A stretch of 64,000 nt of DNA, from NCBI RefSeq assembly GCF_011752065.1, contig NZ_JAAIJY010000005.1, forward strand, positions 62,001-126,000. Direction: 5' to 3'. Under the pieces are notes generated by a model. That model did no database searches and was not told the origin of the DNA. It was given only the letters and a program-made list of their open reading frames with translations. The position numbers and the translations under genes were made by a program. This document shows, in pieces, positions 1 to 64,000 of this stretch (positions are counted from its first letter, which is position 1; every line of letters begins with the position of its first letter). The stretch comes from Actinomyces sp. ZJ308 (lineage in GTDB: Bacteria; Actinomycetota; Actinomycetes; Actinomycetales; Actinomycetaceae).

Positions 1-293
1 TGGACACCGTCCAGCTCGACGGCAAGCACTTCAGCCCGAAGGTCAAGGCCGGAGACAAGGTTCTGCGCGGCATGCCGCTGGTGGACGTCGACTGGGCCGC
101 GGTCGGCGCCGCCGGCTACCAGACCGTCACTCCGATCGTCGTCTCCAACGTCCAGAGCTACGAGGGCATCGAGGAGCACGGTTCCGGAACGATCCACCGA
201 GGTGACGCCCTCTTCGACGTCGTGCGCAAGGCCGAAGATCCCGCCGACGACAAGGCCGGCGCCCAGGCCGACACCGCGGAGGTCAAGGCCTGA
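1..293 (+). CDS. PTS sugar permease, C-terminal IIA domain (partial)
   Basis: The gene enters from the left edge, so only its last 96 codons are present (reading frame begins at base 3, stop TGA at 291-293). The residues DTVQLDGK, a VKAGDKV turn and VDVDW are characteristic of the IIA-Glc/Crr-type domain that ends sucrose, trehalose and beta-glucoside EII permeases, where it passes phosphate from HPr to the IIB domain. The histidine that is phosphorylated lies upstream of the window edge. A short acidic tail (EDPADDKAGAQADTAEVKA) follows the domain. A strong stem-loop lies just after the stop, and a LacI-type repressor is encoded convergently, which suggests local control. The sugar cannot be determined from this fragment. 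Confidence 0.8.
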   Translation, partial: DTVQLDGKHFSPKVKAGDKVLRGMPLVDVDWAAVGAAGYQTVTPIVVSNVQSYEGIEEHGSGTIHRGDALFDVVRKAEDPADDKAGAQADTAEVKA

Positions 294-320
294 GTCGCCG
301 GGCGACGTGACAGACAACCA

Positions 321-353
321 GTGAGGCCCCGACGTCAACAGTCGGGGCCTCAC
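321..353. terminator. Bidirectional stem-loop terminator between PTS gene and lacI-type gene
   Basis: A perfect 13-bp inverted repeat (GTGAGGCCCCGAC / GTCGGGGCCTCAC) with a 7-base loop sits between two convergent genes. There is no strong T tract on either side, as is common in high-GC actinobacteria. The position between two stops supports a shared terminator. Confidence 0.75.
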
Positions 354-369
354 TGTCACTCACGGCTCA

Positions 370-1398
370 CTAGGCGGTACGGCCCGCCAACAGCCTGACT
401 GCCATGGGTGAGGGGACCCGAAGCTTCTTCCGTGGCCGGTCGGAGTGATCCGTGTCCGAGGAGGCCGGGGCGGCGGGCTCGATCCGGTTCAGGAGCAGGT
501 CGACCGCGGCTCGGGCCAGCTTGGCAATGGGCTGCTGGACGGTGGTCAGCGACGGCAGGGCGCGACGCATCGCAATCGTGCCGTCGAAACCAACCACCTT
601 GAAGTCCTCCGGGACCCTCAAGCCCTTCTCGGCGGCCCATTCCATCACCTGCGCGGCGGTGAGGTCGTCGGTGGCGAAGACCGCGTCGATGTCGTCGGCG
701 ACGAGGTCGAGCCGATCGCGGATGAGACCGGGGCGCTCGGCGTCAGGCGTGTTGAAGTCGACGGTGAGGACCACGGGCTCGATGCCCGCCTGCTGGAGCA
801 CCTGGCGATACCCCTTCTCCCGCAGGTTGTGGATGCCGGTGCGGGAGGTCAGCAGCGCCGGACGACATGCCCCTCTCTTGAGCAGGTGCTCTGCGGCGAG
901 ACGACCACCGGCCTCGTTGTCACAACGGACGTTGGGGACGGTGGGGGAGAGGTCCCGGTCGACGCTGACCACGGGGAGGTGGATCGAGCTGTAGTCGGCC
1001 AGGCCGTCGTTGTGGGCGCTGGAGATGATGCCGTCGACCCGGTGGGAGACCAGGAGATCGAGGTACTCGCGCTCTCGGTCCGCCTTGCCCATGGAGTTGC
1101 AGACGAATGTCCTGTAGCCGTGGTCGGCCAGGAAGTCTTCGACGTGCTCGGTGAGCTCACCGAAGAAGGGCAGCGCGACTGTGGGGACGATCAGCCCGAT
1201 CGACTGCGTCGACTTGCCGTGCAGCGCCCGGGCGATCTGATTGGGGCGGTAGTTGAGCTGCGCGATCGCCTCGGCTACCCGCTCCCGTGTCTCCTGGGAG
1301 AGATAGCCGCGGTTGTTGAGCACGCGGGAGACTGTAGTCAGCGAGACGCCTGCAGCCTGGGCAACATCAGCCAGTGTGGGTTCGCGGTGTGACTCCAC
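370..1398 (-). CDS. LacI-family transcriptional repressor (ScrR-like)
   Basis: A 342-residue protein beginning at GTG. Residues 8-55 form the LacI helix-turn-helix and hinge helix (TLADVAQAAGVSLTTVSRVL, then NYRPNQIARAL). The remainder is a periplasmic-binding-protein-like effector domain starting at SIGLIVPTV and containing VDGIISSA, VVSVDRDL and DAVFATDDLTA. The segment ARALHGKSTQSIGLIVP resembles ScrR, the sucrose-operon repressor, which fits the convergent PTS permease gene. That regulatory link is inference from position. The protein would bind a palindromic operator as a dimer and release it on binding a sugar or sugar phosphate. A GAGGA Shine-Dalgarno-like element precedes the start. 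The repressor family is certain, but the effector is not. Confidence 0.9.
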   Translation of the reverse strand: MESHREPTLADVAQAAGVSLTTVSRVLNNRGYLSQETRERVAEAIAQLNYRPNQIARALHGKSTQSIGLIVPTVALPFFGELTEHVEDFLADHGYRTFVCNSMGKADREREYLDLLVSHRVDGIISSAHNDGLADYSSIHLPVVSVDRDLSPTVPNVRCDNEAGGRLAAEHLLKRGACRPALLTSRTGIHNLREKGYRQVLQQAGIEPVVLTVDFNTPDAERPGLIRDRLDLVADDIDAVFATDDLTAAQVMEWAAEKGLRVPEDFKVVGFDGTIAMRRALPSLTTVQQPIAKLARAAVDLLLNRIEPAAPASSDTDHSDRPRKKLRVPSPMAVRLLAGRTA

Positions 1399-1507
1399 TA
1401 GTGGGTCCTCGAGCTCCTGAGTCGTTCACGGACAGTGCGATCTGCTCTCAAGCATATGCCTCGAAGGCCGCATTACCCAACTGACCTGCGTAAACGCGGG
1501 CCAAGCG

Positions 1508-2131
1508 TTACGCGATCGGCAGGATCTCGGAGTAGAGGGAGATCATGGCTCGGGCCATCTGGGCGTGGCCGGCGTCATCCGGGTGGATCTGGTCGATGGC
1601 CAGCCGGTCCTCGTCTCCGTTGATCGCCGTGGTCAGGGCGTCGGTCGAGGTCAGTGCCAGGGAGGTCGCCTTCTCATGGACGAGCCGGTGAATGGCCTGG
1701 AAACGCGGACCGGTCTCCAGGGAGGGGAAGTAAGGGGCGATGATGACCGCCGCGCCCCGCAAGCGGGTGGAGATGAAGCTGAGGTCATGGTCGATCGCCT
1801 GCTCGACCAGCTCGCGCTGAGAGGGGAGGAAGGCTGCGTCGTTCAGCCCCAGGCTGATCGTGACGACGTCGGGCTCACAGCGCAGAACCGCCTCCAGCCA
1901 GGTCGTGTCGCGGCACGACGGCGAGCGCTGGCCACCGGGCAGATGGCCTCCACGACGCGCGAAGAACCCGAGACCGTCCGCCGCCAGGTTCACCTCCCGC
2001 CACCGCTGGTGCTCGCACACCAGGGAGGTCCAACGGTTGCGGGGATGGCTCAGTGCCCGCCAGCCGGTGGTGACGGAGTCACCGAGGAAGACGGCGGTGG
2101 GGAAGTGGTCGGAGTTCGGGATCGTGGACAC
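1508..2131 (-). CDS. SGNH/GDSL-family hydrolase
   Basis: A 207-residue protein with the SGNH hydrolase blocks in order. They are FLGDSVTTGW (block I, nucleophile Ser near residue 19), a Gly in NLAADGLG (block II), SLGLNDAAF (block III Asn) and DQIHPDDAGH (block V Asp and His, near residue 185). These enzymes hydrolyse esters of lipids, acetylated carbohydrates or thioesters. No signal peptide is visible, so the protein is probably cytoplasmic. The GTG start at 2131 is the one that places block I at the usual distance from the N terminus. The gene lies behind the ABC transporter genes on the same strand with a 44-base gap. Its substrate is unknown. A weak, bulged inverted repeat (1488-1513) overlaps the stop codon. 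Confidence 0.8.
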   Translation of the reverse strand: MSTIPNSDHFPTAVFLGDSVTTGWRALSHPRNRWTSLVCEHQRWREVNLAADGLGFFARRGGHLPGGQRSPSCRDTTWLEAVLRCEPDVVTISLGLNDAAFLPSQRELVEQAIDHDLSFISTRLRGAAVIIAPYFPSLETGPRFQAIHRLVHEKATSLALTSTDALTTAINGDEDRLAIDQIHPDDAGHAQMARAMISLYSEILPIA

Positions 2132-2175
2132 GGCTCACGACTGTAGTTCTCCGGGCTGGGAGGAGCCAGCGCGGC

Positions 2176-2907
2176 TCAGTCGGCATCAGCTTCGCCGTCG
2201 CCATCGCCCTGCTCCGCCAGGACGCCGTCGTGCATGACCAGGACCCGGTCGCACACGGGAAGCAACCGCTCGTCGTGCGTGACCATGACGGTGGCCTTGC
2301 CCAGCTCGTGGGTCTGATCGGCGAGCAGGCGGGCGACGTCCTGAGCCCGTCGGGTATCCAGGGCGGCGGTCGGCTCGTCGGCCAGGATGATGTCGGGGTC
2401 GTGGTAGAGCGCCACCGCGATGGCGGCGCGCTGGCGCTCACCCCCGGAGAGCTCGGAGGGGTAGGCGTGTGCTCGCTTCGAGATGCCGAGAGAGTCCAGG
2501 AGGTGATCCCGCCTGCTCGTGCCGGACTTCGTGCGCGTGACCCGGTCGTAGAGGCCGAACTGGTCGTTGAGCCTCAGGAAGGGAACCAGACCGGAGGCCT
2601 GGAGAACGAAACCGATGCGCCGCAGTCGGATTTGGGCCCGGCGCTTCTCCGGCAAGGCGGAGAACGGCTCACCCGAGATGGTGACGGTGCCGCTGGAGGG
2701 GGAGCGCAAGCCGCCCATGATGGTCAGCAGCGTCGACTTTCCCGATCCGGACGGTCCCAGGATCCCGACCAGTTCGCCGGTGCGGAGCTGAAGATCGGTG
2801 CTGCGCAGCGCGTGAACGGTCTCATCGCCCTGACGGTAGTCCCGGGTCACCGACTCCAGGGACATGACTGCGGTTGCCGTGTCGGTCGCTGATTTCGACG
2901 TCGTCAT
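2176..2907 (-). CDS. ABC transporter ATP-binding protein (HrtA/MacB-like)
   Basis: A 243-residue ATPase with Walker A GPSGSGKST, Q-loop GFVLQASGLVPFL, signature LSGGERQR, Walker B IILADEPTAALD and the switch histidine in VMVTHDERLL. This is the layout of the LolD/MacB/HrtA group of ATPases that work with FtsX-type permeases. The start ATG at 2907 overlaps the permease stop by four bases (ATGA), so the two proteins are translationally coupled. A longer reading frame upstream has no family similarity and was not used. The closest-looking permease partner suggests heme or hydrophobic-compound export, but the ATPase alone does not tell the substrate. The C terminus is rich in Asp and Glu. Confidence 0.9.
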   Translation of the reverse strand: MTTSKSATDTATAVMSLESVTRDYRQGDETVHALRSTDLQLRTGELVGILGPSGSGKSTLLTIMGGLRSPSSGTVTISGEPFSALPEKRRAQIRLRRIGFVLQASGLVPFLRLNDQFGLYDRVTRTKSGTSRRDHLLDSLGISKRAHAYPSELSGGERQRAAIAVALYHDPDIILADEPTAALDTRRAQDVARLLADQTHELGKATVMVTHDERLLPVCDRVLVMHDGVLAEQGDGDGEADAD

Positions 2908-4016
2908 GAGATGGCCTCCACAGGGTCGATGCGGGAGACGACCCGCACGGAGATAAGGCCGCCGACAACCGAGACGAGAACGAAGACGGTGGCGACGAAC
3001 AGATCGAGAAGACCGGAGAGCCTGAAGGGGACGGCACTGGGCAGAACCAGGGAGGTCGCCACCGTCAGCAGCAGGCCGGCTCCGATACCGGCGACCGACA
3101 GCACGAGCGTCTGGGCGCAACCGGACCGGATGAGGTAGCTGGTGGGGACGCCACGCGCCTTGAGGATTCCCAGAACCGGTCTCTTCTGCAGGGTCAGCAC
3201 GTAGATGAAGATGCCCAGCACCGTGGACGCGATGATGATGAGCGAGCCGATCATGAGGCTGAAGGTGAGAACCTGCGCCGAGTATCCGGGCAGCGTCTGA
3301 ATGAGCTCCTCACTGGTCAGGATCGTCAGGCCCGCGTCCTGGGCGGACTTCACGGCCCTGCTGTCTTCGGTCAGGTCGGCCTTGAACACGACGGCCGAGA
3401 CCGCGGGGGACAGGCTGGTGGGGCCGTACTGCCTTAGGGCGTCACCGTCCAGGGTCACTACGGGGGCCGACTGGAAGGTCGTGTCGTGGGTGAAGCCGAC
3501 GACGGTCCAGTCGTGATCGGATCCCAGGAGCCGGAGCGTGTCGCCGGTCCTGAGCCCCTTGGCCTGGAGGGAGTCGTCCACGAGGATCTCCGTGCTGGGA
3601 TCGGAGATCGCTCGTCCGCTGGACACGGTCGGGCTGAGCTCTCCGTCCAGGTCGATGCCGAAGGCGAAGACGTCGTCTCGCAGCGCCTCGCCGTCCTCGT
3701 CCTTGACGTCGCGGGCCTGGGCGACAGCGGCGGTGCTCATGAGTGTCGACGCCGTGGTCCCGTTGTCCTGGGCCAGGGACTCGGTGGTGCTCAGCTGCTC
3801 GTCACTCAGGCGCGAGGCGGAGAGGTTCTCGTTGGAGGCGTCGGTGATGGCCACGCTCGCGGTGTCCCAGCCGTCGATGCCGGCTCGGTAGAGGTGGGCC
3901 AGTCCGACGGCGAGCGAGGCCAGGAAGAAAGTGAGATAGGCCACCAGGGTGATGACGGAGATGATGAGTCCGAAGCGCACGGGTTCGTGCCGGATCTCGC
4001 GCAGCGCGAGGAACAT
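2904..4016 (-). CDS. ABC transporter permease, FtsX-type (HrtB/DevC-like)
   Basis: A 370-residue protein with one N-terminal membrane segment (about residues 15-37), a large extracellular domain of about 200 residues, and three C-terminal membrane segments separated by the cytoplasmic loop LGILKARGVPTSYLI. That is the MacB/FtsX/HrtB topology. The N terminus MFLALREIRHEPVRFGLI resembles the HrtB heme-efflux permease of Gram-positive bacteria. The ATG at 4016 was chosen because an AGGGAG element lies just upstream; an upstream in-frame start at 4043 is possible. The gene is first in an operon with its ATPase and faces a UvrA-like gene across a palindrome-bearing intergenic region. Heme or drug efflux is inference. 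Confidence 0.8.
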   Translation of the reverse strand: MFLALREIRHEPVRFGLIISVITLVAYLTFFLASLAVGLAHLYRAGIDGWDTASVAITDASNENLSASRLSDEQLSTTESLAQDNGTTASTLMSTAAVAQARDVKDEDGEALRDDVFAFGIDLDGELSPTVSSGRAISDPSTEILVDDSLQAKGLRTGDTLRLLGSDHDWTVVGFTHDTTFQSAPVVTLDGDALRQYGPTSLSPAVSAVVFKADLTEDSRAVKSAQDAGLTILTSEELIQTLPGYSAQVLTFSLMIGSLIIIASTVLGIFIYVLTLQKRPVLGILKARGVPTSYLIRSGCAQTLVLSVAGIGAGLLLTVATSLVLPSAVPFRLSGLLDLFVATVFVLVSVVGGLISVRVVSRIDPVEAIS

Positions 4017-4072
4017 GGGGCTCCCTGAGGAAATTACTGGCAACGGGCCTGATGGCGCGCTCCGCGAAGGCT

Positions 4073-4087
4073 ACATGGCCTCCATGT
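4073..4087. promoter_or_regulatory. Dyad ACATGG-N3-CCATGT upstream of the HrtB-like permease
   Basis: A perfect 6-bp inverted repeat with a 3-base centre lies 57 bases in front of the permease start. It could be an operator, but six base pairs is short for a high-GC genome, so this is a weak call. Confidence 0.3.
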
Positions 4088-4202
4088 CTCGTGCGACGCG
4101 AGAGTGCTTGGTGCTGAGCGGAGGTGAGGGTCGCGGTCGTCAGGGTGGCCGTCAGGCTGGCGTGGCGCGTGCCGAGGGAACGGAGCCCTCGCCGAGAATG
4201 AC

Positions 4203-4216
4203 ATAATGTACATTAT
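4203..4216. promoter_or_regulatory. 14-bp perfect palindrome ATAATGTACATTAT (operator or promoter element)
   Basis: This fully symmetric AT-rich sequence stands out in a GC-rich intergenic region between a HrtAB-like exporter and a UvrA-like gene. It begins 12 bases before the first ATG of the UvrA-like gene, and CATAAT at 4202-4207 could serve as its -10 box. A dimeric repressor of TetR, MarR or PadR type bound here would block that promoter. No such regulator gene is adjacent. Confidence 0.55.
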
Positions 4217-4227
4217 CGGCGGTAGAT

Positions 4228-6662
<2,435 letters not shown>

Positions 6663-6666
<4 letters not shown>

Positions 6667-6878
6667 TTCTCGCATACACCGAAGACACCTACCGTATCCG
6701 CCCGGCGACCATGGCGGGCTCCCGCACCATGATCGCCCTCATCGAGGCCGGCAACACGGCCTCCGTGCGGCTGCATGAGCGCTATGGTTTCAGCACCGTC
6801 GGCACCATCCCGCAGGCCGGCGAGAAGCTGGGACGGATCCTTGACCTGACCCTCATGAGCCGCTCCCTGAAAGGTCCC
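6663..6878 (+). pseudogene. Internally deleted GNAT (phosphinothricin acetyltransferase-like) gene remnant
   Basis: The frame begins with YRIRPATMAG, typical of the first strand of GNAT acetyltransferases. It then jumps straight into SRTMIALIEAGNTASVRLHE and RYGFSTVG, typical of their last third. The roughly 100 residues between, including the acetyl-CoA pyrophosphate-binding loop, are absent, so no acetyltransferase activity is expected. The remnant stays in frame with the downstream kinase. Confidence 0.6.
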
Positions 6879-7619
6879 ATGATGAGTGACAACCAGAATC
6901 CTGCTGACGACAGCCGCTTTCGGCTCGTGCGTGCGGCTGAGTCCGTCGAGCTGCAGCCCGAGGAACCCGCCGTGGCCCAGTGGCGGGCCAGCGCAACCGC
7001 GGACCTCGTCGCGCACCTGCTGGATCTCGTCGGATCACCCAAGGACAGGCCTGCGATCATCGCCGTCGACGGACGAGGCGGATCCGGTAAGACCACGCTC
7101 ACCAAGGCACTGACCGCAGCCGTGCCGGGCTCCCAGACCTTCCACCTGGACGACCTCATCTGGAACGAGCCCCTCTACCAGTGGGACCAGCGACTCGTTG
7201 ACGCTCTGACCCAGTTGCGTGAGACCGGCTCGCTCGACCTGGTCCCAGCCAAGTGGCGGGAGCACGGACGTAAGGGCTCCATCCGGATCCCTGCCGGCTC
7301 TCCCCTGGTCGTCGTCGAGGGAACCGGGGCCGGCCTCAGCGCCGTCAGCGGTCTCATTGACGCCCACGCGTGGGTCCAGACCGGCGATGACGTCGCCGAA
7401 CGTCGGGGCATCAGCCGCGATATCGCAGAGGGAGTCAACGGCAACGCCAAGGAGTCAGTGCGCTTCTGGCACTGGTGGATGGCCGGCGAGCGCCCCTTCT
7501 TCGCCAAGGACCGCCCCTGGGAGCGCGCGGATGTCATCGTCTCCGGTGACGCCCCAGCCGGAGTGGAACCCGGAGAGGTCGCCTGGATTCCGGGGCCGCT
7601 TCTGTCCGCTGAGGCGTGA
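6663..7619 (+). CDS. Uridine kinase-like P-loop kinase with N-terminal acetyltransferase remnant
   Basis: An uninterrupted 318-codon frame starts in ATGA overlap with the UvrA-like gene. Residues 74-318 form a nucleoside-kinase-like P-loop protein. It has Walker A VDGRGGSGKTTL, a lid/substrate segment HLDDLIWNEPLYQWDQR, ERRGISRDI and a conserved aromatic stretch SVRFWHWWMAGERPFF. It probably phosphorylates a small hydroxylated substrate such as a nucleoside. Residues 1-70 instead resemble two ends of a GNAT acetyltransferase. The kinase may really begin at ATG 6882 (or 6879), where AAAGG lies a few bases upstream, giving a 245-residue protein of normal family length. The stop at 7619 is certain and the start is not. 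Confidence 0.75.
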
Positions 7620-7645
7620 CGTCACAGAGCTCAGGCCGAAGACTC

Positions 7646-8767
7646 TCAGTCCCCCAGGGCCGTCCCCACGGCGCGCGCGGCCTGGATCCACTCGTGATCG
7701 GCCGGAACGAACTTGGTACGTCCGGCCACCTCCTTGAGAGGCACCAGCTCAGTGCCGTGACCGCGGTCGGCCACCATGACGCCGTACCGGCCCTCGGCGA
7801 TCGCATCGGCGCCGGCCACCCCCAGGCGCGTGCCCAGCAGGCGGTCCGCCCCGCAGGGTGAGCCGCCGCGCTGGACGTACCCCAGGATGGAGACGCGGGC
7901 CTCCAGGCCGGTGAGGTTCTCCAGCTGCTCGGCCAGGGTGAAGGTGTTGGCGCGGTGGGAGGCCTCCAGGCGCTTGACGCCCCGCTTGGCCATCGCCTTG
8001 CGCTCGGGGCTGGAGGCGTCCTTGACCAGGGCGCGGGCGTGCTCCAGCTCGGCGTGGTCCGTCACCGACAGTGCCCCCTCGGCCACGGCCACCACCGAGA
8101 AGGAGGAGCCGTGGGAGCGGCGTCTCTCGATCTTGTCCGCGATCGCGTCCACCGAGTACGGGATCTCGGGCAGCAGGATGACGTCCGCCCCGCCGGCGAT
8201 ACCGGCGCCCAGGGCCAGCCACCCCGCCCGGTGCCCCATGATCTCGGTGAGGATGATGCGGTGGTGGGAGTGCGCCGTCGAGTGCAGCCGGTCCACGGCC
8301 TCCGTGGCGATCTCCAGGGCCGTGGCGAAGCCGAAGGAGGAGTCGGTGTGGACGATGTCGTTGTCAATGGTCTTGGGCAGGTGGATGACATTGAGGCCGG
8401 CGTCCATGAGGCGCTTGGCGTTCTTCGCGGTCCCACCGCCTCCGAGGCACACGAGCGCGTCGATCCCGTCCTTCTCGCAGTTCTCCACGATGGTCGCCAC
8501 CATGTCGCGGGGCTCGCCGTCCACCATCATGCGATGCACCTTGTCCCGGCTGGTTCCCAGCATGGTTCCACCGGTGGTGAGGATGCCGGACAGGGCGGCG
8601 GCATCGAGCTCGGTGAAGCGGTTCTCGGCCAGACCCCGCATACCGTCGCGAAAGCCGATGAGCTCCCAGCCGTGCTGCTGGATCGCCGCCTTCCCGAAGC
8701 CTCGGATCGCCGCGTTGAGTCCCGGGGCGTCGCCGCCCGCTGTGAGAATGCCGATGCGCTGAGCCAT
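7646..8767 (-). CDS. pfkA: 6-phosphofructokinase
   Basis: A 373-residue protein of the phosphofructokinase A superfamily. It makes fructose 1,6-bisphosphate in glycolysis. Visible motifs are GILTAGGDAPGLNAAIRG (nucleotide binding), LGGGGTAKNA (the loop corresponding to GGDGT), PKTIDNDI (catalytic Asp region), EIMGHRAGWLA (substrate binding) and LGYVQRGGSP. The glycine at the position that is Asp in pyrophosphate-dependent enzymes favours ATP as donor. The first residue of that loop is also unusual (GGGGT), as in one bacterial subclade. ATG 8767 is used because the protein then begins MAQRIGILTAGG; upstream in-frame codons do not look coding. The gene faces away from rbpA. Confidence 0.9.
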   Translation of the reverse strand: MAQRIGILTAGGDAPGLNAAIRGFGKAAIQQHGWELIGFRDGMRGLAENRFTELDAAALSGILTTGGTMLGTSRDKVHRMMVDGEPRDMVATIVENCEKDGIDALVCLGGGGTAKNAKRLMDAGLNVIHLPKTIDNDIVHTDSSFGFATALEIATEAVDRLHSTAHSHHRIILTEIMGHRAGWLALGAGIAGGADVILLPEIPYSVDAIADKIERRRSHGSSFSVVAVAEGALSVTDHAELEHARALVKDASSPERKAMAKRGVKRLEASHRANTFTLAEQLENLTGLEARVSILGYVQRGGSPCGADRLLGTRLGVAGADAIAEGRYGVMVADRGHGTELVPLKEVAGRTKFVPADHEWIQAARAVGTALGD

Positions 8768-8910
8768 GAGGCAAAGTATGCCGCGCTCTGTGGCGACGTA
8801 CACGCCGTACACGTCGGTTCCCACTGCTGCGTCGTGGCCGGTCCCGCCCGGCGACGTCCTACACTCCGCCAACCGGTATGATCCGTTATCCGGACCGCGT
8901 CGGGGTCGGT

Positions 8911-8938
8911 GGGAACAAATCGTCCTCCCCCGGTGTTG
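8911..8938 (+). promoter_or_regulatory. SigR/SigH-type promoter of rbpA (GGGAAC-N18-GTTG)
   Basis: GGGAAC at 8911-8916 and GTTG at 8935-8938 are separated by exactly 18 bases. This matches the consensus described for the thiol-oxidative-stress sigma factors SigR of Streptomyces and SigH of mycobacteria. rbpA is a known SigR target in Streptomyces coelicolor. Transcription from here would give a leader of about 85 bases ahead of the rbpA start. Confidence 0.7.
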
Positions 8939-9030
8939 ACGCACCGGTGTCCCGGAGGGAGATCGTACGCGAGCCGCATGCGCTGCCGGAGGGGACACCG
9001 AGACAGACGAGCCACGAGGAGGCCACAAGC

Positions 9031-9390
9031 ATGGCAGACCGCGCACTGCGAGGCATGACTATCGGCGCGAAGTCGATGGAGTCGGAGGATGGCGTTGAGT
9101 TCGCTGAGCGGATGATCGTCAGCTACGAGTGCCCGATGGCGCACCTCACCAAGATCCCGATGTCCACCGAGGCCGAGGTGCCTCCTACCTGGGAGTGTCC
9201 CGAGTGCGGCCAGCCCGCCGCTCGGCGCGGAGAGGACGAGCCCGAGCCCGACGAGCCCAAGAAGACCCCGCGTACCCACTGGGACATGCTCCTGGAGCGT
9301 CGTAAGGTCGAGGAGCTCGAGGTTCTTCTCAATGAGCGCCTTGAGGCGCTGCGCAGTGGCGAGGTCTACCGCGAGAGAGTCAGCGGCTGA
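9031..9390 (+). CDS. rbpA: RNA polymerase-binding protein RbpA
   Basis: A 119-residue actinobacterial protein that binds RNA polymerase and group 1/2 sigma factors and stabilises open promoter complexes. The N terminus MADRALRGMTIGAKSMESED is diagnostic. The central part carries zinc-ligand-type cysteines in YECPMAH and WECPECGQ, and the C-terminal sigma-interaction helix is HWDMLLERRKVEELEVLL. The start at 9031 is set by a GAGGAGG Shine-Dalgarno sequence nine bases upstream; a longer in-frame upstream extension is leader RNA, not protein. Expression is probably induced by thiol stress through the promoter described at 8911-8938. The gene is convergent with the mannosyltransferase gene, only 12 bases away. 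Confidence 0.95.
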   Translation: MADRALRGMTIGAKSMESEDGVEFAERMIVSYECPMAHLTKIPMSTEAEVPPTWECPECGQPAARRGEDEPEPDEPKKTPRTHWDMLLERRKVEELEVLLNERLEALRSGEVYRERVSG

Positions 9391-9402
9391 GTTCTCCCCG
9401 TC

Positions 9403-10242
9403 TCAGGAGCGCTTCTGGCACGATGAGCTCGACGGGCGCTGCTGGCGGTAGCCGGCGGCTGCCCGACGGCGCTGGTCCCGGGCCGCACGCAGTCGGCTTC
9501 CGGCGATCTTCGCGGCGTCGATCAGCTGGCTGGATCGCTTGGCGACACCCCAGCGAGTCACCAGGGACAGCTCCTCGGTGAAGATTCCCCCGGAGAGCTT
9601 GGACTGTCCGGCCTCCCGCTCCAGGAAGGTGATGGGCATCTCCACGATGCGGCCACCGATCTCGTCAACGAGCTTGGTCATGTTGACCTGGAAGCCGTAC
9701 CCGAGGGCCTCGACCTTGCTCAGGTCCATGCGACGCAGGACGGAGGCGCGGAAGACCCGGAAGCCGGCGGTGGCATCCTTGACACGCAGCCCCAGCATGG
9801 CGTTGATGTAGAGGTTCCCGGCCTTGGACAGGGCCACGCGCTTGGCGTCCCATCCCTCCGTGGCACCGCCGGAGACCCACCGCGAGCCGATGACGAGGTC
9901 GGGCTCGTCGGCCATCTCAGCGCGCTGGATGAGCAGCGCCAGGTCCTCGGCCCGGTGGGAGCCGTCGGCGTCCATCTCCACGATGAGCTCGTATCCGGCT
10001 GCCAGCGCCCAGGAGAATCCGGCGAGGTAGGCCGGTCCCAGCCCGTTCTTCTCCGAGCGGTGCAGGACGTGGATGTGGGAGTCCTCGTTCGCCCGGGTGT
10101 CGGCGTAGTCTCCGGTGCCGTCAGGGGAACCGTCGTCGACGACGAGAATGTCCGCCTCGGGAGCGTGCTCGCGGACCCGGTCCAGTGCCGTGGGCAGGGA
10201 CTCGATCTCGTTGTAGGTCGGGATGACGACGAGTGCCTTCAC
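9403..10242 (-). CDS. ppm1: Polyprenol monophosphomannose synthase (GT2 family)
   Basis: A 279-residue family 2 glycosyltransferase that moves mannose from GDP-mannose to polyprenol phosphate, supplying extracytoplasmic mannosylation. Motifs are VIPTYNEIESL at the N terminus, VVDDGSPDGT, the metal-binding VEMDADGSH and the GFRVFRASVLRRM region. There are no C-terminal membrane segments, so the DPM1-like soluble form is present. GTG 10242 is the preferred start because GGAGAGA lies just upstream; a TTG at 10254 also gives an open frame. The gene follows lnt with a 62-base gap on the same strand. In mycobacteria these two activities are fused in one protein, Ppm1; here they are separate. The tail is Arg/Ser-rich. 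Confidence 0.9.
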   Translation of the reverse strand: MKALVVIPTYNEIESLPTALDRVREHAPEADILVVDDGSPDGTGDYADTRANEDSHIHVLHRSEKNGLGPAYLAGFSWALAAGYELIVEMDADGSHRAEDLALLIQRAEMADEPDLVIGSRWVSGGATEGWDAKRVALSKAGNLYINAMLGLRVKDATAGFRVFRASVLRRMDLSKVEALGYGFQVNMTKLVDEIGGRIVEMPITFLEREAGQSKLSGGIFTEELSLVTRWGVAKRSSQLIDAAKIAGSRLRAARDQRRRAAAGYRQQRPSSSSCQKRS

Positions 10243-10304
10243 TTCTCTCTCCAAGGTTGGGTTCGCGTGGTGCCGAGGCTACCTGAGACAGAGGGTATCC
10301 GAGA

Positions 10305-11966
10305 TCAGCGGCGAGGACGGCGAGCCGGAGCAGCTGCCTCGCGCCCCAGGCGCACCTGGCCCAGGATACCGGCCCCGAGCAGTACGCCCGCGGCGGCCAG
10401 GAGGATGATGCCGGGGACAGGACCGAGCCTGTCGGCGAGCGTCTGAGAGCTGCGCAGCGGGACATCGGCCACGAGGCTCGCCTGCGTGTAGGGACGGGTC
10501 GCCTGCTCCACCTCACCGCGGGGGCTGATGATCGCGGTGTAGCCCACGGTTGAGGCCTGGATGACGCTGCGGCCGTGGACCACCGCCTGGACGCGGCCCT
10601 GGGCGAGCTGCTGGGCGGCCTCGCCGGAGTCGAGGAAGGAGGCGTTGTTCGTCGGGATGACGATCGCCTGTCCGCCCTGCTTGACACCGGTGCGCAGGGC
10701 GTCGTCGTAGGCGACCTCGAAGCAGATCCCCATGGCGAAGGTGATGTCGCGGCCCTGGGTGGCGGCGGGAATCGTGAGCGTGCTGGGTCCGGTGCCGGGC
10801 AGCATGTCGACGCCGACGCGGTCGACCTGGGTGGTGAGTCGACGTACGAGGGAGCGGGCGGGAATGTACTCGGCGAAGGGGACGGGCCGGTGCTTACGGT
10901 AGTAGGCGTGCTTCTCCTGCCCGGCGGTGTCGCCGGGAGTCCACACGAGCACGTCGTTGTAGCGGATGTCGTCGACGAAGGGAACAGCGCCGACCAGCAC
11001 CGGTGCCTGGACGGCTTGGGCGGCCTCGTCGACGATCGCGGCCGAGGCCGGGTAGTCGCGCGGGTCCAGGTCCGCCGAGTTCTCCGGCCAGATGACCATG
11101 TCCAGGTTGCCGGGGCCGACGTCGTCGGCCAGCTTCCTCGTGGCCTCAGCGTGGTTGCCGGTCACCTCCAGGGCGCGGTTGAAGGCGTCCTCGAAGTCGG
11201 TGGCCACATTGCCCTGGACGGCGCCGACGCGAACAGTGCCGTTCTCCGCGCGGGTGTGCAGTGGCAGAACCTGGGGCGCGACGAGCAGACAGGCCGCGAC
11301 AGCAGCGGAGATGACCACGGGGACGACGCGGCGCTCATAGATGGCCTGAGCCGCGTGGGCGAGGCACGCCGCCGCCAGGGCCACCAGGAGCCCCACCCCG
11401 GCGCTGCCGACATAGGCGGCCGCCGGCAGGACGGGTGCATCGGCCATGGCGAAGGCCAGCCGGCCGAAGGGGAAGCCACCCAGCGGCCACACGGAGCGCA
11501 GCTCCTCAACCCCCGACCACAGCAGAGCGAAGGCGAGCACCCTCGCAGCGCCCGCGGGTACACGGCGCAGCAGAGGCAGTCCGTTGGACGAGTCCCCGGA
11601 TGAGCCCTGAAGCCGCGGGAGGCGGCTCACCAGGGCCCAGGCCCCGCCGAGCCCGGCCAGGTAGAGCGACTCGAAGGCCGTCAGCGCGATCCAGCCGATC
11701 GGGTTGCCCATCCCCACCATCGTGAAGTGCAGCAGAGGCGTGAACAGGCCGACGCCGTAGAGCAGCCCCAGCCCCGTCCCGGACCAGAACCCCCGGCCCC
11801 GGATGAGGAGCATGAACGCCCCGAGACCAACGAGGGCCGACCACCACAGGTTCATCGGCGGGAAGGCCGTGTAGGTGGCCAGACCGGCCAGTAGCGCAAC
11901 GGCTGCGGGGACTGATCGGCGAAGCCAGCGGATAGACCGGGAAGCTACTGTCACGCGGTGAAGCAT
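10305..11966 (-). CDS. lnt: Apolipoprotein N-acyltransferase
   Basis: A 553-residue membrane enzyme that adds the third acyl chain to the N-terminal cysteine of lipoproteins. About 200 N-terminal residues form several membrane segments (first at PAAVALLAGLATYTAF). The C-terminal half is the nitrilase-like domain with the Glu-Lys-Cys triad in VIWPENSADL, YYRKHRPVPFAE and GICFEVAYDD. A final membrane segment lies in PGIILLAAAGVLLGAG. ATG 11966 begins MLHRVTVASRS, a normal length for the family; the open frame upstream is out of context. The pairing with ppm1 recalls the fused mycobacterial Ppm1 protein. Lipoprotein substrates in this window include the riboflavin-type binding protein at 31676-32722. 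Confidence 0.9.
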   Translation of the reverse strand: MLHRVTVASRSIRWLRRSVPAAVALLAGLATYTAFPPMNLWWSALVGLGAFMLLIRGRGFWSGTGLGLLYGVGLFTPLLHFTMVGMGNPIGWIALTAFESLYLAGLGGAWALVSRLPRLQGSSGDSSNGLPLLRRVPAGAARVLAFALLWSGVEELRSVWPLGGFPFGRLAFAMADAPVLPAAAYVGSAGVGLLVALAAACLAHAAQAIYERRVVPVVISAAVAACLLVAPQVLPLHTRAENGTVRVGAVQGNVATDFEDAFNRALEVTGNHAEATRKLADDVGPGNLDMVIWPENSADLDPRDYPASAAIVDEAAQAVQAPVLVGAVPFVDDIRYNDVLVWTPGDTAGQEKHAYYRKHRPVPFAEYIPARSLVRRLTTQVDRVGVDMLPGTGPSTLTIPAATQGRDITFAMGICFEVAYDDALRTGVKQGGQAIVIPTNNASFLDSGEAAQQLAQGRVQAVVHGRSVIQASTVGYTAIISPRGEVEQATRPYTQASLVADVPLRSSQTLADRLGPVPGIILLAAAGVLLGAGILGQVRLGREAAAPARRPRR

Positions 11967-12043
11967 ACGGGCAATGTGATGTCGTCTCGCCTTATGGGTG
12001 GCTGTGGGCAGAGGTTCTCTGGAACCGGGTCCGCGCGGCGGCG

Positions 12044-13546
12044 TCAGTCGTTGTGGCGTTCCGTCTCCCCGAGGAGACGGTAGTACAGCGGGTGACAGGC
12101 TCTCAGTGCCAGACCCGTCAGCACCAGTCCGACGATGATGATGCCGAGCATCAACGGGGAGATACCGGAAACCGGCGACATCCTCGTCAGCAGCGAGGCC
12201 ATGAGAATGCCGAGACCAGCACCGCCGAGAACGGCGAGCAGGAGTGGCGTATAGGTCTCCATCCACATGACGCGCAGGCCGTACCCCGCAGGGGCGCCCA
12301 TGCGGCGCAGGCTGCGGGACTGTTCCGCGCGCTCGATGGTCCCCGATGCCTGACTGATGAGGATCGACGTGGCCGTCAGAACGAACCCGAAGGCCAGGGT
12401 GATAATGGCCCCCTTCTCGCAGTCCCACATGATGGAGTAGACGAAGGCCTCAGCCGATCCTGCCTCTGCGGCCGTCCCGGTATCGGAGCCTTGAGGCATG
12501 AGCGACATGAAGCTGCTGATGAAACCACCGATGAAGGCCAGCAGCCCCATGGCGGAGACCCGGTGCCACGTCGCGGTGGGCGCGGCCTGGATCCGGCGAG
12601 CGGTCCAGCGCATGACCGGGCCGCGAAGCCTGGCCAGTCCTCGAGAAAGCAGCTGCGTGAACCACGAACCAGCCAGGTCGAAGACGAAGATGACCGCCAT
12701 GATCATGGCGTACACGATGAAGGCGCGGTACTGCGAAGGCACCGATCCGATGACATGCGGAGCGGCGAACATCGTTCCAAGGAACACGATGACGCGCCAG
12801 ACGCCGGCTCGCGGTCCATTGGCTCGCCGGGAGACACCCAGCGGGGAGATCCGTACCTGACGCAGACCCCGCCAGGCCGAGAGCTGGCCAATCAGGATCA
12901 CTCCCACGAGGACAACGGCAAGGTATCCCAGTGGCAGGATCATCTCACCGGGGGTGATCCGGGTGCCCATGACAGTGAGGCCGCCCCAGGCGGGGAGCGT
13001 GACCAGGTAGACGACGGTACCGATGACCGCGCCGGCGGCGGACTGAACGAAGGCGTCCAGCAAAGACATGCGGGTGACATCGGCCCCGGACAGACCCAGC
13101 AGGCGCAGGACCGCCAGGCGCCGCTCGCGGCTGCGTGCTCCCAGCACCGCGGCGTTGGAGGCCAGCCCCACCATGGCCGGCACCAGCATGGCGCAGGCCA
13201 GAAGGGACATGAAGAGGTACTGCTGCGCCACGCGGTCGAAGCCGTAGCCCGAGCTCTGGGCCGCGGCCTGCCAGGCGGTAACCCGCTCCGGATGCTCGCC
13301 GCGGCTGTAGAACATCCAGGTGCCTCCGGCCACGGTCAGAGCCGCGCAGGTGGCCACGGTGTAGGCCAGGATGCTGGCCAGGTACAGCAGCGTCTCCCCT
13401 TCGCGGGAGGCAAGTCGAGCACGAGTGAGACGAGCAGTGAGACGGGTCAGGGCCAGGGCGCCAGGACGGCCCGCTGCGCTGCGGGACGAACCTGCTGCGG
13501 CTGCGGCCACGGAGACAGGAGCTGAGGCATTCGCGAAGCTGCTCAT
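12044..13546 (-). CDS. ABC transporter permease, FtsX/MacB-type
   Basis: A 500-residue polytopic protein. An Ala/Ser-rich N terminus precedes a membrane segment at LYLASILAYTVATCAALTV and FtsX-like blocks around FMSLLACAMLVPAMVGLAS. A repeated FtsX module near the C terminus carries AEQSRSLRRMGAPAGYGLRVM. The phrase RRLAVLRLLGLSGADV is the coupling loop seen in FtsX permeases. Start ATG 13546 overlaps the ATPase stop by four bases. The gene pair faces away from a soluble histidine kinase/response regulator pair, a common arrangement for envelope-stress or antimicrobial-peptide detoxification transporters. The substrate is unknown. The length and doubled FtsX layout resemble BceB-like or YtrF-like permeases more than LolC. 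Confidence 0.8.
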   Translation of the reverse strand: MSSFANASAPVSVAAAAAGSSRSAAGRPGALALTRLTARLTRARLASREGETLLYLASILAYTVATCAALTVAGGTWMFYSRGEHPERVTAWQAAAQSSGYGFDRVAQQYLFMSLLACAMLVPAMVGLASNAAVLGARSRERRLAVLRLLGLSGADVTRMSLLDAFVQSAAGAVIGTVVYLVTLPAWGGLTVMGTRITPGEMILPLGYLAVVLVGVILIGQLSAWRGLRQVRISPLGVSRRANGPRAGVWRVIVFLGTMFAAPHVIGSVPSQYRAFIVYAMIMAVIFVFDLAGSWFTQLLSRGLARLRGPVMRWTARRIQAAPTATWHRVSAMGLLAFIGGFISSFMSLMPQGSDTGTAAEAGSAEAFVYSIMWDCEKGAIITLAFGFVLTATSILISQASGTIERAEQSRSLRRMGAPAGYGLRVMWMETYTPLLLAVLGGAGLGILMASLLTRMSPVSGISPLMLGIIIVGLVLTGLALRACHPLYYRLLGETERHND

Positions 13547-14274
13547 CGGGCCGCCCCCGATTCCACCGTCTGTACGGAGCTGGGCGCGGTGCTGACCTTG
13601 AGGAGTCGGTCGGAGTGGACCAGTCCGTCGCGGATCTCGATGAGACGAGAGCACCAGCGTGCGACGTTGAGGTCGTGCGTCACAACGACCAGCGTCGCAC
13701 CTGCCATGGAGACGGCTGCCGTCAGCAGCTGCATCATCTCGTGGCCGGTGGCCTGATCCAGGGCGCCGGAGGGCTCATCGGCAAAGATCGCACGGGGGCT
13801 GCCCACCAGCGCCCGGGCGATCGCCACGCGCTGAGCCTGTCCACCCGACATCTGGGCGGGAAGGCGGCCCCTGAGCTCTGTCAGGCCGAGCCGGGCGAGC
13901 ATCTCGTCGGCGGCACGCAGCGCCGGCCGTGTCGAGGTACCGGTGAGCATGAGCGGCAGCGCCACGTTCTCACGGGCGGGCAGCTCGGGGACGAGCTGGC
14001 TGTCCTGGAAGACGAATCCCAGCTCGCGCAGCCGTAGATGAGAACGCTGGGCATCAGTGAGGCGGGAGATCTCAGTGCCCCCGAAGGCCACGGCCCCGTG
14101 GTCCGGGACGAGGACCCCGGACAGGCAGTGCAGCAGCGTCGACTTACCCGATCCCGAGGGGCCCATGATCGCGACGGTCTCGCCCGCAGCGACGTCAATG
14201 CTCACGCCGGCCAGGGCCGTCACCGTGCCGAAGCGTTTGACGATGTCTCTGGTGATGATCAGTGGAGTGTTCAT
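13543..14274 (-). CDS. ABC transporter ATP-binding protein (LolD/MacB-like)
   Basis: A 243-residue ATPase with Walker A GPSGSGKSTL, Q-loop GFVFQDSQLVPEL, signature MSGGQAQRVAIARAL, Walker B AIFADEPSGALD and switch histidine VVVTHDLNV. It energises the FtsX-type permease encoded next. The stop/start overlap (ATGA) shows tight coupling. ATG 14274 gives the usual N terminus (MNTPLIITRDIVKRF). GTG 14322, which has AGGAG close upstream, would add 16 residues and cannot be excluded. The divergent kinase/regulator pair starts 149 bases away, so the shared intergenic region with its large inverted repeat probably controls both units. Confidence 0.9.
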   Translation of the reverse strand: MNTPLIITRDIVKRFGTVTALAGVSIDVAAGETVAIMGPSGSGKSTLLHCLSGVLVPDHGAVAFGGTEISRLTDAQRSHLRLRELGFVFQDSQLVPELPARENVALPLMLTGTSTRPALRAADEMLARLGLTELRGRLPAQMSGGQAQRVAIARALVGSPRAIFADEPSGALDQATGHEMMQLLTAAVSMAGATLVVVTHDLNVARWCSRLIEIRDGLVHSDRLLKVSTAPSSVQTVESGAAR

Positions 14275-14365
14275 ACCTCTTATCTCACCGTCTTCTCCGC
14301 GCGATAGCGATAGCGCACGCACTCCTGGTGAGGTAGTGCTGGGTATACCCCACCCCGCCGACTAT

Positions 14366-14402
14366 CGTCCGACGGTGTCCTGCTCAGGGACACCGTCGGA
14401 CG
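14366..14402. promoter_or_regulatory. 15-bp perfect inverted repeat between ABC transporter and two-component genes
   Basis: The arms CGTCCGACGGTGTCC (14366-14380) and GGACACCGTCGGACG (14388-14402) are perfectly complementary around a 7-base loop. They end 20 bases before the kinase start. A second element, GGTACC-TT-GGTACC (14409-14422), follows directly, and a 10-bp palindrome GGGTATACCC lies at 14341-14350. The array could be the binding site of the encoded response regulator or an RNA hairpin in the kinase leader. Confidence 0.5.
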
Positions 14403-14422
14403 GGACACGGTACCTTGGTACC

Positions 14423-15226
14423 GTGCAGCTCAGGTTTCCGTTGCGATGGCCCGGCAGAGCCACGACTACCCACGAGGCGCTCGCCTCTCGGCGGATCGCC
14501 GAGCTCACGGCATCCCGGCGAGCGATCGTCGCGGCCTACGAGGTCGAGCGCCGCCGCATCGAGCGCGATCTGCACGACGGTGCTCAGCAACGGCTCGTCG
14601 TCGGGCTCATGAAGCTTGGCGAGGCCCAGATCTCCCCCGCTGTCGCTGCGGATCCTGCTCTCGCCTCGCTCTTGAGCGAGGCCAAGGCGGCCATCGCCGG
14701 CGGGCTGGACTCACTGCGCACCACGGTGCGCGGTATCCACCCCCGGGTACTGACCGAGCTCGGCCTGGCTGAGGCTCTCCGGGAGGCGGTTGATAGGGCT
14801 GACGGCAGTGGTCGGACTGTGAGAGTCGTCTGTCCTCATCCCCTGCCGACGATGCCTGAGGGTGTTCTGGCGGCGGGCTACTTCTTCGCTCTGGAAGCAA
14901 TGACCAACGCCCTCAAGCACGCCCCCGGTGCCAAGGTCACGATCCTGCTGACCGTGGACAGGAGCCTGAGGGTGTGCGTCGTCGACACCGGACCCGGCGG
15001 GGCCCGGCTCCGGCCAGGACACGGTCTGGTGGGTATGAGGGAGCGGCTCGCGGCCTTCGGTGGAGAGCTCCTGCTGTCCAGTCCTCCCGGCGGGCCGACA
15101 CAGGTCGCGGCGCACCTACCGCTCCTCCTGGCTCGTGGCGAGAGCGGAATCGGCCCGGACAGCCCAGACACGGACAACACGGACAATGGGGACGGCGGGA
15201 ACAACGCGGAAAGGCAGGAGCTATGA
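14423..15226 (+). CDS. Soluble two-component sensor histidine kinase (HisKA_3 type)
   Basis: A 267-residue kinase without any membrane segment. The dimerisation and phosphoacceptor region reads VERRRIERDLHDGAQQRL with the phosphorylated His near residue 52. The ATP-binding domain follows with EAMTNALKHA (N box), VVDTGPGG (G1) and GHGLVGMRERL (G2). The C terminus is a low-complexity Asp/Asn tail (DTDNTDNGDGGN). Lacking a sensor domain, it may detect its stimulus through the neighbouring FtsX-type ABC transporter, as known for BceAB-type systems; this is inference. The start is taken as GTG 14423, at the edge of a GGTACC repeat. Its stop overlaps the regulator start (ATGA). Confidence 0.85.
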   Translation: MQLRFPLRWPGRATTTHEALASRRIAELTASRRAIVAAYEVERRRIERDLHDGAQQRLVVGLMKLGEAQISPAVAADPALASLLSEAKAAIAGGLDSLRTTVRGIHPRVLTELGLAEALREAVDRADGSGRTVRVVCPHPLPTMPEGVLAAGYFFALEAMTNALKHAPGAKVTILLTVDRSLRVCVVDTGPGGARLRPGHGLVGMRERLAAFGGELLLSSPPGGPTQVAAHLPLLLARGESGIGPDSPDTDNTDNGDGGNNAERQEL

Positions 15227-15909
15227 GCACAGCCCCTTCCCTGGTGCTCGCCGACGACTCGGCCCTGCTGCGCGAGGGCCTTGCGGGCCTGCTGGAGCGT
15301 CAGGGCTACGACGTCGTAGCCCGGGAGAGCAGTGCGCCGGCGCTGGTTGAGCGCATTGATCACCTGGGTACCCAGGGGCGCCCGCCCGATGCGGTGATCA
15401 CTGATGTCCGCATGCCGCCGTCCATGAGGAACGACGGTCTGGAGGCCGCGCTGACCATCCGTCGCCGCCATCCGGCCGTGGCGATCATGGTGCTCAGCCA
15501 GTACGTGTCGGCGACCTATGCCCAGCAGCTCTTCGCCGCCGAGGCGCCACCCGACGCCGGCGGGACGGGTTACCTGCTCAAGGACAGGGTCTCGGAGGTC
15601 GCGGACTTCCTGGGGTCCTTGCGAGTGGTCCTGGCCGGGGGCATGGTGACCGACCCCGAGGTCACCCGGGCCATGGTGCGCGGCTCGCACTCGGGCCTGG
15701 CAGACCTGACGCCGCGTGAGCTCGAGGTTCTCGAGCTCATGGCCCGAGGACTGTCGAACAGCCAGATCGCGGCAAGGATGATCGTGTCGGGGGCGGCGGT
15801 GGCCAAGCACGTCTCGGCGATCTTCCTCAAGCTGGGGCTGGACCCCTCCGAGGAGAACCGGCGCGTGCGCGCCATTCTGGCCTTCCTCGGCGACAGGCTC
15901 AGTCAGTAG
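15223..15909 (+). CDS. NarL/LuxR-family response regulator
   Basis: A 228-residue regulator. The receiver domain has acidic residues in LADDSALLREGL, the phosphorylated Asp in DAVITDVRMPP (about residue 57) and the conserved Lys in YLLKDRVSEV. The C-terminal LuxR helix-turn-helix reads LTPRELEVLELMARGLSN then IAARMIVSGAAVAKHVSAIF. It is the partner of the kinase just upstream and probably controls the divergent ABC transporter genes. GGAG lies just before the ATG. The stop is only three bases from the stop of the convergent DUF808 gene. Confidence 0.92.
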   Translation: MSTAPSLVLADDSALLREGLAGLLERQGYDVVARESSAPALVERIDHLGTQGRPPDAVITDVRMPPSMRNDGLEAALTIRRRHPAVAIMVLSQYVSATYAQQLFAAEAPPDAGGTGYLLKDRVSEVADFLGSLRVVLAGGMVTDPEVTRAMVRGSHSGLADLTPRELEVLELMARGLSNSQIAARMIVSGAAVAKHVSAIFLKLGLDPSEENRRVRAILAFLGDRLSQ

Positions 15910-15912
15910 ACA

Positions 15913-16833
15913 CTAGTCGGTGGACCGGCGACGGGCCAGGGCGTGGTGCACGGGCTGCCAGGCCAGGGCCAGCAGCGTGCCGATGACGGCCCCGATGAGG
16001 CAGGACATGGCCGTCCCGGTGATCCAGGACAGGACCGGGTTGTGGGTGAGCTCCTCGGCCCACTCGATGGCGTGGTGCAGCGGGTGGACGCCGACCTTGG
16101 CAAGGTTCACCGCCAGGATGTGGCCGCCGACCCACAGCATCGCCACGGTGCCGACGATCCCAATGCCTCTGAAAAGAGCGGGTGCCGACTTCACGATCAC
16201 GCGCCCCACGGATCGGACGGCACCCGTACGGCCCTGGCCGGCCAGATGCGCTCCGGCGTCGTCGAGCTTGATGAGGGCGGCGACCAGGCCGTAGACGGCG
16301 AAGGTGATGAGCAGGGCGATGAGGACCAGGACGATGATGCGCCGTACGGAGGACTCCCCCTCCACCTCGGCCAGGGCCAGCAGCATGATCTCAGTGGACA
16401 GCACGAAGTCCGTGGTGATGGCCTGACGGACGATCTGCGCCTCGTCGACCGGGCCGGCCTGCTCCGGGACGTGGTCGGTGTGAACGAAGCGCTCGAGGAT
16501 CTTCTCCCCGCCCTCGAAGCACAGGTAGGCTCCGCCGACGATGAGCGCCACCGGCAGCAGCGCCGGCGCCACCGCCGTCAGCAGCAGACCGATCGGCAGG
16601 ATGATGAGGAGCTTGTTGCGAAGGGACCCCAGTGTGATCCGCTTGATGATCGGCAGCTCGCGATCCGGGGTGATGCCGGTGACGTACTGGGGCGTGGTGG
16701 CCACGTCGTCGACGGCCGCCGCCGACACCTTCGCGGAGGTCTTGACGGCGATCGAGGCCGTGTCGTCAACGGTGGACAGCGTCAGCTTGGCCAGCGTGGC
16801 GATGTCGTCGAGAAGGGCGAAGAAGCCTGACAT
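15913..16833 (-). CDS. DUF808-family inner membrane protein (YedI-like)
   Basis: A 306-residue protein with the DUF808 signature start MSGFFALLDDIATLAK, followed by a conserved hydrophilic part (DDVATTPQYVTGI, then PIIKRITLGSLRNKL). Several membrane segments follow, for example LLIILPIGLLLTAVAPALLP and IIVLVLIALLITFAVYGLVA. A conserved EGGEKILE and the motif WAEELTHNPVLSW are present. The family is widespread and its function unknown. The gene stands alone on its strand, with its 3' end almost touching the response-regulator stop. Its start is a clear ATG. Confidence 0.85.
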   Translation of the reverse strand: MSGFFALLDDIATLAKLTLSTVDDTASIAVKTSAKVSAAAVDDVATTPQYVTGITPDRELPIIKRITLGSLRNKLLIILPIGLLLTAVAPALLPVALIVGGAYLCFEGGEKILERFVHTDHVPEQAGPVDEAQIVRQAITTDFVLSTEIMLLALAEVEGESSVRRIIVLVLIALLITFAVYGLVAALIKLDDAGAHLAGQGRTGAVRSVGRVIVKSAPALFRGIGIVGTVAMLWVGGHILAVNLAKVGVHPLHHAIEWAEELTHNPVLSWITGTAMSCLIGAVIGTLLALAWQPVHHALARRRSTD

Positions 16834-16936
16834 GAGGGCGTGGGTCCTGTCGTTCGAGGTGTCGGCCGCAATGAGACTGAACGAGACTACTCGCCGAGGC
16901 CCGACACAGATGGCTGGGGTTCAGTGCGCAGGCGTC

Positions 16937-19906
16937 TCATACGGCGGACCAGCTCACCACTCCCCTGTCGAGGTCCAGGGAGGCCTCGGCGGCCCGTAGC
17001 GACAGGTCGGTGACTGCCCTGGCCTGCTCGGGGTCGGCATCAGGTGGCGGTGAGAGGGTAGCGATCTGGCCGACGACGTCGAGCAGCTGCTTGCACCAGC
17101 GCACGAAGTCCCCGGCCGTCAGCTCAGTGGCATCGAGGATGTCCGCCAGCTGCGCGCCGTCGCACCAGGCCTGGACCGCCCCGGCCAGCGCCGGCTCCGC
17201 ACCCGAGGAGGCCTCGATACGGGCCAGGGACTCCAGGTCGTGGATTCGGTGCGAGACCCCCAGCTGGGCGCGCAGGCACTGGCCGAGCCTCGACCCAGGC
17301 GACACCGGCAGCCCAATGGACTGCGCGCTCAGGCGCGGCTCGTAGACACAGGCGCTCAGCGCCCCGGCGAGCTCGCCGGAGCCGAGGTCCTCGAAGACAC
17401 CCGTGCGCAGGCACTCGGCGATGAGCAGGTCGCGTTCGGCGTAGATCCGGGCCAGGACCTTCCCCGCCCCGGTGACCCGCAGCTCGCGCTCCGGGTGACC
17501 GCGGTCCACGGGCCGTAGGTAGCCCAGCTCGAGCAGCACCTCGCACACGGCGTCGAAGAGGCGGGCGATGGTGCCGGTACGGGTCTCGATGCGTCGCTGC
17601 AGGCGCTCGGCCTCGGCCCTGGCCCGTGACCACTTGCGGCCCACGCGGGCATGCTCCTCCCGGTCGGGGCAACCGTGGCAGGGGTGGGAGCGCATCTCGT
17701 GGCGCAGGCGCTCAAGGTTCTCAATAGCACTGTCCCGGCGGGCCTGCGCTCGGCTCGAGCGGGTGCGCGTGCGCCTCGTCTCGCCCTCCAGGTCTCCGGC
17801 CCGCAGCGCATCGACCAGGCGCTGTACGAGCCGGTCGCGGTCACGGGGCCGATGAGGGTCCATCGAGTCGGCCACCCGCAGCGCGCCCACGCGCATGACG
17901 CCGTCCGGCGACGTGTCCGGGGTCAGGGCGAGCACCCGCGAGTCCTCCCCCAGGACCGTGACGGTGGGGGTCCCGGTCCGGTCGGCACCGACCTCCAGGA
18001 CGATGCCGTGGCGGCGGCGCCGGCCCTTGCGGAAGACGACGACGTCCCCTCGCCCCAACGCGCTCATCACCCGCCCCGTCTCACTGCGGCGTGAGGCGGC
18101 CTTGTCCCGGGACAGGTCCGCCTCGGCGTTGGCGATGGCCTGGCGCAGGGCGGCGTACTCCCGGAAGTCGCCCAGGCGGCAGGTCATGTCCTTCTCCAGA
18201 GCCTCCAGGCTGCGGCGCTTGCGGCGCGCCTGGGCGGCCAGCTCCACGACGCCGCGGTCGGCCTGGAACTGGGCGAAGGACTGCTCGAGCACCTCACGTG
18301 CTCGTGCTCGGGACATGCGCTCGAGCAGGTTGACGGCCATGTTGTAGGTCGGGCGGAAGGCGGAGACCAGTGGGTAGGTGCGCCGGGAGGCCAGGGAGGA
18401 GACCGTGGCCGGCTCGACGTCGTCGGCGGCCAGGACGACGGCGTGACCCTCGACGTCGATGCCGCGCCGACCCGCCCTCCCCGTCAGCTGGGTGTACTCC
18501 CCCGGGCTGAGGGTGACATGGGCCGACCCGTTCCACTTGCGCAGCGACTCCAGTACCACCGTGCGCGCGGGCATGTTGATGCCCAGCGCCAGGGTCTCGG
18601 TGGCGTAAACGACCTTGACCAGGCCCGCGCTGAAGAGCTCCTCGACCGTCTCCTTGAACACCGGCAGCAGCCCCGCGTGGTGAGCCGCGACGCCGCGCTC
18701 CAGGGCGTGGGCCCAGAAGTGGAAGCCGAGGACCCCCAGGTCACCGGCCGGGATGTCGGCGGTACGCCGCTCGATGATCTCCCGGATGCGCGCCGCCTCC
18801 GCCTCGGTGGTCAGGTCCACACCGGCGCCCACGACCTGGTGGACGGCCTGCTCGCAGCCGGCCCGGGAGAAGACGAAGACGATGGCGGGCAGGAGACGCG
18901 CCTCCTCCAGCGCTGTGACGACCTGCAGCCGGGAGGGAGGCTTGAGCCGAGCCGTACGGGCTCCGCCCTCCCCGCGACGAGGCGCGCGTCCACCGCCTGC
19001 CGAGCGCCTCCAGGGCTGCGGACCCCGGGCGGAGCCACCGCCACGGCTGCGGTGGCTGTTCTTGGAGGCGCCCCCGGAGGCGGCGGCGCGTCGGGCCTGC
19101 TTGACGGCCTTGAGCAGCTCGGGATTGAGCGGAGGTTGCGTCGAGGTCTCGGGTTGCACCTCCTCGGCGCCCTCGCCGGCGTCGTCGCGATGCTCCGGAA
19201 GCCTTGCGGGCCCGGCGGGATCGACGGGACGGGAGTACAGCGGCAGGAGACGGCGCCCGACCATCATGTGCTGGGTCAGCGGGACGGGGCGCTGCTCGGA
19301 GACGACGACGGCGGTCCTTCCTCGCACCTGGCCGAGCCAGTCGCCGAACTCCTCGGCGTTGGAGACCGTGGCGGACAGGGAGATCACCTGGACCTCGGCA
19401 GGCAGGTGGATGATGACCTCCTCCCACACCGGCCCGCGGAAGCGATCGGCCAGGTAGTGGACCTCGTCCATGACCACGAAGCCCAGCCGATCCAGGTCGC
19501 GTGAGCCCGAGTAGAGCATGTTGCGCAGCACCTCAGTGGTCATGACCACCACGTCCGCATGGGGGTTGACCGAGGTGTCGCCGGTGAGCAGCCCTACCCT
19601 CTCCTCGCCGTGCCGGGCCACGAGGTCCAGGTACTTCTGGTTGCTCAGCGCCTTGATCGGTGTGGTGTAGAAGGTCTTGCGGTCCTGAGCCAGGCCCAGG
19701 TGGACGGCGAACTCCCCCACCACCGTCTTGCCTGCACCCGTCGGCGCCGCGACGAGGACCCCCTCTCCCCTCTCGACGGCGGCGCAGGCCTCCTCCTGGA
19801 AGGGGTCGAGGGGGAAGTCGTAGCCTCGGGCGAAGCGTGCGAGCTCACTGCTGGCGGCGGCCTGTCGACGACGGGATGCGGCATAGCGCTCGGCTGGTGA
19901 GCTCAT
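16937..19906 (-). CDS. helY: DEAD/DEAH-box RNA helicase, Ski2/Mtr4-like (HelY)
   Basis: A 989-residue superfamily 2 helicase. Motif I APTGAGKTVVGEFA is at residues 54-67, the TPIKALSNQKY block at 81-91, motif II DEVHYL near 147, SATVSNAEEFG (motif III) near 190, and motif VI QLTGRAGRRGID in the second RecA domain. A long basic low-complexity insert (about residues 240-310, Arg/Gly/Ser rich) interrupts the two RecA domains. The C-terminal half holds the DSHCT region typical of Ski2-like enzymes. It presumably unwinds structured RNA. It ends the pafB-pafC-tatA-tatC-DAG kinase-helY unit, and its linkage with tatAC and pafBC is conserved in actinobacteria. A GCHG-type CHGCPDREEH cysteine cluster is seen near residue 760. 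Confidence 0.92.
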   Translation of the reverse strand: MSSPAERYAASRRRQAAASSELARFARGYDFPLDPFQEEACAAVERGEGVLVAAPTGAGKTVVGEFAVHLGLAQDRKTFYTTPIKALSNQKYLDLVARHGEERVGLLTGDTSVNPHADVVVMTTEVLRNMLYSGSRDLDRLGFVVMDEVHYLADRFRGPVWEEVIIHLPAEVQVISLSATVSNAEEFGDWLGQVRGRTAVVVSEQRPVPLTQHMMVGRRLLPLYSRPVDPAGPARLPEHRDDAGEGAEEVQPETSTQPPLNPELLKAVKQARRAAASGGASKNSHRSRGGGSARGPQPWRRSAGGGRAPRRGEGGARTARLKPPSRLQVVTALEEARLLPAIVFVFSRAGCEQAVHQVVGAGVDLTTEAEAARIREIIERRTADIPAGDLGVLGFHFWAHALERGVAAHHAGLLPVFKETVEELFSAGLVKVVYATETLALGINMPARTVVLESLRKWNGSAHVTLSPGEYTQLTGRAGRRGIDVEGHAVVLAADDVEPATVSSLASRRTYPLVSAFRPTYNMAVNLLERMSRARAREVLEQSFAQFQADRGVVELAAQARRKRRSLEALEKDMTCRLGDFREYAALRQAIANAEADLSRDKAASRRSETGRVMSALGRGDVVVFRKGRRRRHGIVLEVGADRTGTPTVTVLGEDSRVLALTPDTSPDGVMRVGALRVADSMDPHRPRDRDRLVQRLVDALRAGDLEGETRRTRTRSSRAQARRDSAIENLERLRHEMRSHPCHGCPDREEHARVGRKWSRARAEAERLQRRIETRTGTIARLFDAVCEVLLELGYLRPVDRGHPERELRVTGAGKVLARIYAERDLLIAECLRTGVFEDLGSGELAGALSACVYEPRLSAQSIGLPVSPGSRLGQCLRAQLGVSHRIHDLESLARIEASSGAEPALAGAVQAWCDGAQLADILDATELTAGDFVRWCKQLLDVVGQIATLSPPPDADPEQARAVTDLSLRAAEASLDLDRGVVSWSAV

Positions 19907-19928
19907 GGGAGCCACACTACGGCTTGGA

Positions 19929-20900
19929 TCATCGCTGGGCCGGCAGGAGCAGCCGCACGGCGTCGGGTACCGCCTCGAGGCGCAGGGGCAGCTGGGCCAG
20001 GGGCTCGCCATCGGCGAAGGGGTGCGGGGGCGGGCGCAGACCCCGGTCACGGCCGGTGGGCTCGTCGAGCGCCTCGATGGTGACGGTGCGGCTGCGCTCG
20101 ATGTGGACGGCCGGGTCATCCAGGTGCGTTCCCTTGAAGAGCCGGGAGAACAGGGAGACCAGGTGGGGGCGTCCCACGGGGTCCAGGCGCAGGACCTCCA
20201 GCAGGCCGTCGGTGGGGTCGGCCTGGGGAGCCAGGTCCATGCCGCCGCCGATGTAGCGGGTGTTGGCGACCGCCAGCAGGAGCGCCGGTCCCTCCCAGGT
20301 GCCCTTCTCTGTGGTGACCCGGTAGCCGTAGGGTGCCAGCGCCGCGAGCTCGGCCGTGAAGGCGCGCACGTAACGTCCTTCGCGGGCGGGCCAGGAAAGG
20401 GCGTTGGCGCGGGCGTTGACGGCTGCGTCCAGGCCGGCGCTCACCACGGCCAGAGACCAGCGCCGTTGCGGGTCCAGCAGGGTGGCGTCGGGGCGGGAGG
20501 CGTAGATCGCGTCAGTGGCCATGATGGCGCCGTCACCGGACAGCGCCTGGTCAATGATGCGGGCGGAGGAGGCTGCGTCCCGGCTGGGCAGGCCGAAGTG
20601 TCTGGCGATGTCGTTGCCGGTTCCGGTGGCCACGATGCCCAGCGGCACGCCGGTGGTGGCGACGATGTCCACGCCCAGGTGCACCATGCCGTCCCCGCCG
20701 ACGACGACCAGAGCCTCAACGCTCCTGCTCGGCCCGTCCCCCAGGAGCGCCCGGCCGGCACGACGCGCCTGCTCATACGAGCTTCCGCGCACGTGAAGAA
20801 CCTCGTGCCCGGCCTCGTTCAGGACCCCGCGGACGAGCTCGTCGGCAGCAGCGTGACGGCCGCGTCCCGAGGACGGGTTGGACAGCAGAGCAATGCGCAT
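19929..20900 (-). CDS. Diacylglycerol kinase-family lipid kinase
   Basis: A 323-residue protein of the DAGK catalytic/YegS family. The N-terminal phosphate loop is SNPSSGRGRH, the nucleotide site is VVVGGDGMVHLGV (the GGDGT-like motif, here GGDGM), and GIVATGTGNDIARHFGLP follows. The C-terminal beta-sandwich contains NTRYIGGGMDLAPQADPTDG. Such enzymes phosphorylate diacylglycerol or related lipids during phospholipid recycling. The Met in place of Thr after GGDG is slightly unusual but other motifs are intact. The gene is between tatC and helY on the same strand with gaps of 50 and 22 bases. Confidence 0.88.
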   Translation of the reverse strand: MRIALLSNPSSGRGRHAAADELVRGVLNEAGHEVLHVRGSSYEQARRAGRALLGDGPSRSVEALVVVGGDGMVHLGVDIVATTGVPLGIVATGTGNDIARHFGLPSRDAASSARIIDQALSGDGAIMATDAIYASRPDATLLDPQRRWSLAVVSAGLDAAVNARANALSWPAREGRYVRAFTAELAALAPYGYRVTTEKGTWEGPALLLAVANTRYIGGGMDLAPQADPTDGLLEVLRLDPVGRPHLVSLFSRLFKGTHLDDPAVHIERSRTVTIEALDEPTGRDRGLRPPPHPFADGEPLAQLPLRLEAVPDAVRLLLPAQR

Positions 20901-20950
20901 GAGGGAGTAGATGAAGTCAGGAAGAACGATCGGGTGCCCGGCTGCCTCGG

Positions 20951-21775
20951 CTACTCGGCCAGGGCGGCCTCCAGCTCGGCGTCGAGCTCAGCGCGTTTCC
21001 GCTCCACCCGCTTGTCATGCCGGATCGAGATGAAGCAGGCCAGGAAGTACAGGCCGGTGACGGGCAGGGCCATGAAGATCATGGACCAGGGGTCGGGCAG
21101 TGGGTTGGCGAAGGCCATGAAGGTGAAGATCACGACGACGGCCCAGCGCCATCCCTTGAGCATCGTCGTGCCCTTCATGAGCCCGAGCATGTTGAGGGCG
21201 ACGAGAAGCTCTGGCAGGAGGAAGGCCAGTCCGAAGACGAGGACGAGTCTCATCACGAATGCGAGGTAGACACCGGCGTTGATAAGACCCGCGGTGGGGC
21301 CGTTGGGGATGAAGCTGGTGAGAATGGCGACCGCGTGGGGCATGATCCACATGCCCAGGGCGGCGCCGGCGGAGAAGAGCAGCAGCCCCACAACGCCGTA
21401 GGCCCAGGTGTAGGCCTTCTCCCTGCGGGTCATGCCCGGCCCCACGAAGGCCCAGAACTCGTACATCCACAACGGTGCGGAGAACAGGACGCCCAACCAG
21501 ATGGAGACCTTGAGCCTCATGTCGAAGGAGGCCAGGATCGTGTCGAAGTTCAAGGTGAGGTTGGCGCCTCGCGCATTGGCGGCCTCGATCGGTCGGGTGA
21601 TGAGGGAGAAGGCCTGCTCGTAGAGCAGGTATCCCACGACCGACATGACCAGGACACCCAGGGCCGAGATGAAGAGCCGGTTGCGCAGCTCGCGCAGGTG
21701 GTCCCCGATGGACATGCGTGCCTCGGGGTTGTCCTTGCGCCTCGATCGTTTGATCCGAGGGAGCTTGGGCACCAC
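20951..21775 (-). CDS. tatC: Sec-independent protein translocase TatC
   Basis: A 274-residue six-span membrane protein of the twin-arginine translocase. The conserved N-terminal cytoplasmic motif MSIGDHLRELRNRLF binds the signal peptide; FEFWAFVGPG corresponds to YEFWAFVGPGM here, and the first periplasmic region is ITRPIEAANARG. The basic N terminus (KLPRIKRSRRKDN) and charged C terminus are cytoplasmic. Start is GTG 21775 or the adjacent GTG 21772, both served by a GGAGG sequence upstream. tatA lies 42 bases upstream on the same strand. A TatB partner is not encoded here. The binding protein at 31676-32722, which carries SRRHLL before its lipobox, is a possible substrate. Confidence 0.95.
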   Translation of the reverse strand: MVPKLPRIKRSRRKDNPEARMSIGDHLRELRNRLFISALGVLVMSVVGYLLYEQAFSLITRPIEAANARGANLTLNFDTILASFDMRLKVSIWLGVLFSAPLWMYEFWAFVGPGMTRREKAYTWAYGVVGLLLFSAGAALGMWIMPHAVAILTSFIPNGPTAGLINAGVYLAFVMRLVLVFGLAFLLPELLVALNMLGLMKGTTMLKGWRWAVVVIFTFMAFANPLPDPWSMIFMALPVTGLYFLACFISIRHDKRVERKRAELDAELEAALAE

Positions 21776-21817
21776 GGCCTCCTTCGTCTCCAGGTCACCG
21801 GCTCTCGCCGGATGACG

Positions 21818-22081
21818 TCACTTCTGGGAAGAGCCCTCGGTGCTCTGGGCGGTCTGACCGGACTGGGTGGGCTCGGTGTAGTAGGTGCCCTCCTGGGGCT
21901 GCTGCTGGATCTGTGCGGCGGGCTTGTCAGTGTCGTCCTCGTCGCGCAGCTCCTTGACCTCCTTCTTGAAGACCTTCATGGACTGGCCCACGCTCCGGGC
22001 GATGTCAGGCAGCTTGCTGGAACCGAAAACCAGCAGGACGAGGACAAGCAGGACGACGATATGCGTCGGAGAGAACTTCAC
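21818..22081 (-). CDS. tatA: Twin-arginine translocase subunit TatA
   Basis: An 87-residue protein with one N-terminal membrane helix (HIVVLLVLVLLVFGSSKLP) containing the conserved FGSSKLP hinge. An amphipathic helix (DIARSVGQSMKVFKKEVKE) follows, then a polar Gln-rich tail. TatA multimers form the translocation pore. GTG is the start, and AAGGAG sits seven bases upstream. The gene lies between pafC and tatC on the same strand. Confidence 0.95.
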   Translation of the reverse strand: MKFSPTHIVVLLVLVLLVFGSSKLPDIARSVGQSMKVFKKEVKELRDEDDTDKPAAQIQQQPQEGTYYTEPTQSGQTAQSTEGSSQK

Positions 22082-22201
22082 GGCGCGCTCCTTGAGGTAG
22101 GGGTCTATCGATACGGGCCGAGTGTAGCCGCCGCATGAAGCATCTCCGAACGCCGCCCCCGCCGGTTCTCCCCAAGGCGGACGGATCCGGCTCGCCTAGC
22201 G

Positions 22202-23221
22202 TCAGCGTCTTTCCGTACCCGTGTCATATGAGGCCAGGGCCCGTTCGGCGGCCGCTGCGGCATCCTGGGCGAGGTCGGCGGGCTCGACGGCGATGAGGTG
22301 GCGACCCGCTGAGAGGACCAGGCCCACGAGCCAGGCGCGGTCGCGTCCCTCCACAACGACCCTGAGGCTGCCGTCCGCGGTCTCCTCCTGGGAGACGCAC
22401 GGGATCTGCTCCACGAGCCAGCGGCCCGTCGGCCGCAGGGTCAACCTGGCGCGGGGCCTGTCCCCCGCAGACCGATCGGTCTCGGGCCCGGCCTTCCGAC
22501 GTGGGCTGCGGTGACGGATGGCCGGGGTGTCGAGAAGCTGGGCCGACTCGATCCGGTCGAGCCTGAAGCTGCGCTCGGCCTTGGCACTGAGGCACCAGGC
22601 CACGAGAGTCATATGTGATCCATCACTTTTCAGGGTGATGGGGTCGACATCGCGCTCGGAGGGAGTGTCGGTGGCGGAGACGTAGACCAGGTGGAGGCGC
22701 CGTTTGTCCCGCAGTGCGCGGCGCACGGTGCCCAGGACCTGCGCCGTCCGAGTGGAGTGACCGGGACGCTCGACGGGCAGAGCTGCACGGGGTACGGCCA
22801 TCGCATCGACGTCGTTGGAGGCACCCGCGGCCAGCAGGTCGGTGAGCGCCTGCTGGGTGGAGGTGAGCCCGGCAGCCGAGGCCTCGTCGTCGGCGAGGAG
22901 GTCAGCCAGGACCCTGAGGGCCATGAGCAGGGAGATCGCCTCCTGCCGGGTGAGGCGAACCGGACGATCCAGCCCCAGAGGCTCGGCCAGGCGCAGGCGG
23001 CCGGCGTCGAAGTCCACGGCGTCGAAGTCCACGAGGTCCCCGTGCAGACCGCCCGGCAGGCCGGAGACCCACAGTGTGTTGACGTCACGCTCAATGACGG
23101 CCGGGGTGACGCCGAAGTGCTCGGCGGCCTTCTCGATGGACACACCGGGGTTGTCCGCGACCCAGGCGGGCAGGGCGAGCAGCCGGGCGAGCTGGTCGGA
23201 GGCGGATACGCGCGCCATCAT
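22202..23221 (-). CDS. pafC: WYL-domain transcriptional regulator PafC
   Basis: A 339-residue protein with an N-terminal winged helix-turn-helix (LARLLALPAWVADNPG, then AAEHFGVTPAVIERDVNTLW) and a WYL domain. The WYL ligand-binding signature is seen around RRLHLVYVSATDTPSERDVDP and MTLVAWCLSAKAERSFRLDRI. With PafB it forms the mycobacterial PafBC activator, which turns on DNA-damage genes independently of LexA. The ATG at 23221 overlaps the last base of the pafB stop (TGATG), so the two are coupled. A GTG one codon upstream is also open. No proteasome accessory gene pafA is adjacent. Confidence 0.9.
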   Translation of the reverse strand: MMARVSASDQLARLLALPAWVADNPGVSIEKAAEHFGVTPAVIERDVNTLWVSGLPGGLHGDLVDFDAVDFDAGRLRLAEPLGLDRPVRLTRQEAISLLMALRVLADLLADDEASAAGLTSTQQALTDLLAAGASNDVDAMAVPRAALPVERPGHSTRTAQVLGTVRRALRDKRRLHLVYVSATDTPSERDVDPITLKSDGSHMTLVAWCLSAKAERSFRLDRIESAQLLDTPAIRHRSPRRKAGPETDRSAGDRPRARLTLRPTGRWLVEQIPCVSQEETADGSLRVVVEGRDRAWLVGLVLSAGRHLIAVEPADLAQDAAAAAERALASYDTGTERR

Positions 23222-24297
23222 CACTCCCCCTTCGGTGCGGCGAGCACGGCGGCGCCCCTCAGATGCGCCAGGACCGCCTGACGCAGGGGCTCGGGGGCGA
23301 GAACCACCGCGGCATCGCCGAGAGCGGCGAGGGTACCGGCGAAGGAGAAGGGATCCTCGTAGTCGACGGCGATGAGGTCTCGCCCCTTCAGGTGCCCGGG
23401 CACCCCGGCCTGCGGCTCCTGCGCCGGGTCGAGGTGGGCCCCGGCCAGGCGCAGCCCCAGGGCCCGGCCCGGGAGCGCGGCGATGAGCGCGCGCCGGCGG
23501 GCGGGAGCGCTGGCGGGCAGTCGGGTGAAGGCTCCGGGGCGGCTGTGGACGGTCACCGACCCGGCGATACGGGCCAGGCGGAAGGTCCGCAGCGTGACGG
23601 CGGTGCCTCCTGCCTCCTCCGGATCCCCTGCGTCCTCTGTTGTGTCCTTGGCACCCTCCCCGTCCCGGGCGTCTTCCGTGTCGCCGGCGGTGCGCGGCTC
23701 GACGGCGTCGAGGTACCAGGCGCCCTCGTTCAGGCGCAGGTGGTGGGGCTCGACAGTGCGGGCCCGGGTGCTGCCCGAGCGGGCGGAGACGTAGTCGAAG
23801 GTGACCAGGCGGCGCTCGTCGACCGCGGCGACGAGCGCCTCGGGGACCTCGGCACCGGACAGGTCCGCGGTGAGAGCCGGAAGGCCGGCGGAGCTGCTTC
23901 CCGCCGGTCCCTCACTGACGGCGCGCAACTTGGTCAGGGCCCGCCGGGCCGTGGCGGGCAGGTCGCCGTCTCGCCAGGCGGAGGCGGCCAGGCTCAGGCA
24001 GGCGGCCTGCTCGGCGCTCAGGTGCAGCGGGGGCAGGGTGTAGTCGTCCTCATCGATCCGGTACCGGGGCTCGTCGGGGCGTCCGGTGGTGGTCACCTCG
24101 ATACCGAGCTCGCGCAGCGTGTCCTTGTCCCGCTCGAACTTGCGGCGGGCCGAGACGGGGTTGGTGGCCGGGTCGCTCGAGGCGTAACCGGGCACGCTGG
24201 CGACGAGCTCCTCGGCGCTGAGCCCGGTGGTGGTGTTGCGCAGGGTGAGCAGGAGGCTCACCAGGCGCTCCTCGGTGCTGCGGGTCTGCTGGCTCAC
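23221..24297 (-). CDS. pafB: WYL-domain transcriptional regulator PafB
   Basis: A 358-residue paralogue of PafC. The N-terminal helix-turn-helix (RLVSLLLTLRNTTTGLSAEEL) is followed by the conserved SARRKFERDKDTLRELGI, which is typical of PafB. The WYL domain contains RRLVTFDYVSARSGSTRARTV and WYLDAVEPRTAG, then an acidic insert (DTEDARDGEGAKDTTEDAGD). It forms a heteromeric DNA-damage-response activator with PafC. Start is GTG 24297. The divergent DUF3866 gene begins 69 bases away, so the two units share a short promoter region. Confidence 0.9.
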   Translation of the reverse strand: MSQQTRSTEERLVSLLLTLRNTTTGLSAEELVASVPGYASSDPATNPVSARRKFERDKDTLRELGIEVTTTGRPDEPRYRIDEDDYTLPPLHLSAEQAACLSLAASAWRDGDLPATARRALTKLRAVSEGPAGSSSAGLPALTADLSGAEVPEALVAAVDERRLVTFDYVSARSGSTRARTVEPHHLRLNEGAWYLDAVEPRTAGDTEDARDGEGAKDTTEDAGDPEEAGGTAVTLRTFRLARIAGSVTVHSRPGAFTRLPASAPARRRALIAALPGRALGLRLAGAHLDPAQEPQAGVPGHLKGRDLIAVDYEDPFSFAGTLAALGDAAVVLAPEPLRQAVLAHLRGAAVLAAPKGE

Positions 24298-24365
24298 GGT
24301 GTCCCAGCCTAGGAGAACTGGACGGCCTGCGGCTTGTGGCGCGCGTGCCCCGATAGTCTTCGGCC

Positions 24366-25538
24366 ATGATGTGGCGCGACGGCGTAGTGACCGGGACCAG
24401 GTCGGTGTGGGGAGGCGAGGGGTGCTCCTGCGCGGAGCTGGAGGTGGAGCTCACCGGTGCTCCGGAGGGCGCGATCAGCCTGCTTCCCGGCCGACGGGTC
24501 CGGGCGGTCGCCTACGAGGCCCTCACCGGAGTGCCCGCGCTCGGGGAGCGGGTGAGACTGGAGGTCTCAGCCCTCGACCGAGCCCTGGGAACGGGCGGGC
24601 ACGCCATGGTCGGCGCCCGCCTGGACGTCTTGCCTCCTGACTCGCCGCGCGAGGGCCATCTGGTCAAGGCTCGCTACATGCCCGACCAGGTCATGGTCAC
24701 CGGTGTCGACGAGCAGGGCACCGCCCACCACGGTCTGCTGTCCCGGCCGATCGGCAGTCTCGACCTGGAGGGGATGCCGGTGGTCGTGGCCGACCTGCAC
24801 TCGAGCCTGCCTGCCGTGCTCGCCGGACTGCGCGCCCCCCGGGGTGAGGAGCAGCCTCGGGTCGTCTACGTCATGACCGACGGCGGGGCCCTGCCCCTGG
24901 CTTACTCCCGCCTCGTGTCCGCCCTGAGCGAGGCCGGTTGGCTGGCCGGGACCGTGACGGCCGGGCAGGCCTGGGGCGGTGACATCGAGGCGGTCAGCGT
25001 CCACAACGCGCTCCTGGCGGCCAGGCACGTTCTGCACGCCGATGTCGCCGTCGTCATCCAGGGGCCCGGGAACCTGGGCACCGAGACGCCCTGGGGCTTC
25101 TCCGGAGTGGCCTGCGGTGACGCGGTCAACGCCGTCGCCGCGCTGGGCGGGCGCCCGGTGGCCTGCCTGCGCGTCTCCCAGGCCGACGCCCGCCCCCGCC
25201 ACCTGGGCGTCTCGCACCACTCGATGACCGCCTACGGGCGGGTCGCGCTGGCGGAGGCCGACGTCGTCGTTCCCGACCTGCACGGTCCGCTGGGGGCGCA
25301 GGTCCGCGCGGAGGCCGAGGCGCTGTGCGCACCTCGGCCGGGTGCCGCGCAGCACCGGCTCATCGAGATCCCCTCCGACGGGCTCATGGAGCGGCTGCGA
25401 GCGGCTGAGGAGGAGACCGGGATCAGGCTGTCCACCATGCGGAGGGGCCTCAAGGATGACGCGGCCGCCTTCATCGCCGCGGCCGCGGCCGGCCGCCATG
25501 TGCGCCGGATCCTGAACGCGGGGACGGCGCATGGCTGA
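24366..25538 (+). CDS. DUF3866 family protein
   Basis: A 390-residue soluble protein of the actinobacterial DUF3866 family. Recognisable family stretches are HLVKARYMPDQV, VYVMTDGGALPLA, GNLGTETPWGFSG, SQADARPRHLGVSHHSMTAY and VVVPDLHGP. The central part looks like a nucleotide- or sugar-phosphate-type alpha/beta fold, but no catalytic motif can be assigned. The family often sits next to pafBC in actinobacteria, as here, hinting at a shared process. ATG 24366 is followed by a second in-frame ATG. The stop overlaps the histidine-kinase start by eight bases. Confidence 0.8.
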   Translation: MMWRDGVVTGTRSVWGGEGCSCAELEVELTGAPEGAISLLPGRRVRAVAYEALTGVPALGERVRLEVSALDRALGTGGHAMVGARLDVLPPDSPREGHLVKARYMPDQVMVTGVDEQGTAHHGLLSRPIGSLDLEGMPVVVADLHSSLPAVLAGLRAPRGEEQPRVVYVMTDGGALPLAYSRLVSALSEAGWLAGTVTAGQAWGGDIEAVSVHNALLAARHVLHADVAVVIQGPGNLGTETPWGFSGVACGDAVNAVAALGGRPVACLRVSQADARPRHLGVSHHSMTAYGRVALAEADVVVPDLHGPLGAQVRAEAEALCAPRPGAAQHRLIEIPSDGLMERLRAAEEETGIRLSTMRRGLKDDAAAFIAAAAAGRHVRRILNAGTAHG

Positions 25539-26964
25539 CCGAGACGGCAGGACGGATGACAGCGGGCCGGATCGGGAGGCGCCGGTCCACGAAGCACCGC
25601 CGCTGACGACGAGCCTGTCGGCCGCCTATGACTGGCGCGCCCGCCACCGCATGATGCCGGGGCGGGGAAGTCGCTGGTCGCGGTACTCCATCCCGGTGGT
25701 GGATCTCGCCCTGGGGACCGTCTTCCTCGTCTTCGCCCTGGAGACGGTCACCTTCATCCTCCGTTTCGGTGGCTACGCCGTCTACGTGGCAGACCTCGTT
25801 CTGTGCCTGGCGCTGGCGCTGACGCAGCTCGGCAGGCTGCGCCTCCTGCGCGTCTCCTTCATGGTGACCTACATCCTGCTGGCGGCCTATGCGATCCTCG
25901 TGGCCCTCTCCCCGGTCAACCTCGGCCTCAACCCGATCATCGCCACGGCGGTCACCAGCCTCTACACCGTCACCCGCTGGGAGCCCGATCGCCGTTGGGG
26001 TACCACGGCACTTCTGCTGGCCCTGGCCGGGGCACTGGTCAACCCGGTCACCTTGGCCTCCTACGCCAGACCGTACGAGCCCGGCGCCACCCAGACGGCG
26101 GGCACCGGCCTGACCTGGTCCGTTCTCGTGGGCCGCACGCTCACCGGCCTGGTCTTCGTCGGCGCCGTGGTCCTGACCTACCTGCTGGCCTCCTCCCGAC
26201 GCCGAGTCGCCGAGAACCAGGCCCGCGACGTCTCCATCGCCGCGGCCCAGGCGGTCGCGGCCGAGCGCCTCAGCCTGGCCAGGGAGCTTCACGACCTCGT
26301 GGGCCACAGCCTCACCACGATCAAGGTGCAGGCCGCCACCGGACTGGCCCTGGGCGGTGAGGAACGGCTGCGCACCACCCTGATCACCGTGCGAGACACC
26401 GCAGACGCCTCCCTGGACTCCGTGCGCCGGCTCGTCTCCGTCCTGCGCTCCGACGCCGGCGAGATCACTCCCCTGGCGGACCTGCGCACCATCCCGGTTC
26501 TCATCGAGACCACCCGGGGCTCGGGCGCCCGGATCAACGCGGTGATCCCCGCGCCTGAGATTCTGGAACGCTGCAACGAGGGATGGTCGGCGATACAGCG
26601 CCTGACCCTCGTCCGGCTCGTCGGAGAGGCCCTTACCAACGCCGTCAGGCACGGATCCGGGCAGATCGAGCTGAGCCTGACGCTGTCACCGGCCTCCTGT
26701 CATCTTCACGTCGCCAACCCGGTCTCCGAGCCCCCGGAGCACTCGCCTGTCGGCGGCAGCGGGCTCGTGGGCCTCGAGGAGCGGCTCAGGCTCGTGGGCG
26801 GAACCATGACCCACGGCGTCCAGCGCGACGACCGCCGCGGTTTCTTCACCCTCGACGTCGACTTCCCGGTCACCCCGCTCGAGCTGCCCGCGAGCGCCCC
26901 GGTGCCAGGCCAGCACGATGGCGAGGAAGGACCGGATGAGACAGGAGAAGGAGGCTCCCGATGA
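25531..26964 (+). CDS. Membrane sensor histidine kinase (NarL-type partner, HisKA_3)
   Basis: A 477-residue kinase. A polar N terminus of about 50 residues is followed by five or six membrane segments (for example VVDLALGTVFLVFALETVTFIL). Then comes the phosphoacceptor helix AERLSLARELHDLVGHSLTTI (His near residue 256) and the ATPase domain with LVGEALTNAVRH (N box) and GSGLVGLEERL (G box). Membrane-embedded sensing without a large extracellular loop is typical of kinases that detect cell-envelope compounds. The stop overlaps the regulator start by four bases. The ABC transporter genes that follow on the same strand are probable targets. Confidence 0.9.
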   Translation: MADRDGRTDDSGPDREAPVHEAPPLTTSLSAAYDWRARHRMMPGRGSRWSRYSIPVVDLALGTVFLVFALETVTFILRFGGYAVYVADLVLCLALALTQLGRLRLLRVSFMVTYILLAAYAILVALSPVNLGLNPIIATAVTSLYTVTRWEPDRRWGTTALLLALAGALVNPVTLASYARPYEPGATQTAGTGLTWSVLVGRTLTGLVFVGAVVLTYLLASSRRRVAENQARDVSIAAAQAVAAERLSLARELHDLVGHSLTTIKVQAATGLALGGEERLRTTLITVRDTADASLDSVRRLVSVLRSDAGEITPLADLRTIPVLIETTRGSGARINAVIPAPEILERCNEGWSAIQRLTLVRLVGEALTNAVRHGSGQIELSLTLSPASCHLHVANPVSEPPEHSPVGGSGLVGLEERLRLVGGTMTHGVQRDDRRGFFTLDVDFPVTPLELPASAPVPGQHDGEEGPDETGEGGSR

Positions 26965-27749
26965 CCCCCGGCACGATCAGGGTCGCCGTCGTCGACGACC
27001 AGCCGCTGCTGGTCAGCGCCTTCAGCGCCCTCGTGGGCGCGCAGCCGGACATGGAGGTCGTGCTCGAGGCCTCCAACGGACGCCAGGCCACCGATGCGCT
27101 CACGCGCCCCGATCCGGCCGGCAGCGCCGGTGGGCGGGCCGATCTGGTGATCATGGACCTGCGGATGCCGGTCATGGACGGGGTCAGCGCCATCCGTGAG
27201 CTGCGCGCCGCGTCTGCCACCTCAGCCTTGCGGATCCTGGTCCTGACCACCTTCGATGACGACGAGCTCGTCCTGGCGGCCCTGGGCGCCGGGGCCCACG
27301 GCTTCCTCCTCAAGGACGCCGAGCCGACGACGCTGCTGGAGGCGATTCGTGTCGTCGCCCGCGGCGGGTCCTGGCTGGACCCGGCCGTCACCGGCACCGT
27401 CCTGGCCCACCTTGATACGGACGGCCGACCAGCCGGTGATGCGAGTGCGGGGACTGGCGTCGCCGCGGGCGCCCCGAGGCCCCCGACCTCATCGGCAGCC
27501 TCGACCGGCGGCGCCGTGCCCGTCGTTGGGGCGCCAGCGGGACCCTACGAGCCGCTGACCGGGCGGGAGGAGGCCGTGCTCGCCCTGGTGTGCCGGGGAC
27601 TGAGCAACGCCCGCATCGGTGAGCGCCTCCATGTCGCCGAGTCGACGGTCAAGTCCCACGTCAAGACGATCCTGGGCAAGACCGGCTGCCGCAACCGGGT
27701 CGAGCTGGTCATCTACGCCCTGACCACCGGGCTCGTCCAGCCGCAGTAG
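26961..27749 (+). CDS. NarL/LuxR-family response regulator
   Basis: A 262-residue regulator. The receiver has VAVVDDQPLL, the phosphorylated Asp in LVIMDLRMPVMDG and the Lys in GFLLKDAEP. A long Ala/Gly/Pro/Thr-rich linker (about residues 150-195) precedes the LuxR DNA-binding domain LTGREEAVLALVCRGLSNAR and STVKSHVKTILGKTGCRNR. The start overlaps the kinase stop (ATGA). The linker is longer than in most family members. The ABC transporter genes start 98 bases downstream behind a small dyad, ATCCC-N5-GGGAT (27799-27813). Confidence 0.92.
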   Translation: MTPGTIRVAVVDDQPLLVSAFSALVGAQPDMEVVLEASNGRQATDALTRPDPAGSAGGRADLVIMDLRMPVMDGVSAIRELRAASATSALRILVLTTFDDDELVLAALGAGAHGFLLKDAEPTTLLEAIRVVARGGSWLDPAVTGTVLAHLDTDGRPAGDASAGTGVAAGAPRPPTSSAASTGGAVPVVGAPAGPYEPLTGREEAVLALVCRGLSNARIGERLHVAESTVKSHVKTILGKTGCRNRVELVIYALTTGLVQPQ

Positions 27750-27847
27750 CTCTCCTCCCCAGGGGGGAGACGCGGCGGCGGTGGCGGGTGCGGTCTGTAT
27801 CCCTGGTGGGGATCCGCCGCAGTGCCGTCGCGCACGAGCATGGGGTC

Positions 27848-28657
27848 ATGACATCCACGACATCCATGACACCTGCTACGACAGCAGTACCTCGCCCCTC
27901 CCCCGCCCATGCCACCGGTGTCACCCCCGGGCTGAGGCTGGCCGGGATATCGAAGTCCTTCGGTCGTCAGAAAGTGCTCACGGGCCTTGACCTGTCGGCC
28001 TACTCCGGCCGCGTCTACGGTCTGCTCGGCCTCAACGGCGCGGGTAAGTCGACCGCCTTCAACATCGCCCTGGGGCTGCTCAGGCCCGACGCCGGTCGTG
28101 TGGAGATCCAGGGCGCCCCCTTCACCCGGCGCAGCCTGGCCCGGGTCGGTGCCTCCATCAACGGGCCCGCCCTCTTCCCCCAGCTGTCCGCACGACGCAA
28201 CCTGCTCGTCCACTGCCGCCTGACCGGCACCTCCCCGCAGACCATTGCGCCGCTCCTGGAGCGCGTGGGCCTGGCGAGCGCCGGCAGGAAGCGCGCCGGC
28301 TCCTTCTCCACCGGCATGAAGGTGCGGCTGTCCCTGGCCATGGCGCTCCTGGCCGACCCGGAGGTCCTCATCCTCGACGAGCCCCAGAACGGCCTGGACC
28401 CTCAGGGCATCATCGAGCTGCGCGACCTCGTACGGGACCTGGCGGACGAGGGCCGTACCGTCGTCGTCTCCAGCCACCAGCTCGGGGAGATCGCCCGCAT
28501 GAGCGACGACATCGGGGTCCTGGCCACAGGCCGACTCGTCTATGAGGGGCCGCTGGTCGACTTCGCCGACGCCGACGACGAGCGGGCCATGGAGAAGGCC
28601 TTCCTGGCGGCCGTCGCCGCAAGCGGGCACGGCATTGAGACGGAGACCCGCGCATGA
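27848..28657 (+). CDS. ABC-2 transporter ATP-binding protein (BcrA/lantibiotic-immunity type)
   Basis: A 269-residue ATPase with a 30-residue Thr/Ser/Pro-rich N-terminal tail, Walker A GLNGAGKST, signature FSTGMKVRLSLAMALL, Walker B VLILDEPQNGLDPQG and switch histidine VVSSHQLGEI. The signature STGMK replaces LSGGQ, as is usual in the BcrA/NukF subgroup that exports antimicrobial peptides, so export of an antibiotic or peptide is plausible. ATG 27848 is preferred; an upstream GTG at 27788 would add 20 residues without similarity. The stop overlaps the permease start (ATGA). The upstream two-component system probably controls it. Confidence 0.88.
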   Translation: MTSTTSMTPATTAVPRPSPAHATGVTPGLRLAGISKSFGRQKVLTGLDLSAYSGRVYGLLGLNGAGKSTAFNIALGLLRPDAGRVEIQGAPFTRRSLARVGASINGPALFPQLSARRNLLVHCRLTGTSPQTIAPLLERVGLASAGRKRAGSFSTGMKVRLSLAMALLADPEVLILDEPQNGLDPQGIIELRDLVRDLADEGRTVVVSSHQLGEIARMSDDIGVLATGRLVYEGPLVDFADADDERAMEKAFLAAVAASGHGIETETRA

Positions 28658-30309
28658 GCGCCCTCACGCCGGTCAGGGTACGGGCCGCGATGAACGTGCG
28701 CCTGTGGGACCTGGTACGCGCCGAGATCACCCGTAGCCGGCGCACCTTCACCTGGGGCGTCATCGGGGCGACCCTCGTCTTCACGGTCCACACCATCATC
28801 CTGGCCAACGCCTCGGTCTCCTCGGGCGTGGTCGAGGAGCTTCAGTGGAACGGCAACGCGCTGGCGTGGATGCACATGTACGCCGGAGCCTTCGCGGTTC
28901 CTCTGGGGCTGCTGACCGGGGCGATGGCCCAGTGGCGCGAGCAGAGGTGGCGCCAGGGCGGAACGGCCTGGCGCGCCGTCGATCCGCGCCGGGTGGTGGT
29001 CGCCCGTCTGGTGGTGCTGAGCCTGTCGGCCCTGGCCTGCCAGGTGGCGCTCGTCGCCCCCGTGGTGGGGCACGCCCTCATCGTCGGCAGCGGGTGGGGA
29101 CCCTGGGACAGGTACCTCCTGTTCGCCCTCTACATGTGGATCGTCGTCACCGGCGCCTGCGCCTGGGGCATGGCGGCCTTCCTGGTGGCGCGGGCCGTCG
29201 CCGTCGGAGTCGCGCCGGTCCTCGGTTTCGTCTGGTCCGTGGCGGGGGCGGTCCAGGCGGAGCGGGACGACTGGTGGATGTTCCCGTGGGCCTGGACGGC
29301 CAGGGCGGCGCTGCCCCTGCTGGGTGTGCACGGCAACAGCGTGCTGCTCGAGGAGGACTCGCCGGTGTGGAGCTACCCGCTTGCGCCCGGGTTCCTGCTG
29401 ACGAGCGCCCTGACGCTGATCGGTACTGCCCTGGCCGTCCTCGCGGGTCCTCCCGGGGGCGTAGAGCTCTCCGCCCCTTCCTTCTCCCGGTTCAGCCGGC
29501 TGCTTCCCGGCAGGAGGGCTGGCGACGACGCCCCCTCGGAGGCCGCCTTCCAGATGGCTCCTACGTCGGTGTCGCAGGCCGCCCGGGAGCATCGGTCCAC
29601 GCCCGCCACCCGCGTGGCCCGTGTCCCTGGGCCTCGCAGTGCTGTTCTGGCGATGACCGGGGTCCTGCCCTGGGCGGTGTGGGCGGTCCTGGCGGCCTTG
29701 CTGCTGGTCCTCCTGGGAGTTCTTCACACCGCCTACCCGCCCGGGTACGGGCAGAGCGTCCTCGAGCTCATGGGGGCTCCGGTCGCCTCAGCCGTCGTCG
29801 GCATCACGGTCTGGGGGCGGCTCCAGCCGGCCTGGCGGGTACTCATCACCCGCCGGGGAGCCGGCAGTATCCTGACCTCGACCGCGATCCTGGGCGCTCT
29901 CTTCCTCCTCCCGGTCCTCGTCGCCTCCTGGACCGTGACAGTCCTGGGCGACACTCTCACCCGGACCGCACCGGACCTGCCGGCGCTGACCGGCCCCGTG
30001 TACGGGTTCATGGTGATGCCGGCGGTGGCCTTCATGATCGCGGCCGTCAGCCTGGCGGTGGCGCTGAGCACCCGGATCGTCGTGGCGATCGTCCTCAACG
30101 TCATCCTGGTGGTCATGGGGCTGCTCATCGGCGGCAATGACGTCCTGGCGGAGACCTGGCTGTGGCGGATCGCTCCCTGGGGCTGGATCAGCGTCGCCCA
30201 CCAGTTCCCGGGACGCTGGCTGACGATCGTCGGGCTCAGCCTGCTCATCGGTTCGGTGGCGATGGGGCTCGCAACCCTGGCCTCCCGGCGTGCGGCCGTC
30301 CGGGACTGA
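28654..30309 (+). CDS. ABC-2-type transporter permease
   Basis: A 551-residue hydrophobic protein with about 12 predicted membrane segments in two halves. The halves are separated by a cytoplasmic loop around residues 270-330 (FSRFSRLLPGRRAGDDAP onwards). The N terminus RLWDLVRAEITRSRRTFTW and the WREQRWRQGGTAWRAVDPRR loop are typical of lantibiotic-immunity permeases of the ABC-2 class, but the length is roughly double that of a single MutE/MutG subunit. It may therefore be a fused pair. No further permease gene follows; a strong stem-loop does. Confidence 0.8.
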   Translation: MSALTPVRVRAAMNVRLWDLVRAEITRSRRTFTWGVIGATLVFTVHTIILANASVSSGVVEELQWNGNALAWMHMYAGAFAVPLGLLTGAMAQWREQRWRQGGTAWRAVDPRRVVVARLVVLSLSALACQVALVAPVVGHALIVGSGWGPWDRYLLFALYMWIVVTGACAWGMAAFLVARAVAVGVAPVLGFVWSVAGAVQAERDDWWMFPWAWTARAALPLLGVHGNSVLLEEDSPVWSYPLAPGFLLTSALTLIGTALAVLAGPPGGVELSAPSFSRFSRLLPGRRAGDDAPSEAAFQMAPTSVSQAAREHRSTPATRVARVPGPRSAVLAMTGVLPWAVWAVLAALLLVLLGVLHTAYPPGYGQSVLELMGAPVASAVVGITVWGRLQPAWRVLITRRGAGSILTSTAILGALFLLPVLVASWTVTVLGDTLTRTAPDLPALTGPVYGFMVMPAVAFMIAAVSLAVALSTRIVVAIVLNVILVVMGLLIGGNDVLAETWLWRIAPWGWISVAHQFPGRWLTIVGLSLLIGSVAMGLATLASRRAAVRD

Positions 30310-30344
30310 GACGCCCTGGGGCTGATCCGGGGATGAGGCGGCCC

Positions 30345-30396
30345 CTCACCGCGGGTGGGTGCTGTTCACTCAGGGAGGGCACCCACCCGCGGTGAG
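30345..30396 (+). terminator. Stem-loop terminator after the ABC-2 permease gene
   Basis: The arms CTCACCGCGGGTGGGTGC (30345-30362) and GCACCCACCCGCGGTGAG (30379-30396) form an 18-bp perfect stem with a 16-base loop, extendable by CCC/GGG across one bulge. No T tract follows. The position 36 bases after a stop codon and before hisE favours termination. Confidence 0.65.
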
Positions 30397-30435
30397 AGGG
30401 CAGTCGAGGAGGAGGACGTGCTCAGGGATCGGTCG

Positions 30436-30452
30436 GTCGGTGGCCCACCGAC
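30436..30452. promoter_or_regulatory. 17-bp dyad GTCGGTGG-C-CCACCGAC upstream of hisE
   Basis: Two perfectly complementary 8-base arms flank one base and end 19 bases before the hisE ATG. A possible -10 box (GATAAC) lies between dyad and start. The site could be an operator or a leader hairpin for the hisEG unit. Direct evidence is only the symmetry and position. Confidence 0.45.
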
Positions 30453-30471
30453 TTTCCGATAACCTAGGGCC

Positions 30472-30735
30472 ATGAAGACCTTCGAGGACCTTTTCAACGA
30501 GCTGCAGCACAAGGCGGCCACCCGCCCCGAGGGCTCCGGGACGGTGGAGGAGCTGGACCGCGGGGTCCACTTCATCGGCAAGAAGCTCGTCGAGGAGGCC
30601 GCCGAGGCCTGGATGGCCTGCGAGCACGAGTCCGACGAGGCCGCCTGCGAGGAGATCAGCCAGCTGCTCTACCACGCCCAGGTCATGATGGTCGCCAAGG
30701 GCTACAGCCTTCAGGACGTGTACCGCTACCTGTAG
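30472..30735 (+). CDS. hisE: Phosphoribosyl-ATP pyrophosphatase
   Basis: An 87-residue all-alpha pyrophosphohydrolase that removes pyrophosphate from phosphoribosyl-ATP in the second step of histidine synthesis. The metal-binding helices read [19 protein letters not shown] and [14 protein letters not shown], matching the MazG-like EExxE motif. The ATG at 30472 gives the usual length. hisG follows after 49 bases on the same strand, the common actinobacterial hisE-hisG pair. Confidence 0.95.
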
Positions 30736-30784
30736 ACCTCGATCCCCTCCTCATCGACAACCTCACCACAGATCAGGAACCGCC

Positions 30785-31630
30785 GTGCTGCGTATCGCCG
30801 TCCCGAACAAGGGCTCCCTGTCCGAGCCCGCCATCACCATGCTCTCCGAGGCGGGCTACCGCACCCGCCGCACGGGCCGTGAGCTCGTGCTCGTCGACGA
30901 GACCAATGACGTCGAGCTGTTCTTCCTGCGTCCGCGGGACATCGCCGTGTACGTCGGCCAGGGTACCGTGCACGCCGGCATCACCGGACGCGACCTGCTC
31001 CTGGACTCCGGGGTCGACGCCGTCGAGCACCTGCCCCTGGGCTTCGCCCGCTCCACCTTCCGCTTCGCCGCCCCCAAGGGGACCATGACCTCCCTGTCCG
31101 ACGTCGCCGGGCGGCGCGTGGCCACCTCCTACGACGTCCTGGTGCGCAGCTATCTGGCCTCCCGGGGGGTGGAGGCCCAGACCGTCCACCTCGACGGCGC
31201 CGTGGAGTCCTCCGTCCAGCTGGGCGTGGCCGACCTCATCGCCGACGTCGTTGAGACCGGCACGACGCTGCGGGCCGCTGGCCTGGAGACCTTCGGGGAC
31301 CCGATCCTCATCAGCGAGGCCGTGCTCATCACCACCGAGCAGTTCCGCGGTGAGCCCGGGCTGGCCACGCTCGTGCGGCGCCTGGAGGGGGTGCTGCGCG
31401 CCCGTGCCTACGTGCTTGTGGACTATGACGTCCCCATGAACAAGCTGCACCTGGCGGCGGCCCTCACCCCGGGCATCGAGTCCCCCACCGTCTCCCCGCT
31501 GCAGAACCCCGACTGGGTGGCGGTGCGGGCCATGGTGCCGCGGGTGGACATGAACCGGGTCATGGATGAGCTCTACGAGGTCGGGGCCCGCGCCATCCTC
31601 GTCTCCTCACTGCTGGCCTGCCGGTTGTAG
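30785..31630 (+). CDS. hisG: ATP phosphoribosyltransferase, long form
   Basis: A 281-residue enzyme that joins ATP and PRPP to start histidine synthesis. The N terminus [15 protein letters not shown], the [21 protein letters not shown] region and the PRPP-binding loop [18 protein letters not shown] are diagnostic. Residues after about 205 form the ACT-like C-terminal regulatory domain ([20 protein letters not shown]) that senses histidine, so no HisZ is needed. Start is GTG 30785. The gene is convergent with the riboflavin-type binding protein gene, 45 bases apart. Confidence 0.95.
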
Positions 31631-31675
31631 GGCGATCTCTACGAGGCCGGGGACCGGCTCACGGGCTCCGCGCAC

Positions 31676-32722
31676 CTACTGTCCCAAGGGCACGCAGACC
31701 TCGGACGCCTGGGGGGTCTTCTTGCCCCCCAGGAGCTTGTGGGAGGACAGGAACTCGATCATCGAGGCGACGTCGTCGACCCTGACCGAGCCGATGGGCT
31801 GGGAGCCGTCGCCGCTGACCAGCTTGCCGGTGGCCACGGCGACCTCCCGCGCGCGATCCGCCTGGGTCTGATCCACCTTGAGGTCGGCCACCTGGTCCTT
31901 CGTGGCCTCGACCGCCGCGTCGGGGTCCTTGGCGAAGGCGGTCATACCCTCGATCGAGGCCTTCACCGCGGCCTCGAGGTCCTGGCGACGCGAGTCCAGC
32001 AGGGAGCGGGTCGTCACCAGCGAGGCGCCCACAAGGGGGATCTGGTCGGCCACCTGGATGGTGCGCACCGGGGTGCCGGCCTGGCTCATCTGGATCGCGT
32101 CGTTGTTGGAGAAGCCGACAACGGCGTCGACCTTGCCGCCGACGATGGCGGCCTGCTGGGTGTAGCCGATCTCCTGGATCGTCAGGTCCGACTCGGTCAG
32201 GGAGCCCGCGTCCATGGCCAGCTGGAGGGCGTACCAGGTCTCCCCCTCCTTGCCCGGAGTGCCCACGGTCTTGCCCCTGAGGTCCGCGGGGGCGTTGATC
32301 GAGGAGCTCTCCGGCACGATGAGGCAGGCCGGGTAGGACTGGTAGTAGCCACCCACGACGACGAGGTCGCTCCCGTTGGAGGTGGCCACCACCGCCTCAT
32401 CGGCACCGGCGATGACGAGGTGCTCCTCCCCGCTCTGGAGGGCGTCGAAGAGAGCGTCCTGCGACCCGTGGTGGCGCAGCGTCACGTTCGCGGGGTACTT
32501 TCCGTCCTTCTTGGCCATGTAGAAGGGGGCGAACTGGATGTTCGGCGTGTAGGTCAGGCCGATGGTCAGCGCGCCTCCGGCGGCTGAGGCGGAGGCCGCC
32601 CGGCTGGCGGTCCCCGAGGAGCAGGCGGAGAGCATGCCGGCTCCGGCCAGGGACAGACCGCCTGCCAGCAGGTGGCGGCGTGAGAGGGATGCTTGAGAGA
32701 CGAGGCGGCGAGAGATGGTCAT
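31676..32722 (-). CDS. NMT1/THI5-like ABC substrate-binding lipoprotein (RibY-like)
   Basis: A 348-residue lipoprotein. The signal sequence has SRRHLLAGG followed by a hydrophobic stretch and the lipobox LSAC near residue 33. The pair of arginines suggests possible Tat export. The mature part is the THI5/NMT1 fold with LTYTPNIQFAPFYMAKKDG, GKTVGTPGKEGETWYALQL and EIGYTQQAAIVGGKVDAVVGF. Relatives bind thiamine precursors or riboflavin. The FMN riboswitch ahead of its permease gene points to riboflavin (RibY). ATG 32722 was chosen because it starts the signal peptide. The permease gene lies 53 bases upstream, and no ATPase gene is present. Confidence 0.8.
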   Translation of the reverse strand: MTISRRLVSQASLSRRHLLAGGLSLAGAGMLSACSSGTASRAASASAAGGALTIGLTYTPNIQFAPFYMAKKDGKYPANVTLRHHGSQDALFDALQSGEEHLVIAGADEAVVATSNGSDLVVVGGYYQSYPACLIVPESSSINAPADLRGKTVGTPGKEGETWYALQLAMDAGSLTESDLTIQEIGYTQQAAIVGGKVDAVVGFSNNDAIQMSQAGTPVRTIQVADQIPLVGASLVTTRSLLDSRRQDLEAAVKASIEGMTAFAKDPDAAVEATKDQVADLKVDQTQADRAREVAVATGKLVSGDGSQPIGSVRVDDVASMIEFLSSHKLLGGKKTPQASEVCVPLGQ

Positions 32723-32775
32723 GGCGAGAGGTTTCCTTGCTGTCGGAGGATCGGAAGGGGGCTGCTGCAAAGGGC

Positions 32776-33687
32776 TCAGGTGGCGCGCCGGCCCCGCAGG
32801 GCGTCCACGGTGCGGCTGCGTCGCTCGAGCTCGTGGAGCACCCAGTGGATGGAGGTGGCCAGGACGCACAGGAGGGTGATCGTGGCGAACACGCCGGTGG
32901 TGTCGCCCCGGCTCTGCTGGGTGGAGAGCACGGTGCCCAGACCCTCGCCGCCCATGATGAGCTCGCCGACGACCGCGCCGGTGACCGACAGGGTGAAGCC
33001 GGTGCGCAGCCCGGTGTAGATCGCGGGCAGCGACATGGGCAGCTCCATGTGGATGAGCAGGCTCAGACCGTGGGCGCCGTCGAGCCGGGCCGCGTCCATG
33101 ACGTCGCTGTCCAGGCTGCGCAGCCCCAGGAGCACCGTGATCGTGATGGGGAAGAAGACCATGAAGGCGCACAGGACCACGATCGGAAGAGTCCCGTAAC
33201 CGATCCACAGCACCAGCAGGGGGGCGACGGCAACGCCGGGAACCGCCTGGCTGGCAGCCACGTATGGCAGGACGGCGCGTGAGAACAGCCGCCAGCGGTA
33301 CAGCCCCCAGGCCAGGGGTAGGGCGAGGACGGCGGCCAGAAGGCAGCCGAGGAGGGCCTCGCGCAGCGTGATCCAGGCCCTCCAGCCCAACTCGGCCTGC
33401 GTCAGGCTCAGCCACAGGCGCTCGACGACGGCCAGCGGGCTGGGCAGGAAGATCTCAGGGACGGCGCCTGATCCGGTGGTGAGCTGCCAGATGACGAGCA
33501 GGGCGGCACCCAGGCCGATGGCCGGCCAGAGCCCGTTGCTCTCTGCAGCGCGGATGCGACGCCGGCGGCGAGCCGGCGGCCTGGGCGATGAGCCTGTCGA
33601 GCTCGATGGCTCGGAATGGTCGCTGGGGGGTACGGCGCGGGGCGCCTGAGCCTGCGCCGCCTTGCCGATAGGGCTGGGGCTGTACAC
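32776..33687 (-). CDS. ABC transporter permease under FMN riboswitch control (RibX-like)
   Basis: A 303-residue permease of the SsuC/TauC/ThiX class with about six membrane segments and the EAA cytoplasmic loop DVMDAARLDGAHGLSLLIHMELPMSLPAI. A 75-residue polar, Pro/Arg-rich N terminus precedes the first membrane segment (WPAIGLGAALLVIWQ). The GTG start at 33687 is fixed by AGGAG six bases upstream. An FMN aptamer lies further upstream on the same strand, so the gene is repressed when FMN is plentiful. With the THI5-like binding protein this matches the RibXY riboflavin transporter. The partner ATPase is not encoded nearby. Confidence 0.82.
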   Translation of the reverse strand: MYSPSPIGKAAQAQAPRAVPPSDHSEPSSSTGSSPRPPARRRRRIRAAESNGLWPAIGLGAALLVIWQLTTGSGAVPEIFLPSPLAVVERLWLSLTQAELGWRAWITLREALLGCLLAAVLALPLAWGLYRWRLFSRAVLPYVAASQAVPGVAVAPLLVLWIGYGTLPIVVLCAFMVFFPITITVLLGLRSLDSDVMDAARLDGAHGLSLLIHMELPMSLPAIYTGLRTGFTLSVTGAVVGELIMGGEGLGTVLSTQQSRGDTTGVFATITLLCVLATSIHWVLHELERRSRTVDALRGRRAT

Positions 33688-33693
33688 GGCGAT

Positions 33694-33716
33694 CTCCTCC
33701 CGGGTCCTTCCGGGAG
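33694..33716 (-). promoter_or_regulatory. Leader hairpin overlapping the ribX-like Shine-Dalgarno sequence
   Basis: On the minus strand CTCCCGG and CCGGGAG pair around a 6-base loop (33697-33716). The 3' arm runs into the AGGAG ribosome-binding site (33694-33698). This is the expected form of a translational expression platform for the FMN aptamer upstream. A second strong hairpin (9-bp arms, 33748-33770) lies between it and the aptamer. Confidence 0.6.
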
Positions 33717-33872
33717 CGAGTGCCCCCGGGTTGCACCGGGGTCCGCCTGTGCGCCGTCTGCCGGCGCACACACGTGCTGGGCGCCCACCCCGCTTGATAT
33801 CCGGCGGCCCCACGAGAACCGTGGGATCCCGGAGATCGCCCTGAGCTGCGGGTCTCCCCGCGGGGCGCCACG

Positions 33873-34011
33873 CGCATCCTCCCATCCGGACTCTCACCGT
33901 CGGTGCCGGAGTTCCACCGGCTCAACCGCTGGTCCCCGGCTGCCTGAGGCAGTCCTGGCACGAGCGGGTCGCGGACTGTTACCGCCGGTTCGGACTTTCA
34001 CCGACCCCGGA
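33873..34011 (-). ncRNA. FMN riboswitch (RFN element)
   Basis: Read on the minus strand, the segment contains the conserved FMN aptamer blocks in order. They are GGTGAAAGTCCGAACCGGCGG, shortened here to GGTGAAAGTCC and ACCGGCGGTAACAGTCC, then GGTGGAACTCCGGCACCGAC, then GGTGAGAGTCCGGATGGGAG. These correspond to the RFN consensus helices P2, P3, P5 and P6. Downstream lie the ribX-like and ribY-like genes. FMN binding would be expected to lower their expression. Confidence 0.93.
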
Positions 34012-34156
34012 GCACGTTGCTGCCGGTAAGACTACAACGTGGATCGCTCCACGGCGATACCCGAAACTTCTCAATCCGCGTGGGCGCGCTCACTTCATGG
34101 AGCGGCACGGGATACGTTCGGCCATCCGATCCAGCGCTCCCCACGGCGGGCGGACT

Positions 34157-35022
34157 CTAGAAATCGATCGTCCTGGGCCGCTGCTCGGGGTCGTGGTTGG
34201 CGATCAGGTGCTTCACCCGAGGGTCCTTGGCCGCAGCCCGCACCCAGTTCAGTGATCGCTGGGCCAGGTCGGCATCAACCACGACAGAGGGACGCAGGCC
34301 CTGCTCGAAGGACGGCCGCCCGTAACCGACGTCGCTGGTGAGGATGACGACGTCTCGCGGATCGTCTCCCAGCAGGTTGGTCGCCCCGTTGGACGACTCC
34401 GGAGCCGCTTCGCCAGAGGCCTCGCCCCGCAGGATCGTGGCGCACAGGCCCCAGGCGTGACCGGGGGCGGAGACCATGAGGATGCTGCCGTCGCCGAAGA
34501 CGTCCCAGGCTCGTTGGACCGGCCCGAAACGGGTGTCCCAGCTGAAGGTCTGCAGGTCCACCCCGTTCCATTCGTGCGGGAGGTAACGGGCCCGGTCCTT
34601 CTCCGCGGCCCGCAGCTCAGTGGCGGCCACCATGATCCTGGGCGCCTGCCGAACCAGACGCAGTCCGTCGGCGTGATCGCAGTGCAGAGGAGAACCAGGT
34701 CGAGGTCCCGAGGCCGGATCCCCCTGGCTTCGAGCTGCTCGTGGATCGCCTGCCCCTGGGGCAGGCGCGCCTTGTTCACCGCGTACTGGTGACGTAGGTT
34801 GCGCAGCTGCCCCAGGCGGGTGCGGTTGCTGGTGTGCCAGCCGGTGTCGATCAGGACCAGGCCCGACGGCGCCTCGACGAGGTAGCAGGAGACCGGAGCC
34901 TCGGTCAGATGGCGTCGTCCCCGCCCGAGGTGGGTCCATGACAGCGGGCGGTCCGTGGGCCGGTGGTAGGGAAGAGTCTCGTCAATGACAACGGCTCCCG
35001 TGTGCAGAATCTCCAATTTCAT
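34157..35022 (-). pseudogene. Metallo-beta-lactamase-fold hydrolase, frameshifted in the metal-binding motif
   Basis: The first frame (from ATG 35022, MKLEILHTGAVVIDE) runs through SCYLVEAPSGLVLIDTGWH and RDLDLVLL. The second frame then continues with LHCDHADGLRLVRQAPRIM, APGHAWGLCATIL, DVVILTSDVGY and a final LIANHDPEQ to 34157. Together they make one normal-length protein of the lactonase-like MBL family. The switch lies at about 34686-34691, exactly where the HxHxDH motif should be; the sequence is short by about four bases, so the first His codon is lost. Either a true inactivation or a sequencing error explains this. Confidence 0.75.
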
Positions 35023-35064
35023 CCGGTCAGACTAAACTCCCTGGGTAGGATCGCAGGGCTGGTC

Positions 35065-36177
35065 TCACTGCCGCAGAGCATGCGCGACTGCCCGGCGCAG
35101 ATGATCCGGGCCCCGTCTCAGAGACGTCTCCAACGGCTCTGAGGGGTCGGAGATCTGGACAATATCCCGGGCTCCCAGGTCGGCCAGACGACGGCGGGCC
35201 TGCACGCCCATGCTGACCCGTCCGGCGAAGACGATTGAGGGGACACGGCACTCGTGGGCCAGGCGGAGCACGCCGCTGACCGCCTTGCCGTCCAGGGACT
35301 GCCCGTCCAGCGCTCCCTCCCCCGTCAGCAGCAGGTCAGCGCCATTCAGCTGCTCGCGCAGCCCCACCACGCGGGTCAGGTGGTCGATACCGGTGGCGAG
35401 CTGCGCCCCGAGCACGGCGGCCAGAGCGAAGGCGGTACCACCGGCCGCCCCGGTACCCGGGCGGGAGACCCACTGGCTCAGGCCGAGGACGTCGGCCAAG
35501 CGCGCCATCTCGCCGTCGACCCGCGTGATGGCGGGCTCGGTCAGTCCCTTCTGCGGCCCGAAGACGGCGGCCGCACCGTGGGGACCCGTCAGTGGGTTCG
35601 TCACGTCACCGGCCACTGTGATACTGATGCCCTCAAGCCGACGGCGAGCGGGCTCAGCGTCGATGCTCCTGATGCGAGAGAGCTCGGCAGGAACGGGTTC
35701 CACTTCGCCTCCCTCGCCATCCAGGCACCGCGCGCCCAGCGCCACGAGCATCCCCAGGCCCATGTCGTTGGAGGCCGAGCCGCCCAGTCCGATGAGCAGT
35801 GAACGGGCGCGGGCGTCGACCGCGGCGGCGATCACCCGGCCCAGTCCGAGAGTCGAGGAGCGCATGACGTCCCGCTCCCCCGGTGCGACATGCTCCAGTC
35901 CCACGCTGGAGGCCAGGTCGACGACGGCGCGCTCGCCGTCGAGGCCGAATCCGGCTATCCGGGGTCGCCCCAGCGCGTCGACGGTTGTCACCTCTCGCCA
36001 CGAGGCGCCCCAGGCGGCGGTGACGGCCTCGGCGAAGCCCTCACCTCCGTCGGAGACCGGGACCCGGGCAACCGCGCACGAGGGCAGGACGTCCCGGATG
36101 CCGGCGGCCATGGCCCGAGCCGCCTGCACTGCGGTCATGGACTCCTTGAAGGAGTCGGGGGCGACGACGATCCTCAT
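35065..36177 (-). CDS. glxK: Glycerate kinase (GlxK/GarK family)
   Basis: A 370-residue enzyme that phosphorylates D-glycerate, by family usually to 2-phosphoglycerate. The N terminus RIVVAPDSFKESMTAVQAA, the VPVSDGGEGFAEA motif, LLIGLGGSASNDMGLGM and the C-terminal LLLTGEGALDGQSLDGKA are diagnostic of glycerate kinase type I. The ATG at 36177 is clear. The putP-type gene lies 52 bases upstream on the same strand, so a common transcript is possible, though no pathway link is obvious. Confidence 0.92.
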   Translation of the reverse strand: MRIVVAPDSFKESMTAVQAARAMAAGIRDVLPSCAVARVPVSDGGEGFAEAVTAAWGASWREVTTVDALGRPRIAGFGLDGERAVVDLASSVGLEHVAPGERDVMRSSTLGLGRVIAAAVDARARSLLIGLGGSASNDMGLGMLVALGARCLDGEGGEVEPVPAELSRIRSIDAEPARRRLEGISITVAGDVTNPLTGPHGAAAVFGPQKGLTEPAITRVDGEMARLADVLGLSQWVSRPGTGAAGGTAFALAAVLGAQLATGIDHLTRVVGLREQLNGADLLLTGEGALDGQSLDGKAVSGVLRLAHECRVPSIVFAGRVSMGVQARRRLADLGARDIVQISDPSEPLETSLRRGPDHLRRAVAHALRQ

Positions 36178-36229
36178 GCTCAGGTCCTCATGATCACGGC
36201 TCTGTTCCGACCCGACCGGTCTGCCCCGG

Positions 36230-37723
36230 CTACGCCCGCGAGGCGGCGACGGCGGCGTCGAACTCCTGGGAGATCTCCTCCGAGGGGCGGTTCTTGCGGG
36301 ACACGGCCCAGGCCACGACCAGGTTGCCCAGGAACCCGGGGACGATCTCGTAGAGGTCGAGGATGCCTCCGGGACCGCCGGAGACGTTCCCCCAGATCAT
36401 GACGATGACGGCGCCGGTGATCATCCCGGCGAAGGCTCCCATGGCGCTCAGACGCCTCCAGTACAGGGACAGCAGAACAGTCGGCCCGAAGGAGGCCCCG
36501 AACCCGGCCCAGGCGAAGGCCACGAGGTCGAGGATCGTCTTGCTGGGGTTCCAGGCCATGACGGCCGCGACCAGGGCGATCGCGAAGACCGCCATGCGCG
36601 AGTAGAGCACCATCCGGTTGCTGCTGATGTTGTTGCCACGGGTGCGGTTCATCGATCCGTAGAGGTCCTCGATGAGCGCCGAGGAGGTGACGAGCAGCTG
36701 GGAGGAGACCGTCGACATGATGGCGGCAAGGATGGCGGCAAGCATGAACCCGGCGACCAGCGGGTGGAAGAGCAGCTGGCCCAGGGTGATGAAGACGGTC
36801 TCCGGGTCGGCCAGCCTGCTCTTGTCGTGCTGGTAGACGGCCACGCCGACGATGGCGGTGCCGGCCGCACCGAGCACGGCGAAGAGCATCCAGCCGATCC
36901 CGATGGTGCCCCCGGCCACGGCCTCCTTGGGGCTGCGGATGGCCATGAAACGAACGATGATGTGCGGCTGACCGAAGTAGCCCAGGCCCCAGGCCAGGGC
37001 CGAGATCACGCCGATCAGCGTCGTCGTCGACCCCCAGACGGCCCAGTAGTGGGGATCGACCTCGGAGACGGCCTTGACCAGGTTGGACACTCCACCCACG
37101 TGCATGACTCCGGCGATCGGCACCATGACCAGGGCGGCCACCATCATGAGCCCCTGGATGAAGTCGGTGTAGGACACGGCCAGGAACCCGCCGATGAGCG
37201 TGTAGACCACCGTGATGGCGGCGACGATGACCATGCCGAGGTGATAGTCCATCCCGAAGGAGGACTCGAAGAACCTCCCGCCGGCGACCATGCCGGAGGA
37301 GACGTAGAAGGTGAAGTAGACCAGGATGATGAGACCACTGGACCAGCGCAGCAGCCGGCGTTCGTCGTGGAGCCGGTTGTCCAGAAAGCTCGGGACCGTG
37401 ATGGAGTTGTTGGCGACCTCGGTGTAGGCGCGCAGGCGGGGCGCGACCAGCAGCCAGTTCGCCAGGGCTCCGATCGTCAGCCCGACGGCGATCCAGCCCT
37501 CGACCAGGCCGCTGGCGTACAGGGCGCCCGGCAGTCCCATGAGCAGCCATCCCGACATGTCCGAGGCTCCGGCGGAAAGCGCCGCCACCCAGGGATTGAG
37601 GTCGCGGTCGGCGAGCATGTAGTCGTCGAAGTTGTCCGTCCGCAGGTAGGCCCAGCCTCCGATGGCGAGCATGGCCACGAAATAGACGATCATCGCAATG
37701 GCTTGATAAGTGGTATCAGTCAT
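36230..37723 (-). CDS. putP: Sodium/proline symporter-type permease (SSS family)
   Basis: A 497-residue polytopic protein of the sodium:solute symporter family. The segment YMLADRDLNPWVAALSAGASDMSGWLL matches the sodium- and proline-binding region of PutP, and WGLGYFGQPHIIVRFMAI is the SSS family signature. Thirteen or so membrane helices are spread along the chain. Proline/Na+ uptake is the likely role, but related symporters carry other solutes. The start ATG at 37723 has no strong Shine-Dalgarno. acpS lies 97 bases upstream on the same strand. Confidence 0.9.
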   Translation of the reverse strand: MTDTTYQAIAMIVYFVAMLAIGGWAYLRTDNFDDYMLADRDLNPWVAALSAGASDMSGWLLMGLPGALYASGLVEGWIAVGLTIGALANWLLVAPRLRAYTEVANNSITVPSFLDNRLHDERRLLRWSSGLIILVYFTFYVSSGMVAGGRFFESSFGMDYHLGMVIVAAITVVYTLIGGFLAVSYTDFIQGLMMVAALVMVPIAGVMHVGGVSNLVKAVSEVDPHYWAVWGSTTTLIGVISALAWGLGYFGQPHIIVRFMAIRSPKEAVAGGTIGIGWMLFAVLGAAGTAIVGVAVYQHDKSRLADPETVFITLGQLLFHPLVAGFMLAAILAAIMSTVSSQLLVTSSALIEDLYGSMNRTRGNNISSNRMVLYSRMAVFAIALVAAVMAWNPSKTILDLVAFAWAGFGASFGPTVLLSLYWRRLSAMGAFAGMITGAVIVMIWGNVSGGPGGILDLYEIVPGFLGNLVVAWAVSRKNRPSEEISQEFDAAVAASRA

Positions 37724-37820
37724 TCTTATGTCCTCATGTCAGTCAGCGGTGAGACGTGTCGCGGCCGATTGCGCGCGACAGAATCGATGACTCCGCTTTT
37801 TGTCTTGTGCCGGCGTGGCC

Positions 37821-38327
37821 TCACCGTGAATGCAGGACGATTGCGACTGCATAGTCGCCGTCATGGCTCAGAGAAACCGGCCAGCACCCTGGGGTCGATA
37901 CCTCCTGTCCGAGGCTGTGCTCAACAGCGTGGGCAATAGCGCCGCTCAGGCGCAAGGATGGCCGTCCCCACCGATCAGTGACAAGCTCAACCTCGCGCCA
38001 GTCGACGTCCTCGCTCAGGATAACCGGGGAGGCGCTATTTCCGCGACCGTTGGCGTATTGTGCGTGCGCCTGGCTCCAGGCCTTGATGAAAGCCTCCTTG
38101 GCCGCCCACCTGGCCGCCAGGTGCTGCGCAGGGCGCGATCCCTTTTCCTGTGCACGACGATGAGCCTCGCGAAGCTCGCGTGCAGTGAAGGCCCGCTGCG
38201 CAAAAACAGTTCCGGGCTGATTGAGCTGGGCCTCGAAGTCCGGAATGCGCACCAGGTCCGTGCCCACCGTCAGGACCGTCGTGCCCGGGAACGTCTGCGG
38301 TATTTCAGGAATCTGCGGCTCAGCCAT
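37821..38327 (-). CDS. acpS: Holo-[acyl-carrier-protein] synthase
   Basis: A 168-residue phosphopantetheinyl transferase. The magnesium ligands are visible in VLTVGTDLVRI (Asp) and ARWAAKEAFIKAW (Glu), and the C-terminal block is PVSLSHDGDYAVAIVLH. It loads the phosphopantetheine arm on the ACP domain of the fatty acid synthase encoded 256 bases upstream on the same strand, as in other actinobacteria with FAS-I. The N-terminal 18 residues (MAEPQIPEIPQTFPGTT) are an unusual Pro-rich extension. Confidence 0.95.
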   Translation of the reverse strand: MAEPQIPEIPQTFPGTTVLTVGTDLVRIPDFEAQLNQPGTVFAQRAFTARELREAHRRAQEKGSRPAQHLAARWAAKEAFIKAWSQAHAQYANGRGNSASPVILSEDVDWREVELVTDRWGRPSLRLSGAIAHAVEHSLGQEVSTPGCWPVSLSHDGDYAVAIVLHSR

Positions 38328-38419
38328 CGTGAACTCCTCGCAATGGGACGCTCGGGAACAATTTATACAGAATAGCGATAACGGTGAGAAGCGCTATGGA
38401 TCATGCGCAAGATCAAGAT

Positions 38420-38441
38420 GTCCTCCTCCGGGCAGGAGGAC
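38420..38441. terminator. Small stem-loop between fas and acpS
   Basis: GTCCTCCT (38420-38427) and AGGAGGAC (38434-38441) pair around a 6-base loop. It lies in the 256-base gap between the end of fas and the start of acpS, where nothing else was recognised. It may attenuate read-through into acpS. No T tract is present. Confidence 0.4.
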
Positions 38442-38583
38442 GCTTAAGCGGTGAAGAGGATATGACGAGGAGCCGGCCCGGCGAGCTGTGGATGATCTCC
38501 GTGCTCACCAGGCCGGCCCCGTCGTCTCCTTGCTCTCGCAGCGCCTGCCTCAGCGGTGGGCTGTGATCCTGAGAGGGATCAGG

Positions 38584-41500
38584 TCACTCCCCCGTGTGGT
38601 AGACGCCGTCGGCACCCAGCCGGGCGTCGGGATCCAGGAGCATGGCGGCCTCGACCTCGTGCGGATCGCGCTGCTTGGACTCCTCACCCAGGCGGCGGCC
38701 CTGGACCTGCTCGAACAGCGGGGCCCGACCGATCATTCCGGCGCGGCGGCGCCGGGTGCCGGCGGCAAGACGGGCATTGGCCGAGGCCAGCCACGCATCG
38801 ACCGCCTCCTGGCCCGCGGCCTGGCGCAGCGCGGCCTCGAAGGCACCGGGGTGGACGATCGCGATAAGACCCGAGACGTGCCCGAACCCCAGTGAGGTCA
38901 GCAGGCCCGCACGCACCGGGCCGGCGCCCGGAACGCGCCCGCCCTCACCGCCGCGGCCGGACAGGCGGATGGGCCTGCGTGGCCAGACCCAGAAGGCGTC
39001 CTTGGCCAGCGGGGCGTCGACGACGTCCAGGGAGGCGTTACCGGGAGCCACGCCGGAGGCGAGGATCTCGGTGAGGCCGGCGACCTGGAAGACCGCGGCG
39101 CCGCCCTTGGCGTGACCGGTGATGGTCTTCTGCGAGACCGCCACCAGCGAGTTGCCCTCGGAGCGGCCCAGGGCCCGCGCCAGACGCGTGTGCAGCTCGG
39201 ACTCGTTGGGGTCGTTGGCACCGGTGGAGGTGTCGTGCTTGGAGACCAGCGCGATGTCGTCGGCCTCCACACCCAGGGCCGCCAGGGCCTTGGCCAGGCG
39301 CGAGCCGCGTCCGCCGCGGCCGGCGCCCAGGGCCCCCAGTCCGGGAGCCGGGATCGAGGTGTGGGCGCCATCGGCGTAGGAGGAGACGAAGCCGACCACA
39401 CCGGCGACCGGCAGGCCCAGCCGGGCCGCGACCGAGCCACGGGCCAGGATCACGGTGCCGCCGCCCTCGGCCTCGACGAAGCCGCCGCGTCGACGGTCGT
39501 TGGCGCGCGAGAAGTGACGGTCGGAGATGCCCTTGGCGCGCATGGCCGCGGCCTCCGCGGTGGCGTTCATGTTGCCGAAGCCGACGACCGACTCGATGGA
39601 GATGTCGTCGATGGCTCCGGCCACGACGACGTCGGCCTTGCCCAGGGCGATCTTGTCCCAGCCCTCTTCGATGGAGACGGCCGCGGTGGCGCAGGCGCTC
39701 ACCGGCTGGACCATGGCGCCGTAGCCGCCGATGTAGGACTGCATGACGTGGGCGGCCACGACGTTGGGCAGCGCCTCCTGGAGAATGTCGCTGGGACGCT
39801 CCTCCCCCAGGAACCGGCCGACGAACATCTTGCGCATCGACTCCATGCCGCCGAACCCGGTGCCCTGCGTGGAGGCCACGTCGGAGGGGTGGACGGCCTT
39901 GAGCAGCTCGGCCGGGGTGAAGCCGGCTGACAGGAAGGCGTCGACGGCGGTGACCAGGTTCCACGAGGCGATCGGGTCCATGCCCTGGGTCATCGAGGCG
40001 GGGATGCCCCAGCGCTCCGGGTCGAAGTCGCGCGGGAACTGACCGCCCACCGTGCGCGACAGCGCCGCGCGGCGCGGCACCCGGGCCAGCGAGCCGGCCA
40101 GGCGGGTGACGGTCCACTCGCCGGTCTCGGCGTCGGGCACCACGAGGGTGTGCTCGGGATCGGAGGCCTCGATGGTGCGGGCCGTGGCCTCGTCGGGAAC
40201 CGACAGGGTGATGTCGTGGTCGAGGTAGACGGTGACCTCCTCGTCGGCGATGGGGGCGATGACTCCGTCGTCGACGAACTCGCGGATGCCGCAGCGGGCC
40301 ACGACCTCGTCACGGTAGCGGTCCAGGATGTCGGACTCCTCGACCATCTCGCCGTCGGTGTCGTACCAGCCGGCCTTGGGGCTGTCCTGCCAGGTGAGTA
40401 GGCCCATGCCCCAGGCGAGCTCGAGGACGCCGGCGGCGGTCAGGTCGACGTCCTCCCCGCCGCTCATGCCGAGCTCGGCCTCGCGGCGCGTGCGCCCCGA
40501 GCCCCAGGTGGAGACCTCTCCGGTGGAGATGATGACGACGAGGTCGTCGAGGTCGGCGCTCACCTCACCCCACTGGGGGGCGGTGGGCTGGGTCGGGACG
40601 ACCGGGGTGGGCAGGGCCTTGATGACGGCCGGGGCCTCGGTCTCCTCGGTGGGGGCGGCCGCCTGGGCGGCCGCGTTCTCACGCAGGGCCACGAAGTCGA
40701 TGTCGTCGCCCAGGCCGCCGGTCAGATCGGCGTCCACGGGGGCCTGAGCCGCCCGGGTGCGCACCTCGGTGGTGCACAGGTCGGTCAGCTCGGAGGCGAT
40801 CTCCTCGGTGGTCCAGGTGCGGACCCCGGCGGCCTCGACCGCGGCGACCAGCGGGTCGTTGCCGCCCATGAGGCCGGTGCCCCTCACCCAGCCGATGCGC
40901 GGGTGGGCCAGCGTCACGCGCTGGGCCCAGGCCCGCTCGGACGACCAGCGGTTGGCGATCGCGTCCAGGGCGGACTTGACCTCGCCGTAGGCCCCGTCGC
41001 CCCCGAAGGTGCCCCGGTTCGGGGACCCGGGCAGGACCACGTGGAGCCGGTGGTCGACGTGGGTGTCGGTGCCGATCGCGCTCAGGGCCGCGATGGTGCG
41101 CTCCACCGACCACAGCAGCAGACGGGTCTGGGCCTCCGCGGCCGGGCCGGCGTCGGCCAGCGTGCCGGAGACGCGCGGTGCGGCGAAGGGGAACAGGAGG
41201 GTGGGGACCAGCGCCTCCTTGACGACCTTGGTGGAGCCACCGGAGGTAACCACCTGGTCGTTGCCGATCCACTCCGCCAGGGCGTCGACGTCGCGGTAGG
41301 AGGACAGGTTCGCGGGAACCATCCACAGCTTGGCGCCGGCCGCGGCGTGCTCACGGTAGAGAGTGGTGGCGAAATCAAGGCGCTCGTGGGTCAGGCGCGA
41401 GCTGGTGGCCACCACGGTGGCGCCGCCGGACAGGAGATCCCCGGCGACGGCCGCCGCGATCGAGCCGGGGGCCACGCCGGTGACGACGGCGACGTCCTCG

Positions 41501-44500
41501 GACCAGCGGACCGTGGGGCCACCGGCCTGGGGGGCCTGCGGCGCGGCCTGGGCGATCTCGGACAGGATGGCGGCACGCTCGGCGGCGTCGGCCAGCTGGG
41601 AGCCCTTGACCTGCCCTGCCCACCAGGTGGCGTGGTCGGCCACCGCCTGCCCCAGACCCACGAAGCGCTCGGGGTCCAGGAGGTGGCGGGAGGCGTCCAG
41701 ATCGGTCTCTCCGGAGCCCAGGCGGGCGACGTCCTCGCGGGCAGTGGCCCAGCGGTCGTCGATGAGGACGGCGCGTTCGGGGGTGAAGGCCGGGGTGACG
41801 GACTTGACCCATCCGGCGCCGAGCTCGGCGTCCAGGGCCGTCAGGGCGGCCCGGGTGCGGGCGGCCTCGTCATCGGCGTCGGCCGGGACGGTGGCCTTCT
41901 CGGCCAGGCCGAGGGCGTCCAGGAGGGTGCGGGCCGTGGTGGCCAGCACGCCCTCACCACCGGTGACGCTCTGGGCGAAGGCGTCCAGGGCGGCGGAGTC
42001 GACGACCGCTCCACCGGCGCCGCCGGCGCTCGGCTTGGAGACGGACACCCCGTGGTCGGCGGCGACGGCCTGGACTGCGGCGTCGATGAGGGTGTCGACG
42101 GCTCCGGCACTGGTCAGCGGGGCCGAGGAGCCCAGGGAGGCCAGGTCCTCCCCGCGCATCGAGGCGCCCTCCCGGGTGCCCAGGAACAGGGCGGCGGTCA
42201 CGTGGGAGACCCAGCCCTGACCCAGGCCCCAGGTGCCTGTGACGCGGTCGGCGATCCGGGAGGCGCGCACACCGGAGGGGCCCAGGAGACGGCCCAGACC
42301 CACGCGGATGGCCTCGGTGAGAACCGGGCCGAAGGCCTTGTAGCCGGGAGCGCCCTTGGCCACCGTGGCGGCCAGCGCCGTCATGTCGGCGTCGGCGGCG
42401 CCGTCGATGGAGGCGAGCTCGAGCTCGGTGCCCAGGTCCATGAGGAGCTGGTTGCGGCGCGAGGAGACCCCGTTGGTGAGTGTCTCGGTGGTGTCGGTGG
42501 CACCGATCTGCTCGGGACGGATCCGCGAGGCGTGGGCCAGCAGCGCCGTCAGGGCATCGGTCGCGCCGAAGGGCAGGTCATCCACCGGCCCGCCCGCAGC
42601 CGGTGCCGCAGCGGGTGCGGGTTCGGCCGCAGAAGCCGGGGCCTGCTCGGCAGCGGCCTCAGCAGGAGCACTGGCCTCGGCGGCGGGCTCCTCGGTGGTC
42701 GGGACGTCGAACTCCGGCTCGGTGAGCTCCACGGCCGGGTCGGTGTCGGTGGCCAGGACACGGGCCTCGTCGCGGCGCGCGTTGTGCACGGTGACGTGGC
42801 GCCCGGCGTGCTGGGGTAGGCGCAGGGTGTTGGTGGCCAGGTTCGCCAGCGTGGGCGAGCCCGCCAGGCCCACCTCGACGATGTGCTCGATGCCCAGGCC
42901 GCCCTCGCTCGGGGAGGACAGCAGGACCTCCTGGGTCTCGATCCAGCGCACCGGGGAGGCGAACTGCCAGGCCAGGAGCTCGACGAGCAGGACTCGGGCC
43001 AGCTCGGTGGGGCGCTTCACCCAGGAGTCCCAGTCGGCCAGGATCTCCTCGATCGGCTCGGAGGGGACGACCTCGAGGATCGAGCGGGCGAAGTCCTGGG
43101 TCAGCGCGAAGGGACGGGCCACGAGGTTGGGCACGTAGTGGCCCACCAGGCGCTCGACGTCCAGGTCGTCGGGAACGAGCTCGAGCAGGCGGCCACGGAA
43201 CTCCGGGACTCCGGGGCGCAGCACCTCGGAGTGGAAGGGCACGTCGATGCCGGGCACGAACATGAAGGGGTTCTTGCCGCCGCGGGCTTTGGCCTTGGCG
43301 CGGGCGTCCGCGGCCAGGGCGTCCAGTCCCTTGATCGTGCCGGCCACGGCGTACTGGACGCCGGCCAGGTTGTGGTTGACGATCTGGAGGAACTCACCGG
43401 TCTCCTGGGAGATCGACGTCACGTAGGCCTCGACCTCGTCGGCCTTGATCCCGGCCTGGTTGGGACGCAGGGCGCCCATGCGGTAGTTCGAGGCGCCGTC
43501 GGCGTCGCGGGGCACCAGCGAGTGCATGGTGGAGCCGCGCTGGAAGACGATCGAGATCGTCGTCTCTACCGGCATGACGCGCCCGTAGGCGCTCAGGGCC
43601 GTGTACTCGCCCAGGGAGTGGCCGGCGAAGGCGGCGTTCTCCACCAGGGCGCCGGCCTCGGCCAGGCGCGCGGTGGTCGCCATGGCCACGGTGGCCAGGG
43701 CCACCTGGGTGAACTGGGTGAGGTTGAGCAGACCCTCGGGGTGGCGGTAGGTGACGCCGCGGGCGGTCATCTCGGTGGGGTTGTCGCGCACCAGGTTGAT
43801 GACGGAGAAGCCCAGCTCGGCGCGGGTGTGGGCGTCGGCGCGCTCCCAGACCTCGCGGGCGGCCCTGGAGGAGCTCATCTCGTCCAGGCCCATGCCGGGG
43901 GCCTGAATGCCCTGACCGGGGTAGATGTAGGCGGTGGGTTCGGGCGTCGTCACGGCGGTGCCCCGGGAGACGACCTCGCCGTTGATGCGGCAGACGACCT
44001 CCAGGACGTAGCCGCCTCCGACCACCAGGCCGGTGCGCTCCACGGTGATCTCGACGTCGTCGCCCAGCTCCACCGGACCGGTCATGACGTAGGTCCAGCC
44101 CGCCAGGACGTGGCGCGAGCCGTCGGCGGCGGCGGAGGCCGCCACCTGCTGGGCGGTGGCCGACAGCCACATGCCGTGGACGAGCGGGGCGTCCATGCCG
44201 GCCACGTGAGCGGCGTTGTAGGAGGTGTGGATCGGGTTGAAGTCACCGGTGACCCGGGCGAAGGCCGTCATGTCCGCGGGCGCGGTGACGGTGGTGCGGC
44301 GCAAAATGCGACGGGCGGCCGGAGCGGTCTCGCGTCCGGTGCCGCCGGCCAGCTCGGGCGCGCTGGGCACGGCATTGCCGGAGGCGCGGCCGCGGATGGC
44401 GAAGCGCTCGCGCAAGAGCGCCACGATGGTGCCGTCACTGGCATCGGTCAGCTCCAGACGCACGTCGACGACGCGCCCGGCGCTGGACTCCTCCAGGGCC

Positions 44501-47500
44501 GCCACCCAGCCGGTGACGTTGATCGTGGGGCTGGTGGTGGCCGCGGCGGCCTGCAGCTGGTGGAGGGTGAGGTGCAGGTCGATGGTGTGGTCCAGGTGGA
44601 CCGCACCGAGCAGGCCCTCGATGAGCGGCATGCCGTCCTCGACGACGCTGCCCAGGGCCGCGTAGACCACCGGCCAGCAGGGGCCGAGCAGGGCGTCGGG
44701 AACGAAGGGGGCGGCCGAGAGGTCCACGGGCAGCGCGTCGGCCGTCACCGAGGCGTGGTCGTGGCCCAGGGTGCTCGCCAGCGTGAAGGATCCGTGGATG
44801 GTGCCGAAGGGCTGGGTGGCGGGGCGGCCCAGGGCGTCCGTGGCGCCGGACTGCGCGGGGCGGACCTCGGGCAGGTGGTCGACGTCGTCGCCGGTGATGG
44901 ACACGGCGCCCACACCGGCGGTGGCGCGCAGCAGGTCGTTCATGGTCTCGCTGATGCGCTCGGGGTCGACCAGCGGGGCGGCGCCGTCCCAGGCGCGGGC
45001 CAGTCGCAGCGGGACCACGAGGCGGCGCACGGCGTGGATCCTCTCGCCTCCGGGAGTTCCGTCCCAGTGGGTGTCGAGGTGGATGTCGAGGTCGTAGGCG
45101 TCCTCGGCGACGTCCGGGCGCGCGACGACGTTGTAGGCGTCATCGCTCAGGACGGTGGCGGGGTTGACCGTCAGGTGGCCGTTCCACAGGACGTGAGGGG
45201 CGACCTGGACGAGCTCCTTGGCGTCGGCAACGGGGGCGGCCAGGGCCCCGTCGGCCAGGGCGGGATCGGCGCCCAGGCGGCCGGCGGCCTCCTGCTCACC
45301 GGTGCCGGCGTCCTGGAGGGCCTCGACGGCGGCGGTCTCGAAGCGGCCCAGCAGCTCGCCGACGGGCTCGTTGATGGTCGTGATGCCGGCGACGGCCACG
45401 GGACCGGGGATGATGCGCACCTGGTCGGCGGTGTAGCGCGGGTCCTGTGACTGCCACAGGGAGTCGGTTCCCCACCAGCGCAGGATGTCGGCGTCGACCA
45501 CGGGAACGAAGGGCACGGGCTTGGGGTGCTTGCGGCACAGGTCGACGAACCAGGCGGCGTCGACGGGCTCCACGAGGGTGGAGGCGGACGACGGGTAGCG
45601 CTCGGCCAGGGCGGCCAGGGCGGCGTCGGAGTCGATGACGGCGTCGTAGTCGGCGAAGAGCGTGGGGATCTCGCCGTGGTCAGCCCGACTCAGGCGGGCC
45701 TCGATGCGGTGCAGCAGGTCGAGGAAGCGGTCGTACCAGCCCTCGTCGGCCCAGTCGGCTCGGGTGGCGGGGCGGCCCTCGTGCGGGGCGACGCACAGCT
45801 CGGCGTAGCGGGTGGCCCACTGAAGGTAGGTCATCTCCTCGACGTCGCCGAAGTAGGGCTTGGCGGTCTTGGCCAGGGCGTCGATCATCTCCTGACGGCG
45901 AGCGGCCATGGCGGCCTCGTCACCGGCGAGCTCCTGGATGAGGCGCGAGGCCCGGGCCGAGGAGTTGTCGATCTCGTAGAGGTCGGCGCGCAGGTGGGAC
46001 AGGCCCGAGGTCATGCCGCCGATGGACTCCCCGGAGGCGACCCAGCCGCCCTCGACCCCGGAGTCCTCGGGGATCCCGGGGGTGTCGACGAGCAGCTGCT
46101 TGACGTCGTCGTTGGTCTTGGCCTCCAGGCAGGTCATGGCGGCGGTGCCGATCATGACACCGTCGACGGGGGCCGCGGCCGTTCCGTAGGCCTCGGCCCA
46201 GCGACCGGTGAGGTAGTCGGCGGCGCGGGTGGGCGTACCGATACCGCCTCCGACGACGAGCACGACGTTGTTCACGGCGCGGATGGCGTCGTAGGTGGCC
46301 AGGAGCATGGTGTCCAGGTCCTCCCACGAGTGGTGGCCACCGGCGTGCCCGTCCTCGATCTGGATGATGACGGGGCTGTTGGGCACGGCGCGCGCGATGG
46401 CCAGCACCTGGCGGATCTGGTCCACGGTGCCGGGCTTGAAGGCGATGTAGGGGAAGCCCTCGGCGTGGAGGCGCTCGAGCAGCGCGGTGGCCTCGTCGAG
46501 CTCGGGGATGCCCGCGGAGATGGTGATGCCGTCGATGGGGGCGCCGCCGGCGCGGGCCTTGGACAGCAGACGCTGGGTACCCAGGTGCAGGTTCCACAGG
46601 TAGCGGTCCATGAACATGGCGTTGAAGGCCGCGGTGCGGCCGGGCTCGAGCGCCTCCTCCAGGCCCTCGAGGTTCTCCGTCAGGACGGCGGGGGTGGTCT
46701 GCCCGCCGCCGGCGAGCTCGGCCCAGTAGCCGGCGTTGGCGGCGGCCGCCACGATGGCGGGATCCACCGTGGTGGGGGTCATTCCGGCCAGGAGGACGGC
46801 GCTGCGGCCCGTCAGGCGGGTGAAGGCCGTGTCCAGGGTGAGGCGGCCGTCGGGCAGGCGGGTGATGCGCGGCGCGAAGCGGGAGCGGTCGACGCTGGGC
46901 CTGGGGGCGGCGCCGGTGCGGTCGAGGTCGTCGATGGCCTGGGCGGTCCCTGCGGGCACGACGGTCGTGCCGGTGCCGGCCACGATGCCCTCGGTGAGAC
47001 GGACCAGGACGTTGCCCGGCCCCAGGTCCAAAACGGTGCGCACCGGGTCGGCCGAGCCGGTCCCCAGGGCGCCCGTGACCAGGCCGGGCCAGTCGACCGG
47101 GTCGATGAGCACGGCGGTGGCCAGGTCGCGGGCCAGCTTCTCGTCCAGGCCGCAGGCGGCCGCCCAGGTGGCGACGTCGTCGACGGCGCCGGCCAGCAGC
47201 GGGGTGTGGAAGGGCACCGAGGTGGTGAGGAACTCGGTGACCGGGTTCAGGACCGCGCCTCCGCGGCGGCGGTCCTTGCGGGCCTTGGCGCTGCGGGCGG
47301 CGGCGGCCTCCAGAGCGGTGACGACGCGCTCGAGGTCGGCGGGGCTCCCGGAGAGGATGTGGGCCTGGAGCCCGTTGGTGACGCCCACGGAGATCCTCTC
47401 GGAGCCGGGTACCCGGGCCAGGACGGCGTCGAGCACCGAGCGGGTCACGCCGCGCACTGAGAGCATCGGGGTGGACTCCCCCACCGTGCCCAGGTCGAGG

Positions 47501-48165
47501 CGGCGGGTGGTCCGGGTGGCGGCGGCACCGATGAGGCGGGCGATGGCGTGGACCTGGACGACGCTTTCGCGGTCCCCGGCCCGTACGGCCTCAAGGAGAC
47601 TGACGCCCAGGACGCCCTGGGAGTGGCCGATGGCAGCCATCGGGGCGTGGGCCGTGGGGTCGATGCCGGCTGCCGGCAGCGAGGCAAGGGCGGCGTGCTG
47701 GGCCATGAGGATGCCGGGCACGGAGACGTCGGCGCCGTCGGCGGTGGTGCGGTGCTGGGGCACCACCGGAGCGGCCGCGTCGTCCAGGAGCCGTGAGCCG
47801 CGCGGGGTCACGGTGAGCAGGTCGGTGGCCACGGGGGCCAGGCGCTCGGACACGGCCCGGTCGACCGCCACGGCGTCATCGGCCAGGGCCTGGTCCAGGG
47901 CGACCAGGTCGGCGAGCGTCTGGCGCCAGGGGGTGGCCTGGCCTCCGAAGGTGATGATGTAGGGCTCGCCTCCGCTCAGGCGCTCAGCGATGGTGGTCGC
48001 GGGGCTGGGGGCTTGCGAGGTCGTATGCACGGTAGTGGTGTCCTTCGGTGTTGCGACGGCGTGGTCGGAGGTCTCGGAACGGTTACCAGAACTGGGATCG
48101 GATGAGGACGGAGGAGCTGACTGCGAGTGGGAGTCGGCCTGGGATCTAGAGGGGGATGTTGTCAT
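38584..48165 (-). CDS. fas: Type I fatty acid synthase, multifunctional
   Basis: A 3193-residue FAS-I that makes long-chain acyl-CoA. Domains in order: acetyltransferase (AIGHSQGVLGVS, about residue 175); enoyl reductase (GITISAGIPELD, GHAGGHHSWEDLD, about 530-620); dehydratase hot-dog region (GDFNPIHTSYNAAH and PLVHGMWLS, about 1310); malonyl/palmitoyl transferase (AFAGHSLGEYTAL, about 1515); ACP (GVSSRRNQLLMDLG, arm-bearing Ser about 1900); ketoreductase (AVVTGVAPGSIAAAVAG, about 2225); ketosynthase (VSACATAAVSIEEGWD about 2825, HDTSTGANDPNE about 2980, ITGHAKGGAA about 3020). ATG 48165 overlaps accD by 20 bases; GTG 48030 (GAAGGA upstream) is an alternative. An Ala/Pro linker precedes ACP. 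Confidence 0.95.
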   Translation of the reverse strand: MTTSPSRSQADSHSQSAPPSSSDPSSGNRSETSDHAVATPKDTTTVHTTSQAPSPATTIAERLSGGEPYIITFGGQATPWRQTLADLVALDQALADDAVAVDRAVSERLAPVATDLLTVTPRGSRLLDDAAAPVVPQHRTTADGADVSVPGILMAQHAALASLPAAGIDPTAHAPMAAIGHSQGVLGVSLLEAVRAGDRESVVQVHAIARLIGAAATRTTRRLDLGTVGESTPMLSVRGVTRSVLDAVLARVPGSERISVGVTNGLQAHILSGSPADLERVVTALEAAAARSAKARKDRRRGGAVLNPVTEFLTTSVPFHTPLLAGAVDDVATWAAACGLDEKLARDLATAVLIDPVDWPGLVTGALGTGSADPVRTVLDLGPGNVLVRLTEGIVAGTGTTVVPAGTAQAIDDLDRTGAAPRPSVDRSRFAPRITRLPDGRLTLDTAFTRLTGRSAVLLAGMTPTTVDPAIVAAAANAGYWAELAGGGQTTPAVLTENLEGLEEALEPGRTAAFNAMFMDRYLWNLHLGTQRLLSKARAGGAPIDGITISAGIPELDEATALLERLHAEGFPYIAFKPGTVDQIRQVLAIARAVPNSPVIIQIEDGHAGGHHSWEDLDTMLLATYDAIRAVNNVVLVVGGGIGTPTRAADYLTGRWAEAYGTAAAPVDGVMIGTAAMTCLEAKTNDDVKQLLVDTPGIPEDSGVEGGWVASGESIGGMTSGLSHLRADLYEIDNSSARASRLIQELAGDEAAMAARRQEMIDALAKTAKPYFGDVEEMTYLQWATRYAELCVAPHEGRPATRADWADEGWYDRFLDLLHRIEARLSRADHGEIPTLFADYDAVIDSDAALAALAERYPSSASTLVEPVDAAWFVDLCRKHPKPVPFVPVVDADILRWWGTDSLWQSQDPRYTADQVRIIPGPVAVAGITTINEPVGELLGRFETAAVEALQDAGTGEQEAAGRLGADPALADGALAAPVADAKELVQVAPHVLWNGHLTVNPATVLSDDAYNVVARPDVAEDAYDLDIHLDTHWDGTPGGERIHAVRRLVVPLRLARAWDGAAPLVDPERISETMNDLLRATAGVGAVSITGDDVDHLPEVRPAQSGATDALGRPATQPFGTIHGSFTLASTLGHDHASVTADALPVDLSAAPFVPDALLGPCWPVVYAALGSVVEDGMPLIEGLLGAVHLDHTIDLHLTLHQLQAAAATTSPTINVTGWVAALEESSAGRVVDVRLELTDASDGTIVALLRERFAIRGRASGNAVPSAPELAGGTGRETAPAARRILRRTTVTAPADMTAFARVTGDFNPIHTSYNAAHVAGMDAPLVHGMWLSATAQQVAASAAADGSRHVLAGWTYVMTGPVELGDDVEITVERTGLVVGGGYVLEVVCRINGEVVSRGTAVTTPEPTAYIYPGQGIQAPGMGLDEMSSSRAAREVWERADAHTRAELGFSVINLVRDNPTEMTARGVTYRHPEGLLNLTQFTQVALATVAMATTARLAEAGALVENAAFAGHSLGEYTALSAYGRVMPVETTISIVFQRGSTMHSLVPRDADGASNYRMGALRPNQAGIKADEVEAYVTSISQETGEFLQIVNHNLAGVQYAVAGTIKGLDALAADARAKAKARGGKNPFMFVPGIDVPFHSEVLRPGVPEFRGRLLELVPDDLDVERLVGHYVPNLVARPFALTQDFARSILEVVPSEPIEEILADWDSWVKRPTELARVLLVELLAWQFASPVRWIETQEVLLSSPSEGGLGIEHIVEVGLAGSPTLANLATNTLRLPQHAGRHVTVHNARRDEARVLATDTDPAVELTEPEFDVPTTEEPAAEASAPAEAAAEQAPASAAEPAPAAAPAAGGPVDDLPFGATDALTALLAHASRIRPEQIGATDTTETLTNGVSSRRNQLLMDLGTELELASIDGAADADMTALAATVAKGAPGYKAFGPVLTEAIRVGLGRLLGPSGVRASRIADRVTGTWGLGQGWVSHVTAALFLGTREGASMRGEDLASLGSSAPLTSAGAVDTLIDAAVQAVAADHGVSVSKPSAGGAGGAVVDSAALDAFAQSVTGGEGVLATTARTLLDALGLAEKATVPADADDEAARTRAALTALDAELGAGWVKSVTPAFTPERAVLIDDRWATAREDVARLGSGETDLDASRHLLDPERFVGLGQAVADHATWWAGQVKGSQLADAAERAAILSEIAQAAPQAPQAGGPTVRWSEDVAVVTGVAPGSIAAAVAGDLLSGGATVVATSSRLTHERLDFATTLYREHAAAGAKLWMVPANLSSYRDVDALAEWIGNDQVVTSGGSTKVVKEALVPTLLFPFAAPRVSGTLADAGPAAEAQTRLLLWSVERTIAALSAIGTDTHVDHRLHVVLPGSPNRGTFGGDGAYGEVKSALDAIANRWSSERAWAQRVTLAHPRIGWVRGTGLMGGNDPLVAAVEAAGVRTWTTEEIASELTDLCTTEVRTRAAQAPVDADLTGGLGDDIDFVALRENAAAQAAAPTEETEAPAVIKALPTPVVPTQPTAPQWGEVSADLDDLVVIISTGEVSTWGSGRTRREAELGMSGGEDVDLTAAGVLELAWGMGLLTWQDSPKAGWYDTDGEMVEESDILDRYRDEVVARCGIREFVDDGVIAPIADEEVTVYLDHDITLSVPDEATARTIEASDPEHTLVVPDAETGEWTVTRLAGSLARVPRRAALSRTVGGQFPRDFDPERWGIPASMTQGMDPIASWNLVTAVDAFLSAGFTPAELLKAVHPSDVASTQGTGFGGMESMRKMFVGRFLGEERPSDILQEALPNVVAAHVMQSYIGGYGAMVQPVSACATAAVSIEEGWDKIALGKADVVVAGAIDDISIESVVGFGNMNATAEAAAMRAKGISDRHFSRANDRRRGGFVEAEGGGTVILARGSVAARLGLPVAGVVGFVSSYADGAHTSIPAPGLGALGAGRGGRGSRLAKALAALGVEADDIALVSKHDTSTGANDPNESELHTRLARALGRSEGNSLVAVSQKTITGHAKGGAAVFQVAGLTEILASGVAPGNASLDVVDAPLAKDAFWVWPRRPIRLSGRGGEGGRVPGAGPVRAGLLTSLGFGHVSGLIAIVHPGAFEAALRQAAGQEAVDAWLASANARLAAGTRRRRAGMIGRAPLFEQVQGRRLGEESKQRDPHEVEAAMLLDPDARLGADGVYHTGE

Positions 48166-49765
48166 GCTTCTTGGGCGAGTCGGGGCGGGCGTCGTTCTTG
48201 GCGCGCAGCGCGGCCAGCGAGTCGACGATGACGCTGCGGGTGTCCTCGGGGGCGATGACGGCGTCGATCTCACCGATGGCCACGGCCTTGTCCGGGTTGA
48301 TGACGGCGTCGGTGTACTCGGCCACGAGCCGCTCGTGCTCGGCGGTGGCGGCCTCCTCACCCTGCTCGTCGCGGACCTTGGCCAGGTCCCGGCGGTGGAT
48401 GATGCCGACGGCTCCGGCAGCGCCCAGGACGGCGATCTCGGCCCCCGGCCAGCAGAAGTTGAGGTCGGCGCCGATGGCCTTGGAGCCCATGACGATGTAG
48501 GCACCACCGTAGGCCTTGCGCAGGACGATCGTCACCAGCGGCACGGTGGCGGTGGCGTAGGCGTTGATGACCTTGGCGCCGCGGCGGATGATGCCGGCGT
48601 GCTCCTGCTCGGCGCCGGGGCGGTAGCCGGGCACGTCGACGAAGGTGACCACCGGCAGACCGAAGGCGTCGCAGAAGCGCACGAACCGGGCGAGCTTCTC
48701 GGAGGCGTCGACGTCCAGGGTTCCGGCGTCCACCAGCGGCTGGTTGGCGACGATTCCCACCGGGTGGCCCTCGAAGCAGGCGAAGCCGACCACGACGTTG
48801 GCGGCGAACTCCTCCTGGACCTGGACGAGCTCACCGTGGTCGACGACCGCCGAGACCACCTCGACGACGTCGTAGGCCTGGCGGGTGGAGGCAGGGACGA
48901 TCTCGCCGACGCCGCGGGCGGCCTCGGCATCGGCCTGGGCGTCGGAGTCGTCGTAGGCGTACAGGGGGGCGTCGACCTCGGCCGACGAGGGCAGGTAGGC
49001 CAGGAAGCTGCGGACCTGTCCCAGCGCGTCCTCCTCGTCCTCGGCCACGTAGTGGACGACGCCGGAGACCGAGCCGTGGATCTTCGCGCCGCCGAGGTCC
49101 TCGGCGCTGATCTGCTCACCGGTGACGGCGCGTACGACGTCGGGGCCGGTGACGAACATGTGGGAGGCCTGGCGGGTGGCGATGACGAAGTCGGTCAGGG
49201 CCGGGCTGTAGACGGCGCCGCCGGCGCAGGGGCCGAGGATGACGCTGATCTGCGGGACCAGGCCGGAGGCGGCGCAGGTACGGTTGAAGATGCGCCCGTA
49301 CTGGCGCAGGGCGCCCACGCCCTCCTGGATCTTGGCGCCGCCGGAGTCGATGAGCCCGATGACGGGAATGCGCAGTCGCAGGGCGTCGTCCAGGAGACGG
49401 ACGATCTTGTCGCCCTCGATGGTGCCCAGGGCGCCGCCGGAGACGGAGAAGTCCTGGGAGTAGACGGCCACCTGGCGGCCGTCGATCTGGCCGAAGCCGG
49501 TGACGACGCCTGAGGGGCGGGCCTTCTCCCCCGCGCCGGAGCCGGTGTATCGGCCGATCTCCAGGAAGGTGGAGTCGTCGAGCAGGTCGTTGATGCGCTC
49601 CCGGGCGGTGCGCTTGCCCTTGGCGTGCTGGCGGGCGGCGGCGCGCTCCTCGGCCTCCCGGTCGACGCGGGCGATGCGCTGGCGGAAGGCCGAGGTGGAG
49701 GGCGAGTCCGCCATCGTGGTTCCCTGTGCCGGCGTGCTGGAGCCGGGGCTGGCGTCGGTGCTCAC
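48146..49765 (-). CDS. accD: Acyl-CoA carboxylase beta (carboxyltransferase) subunit
   Basis: A 539-residue carboxyltransferase of the AccD/PccB family. Motifs include GKRTARERINDLLD, SGGALGTIEGDKI, LIDSGGAKIQEGVGAL (acyl-CoA site), VILGPCAGGAVYSPALTDF, GRPAGIVANQP-like PVGIVANQPLVDAG and AYGGAYIVMGSK. Paired with the biotin-carrying subunit encoded three bases upstream, it would supply malonyl-CoA for FAS-I. GTG 49765 is preceded by GAGGAGG; an internal ATG at codon 18 is an alternative start. The 3' end overlaps the fas start by 20 bases. Acetyl- rather than propionyl-CoA preference is inferred from the fas linkage. Confidence 0.92.
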   Translation of the reverse strand: MSTDASPGSSTPAQGTTMADSPSTSAFRQRIARVDREAEERAAARQHAKGKRTARERINDLLDDSTFLEIGRYTGSGAGEKARPSGVVTGFGQIDGRQVAVYSQDFSVSGGALGTIEGDKIVRLLDDALRLRIPVIGLIDSGGAKIQEGVGALRQYGRIFNRTCAASGLVPQISVILGPCAGGAVYSPALTDFVIATRQASHMFVTGPDVVRAVTGEQISAEDLGGAKIHGSVSGVVHYVAEDEEDALGQVRSFLAYLPSSAEVDAPLYAYDDSDAQADAEAARGVGEIVPASTRQAYDVVEVVSAVVDHGELVQVQEEFAANVVVGFACFEGHPVGIVANQPLVDAGTLDVDASEKLARFVRFCDAFGLPVVTFVDVPGYRPGAEQEHAGIIRRGAKVINAYATATVPLVTIVLRKAYGGAYIVMGSKAIGADLNFCWPGAEIAVLGAAGAVGIIHRRDLAKVRDEQGEEAATAEHERLVAEYTDAVINPDKAVAIGEIDAVIAPEDTRSVIVDSLAALRAKNDARPDSPKKHDNIPL

Positions 49766-49768
49766 GGT

Positions 49769-51613
49769 TCAGTCCTCCTCTGAGCTGTTCTCGGGGGTGT
49801 GCATGCGCACCAGGACGTCACCGGCGGAGACGGTGCGCCCGGCGCTGACGGGGATCTCCGAGATGGTTCCGTCATTCAGAGCGTGGACGTAGTTCTCCAT
49901 CTTCATCGACTCCAGGACCACGAGCAGATCGCCCTGGAGGACCTGCTGGCCCGGCTCGACGCAGATACGGGTGACGATGGCCTGCATCGGGGCGGCGATG
50001 ACGCCGGGCTCGGAGCCGGCGGCCTCGGTTCCACCGGAGCCGCCGCGGGTCGAGCGCGTGGCCCCGCCGGGGCGGCCGCGCAGAGGCTGGGCCCGGTTGC
50101 CGCGCGGGCTGAAGCTGCGCGCCGGGTTGGATGGGGCGAGGATCCCGTCGGGAAGCGTCAGCTGCATCCGCCGGCCGTTGAGCTCGATGATGTAGCTGGA
50201 CCGGGTGCGCGGACTGGTGACCGTATCCGCTGCGCTCGGGGACCCATCGGTGCCCGACGACGCCGCGTCGTCGGCGAGGTCCGGCAGTACCTCGTGCTCG
50301 ATCCACCGCGTGGTCACGGTCAGGCGCCCTGCCTCATCGGGCGTGGTGAAGGCGGGGCGCCCCAGGACCTCTGCGTGCAGAGCCGTGCACACGGTGACGC
50401 CCTCGACAACCGTCTCACGCAGGGCGCGCCGGGCGCGGGCGATGGCCTGCTCCCGGCTGGCGCCGGTGACGACGATCTTGGCCAGCATCGGGTCGAACAT
50501 GGGGGTGACGACGTCGCCCTCGGTGACGCCGGACTCGATGCGGATGCCGGGGCCGGCCGGCCAGCGCAGGCGGGTGATGGCTCCGGTGGAGGGAGCCAGG
50601 CCTCGGGCCGGGTCCTCACAGGTGATGCGCAGCTCGAGGCTGTGACCGCGGGGCTCATTGAGCTCGCCGAGACGGCCTCCCTCGGCGATGCGCAGCTGGA
50701 CCTCGACCAGGTCGGTACCGGTGACCTCCTCGGAGACGCAGTGCTCCACCTGGAGCCGGGGGTTGACCTCGAGGAACCACAGGTCGCCCTCGGGGGTCAG
50801 GAGGAACTCGCAGGTGGCCACCCCGACGTAGTCGACCGTCTCCAGGAGGCGACGGGAGGCCTCGACGAGACGGTCGTGAACGCCCTCGGGCAGGAAGGGG
50901 GCCGGGGCCTCCTCGAGGAGCTTCTGGTTGCGTCGCTGCAGGGAGCAGTCGCGGGTGGAGACGACGGCGAAGCCGCCGTGGGAGTCCCGGGCGCACTGGG
51001 TCTCGATGTGGCGGGCGGCGGTGACGAAGCGCTCCAGGATGAGCGTGCCCCCGCCCAGCGCCGCGGACTCGAAGGCGGGGGTGGACCTGACCTCGTCGTC
51101 GTTGTGCAGGACGGTGATGCCGCGCCCGCCGCCGCCGTCGGTGCGCTTGAGGGCGACCGGGTAGCCGTGGGTGGCGGCGAAGCGGATGACCGTGTCGGCG
51201 TCGGTGACCGAGTCGGTGATGCCGGGCACCGGGGCGACCTCGGCCCGCTCGGCGGTGGCCCGGGCACTCATCTTGTCTCCGAGGGCGTCCATGGCCTCCG
51301 GCGAGGGACCGACCCAGGTGATGCCGGCCTTGATGATCGAACGGGCGAAGTCGGCGTCCTCAGCCAGGAAGCCGTAGCCGGGGTGAACGGCGTCGGCGCC
51401 GGTGGTGCGGGCCATCTCGAGGATTGCCGTCGCGTCGGTGTAGGACGAGCCTTCGGGCAGCGCGTAGGCCTCGTCGGCGAGCTCGGCCGCCGGGCTCATG
51501 AGGTCCTCGGGAGTGTACGGAAGGATTGATGTCGCCCCGAGATCACGGGCGGTTCGCACGATACGCAGTGCGATCTCACCGCGGTTGGCGATGAGGATGC
51601 GGGAGAGGGTCAC
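49769..51613 (-). CDS. accA: Acyl-CoA carboxylase alpha subunit (biotin carboxylase + BCCP)
   Basis: A 614-residue protein. The N-terminal biotin carboxylase starts ILIANRGEIALRIVRTARD. It has VHPGYGFLAE, the glycine-rich ATP loop KRTDGGGGRGI, the catalytic segment SLQRRNQKLLEEAPAP and EVNPRLQVEH. After an Arg/Gly/Ser-rich linker (about 490-535) the C-terminal biotinyl domain carries the biotinylated Lys in VLESMKMENYV (about residue 571). It carboxylates biotin and hands the carboxyl to the AccD subunit. The preferred start is GTG 51613, with AAGGAG seven bases upstream; TTG 51616 is adjacent. It is the first gene of the accA-accD-fas unit. Confidence 0.92.
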   Translation of the reverse strand: MTLSRILIANRGEIALRIVRTARDLGATSILPYTPEDLMSPAAELADEAYALPEGSSYTDATAILEMARTTGADAVHPGYGFLAEDADFARSIIKAGITWVGPSPEAMDALGDKMSARATAERAEVAPVPGITDSVTDADTVIRFAATHGYPVALKRTDGGGGRGITVLHNDDEVRSTPAFESAALGGGTLILERFVTAARHIETQCARDSHGGFAVVSTRDCSLQRRNQKLLEEAPAPFLPEGVHDRLVEASRRLLETVDYVGVATCEFLLTPEGDLWFLEVNPRLQVEHCVSEEVTGTDLVEVQLRIAEGGRLGELNEPRGHSLELRITCEDPARGLAPSTGAITRLRWPAGPGIRIESGVTEGDVVTPMFDPMLAKIVVTGASREQAIARARRALRETVVEGVTVCTALHAEVLGRPAFTTPDEAGRLTVTTRWIEHEVLPDLADDAASSGTDGSPSAADTVTSPRTRSSYIIELNGRRMQLTLPDGILAPSNPARSFSPRGNRAQPLRGRPGGATRSTRGGSGGTEAAGSEPGVIAAPMQAIVTRICVEPGQQVLQGDLLVVLESMKMENYVHALNDGTISEIPVSAGRTVSAGDVLVRMHTPENSSEED

Positions 51614-51745
51614 CAAGAGTCTCCTTGCCTGGACAGTGCCGGGTTGGCGGCGGGGCCCTCCTTGGGCCGGGGTGGTGGATCCGTGTCTTCCCTACAAGCG
51701 CAGGTTGACAGATCCGCTGGACGACGACGTTACGTGGTCAGGGCA

Positions 51746-51774
51746 CCACAATCCATTTGTGGAAACCTCACAAA
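51746..51774. promoter_or_regulatory. Overlapping dyads CCACAA-N5-TTGTGG / TTTGTG-N7-CACAAA upstream of acc-fas
   Basis: CCACAA (51746-51751) mirrors TTGTGG (51757-51762), and TTTGTG (51756-51761) mirrors CACAAA (51769-51774), so two symmetric sites share one half. They lie about 135-160 bases before accA in a 410-base gene-free region (51614-52023). A TetR-type lipid regulator such as FasR is a candidate binder, but no such gene is in the window. Confidence 0.5.
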
Positions 51775-51839
51775 GACCGAGAGTTGCGTTGGTGTAACAA
51801 CCGAGACACCAGTAATGGTGCGGCATAACGGGCGCCTCA

Positions 51840-51894
51840 CAAAGGCCTCTTTCACTCCCTGAAGGCCTTTGAGGTTTCCCACAAGGTTTGTGGG
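51840..51894. promoter_or_regulatory. Second dyad group in the acc-fas control region
   Basis: CAAAGGCCT (51840-51848) mirrors AGGCCTTTG (51863-51871). Right after it CCCACAA (51878-51884) mirrors TTGTGGG (51888-51894). The CCTCACAAAG sequence found at 51766-51775 recurs at 51836-51845, and the TTGTGG half-site of the first group is repeated here. The rest of the gene-free stretch, 51614-52023, shows no other recognisable element. Confidence 0.5.
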
Positions 51895-52023
51895 TGGGGG
51901 TGACCAAAGGCACCACCTGTCACATCCATCTCATGAGTATCTCCTTTCTCGAGGTGGGGGCGCGGCCGCGCAGACAGTCGGCAACCGCTCTCAGTGGCCG
52001 TCAATGGCAGTAATCAAGGGTGA

Positions 52024-52728
52024 TCATTGGTGATCATGCCGGTGGGAGGATGCCGCATCGCGCAGCTCGGAGATGGCGGCCAGGGCGTCGTCGGCCCGGT
52101 AGACGGCCGAGCCGGCGACGAAGACGTCGGCCCCGGCCTCGGCCGCCCGCTCGATCGTCTGCGAGGTGATGCCGCCGTCGACCTGGATGCGCAGGTCGAG
52201 CCCCCTGGCTCCCACGAGCTCGCGGGCACGGCGGATCTTGGGCAGCATCGACTCGATGAAGGACTGGCCCCCGAATCCCGGCTCCACGGTCATGAGCAGG
52301 AGGAGGTCGAACTCCCCCAGCACGTCGGCGACGGCCTCGAGCGGCGTGGCGGGCCTCAGGGCGATCCCCGCTCCGGCGCCGAGCCGGTGGAGCTCGCGCG
52401 CCAGCCGCACCGGGGCCGTTGTGGCTTCGGCATGAGGAGTGACGATCTGGCAGCCGACCTCGGCGTAGGCAGGGGCCCAGCGGTCGGCGTTGCGGATCAT
52501 GAGATGGGCGTCCACGGGCAGCGAGGTGTGGGCGAGCACCGCCTCGACCACAGGCAGCCCCCAGGACAGGTTGGGCACGAAGTGGTTGTCCATGACGTCG
52601 ACATGGATCCCGTCCGCACCGTCACCCCCTGTGACGCCCTCGGTTCCGCCGTCGCCCGTGATCCGGTCGAGCTCGTCGGCCAGATGGGCGATGTCGCAGT
52701 TGAGGATCGAGGGGTGGATGGCCGTCAT
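52024..52728 (-). CDS. rpe: Ribulose-phosphate 3-epimerase
   Basis: A 234-residue TIM-barrel enzyme of the pentose phosphate pathway interconverting ribulose 5-phosphate and xylulose 5-phosphate. Signatures are [34 protein letters not shown] (catalytic Asp and metal site), [21 protein letters not shown] and [12 protein letters not shown]. An extra Gly/Asp-rich stretch ([16 protein letters not shown]) is inserted after the first helix. The ATG is preceded by GAGGAG. rsmB lies 36 bases upstream on the same strand. Confidence 0.95.
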
Positions 52729-52764
52729 CGGGGTGCTCCTCTTGATGGGCGGGGTCGTCGTGGG

Positions 52765-54420
52765 TCAGCTGGTGCGGCGCAGCAGGGCGCAGAACATGGC
52801 GTCGGTACCGTCGAGGTGGGGCCAGAGCTGAAGCATCTCGCGGTCGGCGCCGGCCGGTGGCTGAGGTGCCAGCCGGGTGGCGAGGTCCCCGGCGTGCAGG
52901 ATCTCGGTGCTCAGACCCTCGCGCTCCAGGAGCCGGGTGACGTCGCGCACCACGAGACTGGTCTCCAGCGCATGCGGTGAGCAGGTCACGTACGTCACCA
53001 CTCCCCCGCGTCGCACGGCGCGCAGCGCGCTGGCCAGGAGCTCGCGCTGGAGCTCGGCCAGGACGGTGACGTCCCCGGGGCTCCGACGCCACCGGGCCTC
53101 CGGCCGACGGCGCAGCGAACCGAGCCCCGTGCAGGGCGCGTCGACCAGGACCCGGTCGTAGGCGCCCGGTTCATCGCGGCCGAGGTCCCGCCCGTCCCCG
53201 CAGCGCACCCGGGCCACGTCCCGCGGCACCGCGCGCAGGGCGGAGCGCACCAGCTCCGCCCGGTGGGCACTGACCTCGTTGGCGAGCAGGTGAGCGCCCT
53301 TCTGGTCTGCCCTCGCCGCCAGCAGCGCAGCCTTGCCGCCGGGACCGGCGCACAGGTCGAGCCAGCGCTCGTCGCGCCCCTCGATGGGGGCCTCGGCGGC
53401 GATGAGAGCCACCAGCTGGCTGCCCTCGTCCTCGACCCCGGCCCGGGAGTCCCGGACCGCCTCGATCCTTCCGGGGTCTCCCCCGACCAGGACGACGGCG
53501 AGCGGGCTGATCCGCCCCAGGCGGGGCTCAGCGTCGTGGACCCGGTCGGCCTTGCGGGCCGCCTTGGCCAGGGCCTCAGGCGCGATGAGGCCGGGCCGGG
53601 CGCACAGGGCCACCTCGGGGTCCGTGTTGTCGGCGGCCAGGAGCGCCTCCAGCTCCTCGGCACTGCGGCCGTGGGTGACCAGTGCCTGACGCAGCGCCTT
53701 GACGATCCACTCCGGATGGGACTGGGTGCGAGCCAGGGCGGCTGTCTCATCGGGCGCGTCCTGTTCCAGGAGCGCCAGCCAGGCCTCCGGCCCTTGGCTG
53801 CTCAGGCGGCGCATGATGGCGTTGACGAAGGTGGCGGCGCCGCGCCCGCAGGAGTCGGCCGCCAGGTCCACGGTGGTACTCACAGCGGCGTGCTGGGCCA
53901 CTCTCATGCCCATGAGCTGGTGGGCGCCCAGGCGCAGGACGTCGAGCACCGCCGGGTCGATCCTCTCCAGGGGCCGGTCCGTGCAGGTGGCGATCATGGC
54001 GTCGTAGCGTCCCTGCAGGCGCAGGGTCCCGTAGGTCAGTGCGGTGGCGAACCCGGCATCACGCCGGTCCAGGTCGGCGGAGTCCAGAAGCTCGGGCAGG
54101 AGGAGGTTGGCGAAGGCGTCGTCACGACGCACCCGGGTGAGGACCTCCAGCGCCACCCGGCGCGCCGGGTCCGAGCGCCGCTGAGACGGCTGAGGTGAGC
54201 GTCTGGCCCCTGCGGTCCCGGTCGGTCTGCCGGAACGCCGCCTTCGATCATGTCGAGACACTCGACCGCCTCGGCCGGTCCGGTCACTGTGGTTGCCGCG
54301 TTCAGAGTGGTTGCCGTGCCGTCGTCCGGCCCGGTCGCGGCGGTGGTCACCGGAATTACTGGAACTACCGGGATTATCGTGATTATCCGGCGCACCCCGG
54401 CGCGCCGGTCGCTCCCCCAT
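52765..54420 (-). CDS. rsmB: 16S rRNA m5C967 methyltransferase (RsmB/Sun)
   Basis: A 551-residue protein. Residues about 1-80 are low complexity, rich in Arg, His, Asn, Asp and Gly. The NusB-like RNA-binding domain begins at ARRVALEVLTRVRRDDAFANLLL. The methyltransferase core has DLCAGPGGKAALLAA (SAM binding), VDAPCTGLGSLRRRPE (first Cys) and TYVTCSPHALET (catalytic Cys), placing it in the RsmB family. ATG 54420 shares one base with the fmt stop (TGATG). The basic N-terminal extension is not found in typical RsmB and may help RNA contact. Confidence 0.92.
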   Translation of the reverse strand: MGERPARRGAPDNHDNPGSSSNSGDHRRDRAGRRHGNHSERGNHSDRTGRGGRVSRHDRRRRSGRPTGTAGARRSPQPSQRRSDPARRVALEVLTRVRRDDAFANLLLPELLDSADLDRRDAGFATALTYGTLRLQGRYDAMIATCTDRPLERIDPAVLDVLRLGAHQLMGMRVAQHAAVSTTVDLAADSCGRGAATFVNAIMRRLSSQGPEAWLALLEQDAPDETAALARTQSHPEWIVKALRQALVTHGRSAEELEALLAADNTDPEVALCARPGLIAPEALAKAARKADRVHDAEPRLGRISPLAVVLVGGDPGRIEAVRDSRAGVEDEGSQLVALIAAEAPIEGRDERWLDLCAGPGGKAALLAARADQKGAHLLANEVSAHRAELVRSALRAVPRDVARVRCGDGRDLGRDEPGAYDRVLVDAPCTGLGSLRRRPEARWRRSPGDVTVLAELQRELLASALRAVRRGGVVTYVTCSPHALETSLVVRDVTRLLEREGLSTEILHAGDLATRLAPQPPAGADREMLQLWPHLDGTDAMFCALLRRTS

Positions 54421-55394
54421 CAGCGTGCCCCTTCGCCGTCGTCGCTCGTGGGAGCCGGAGCCCCCAGGACGGTGCCCACCTCTGGACGGGCCCCGCGGGC
54501 CCAGGCGTCGGCGGGCATCCAGCTACGCCCTGCGGGCGCGACCTGCCCCAGGCGGACGGCGCAGCCACCGGTTCCCACGAGGACCTCACGCTTGGAGGCG
54601 CGCACCTGGCCGGGCAGGAGATCGGTGACCTCCGGTACCGGAACGACCGGTCCCAGGCGGAACCTGGCCCCGAGGTAGGTGGTGTGAGCGCCCGGAGCCG
54701 GGCTCACGCCTCGGATCCGGCGATCAATGGTCAGTGCGGGATCATCCCAGCGGACCTCGCCGTCGGCGGTGGAGAGCAATGGTGCCAGGGTGGCCAGCGC
54801 GTCGTCCTGCGGCTCGGGGCGCACGCCGCCCTCCTCCACCGAGTGCAGGACGTCGAGGACCAGAGGGGCTCCCGCACGCGCCAGCCGCTCCAGGAGGTCG
54901 CCGCTGGTGTCCCTGGTGCCGATCGCCTCGGTGATGCGGCCGTAGACGGGGCCGGTGTCGAGCCCCTCCTCGAGGCGGAACACGCACGCGCCGGTGACCT
55001 CCTCCCCGGCGATGATCGCCCGTTGGACGGGGGCGGCTCCGCGCCAGGCCGGCAGCAGGGAGAAGTGGAGATTCAGCCACCCGTGCCCGGGCGCATCCAG
55101 CAGGTCGGCCGGCACCAGGCGCCCGTAGGCGACCACGACGGCGACGTCGGCCTCGAGGCCGCGCACCCAGGCGCGCACGTCCTGGGCTCCCTCACCCTTG
55201 AGCGTGGTCGGAGTGCGCACGTCGAGTCCGGCCTCACGGGCCACGGCGGCCACCGGCGAGGGATGCAGCGTGCGGCCGCGGCCCTTGCGGGCGTCCGCAC
55301 GGGTGAGGACCCCGACGACGTCGTGCTCACTGGCGATGAGGGCCTCCAAGGTGGGCAGAGCCACCTCGGGCGTTCCGGCGAAAAGCACACGCAT
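54420..55394 (-). CDS. fmt: Methionyl-tRNA formyltransferase
   Basis: A 324-residue enzyme that formylates initiator Met-tRNA. Motifs are RVLFAGTPEVALPTLEAL at the N terminus, VVAYGRLVPADLLDAPGHGWLNLHFSLLPAWRGAAPVQ, split here as AYGRLVPADLL and NLHFSLLPAWRGAAPVQRA (the folate-binding and catalytic SLLP region), and GVSPAPGAHT near the C-terminal domain. It couples to rsmB with a one-base overlap. The HAD gene lies 38 bases upstream. This fmt-rsmB-rpe order is common in actinobacteria. Confidence 0.95.
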   Translation of the reverse strand: MRVLFAGTPEVALPTLEALIASEHDVVGVLTRADARKGRGRTLHPSPVAAVAREAGLDVRTPTTLKGEGAQDVRAWVRGLEADVAVVVAYGRLVPADLLDAPGHGWLNLHFSLLPAWRGAAPVQRAIIAGEEVTGACVFRLEEGLDTGPVYGRITEAIGTRDTSGDLLERLARAGAPLVLDVLHSVEEGGVRPEPQDDALATLAPLLSTADGEVRWDDPALTIDRRIRGVSPAPGAHTTYLGARFRLGPVVPVPEVTDLLPGQVRASKREVLVGTGGCAVRLGQVAPAGRSWMPADAWARGARPEVGTVLGAPAPTSDDGEGAR

Positions 55395-55432
55395 AAGGCC
55401 GAGTCTACGGCTCCACCCCGCCGAATGCGGCT

Positions 55433-56101
55433 TCAGCGTTGGCCCGGCGTGGGAAGCAGTCCCACAGCGATGAGCTCGGCACGCAGGCGCCCCGCGCCGG
55501 TGAAGTGGTGGGTGCGCAGCCCCAGCCGGTCGGCGGCCCGAATGTTGACCGACGAGTCATCGACGAACAGCGTGCCGGCGGCCTGCAGGCCGTAACGCTC
55601 CAGGAGAAGCGTGAAGATGGCGGCGTCGGGCTTCGCCAGGTGCTCGCGTCCGGAGACCACGATGCCGGCGAACCGCTCGAGCTGGGGCACCAGGAGCCGG
55701 GCCCGCTCGAAGGGGGCGGCGTCGAAGTTGGTCAGGCCGTACAGTGCCACGTCCGCCTCCAGGAGATCCTCGAGCACGGCGGCCATACCGGGCACGGGAC
55801 CGGTCAGTGAGGCGGCGAAGCGCTGGCGGTACAGGGAGAGGATCTCCACCCAGTCGGGGCGGTCCGGATGGGCGCGGGCGCAGTCGGCGAGCACTCGCTC
55901 GAAGGGCTCCCCCAGGTCCAGCCTCTCATTCCAGGCGAGGAAGTCGCCGTCGGCCACGAACTCCTCCCAGGCCTCCACCGAGACGTAACCGGCCACAGCC
56001 GCCATCGGCTCCCAGGTGTACAGGACGTTGCCGTAGTCAAGGACGACGGCGCGCACGGGCCCGGAGGGGGAGACGGTCTCGGTGGAGCTCAGTGCGGTCA
56101 T
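55433..56101 (-). CDS. HAD-superfamily hydrolase (YihX/epoxide-hydrolase-like subgroup)
   Basis: A 222-residue phosphatase-type protein. Motif I is VVLDYGNVLYTW (nucleophile Asp; the usual acid/base second Asp is replaced by Asn), motif II YGLTNF (Thr), motif III LAKPDAAIF (Lys) and motif IV LFVDDSSVNI (Asp-Asp). The DxGNVL form is typical of the YihX/sEH-like branch, which includes active phosphatases. ATG 56101 is chosen because the protein then starts MTALSSTETVSP a short way before motif I; a GTG at 56278 also opens the frame but adds 59 non-conserved residues. It is the first gene of the minus-strand fmt unit. Confidence 0.82.
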   Translation of the reverse strand: MTALSSTETVSPSGPVRAVVLDYGNVLYTWEPMAAVAGYVSVEAWEEFVADGDFLAWNERLDLGEPFERVLADCARAHPDRPDWVEILSLYRQRFAASLTGPVPGMAAVLEDLLEADVALYGLTNFDAAPFERARLLVPQLERFAGIVVSGREHLAKPDAAIFTLLLERYGLQAAGTLFVDDSSVNIRAADRLGLRTHHFTGAGRLRAELIAVGLLPTPGQR

Positions 56102-56320
56102 GCCCGGCAGCCTCCCACGTCCTCCGGATGCGGCGGAGGCGTCGCAGCCGTCCACCCGGAGTGAGATGGGTGAAGCGATTTGTATGGCATCTATGAACAT
56201 GCCCGGCAGCCACCTGTCTGGCACGTCACGTCTGACGAGACCGTCAGCAGCATCGGCGCCAGGTGAAACGAATATCACGTACAGGTGACTGTTGCTCGAT
56301 CAACTTACCTGGAACTCAGT

Positions 56321-56387
56321 CGTACCAGGGGGTTTCCAATCCACGTCGATCCTGGTACGCTCGTACCAATCCGGTACAGGCGTACCA
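56321..56387 (+). promoter_or_regulatory. Operator cluster (CGTACCA repeats) upstream of arcA
   Basis: TGGTACG-CT-CGTACCA (56353-56368) is a perfect 16-bp dyad. CGTACCAGG at 56321-56329 mirrors CCTGGTACG at 56351-56359, and a further CGTACCA stands at 56381-56387 after GGTAC at 56373-56377. The half-site thus occurs three times forward and at least once reversed within 67 bases. A cooperatively binding regulator of the arginine genes is likely; it does not look like the AT-rich ArgR box. Confidence 0.6.
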
Positions 56388-56406
56388 CTTCAATCGTCAT
56401 AGCGCG

Positions 56407-56448
56407 TGATGCGCATCATGATCCACATCAACGACACAGCGTTGTGTC
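56407..56448 (+). promoter_or_regulatory. Palindromes next to the arcA start
   Basis: TGATGCGCATCA (56407-56418) is a 12-bp perfect palindrome. GACACA-N4-TGTGTC (56433-56448) is a second dyad ending 12 bases before the arcA ATG and overlapping the ribosome-binding region (GAGGGAG). They may bind a regulator or fold in the leader. The rest of the 359-base gene-free stretch (56102-56460) also repeats CATGCCCGGCAGCC at 56099 and near 56198. Confidence 0.4.
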
Positions 56449-56460
56449 AGAGAGGGAGTC

Positions 56461-57684
56461 ATGGATCTTTCCGTAGATTCCGAAATCGGCAGGCTCCGGC
56501 AGGTCATCCTGCACAGGCCTGGCAGTGAGATGCTCCGACTCACTCCGCAGAACAAGGAGCACCTCCTCTTCGACGACGTCCTGTGGCTCGAGCGGGCCCA
56601 GGAGGAGCACGACCAGTTCGCGCGGGTGCTGACCGACCGCGACATCGAGGTGCTCTACCTCGGCGACCTTCTGGCCGAGACTCTGGAGGTGGCCGAGGCC
56701 AGGGACTACGTCCTGGACCGCGTCGTCAACGAGAACACCAACGGCCCCAGCGCCGCCGAGCCGCTGCGGACCCTGGCGCAGGGACTGTCCGGCGCAGACC
56801 TGGCCGAGGTGCTCATCGCCGGCATCACCAAGGCCGAGCTGCTCGAGCGGACCTCCTGCCCCGACTCGCTGGTTCTGGCGTCCATGGATGACGACGACCT
56901 GCTCCTGGCGCCGCTTCCCAACCACCTCTTCACCCGCGACACGTCCTGCTGGATCTACAACGGCGTGTCCATCAACTCGATGATGATGCCGGCCAGGCAG
57001 CGCGAGACCATCAACTACGAGGCGATCTACCGCTGGCACCCCCGGTTCGCGAGTGCGGACTTCCCCGTGTGGTCCGAGGGCACCCAGGCCGGTCCCGCCA
57101 CCGTCGAGGGCGGCGACGTCCAGATCATCGGCAACGGCTCCGTCCTGGTCGGGGTCTCGGAGCGCACCACCGCCCAGGGCATCGAGAGGCTCGCCAGTCG
57201 GCTCTTCGCCGGTGGGAGGGTCGACCGGGTGGTCGCCGTCGAGATGAACCGGACGCGCGCGCAGATGCACCTGGACACCGTCATGACCATGGTCGACGTC
57301 GGCACCTTCACCACCTACGGAGGCCTGGGGATGCTGCCGACGCTCACCCTGCGCCCGGGCGAGGGCGGGCAGATCAACGTCACCCGCAACGACCCCGAGG
57401 ACATGTACCGCGTCATCGCCCAGGCGTTGGGCATCGACGACCTCACCATCCTCATCACTCCCCAGGACTCCATGGCCGCGGCTCGTGAGCAGTGGGACGA
57501 CGGCTCCAACTCGCTGGCCATCGCCCCCGGTGTCATCGTCACCTACGAGCGCAACGTCAACACCAACGAGTACCTCACCTCTCGCGGCATCGAGGTCCTG
57601 ACCATCCCCGGCTCGGAGGTCGGCCGCGGCCGCGGCGGCCCGCACTGCATGAGCTGTCCGACCCTGCGGGACCCGGTCGCCTGA
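56461..57684 (+). CDS. arcA: Arginine deiminase
   Basis: A 407-residue enzyme that converts arginine to citrulline and ammonia in the cytoplasm. Visible motifs are [13 protein letters not shown] at the N terminus, [13 protein letters not shown], a catalytic-pair region [24 protein letters not shown] (catalytic His and Asp) and the C-terminal [13 protein letters not shown] with the catalytic Cys. A GAGGGAG Shine-Dalgarno precedes the ATG. It opens the arc operon and would raise local pH and yield ATP through the next two enzymes. No arginine/ornithine antiporter ArcD gene is adjacent. Confidence 0.95.
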
Positions 57685-57763
57685 ACCGGCCCCGCCCATC
57701 AAGCGCCTTCGGCGTCAATGAAGTAAGTACACCCCATCACCCACACTGGACGAAGGAGTCCTC

Positions 57764-58771
57764 ATGACCCATCCCCTGCACAACCGCAGCTTCCTCAAGG
57801 AGCTCGACTTCACCGCCAAGGAGTGGAGCATCCTGCTCCAGCTGGCGGCCCAGCTCAAGGAGGACAAGAAGGCCGGCCGCGAGGTCAAGCGGCTGACCGG
57901 CAAGAACATCGCCCTCATCTTCGAGAAGACCTCCACGCGTACCCGCTGCTCCTTCGAGGTCGCCGCCTACGACCAGGGCGCGCAGGTCACCTACCTGGAC
58001 CCCTCGGGCTCCCAGATGGGTCACAAGGAGTCCGTGGCGGACACCGCCCGGGTCCTGGGTCGTTTCTACGACGGCATCGAGTTCCGCGGCAAGAAGCAGG
58101 AGCACGTCGAGGCACTGGCCGAGCTCTCCGGCGTGCCGGTGTGGAACGGGCTGACCGATGAGTGGCACCCCACCCAGATGCTCGCCGACCAGCTGACCAT
58201 GCTGGAGCACGCGGGCAAGCCGATCGAGGAGATCTCCTTCGCCTACCTCGGAGACGCCCGCAACAACGTCGCCAACTCGTTGCTCATCTCGGCGGCCCTC
58301 ATGGGGATGGACGTGCGGATGGTGGCTCCCAAGGAGCTGCAGACGCCTCCCGAGGTCGTGGCCCAGGCCGAGAAGCTGGCCCAGGACAGCGGAGCCCGCA
58401 TCCTCGTCACCGACGACGTCGCCGAGGGCGTCAAGGGCGTCGACTTCCTCTACACGGATGTGTGGGTCTCGATGGGTGAGCCCAAGGAGGTCTGGGATCA
58501 GCGCATCGCCCTGCTGCGTCCTTACCAGGTCAATGCCGAGATGGTGGAGGCCACCGGCAACCCCGATGTGAAGTTCCTCCACTGCCTGCCCGCCTTCCAC
58601 GACCGCCACACCACCGTGGGCGAGGATATCTTCGCCAAGACCGGCATGGACGGGCTGGAGGTGACCGACGACGTCTTCGAGACCGAGCGCAACGTCGCCT
58701 TCGACCAGGCCGAGAACCGCATGCACACCATCAAGGCCGTCATGGTCGCAACCCTCGGAGAGTGGGACTGA
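57764..58771 (+). CDS. arcB: Ornithine carbamoyltransferase (catabolic)
   Basis: A 335-residue enzyme that splits citrulline into ornithine and carbamoyl phosphate when working in the arginine deiminase pathway. The carbamoyl-phosphate site is [15 protein letters not shown], the conserved region [16 protein letters not shown] follows, and the ornithine site is [27 protein letters not shown] is also typical. AAGGAG lies seven bases before the ATG. The gap to arcA is 79 bases with a small hairpin (GCGCC-TTC-GGCG). Position shows a catabolic role. Confidence 0.95.
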
Positions 58772-58774
58772 GTC

Positions 58775-59755
58775 GTGAGAATCGTTGTTGCCCTCGGCGG
58801 AAACGCTCTTCTGCGCAGGGGCGAGAAGCCCGACGCCAGCACCCAGATTCACAACGTCGAGGTTGCGGCGCGTGAGCTGGCGAAGCTGGCGGAGAAGCAC
58901 GAGCTGGTCCTCACCCACGGAAACGGCCCTCAGGTGGGCGTCCTGGCGCTGGAGTCCGCCAACGACGAGCGGCTCTCGGAGCCCTACCCCTTCGACACCC
59001 TCGGCGCACAGACCCAGGGCATGATCGGCTACTGGCTGCTGCAGGCCATGCAGAACGCCCTGCCGGGTCGCCATGTGGCCGCGATGGTCAACCAGACCCT
59101 GGTTCTGGCCGGCGACCCCGCCTTCTCCAACCCGACCAAGTTCGTCGGCGAGGTCTACACCAAGGAGGAGGCGGAGAAGCTGGCCGAGGAACGCGACTGG
59201 GTGGTCAAGCCCGACGGCGAGCACTACCGCCGCGTCGTCGGCTCCCCCAAGCCGCAGAGGGTGATCGAGACCCGGCTGGTGCGAACGCTTCTGGAGGCCG
59301 GAGCCATCGTCATCTGCTCCGGCGGAGGCGGGGTCCCCGTCATCCGCAGCGCCGAAGGCAAGCTCAAGGGCATCGAGGCCGTCATTGACAAGGACCTGAC
59401 CGCATCGGTCCTGGCCGAGGCACTGGAGGCCGATGCGCTCCTCATCCTCACCGACGTCGACGGCGTCTATGAGGACTTCGGGACCGAGAACCAGAAACAG
59501 GTTCCACGAGCCACGCCGGCGGCGCTGCGAGCCATGGGTCTTCCCAGTGGATCCATGGGACCAAAGGTCGAGGCGGTGTGCCGATTTGTCGAGCTGACCG
59601 GAGACATGGCGGCAATCGGTCGTCTTGAGGACGCCGTTTCCATCATTGACGGACAGGCAGGGACTATCGTGACCCCTGGGGGCAACTACGGTGGCCCCGA
59701 CGATATCCATCCCCCGATTCCCGAGCAAATTGACACTCGCATTCGCAGGGCCTGA
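58775..59755 (+). CDS. arcC: Carbamate kinase
   Basis: A 326-residue kinase that makes ATP from carbamoyl phosphate and ADP, the last step of the arginine deiminase pathway. Signatures are VVALGGNALLRRGEKP, LTHGNGPQVGVLALE, ICSGGGGVPVI, VIDKDLTASVLAEAL and SMGPKVEAVCRFVE. GTG 58775 starts three bases after the arcB stop. After the stop a 6-bp dyad (59754-59759 with 59770-59775) and a 213-base region separate it from the amidinotransferase gene. Confidence 0.95.
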   Translation: MRIVVALGGNALLRRGEKPDASTQIHNVEVAARELAKLAEKHELVLTHGNGPQVGVLALESANDERLSEPYPFDTLGAQTQGMIGYWLLQAMQNALPGRHVAAMVNQTLVLAGDPAFSNPTKFVGEVYTKEEAEKLAEERDWVVKPDGEHYRRVVGSPKPQRVIETRLVRTLLEAGAIVICSGGGGVPVIRSAEGKLKGIEAVIDKDLTASVLAEALEADALLILTDVDGVYEDFGTENQKQVPRATPAALRAMGLPSGSMGPKVEAVCRFVELTGDMAAIGRLEDAVSIIDGQAGTIVTPGGNYGGPDDIHPPIPEQIDTRIRRA

Positions 59756-59859
59756 CCGACATGACGGCATCGGTCCTGCAAGGAGGTGGTGAGAGCCGTC
59801 AACCACATATGACCATGCCATGGTTCAGCCGTCATTCTTTTACACAGATACTCCTGCGG

Positions 59860-59888
59860 TTACTTTTGAAGTTCCTTCAGGATAGAAT
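59860..59888 (+). promoter_or_regulatory. Possible promoter in the arcC-amidinotransferase gap
   Basis: TAGAAT (59883-59888) lies 17 bases after TTACTT (59860-59865) in an unusually AT-rich stretch. The -35 match is weak. An AAGGAGGT sequence at 59780 has no convincing gene behind it. The 213-base gap otherwise holds nothing recognisable. Confidence 0.35.
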
Positions 59889-59968
59889 GAGAGCGTTGAA
59901 TCGTAGACATATCCATCTGTCTCAATTCATCACACACCACACAACGAGCACAAAGGAGTGACTCACTC

Positions 59969-61096
59969 ATGACGAAGATCGTCAACTCTTGGAACGACTT
60001 CGACCCGCTCAAGCACGTCATCGTCGGGCGCGCAGACTTCTCGGTTATTCCTCCCGAGGAGCCCGCCACCTCCGAGAAGGTGCCGATCGACTCCGAGATG
60101 CGCGGTATGTGGGGCCCCCGCCCCACCGCCACCGTCGAGGCCGCCAACGAGCAGCTCGACAACTACGTCAAGATCCTCGAGGGACTGGGCGTCAAGGTGG
60201 ACCGCCCCACGCCGCTGCAGTGGAACCAGGCCATCCAGACGCCTGACTTCCGCACGGAGTCGGGCTTCACCCAGATGCCCCCGCGCGACATCCTGCTCAC
60301 CATCGGTGATGAGATCATGTCGTCGGCCAACTCGTTCCGGTGCCGGTACTTCGAGTACCTCGCCTACTGGCCCCTCATGAACGAGTACTTCGAGGAGGAC
60401 CCGGAGTTCAAGTGGACCCAGGCTCCTCGCCCGCGGCTGACGGACAAGTCCTACAAGCACAACTACTACGACGAGCGGATCTCCCTGGAGGAGCGCCTTG
60501 AGCGCACTGCCGCCAAGGACTTCGTGACCACTGAGGTCGAGCCGATGTGGGACGCCGCCGACGTCATGCGCGTGGGCAAGGACCTGTTCATCCAGCACGG
60601 TCTGACCACCAACCGCAAGGCGATGGAGTGGTTCAAGCGCTACTACCCCGACCTGCGGGTGCACGCGGTGAACTTCCCCGGCGACCCCTACCCGATCCAC
60701 ATCGACGCCACCTTCGTGCCGCTGCGGCCCGGGCTGATCATCAACAACCCGCACCGCCGCCTGCCCGAGGAGCAGCGCAAGATCTTCGAGGCCAATGACT
60801 GGCAGATCGTCGACGCCGCTCCCCCGGCTCACGAGGTTCCGCCGCCGCTGTGCTACTCCTCCGTCTGGCTGTCCATGAACTGCCTCGTCATCGACCACAA
60901 GACCGTGTGCGTCGAGGCCAGTGAGGTCCACCAGATGGAGCAGATGGACAAGCTGGGCATGAACGTCATCCCGGTTCCCTTCCGCGACGCCTACGCCTTC
61001 GGCGGTGGTCTGCACTGCGCGACGGCGGACGTGTACCGCGAGGGTGGCTGTGAGGACTACTTCCCGAACCAGGTCGCTGACCCGACTCTGGTCTGA
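59969..61096 (+). CDS. Arginine:X amidinotransferase (AGAT/GATM/StrB family)
   Basis: A 375-residue member of the guanidino-group transferase branch, strongly like vertebrate L-arginine:glycine amidinotransferase along its full length. Aligned pieces are NSWNDFDPLKHVIVGRAD, MPPRDILLTIGDEI, EVEPMWDAADVMRVGKDLF, YPIHIDATFVPLRPGLI, VWLSMNCLVID and YAFGGGLHCATADV. The catalytic residues known in AGAT (Asp in DAAD, His in IHID, Cys in LHC) are all present. The reaction is arginine plus an amine giving ornithine plus a guanidino compound; the acceptor (glycine, lysine, an aminocyclitol or other) is not readable. AAAGGAG lies upstream. Ornithine released would enter the same pool as arcB product. 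Confidence 0.85.
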   Translation: MTKIVNSWNDFDPLKHVIVGRADFSVIPPEEPATSEKVPIDSEMRGMWGPRPTATVEAANEQLDNYVKILEGLGVKVDRPTPLQWNQAIQTPDFRTESGFTQMPPRDILLTIGDEIMSSANSFRCRYFEYLAYWPLMNEYFEEDPEFKWTQAPRPRLTDKSYKHNYYDERISLEERLERTAAKDFVTTEVEPMWDAADVMRVGKDLFIQHGLTTNRKAMEWFKRYYPDLRVHAVNFPGDPYPIHIDATFVPLRPGLIINNPHRRLPEEQRKIFEANDWQIVDAAPPAHEVPPPLCYSSVWLSMNCLVIDHKTVCVEASEVHQMEQMDKLGMNVIPVPFRDAYAFGGGLHCATADVYREGGCEDYFPNQVADPTLV

Positions 61097-61105
61097 TTCC
61101 AAGCG

Positions 61106-61148
61106 GGTGCGGGGCGGCGGCTCATGGATCGGGCTGCCGCCCCGCACC
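61106..61148 (+). terminator. Stem-loop after the amidinotransferase gene
   Basis: GGTGCGGGGCGGC (61106-61118) pairs perfectly with GCCGCCCCGCACC (61136-61148), extendable by a G-T pair and two more base pairs. It starts 10 bases after the stop codon. No T tract follows, so it may stop or only weaken transcription into the DMT gene, or protect the 3' end of the message. Confidence 0.6.
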
Positions 61149-61277
61149 GTTCCCGGCTCGGGTACTCGCAGCGCGGCTGCCGGACTCCCCGTGGAGGCGG
61201 AGAGAACCGGCCCGGCTGCACGAGGCCCAGCAATGATGCTGCGCCCGCCGGGAGAGAACTCAGGAGACACAACTGCC

Positions 61278-62291
61278 ATGTCACAGACTTCGTCTACCGA
61301 ATCCTCTGTCACAGAGTACGTGATGAACAAGAAGCTCGGCGCCGTTGCCATGCTTCTATCCGCCACCGGGATGGGGCTCGTCGGTACCATCAGCCGTGGT
61401 ACGACCGCTGGTCTCGCTGATGCCGACAAGGCCGTCATCGGATCGTTCCTGGCCTTCGGGCGTATGACCGTTGGACTGCTCGGCTTCATCCTCATTCTTG
61501 TCCTCACCGGAAAGACCGGACTCTTCCGGCGCACCCGCCTGAGCACCACCGTGATCCTGGGAGGGGTCAGTATCGGCCTGTCACTGGGCTGCTACATCTC
61601 CTCGACACTGATGACGTCGATCGCCAACGCCGTCTTCCTCATCTACACCGGCCCTCTGTTCTGTGCGCTGCTCGCACGCATCTTCCGTAAGGAGAAGATC
61701 AGCGTGCTTTCGGGGATCTTCCTGTCTCTTGTGTTCGTCGGCATGCTGCTGACCATCGGCATCATCGACTTCAAGAATGGAAGTCTGACCTTCGGGCTGG
61801 ACCTGTCGGCCTCGTCCCCCGAGTTCCCGCGCAAGAGCCTGGGAGATCTTCTTGGCCTGCTGTCAGGTGTCTTCTACGGCCTGGCGATGTTTTTCTACGG
61901 CTACCGCAAGGATGTTGACTCAGTTGTACGCGGCGTTTGGAACTTTTTCTGGGCGGCGTCTGCTACTCTGGTGATGTCAATCATCCTGCGCCCATGGCAT
62001 GGCGTTTCGTCCTTCACCTCCACCAACTGGATGTGGGCGGTGGCCCTCTTCCTCATCTGCGGCCTCTTCGCCCTGGGGTTCCTGGTTGTGGCGGGACGCA
62101 ACCTCCCTGCCGTGGAGTACTCGACGATCTCCTACTGGGAGTGTCCGGTTGCCATTCTGTGTGGTCTCCTTGTTTGGGGAGAGCAACTCACTCCCGTGGG
62201 AATGGTCGGGGGTCTGCTCATTGTCGGAGGCGGGCTGGCACCCATTGTCCTGGATGCCGTCACCCGGAGGGCCCGCGTCTCCGAGGCCTGA
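61278..62291 (+). CDS. EamA/DMT-superfamily permease
   Basis: A 337-residue protein with about ten membrane segments in two EamA halves (first at LGAVAMLLSATGMGLVGTI, second half beginning LGDLLGLLSGVFYGLAMFF). The final repeat includes EYSTISYWECPVAILCGLLVWGEQLTPVGMVGGLLIVGGG, of which the WGEQLTPVGMVGGLLI part is typical of EamA transporters. Such carriers export or import metabolites including amino acids. Its place after the amidinotransferase suggests transport of arginine, ornithine or the guanidino product (inference). ATG 61278 was chosen from the AGGAG about 12 bases upstream; the frame is open further upstream without similarity. Confidence 0.78.
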   Translation: MSQTSSTESSVTEYVMNKKLGAVAMLLSATGMGLVGTISRGTTAGLADADKAVIGSFLAFGRMTVGLLGFILILVLTGKTGLFRRTRLSTTVILGGVSIGLSLGCYISSTLMTSIANAVFLIYTGPLFCALLARIFRKEKISVLSGIFLSLVFVGMLLTIGIIDFKNGSLTFGLDLSASSPEFPRKSLGDLLGLLSGVFYGLAMFFYGYRKDVDSVVRGVWNFFWAASATLVMSIILRPWHGVSSFTSTNWMWAVALFLICGLFALGFLVVAGRNLPAVEYSTISYWECPVAILCGLLVWGEQLTPVGMVGGLLIVGGGLAPIVLDAVTRRARVSEA

Positions 62292-62301
62292 GCACCATGC
62301 C

Positions 62302-62351
62302 TTCCTGTCTGCCTGCGATGTATGCGCAGCTGAGTCGCAGGCAGACAGGAA
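62302..62351 (+). terminator. 17-bp perfect stem-loop between DMT and MFS genes
   Basis: The arms TTCCTGTCTGCCTGCGA (62302-62318) and TCGCAGGCAGACAGGAA (62335-62351) are perfectly complementary around a 16-base loop. The element begins 10 bases after the DMT stop. It lacks a T tract. A terminator or message-end stabiliser is likely. Confidence 0.6.
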
Positions 62352-62427
62352 TCGGCGTAATCATCCACGCATTATCACGAGTCCATACATAACATCGTCG
62401 ACATCGACCGAGCCGGAGCCGTAGGCT

Positions 62428-63792
62428 ATGAATACCGTCCACCTAGGAAGCACGACCGACCATCACCTGGATCCTGAGCGAGGTCTCGCACTGAGGCGTG
62501 CAGCAAAAGCAAGCTTCATCGGAAACTTCATCGAGTGGTTCGACTACGCCTCGTACGGTTATCTGGCCACCGTCATCGGCTTCGCTTTCTTCCCTGAGTC
62601 GGACAAGTCCGTCCAGCTGCTGTCGACGTACGCCGTATTCGCCATGTCCTTCATCCTGCGACCGATCGGGGCCGTCGTGTGGGGGGCCTGGGGTGATCGG
62701 TGGGGACGTCGCTGGGCTTTATCCTGGTCTATTCTCATTATGTCGGGGTCTACCTTCTTCATTGGGCTTCTTCCCACGTACTCTACTATCGGTATGTTAA
62801 GTGCCATCGGCCTGCTACTGCTGCGCATGGTCCAAGGCTTCTCGGCATCGGGCGAGTATGCAGGTGCTGGAACCTTCCTGGCTGAGTACGCACCCCCCTC
62901 GCGTCGAGGCATCTATACGTCCCTGGTTCCCGCATCCACCGCCTGCGGCTTACTTGCCGGCTCTCTCATGGTGACGGGGATGTTCACGGTACTGAGTGAC
63001 AGTGCCATGAACACCTGGGGGTGGCGCATTCCCTTCCTTCTGGCCGGCCCCCTAGGGCTAGTTGGCCGTTACATCCGGGTGCATTTGGAGGACTCGCCGG
63101 CTTACCAGGAGATGCGTGCCGAACTGCCCCAGGAGCCGAAGTCGTCAAGTTGGTCGGAACCATTACGCCTTCTTTTGCGGGATCACCTGCATGAGACACT
63201 CATCACCTTCGGTGTTTCTTGTCTCAATGCCGTTGCCTTCTACATGCTGTTGACCTACATGCCGACCTACGTTCACGAGGAACTTGGTTTCTCTCAGGAT
63301 ACTGCCACGCTGGCCACCTCGGTGATGCTTGTGGTTTATATTGCATCGATTTTCCTTATGGGGCATCTGTCTGATTCCTTCGGGCGTCGCCGGATGCTCA
63401 TCGCAGCCTGTGTTGCATTTATTGTGCTGACGATACCGTTGTTCCTAGTGATGACCAGGGCCCATGGAATGCTTCTGGTTGTGATCGCGTGTCAAATCGT
63501 TTTCGCGATCGCTCTCACGGCCAATGATGGAACGCTGGCAACCTTTCTGGCGGAATCGTTTCCGACCAACGTGCGATACTCAGGGTTTGCATTGTCCTTC
63601 AATGGAGCAAATGCACTCCTTGGGGGTACCACACCGTTCATAGTGACCTGGCTCATTAAGGTGACTGGCTCTACCTTGGCTCCTGCGGTTTATCTCACTG
63701 TGATCGCGTTGATCGCGATGGTGGCGATCTTCCAGTCCCGTACGATTCACGGGTCTGAGTTGACCGAGGAGCAGACTCAGCTGCCAACCTGA
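62428..63792 (+). CDS. MFS permease, metabolite:H+ symporter (MHS/ProP-like)
   Basis: A 454-residue twelve-helix transporter. The N terminus AAKASFIGNFIEWFDYASYG is the MHS family hallmark, GAWGDRWGRRWAL is MFS motif A between helices 2 and 3, and RMVQGFSASGEYAGAG lies in helix 4. A second GHLSDSFGRRRML marks the C-terminal half. Relatives carry proline, betaine, shikimate, alpha-ketoglutarate or citrate with protons. In this setting uptake of a guanidino compound or amino acid is a guess. The coding sequence has more A/T at third positions than the rest of the window; two sample 60-base lines count 30 G+C of 60. A 136-base gap with a strong stem-loop precedes it. Confidence 0.85.
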   Translation: MNTVHLGSTTDHHLDPERGLALRRAAKASFIGNFIEWFDYASYGYLATVIGFAFFPESDKSVQLLSTYAVFAMSFILRPIGAVVWGAWGDRWGRRWALSWSILIMSGSTFFIGLLPTYSTIGMLSAIGLLLLRMVQGFSASGEYAGAGTFLAEYAPPSRRGIYTSLVPASTACGLLAGSLMVTGMFTVLSDSAMNTWGWRIPFLLAGPLGLVGRYIRVHLEDSPAYQEMRAELPQEPKSSSWSEPLRLLLRDHLHETLITFGVSCLNAVAFYMLLTYMPTYVHEELGFSQDTATLATSVMLVVYIASIFLMGHLSDSFGRRRMLIAACVAFIVLTIPLFLVMTRAHGMLLVVIACQIVFAIALTANDGTLATFLAESFPTNVRYSGFALSFNGANALLGGTTPFIVTWLIKVTGSTLAPAVYLTVIALIAMVAIFQSRTIHGSELTEEQTQLPT

Positions 63793-63905
63793 GCAGACCC
63801 ATCAAGAGCAGTTGTCAACAAGTCGAACACAGTTTGCCTCTACGAGAGGTCATTATCACCGTCTTGTTACGGACAAGGCTGTCCAACCGTCGTAGGATGA
63901 TGGGC

Positions 63906-64000
63906 ATGGATGGTACAGATGCAGACGCGGTAAGCAACGACGCTGCTGCACATGCACGTTCTCGAACTGAATCTCGGGTCACACCACGAGGTGAGGACCG
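63906..64000 (+). CDS. Start of an unidentified gene, cut by the window edge (partial)
   Basis: An open frame starts at ATG 63906 (or ATG 63897/63900 in the same frame) and runs off the end: MDGTDADAVSNDAAAHARS, then RTESRVTPRGED. The composition is polar and there is no family motif yet. Positive residues near the end could lead into a helix-turn-helix, but too little is visible. Upstream, TAGGAT (63893-63898) could be a -10 box, and GGACA-AGGC-TGTCC (63871-63884) is a short dyad. The call is tentative. Confidence 0.3.
   Translation, partial: MDGTDADAVSNDAAAHARSRTESRVTPRGED

Follow-up and report, generated by a model that had tools for sequence, protein, structure and literature searches.

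Gene content of the locus

The window analyzed here is a stretch of 64,000 nucleotides from Actinomyces sp. ZJ308. Open reading frame prediction and family scans placed arcA-arcB-arcC on one strand (forward), followed by an AGAT-type amidinotransferase, an EamA permease, an MHS permease, and a TetR-type gene. The arginine deiminase encoded by arcA (56461..57684, +, 407 aa) scored 523.6 bits against NF002381 (cut-off 414) and 486.4 bits against TIGR01078, slightly below the cut-off of 489.1. A catabolic ornithine carbamoyltransferase of 335 aa is encoded by arcB (57764..58771, +; NF003286, 526 bits, cut-off 515) and a carbamate kinase of 326 aa by arcC (58775..59755, +, GTG start; NF009008, 449.6 bits, cut-off 361), such that the arginine deiminase pathway set is present together in the window. 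The amidinotransferase (59969..61096, +, 375 aa) was recognized by its homology to human AGAT. An EamA/DMT permease (61278..62291, +, 337 aa) was assigned by family scan, and its start is probably the ATG at 61278, which has AGGAG in front of it. The ProP-like MHS-type MFS permease (62428..63792, +, 454 aa) scored 374.5 bits against TIGR00883, below that model's cut-off of 443.45. The final gene is the 5′ part of a TetR-type regulator (63834..64000, +), which begins at about 63834 with an uncertain start codon and is truncated by the window end; the whole ORF is found at L002:9834-10631, and the family assignment was made via a homologue at L048.

These scans confirmed the cluster of arcA-arcB-arcC, amidinotransferase, EamA, and MHS genes outlined in a preliminary description of this DNA, with the probable EamA start adjusted and the TetR-type gene added downstream. 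The absence of ArcD reported there also held, as none was found in the cluster and a TIGR00905 profile search returned no match in the window genome at E ≤ 1e-20. Creatininase matches in this genome likewise numbered zero at E ≤ 1e-20. Between 56200 and 64000, a promoter scan returned 0 promoter-like sites (1.4 expected) and a terminator scan returned 8 terminator-like sites (3.1 expected), mostly within genes. No shared operator was found by eye in the upstream sequences.

Active site of the amidinotransferase

The amidinotransferase had no Pfam or NCBIfam match at E ≤ 0.001. It was matched to human AGAT (GATM; 1jdx), the enzyme that starts creatine synthesis in the kidneys, with an E-value of 1.2e-78 over residues 5-365 of 375, which is nearly its whole length. 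The positions matching human Asp254, His303, and Cys407 are retained as D195, H244, and C350, bearing out the kinship and catalytic residues first described, and in the alignment these three residues are kept in 103/103 close and 7/7 distant relatives. Residues aligned with D170, D305, R322, S354, and S355 of AGAT are also retained; the positions aligned with the AGAT residues that handle arginine are conserved. SxtG, HsvA, and inosamine-phosphate amidinotransferase (1bwd) were matched with E-values of 8e-60 to 7e-47.

The flap of the enzyme reads D239-P-Y241-P-I243 and lies directly before the catalytic H244; Y241 and I243 replace N300 and M302 of the human 300-flap in all 103 sequences. Over 103 sequences, 188 of 375 columns are invariant, and together with the invariant flap this looks like the mark of one tight substrate. 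The amidinotransferase is the best-conserved gene in the cluster.

Distribution and gene neighborhoods

Within the genus, the amidinotransferase was detected in 37 of 49 genomes. It had arcC immediately upstream at 29 of 30 loci (L001, L003-L031) and a strong arcA within 6 kb of 28 of 38 copies, so the linkage to arcABC that was originally noted in a single genome is conserved within the genus. A strong arcA was present in 35 of the 37 amidinotransferase-positive genomes versus 1 of the 12 negative ones (p = 3e-8, kinship ignored), the positive genomes without it being G032 and G042. At some loci, arcB-arcC-amidinotransferase had no adjoining arcA match (e.g., L038, L040, L055, and L102). Chance clustering was ruled out by the position of arcC next door. 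A recent plasmid-borne gene was also rejected, given that the plasmid collection held only relatives of < 60% identity (16 of 72,556 records, E ≤ 1e-40).

Across 79 named loci, neighbors included arcC at 40, arcA at 35, the EamA cluster at 64 (two kinds pooled), the MHS cluster at 66, and the cluster of the TetR-type gene at 56. Outside the genus, arcABC often does not adjoin the amidinotransferase. Companion EamA and/or MHS genes accompany the enzyme in Mobiluncus, in Cutibacterium namnetense, and in Eggerthellaceae of the gut. It also occurs in sulfate reducers, and many members of all these groups have no arcABC beside it; the enzyme is therefore not confined to plaque. In the family of Gordonibacter, 67 of 138 genomes carried the gene (fragments counted), 6 of these 67 having no arcA at E ≤ 1e-40.

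None of 18 sulfate-reducer loci had an arcA match at E ≤ 1e-8. At one of them (L209), an amidinotransferase with 72% identity and the same flap adjoins arcC, with arcB near; upstream of it are ETF genes, a gene resembling sarcosine oxidase alpha, and one with weak resemblance to SoxB. Sarcosine-type genes were present at this 1 locus of the 18. The surroundings of a Photobacterium relative (L227, 59%) include a gene resembling EamA and one for an SSS symporter, and no match to the window's arc genes was found there at E ≤ 1e-8.

Creatininase linkage and duplicate copies

Creatininase was called where TIGR04448 scored above its cut-off, which was the case in 0 of 14 control genomes. By this measure it was present in 14 of the 49 genus genomes, all 14 of which also carried the amidinotransferase (Fisher p = 0.011, kinship ignored) with the starts of the two genes 2.0-3.6 kb apart in every case; it was lacking in 23 of the 37 amidinotransferase-positive genomes. 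In the family of Gordonibacter, creatininase was found in 28 of 138 genomes, of which 24 had the amidinotransferase (p = 1.1e-5, kinship ignored) and 4 had none that was seen. Fragmented assemblies may account for some of the missing amidinotransferase or arcA cases in this family.

The Eggerthella lenta type strain carries two amidinotransferase copies that are identical over 1125 of 1125 bases, the exact identity reaching no further than 39 and 33 bases into the flanks. The first copy is arranged as AGAT-EamA-c8-MHS-TetR and the second as AGAT-EamA2-c8-creatininase-BCCT-MHS2. Comparison of the copy in a creatininase cluster with a copy elsewhere gave identical proteins in 7 of 9 genomes or contigs, and 99.5% and 98.1% identity in the others. 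The same protein in both kinds of cluster points to one substrate, the creatininase product.

The conserved protein c8 of the Eggerthellaceae (approximately 189 aa) lies between EamA and MHS or creatininase. Its representative had no Pfam or NCBIfam match, and its AlphaFold2 model (mean pLDDT 82, pTM 0.64) had no PDB match at E ≤ 0.001.

ArcD and separate arcA copies

ArcD was called in the genus where TIGR00905 scored above its cut-off. It was present in 18 of 49 genomes, all 18 of which had the amidinotransferase, and in none was it seen beside that gene. The two were at least 127 kb apart in the 9 genomes with both on one contig; in the other 9 they lay on different contigs. In 15 of the 18, ArcD had a strong arcA no more than 1.6 kb away, distinct from the one adjoining the amidinotransferase. 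A plain arginine deiminase operon for free arginine, using unknown antiporters, is weakened as an explanation of the cluster, since many of these genomes have a further arcA that does come with ArcD. As with the genes, their linkage and conservation, and the near-identity of the two copies, the finding that ArcD was not seen beside the amidinotransferase is computational.

Discussion

The gene neighborhoods of oral and gut relatives suggest that the amidinotransferase is run backwards and that creatine is broken down for energy. We infer the substrate, direction, permease roles, and ATP yield: in this cluster the arginine deiminase pathway is probably supplied with creatine and not with free arginine. 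Creatine would be imported by the MHS and/or the EamA permease. The amidinotransferase would then convert creatine and ornithine to sarcosine and arginine through an amidino-enzyme at Cys350, ArcA would convert arginine to citrulline and ammonia, ArcB would yield carbamoyl phosphate and regenerate ornithine, and ArcC would yield ATP, ammonia, and CO2. Ornithine would thus be a carrier reused cycle after cycle, and therefore no ArcD arginine/ornithine antiporter would be required. Sarcosine would exit through one of the two permeases, with MHS as the putative creatine importer and EamA as either sarcosine exporter or creatine importer. In some relatives, creatininase and a second permease set would allow creatinine to enter as well.

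The linkage to creatininase and ArcABC points to the catabolic direction. In passages of PMC11149096, colon creatine was lowered by E. lenta in gnotobiotic mice, and creatininase was found in the E. lenta genome while genes for the steps beyond creatine, including creatinase, were not. Sarcosine likewise decreased in the colonized mice according to the same passages, which counts against creatine as the donor since sarcosine is the predicted product. The preliminary description proposed that arginine metabolism has a second branch here, in which a guanidino compound is either made or, in reverse, used; the branch and its reverse use are favored, and synthesis of a product is disfavored. Catabolism with creatine as donor is preferred because of the creatininase linkage, the separate ArcD-linked arcA, and the published fall in creatine. 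Passages of PMC4887976, which describe amidinotransferases as reversible and state that human AGAT, CyrA, and StrB1 can take guanidinoacetate as donor, also speak for it, as do the co-occurrence with a strong arcA in the genus and locus L209. Points against it are the missing creatininase in the window genome and in most amidinotransferase-positive genus genomes, the frequent separation from arcABC outside the genus, and the sulfate-reducer loci with no arcA match and, all but one, no sarcosine-type genes.

Creatininase by itself cannot tell creatine from guanidinoacetate. The same cycle could take guanidinoacetate (glycocyamine) as donor and release glycine, with the relatives' creatininase accepting guanidinoacetate in its ring form or having another use. 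This is unlikely in our estimate: the creatine drop in E. lenta mice, the flap unlike that of human AGAT in every sequence, and the sarcosine-oxidase-like genes at the single locus L209 weigh against it, although the arginine-handling residues of AGAT are retained at aligned positions and guanidinoacetate is named in passages of PMC4887976 as donor for both human AGAT and CyrA.

Synthesis, in which arginine and an amine would give ornithine and an exported guanidino compound with ornithine passing to ArcB or out, is very unlikely. Two permeases are available for it, and the characterized AGAT relatives in passages of PMC4887976 run that way in nature, with CyrA, AmtA, and StrB1 serving biosynthesis. 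However, the enzyme's neighbors form a catabolic pathway that yields ATP, joined in relatives by creatininase; synthesis would draw on the same arginine that ArcABC requires; and among the recurring neighbors that were identified, none is plainly biosynthetic for a guanidino compound. Highly improbable, too, is a generalist that salvages amidino groups from creatine, guanidinoacetate, homoarginine, and guanidinobutyrate into arginine; human AGAT is promiscuous, accepting glycine and lysine in passages of PMC4887976, but the flap residues and half-invariant alignment described above oppose such breadth.

Returning to creatine as the donor, we consider the chances somewhat better than even that creatine (with creatininase, also creatinine) is fermented by reversed AGAT and ArcABC at one ATP per creatine in many host-associated Actinomycetota, those of the mouth and gut among them, and in some sulfate reducers, and that this is the missing creatine-removal step of E. 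lenta. No description of creatine-to-arginine transamidination in bacteria was found in the titles and abstract openings of the open-licence PMC articles listed, preprints excluded. Both creatine and creatinine are plentiful nitrogen compounds in the host and in the diet, the latter serving as the standard kidney marker. If the proposal is true, it would account for a published creatine loss whose genes were reported as not found, microbiome data could predict creatine loss from genes, and E. lenta and its kin would gain a fermentable arginine source besides free arginine. It would also mean that an enzyme family known for the synthesis of guanidino compounds can run in reverse and serve catabolism.

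Comparison with known systems

Human AGAT/GATM (1jdw, 1jdx) is homologous to residues 5-365 of the window enzyme (E about 1e-78) and shares its catalytic Asp/His/Cys; its flap is D-P-N-P-M as opposed to D-P-Y-P-I, and unlike AGAT/GATM the window enzyme sits in a catabolic operon and is proposed to act in reverse on creatine. CyrA, AmtA, StrB, SxtG, and HsvA belong to the same superfamily, in which passages of PMC4887976 give the flap as D-I-F-P-S for CyrA and D-M-H-P-M for AmtA. The arginine deiminase pathway has arcA, arcB, and arcC in common with the window, presumably with the same three reactions, but the usual operon includes ArcD (not universally), whereas the window has the amidinotransferase and two other permeases. 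If creatine is indeed the donor, as in our best reading, this would be a variant of that pathway not known before. Known bacterial creatine and creatinine routes consist of creatininase with creatinase, creatinine deaminase, and the CreT/CrnA/CshA/HyuB route of Corynebacterium glutamicum ATCC 14067, in which the MFS permease CreT was needed for growth on creatine (passages of PMC8864220). Creatininase also occurs in relatives of the window genome, but in the known creatine routes the amidino group leaves as urea, whereas in the pathway proposed here it would be passed to ornithine and on to ATP.

A proposed creatine route into the arginine deiminase pathway

The AGAT-type amidinotransferase of the window (59969-61096) is proposed, as the likely reading, to run in the direction creatine + ornithine -> arginine + sarcosine and to feed ArcABC. 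If this is right, the net reaction would be creatine + 2 H2O + ADP + Pi -> sarcosine + 2 NH3 + CO2 + ATP + H2O (H2O as usual for ATP formation, protons omitted). Support for this route is strongest in the linkage to creatininase and in the two amidinotransferase genes of E. lenta, which are identical; it is weakest in that the window genome lacks creatininase and that sarcosine drops in E. lenta-colonised mice.

Locus and conservation

The window (G000:C56:62001-126000) lies in a 3.28-Mb genome. Here arcA, arcB and arcC (56461-59755) are followed, after a 213-base gap behind arcC, by the amidinotransferase gene (375 aa) and two permease genes, one of the EamA type (61278-62291) and one of the MHS type (62428-63792); a TetR-type gene comes next and is cut by the window end. 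Searching the amidinotransferase against Pfam and NCBIfam gave no match at E ≤ 0.001; human AGAT aligns with it almost over the full length, and its nearest neighbors in a 64-row tree were from Actinomyces johnsonii and Actinomyces sp. oral taxon 170. Elsewhere, a gene with an NMT1/THI5-like domain lies directly downstream of an FMN riboswitch (33870-34019, minus strand; Rfam RF00050, 86.7 bits), and type I fatty acid synthase domains occur within a 3307-aa protein (38584-48507, minus strand).

The amidinotransferase was present in 37 of the 49 genus genomes at 88-100% identity and was more conserved than its neighbors (e.g., 97% vs 78% for arcC in locus L015). In a class-wide sample, 25/394 genomes matched, all but the window's own at ≤ 46% identity. 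Among the best 80 of 143 candidates (79 distinct loci in named genomes), identity was 80-100% across a span that takes in Actinomyces, Eggerthellaceae and Desulfosarcina widdelii; identities of the neighboring genes in two Adlercreutzia loci (L096, L097) were 39-41% for arcA and arcC, 54-55% for arcB, 49% for EamA and 52-54% for MHS. Compared with Gordonibacter (L078), 92/155 fourfold sites and 314/375 residues were the same. Since fourfold sites have diverged more than the protein, selection on the protein would be the likelier source of the high similarity.

Neighboring genes and creatininase

Neighboring genes were clustered across the 79 named loci (from the best 80 of 143 candidates), and counts are lower bounds because some loci stop at contig ends. 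MHS was found in at least 66 loci, EamA (two kinds pooled) in at least 64, TetR in at least 56, arcC, arcB and arcA in at least 40, 39 and 35, respectively, creatininase in at least 15, and a BCCT permease in at least 7. The creatininase assignment was based on a single representative of its cluster, which scored 329.6 bits against the creatininase model TIGR04448 (cut-off 235) and matched Pfam PF02633 and a solved creatinine amidohydrolase (1j2t, E = 4.6e-87). When 24 genomes from the 64 loci without a neighboring creatininase were searched whole, five had one over the cut-off elsewhere (controls, 0/14 genomes). At these extra sites, an intact amidinotransferase adjoins the creatininase in L158 and is present as pieces only in L157, while L159-L161 hold EamA2-creatininase-MHS2 (the permeases of the creatininase cluster) with no adjoining amidinotransferase match. 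In both Eggerthellaceae cluster kinds, a conserved protein of ~189 aa (c8; L078:12565-13134 and relatives) separates EamA from MHS or creatininase, and neither a family nor a fold match was found for it.

In genomes with both cluster kinds, the amidinotransferase copies are nearly or fully identical and the surrounding genes differ. Across 12 copy pairs, DNA was 100% identical in 5 and protein in 8, with a lowest protein identity of 98.1%; where one copy lay in a creatininase cluster (n = 9), protein was identical in 7. The copies look as if homogenised by gene conversion in several lineages, which was read as a hint that one and the same protein is required in either cluster.

DNA-identical (100%) genes with different neighbors were seen in E. 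lenta (L148:9906-11030 and L149:9892-11016) and in four other genomes or contigs (G513, G542, L051, L100). Many amidinotransferase half genes stand at contig ends, and the duplicate repeats probably break assemblies.

Pairing with the arginine deiminase pathway

Strong arcA (over the NF002381 cut-off) was detected in 35/37 genus genomes with the amidinotransferase vs 1/12 without; a deiminase match at E ≤ 1e-40 was found in 49/49, many under that cut-off. For the Gordonibacter family (138 genomes), arcA at E ≤ 1e-40 occurred in 61/67 genomes with the amidinotransferase vs 15/71 without (p = 8.7e-18, kinship ignored). Strong arcA lay within 6 kb of 28/38 genus copies, and three of the remaining ten were close to contig ends (G003, G009, G038). 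Some copies are adjoined by arcB-arcC without arcA.

ArcD exceeded its cut-off in 18/49 genus genomes, all 18 of which have the amidinotransferase, at a distance of at least 127 kb in nine and on another contig in nine. In 15/18 it lay ≤ 1.6 kb from a strong arcA, which was not the copy adjoining the amidinotransferase. The window genome gave no ArcD match, and G040 has ArcD as two pieces, each under the cut-off. Given the separate ArcD-linked arcA in many genomes, two arginine deiminase sets are often kept, one for outside arginine and the other tied to the amidinotransferase.

Published work bears on the route. In the colon of mice, E. lenta lowered creatine, sarcosine and dimethylarginine, and the same paper reports a creatininase in E. 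lenta and that genes for steps from creatine onward were not found (PMC11149096). The arginine deiminase pathway accounted for 58.4% of modelled E. lenta ATP (PMC10234575), a paper whose main text has no occurrence of the word stem 'creatin'. Growth of C. glutamicum ATCC 14067 on creatine is stated to need the MFS permease CreT (PMC8864220), and passages elsewhere call amidinotransferase reactions reversible (PMC4887976) or write AGAT reactions as equilibria (PMC9103764).

Sulfate reducers

In the order of Desulfosarcina, 21/242 genomes had an amidinotransferase match (E ≤ 1e-60), with up to three copies each. The flap DPYPIHID was kept in 9 of the 18 loci read (L209, L211, L214, L217, L219-L223; identity ≥ 63%) and was not matched in the other nine (41-55%), some of which also have adjoining arcB and arcC (L213, L216, L218). 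No arcA match was found in any of the 18. From left to right, L209 encodes a protein resembling the C-terminal region of sarcosine oxidase alpha (1vrq, E = 1e-49), a 223-aa protein, an FAD oxidoreductase (PF01266) with weak sarcosine oxidase likeness (1y56, E = 1.6e-11), two ETF subunits, a PAS-LuxR regulator and the amidinotransferase; beyond it lie arcC and then arcB, with a nucleotide-binding protein between them. Such a set would suit a reaction that yields sarcosine, but it was found in only 1/18 loci.

The ~450-aa nucleotide-binding protein (L209:9818-11167; weak CobW or LpxK matches) has homologues in L102, L213, L216, L218 and L220, in all six loci near the amidinotransferase and arcB and/or arcC. 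In two sulfate-reducer loci (L102:408-2387, L211:9119-11209), an M24 creatinase/prolidase-fold protein and an arylmalonate-decarboxylase-family protein (EutA-like in L102) are also near the amidinotransferase.

Active site

Asp195, His244 and Cys350 were invariant in 103/103 close relatives (> 70% identity), as were the residues aligned with D170, D305, R322, S354 and S355 of human AGAT. With these residues conserved, arginine and ornithine should be bound as in AGAT. Human AGAT residues named in two papers are Asp254, His303, Cys407, Asn300 and Met302 (PMC3684758, PMC4887976). The variable places of the substrate-site flap are F and S in five relatives at 40-43% identity. The flap itself reads D-P-Y-P-I here, in contrast to D-P-N-P-M in human AGAT, D-I-F-P-S in CyrA and D-M-H-P-M in AmtA.
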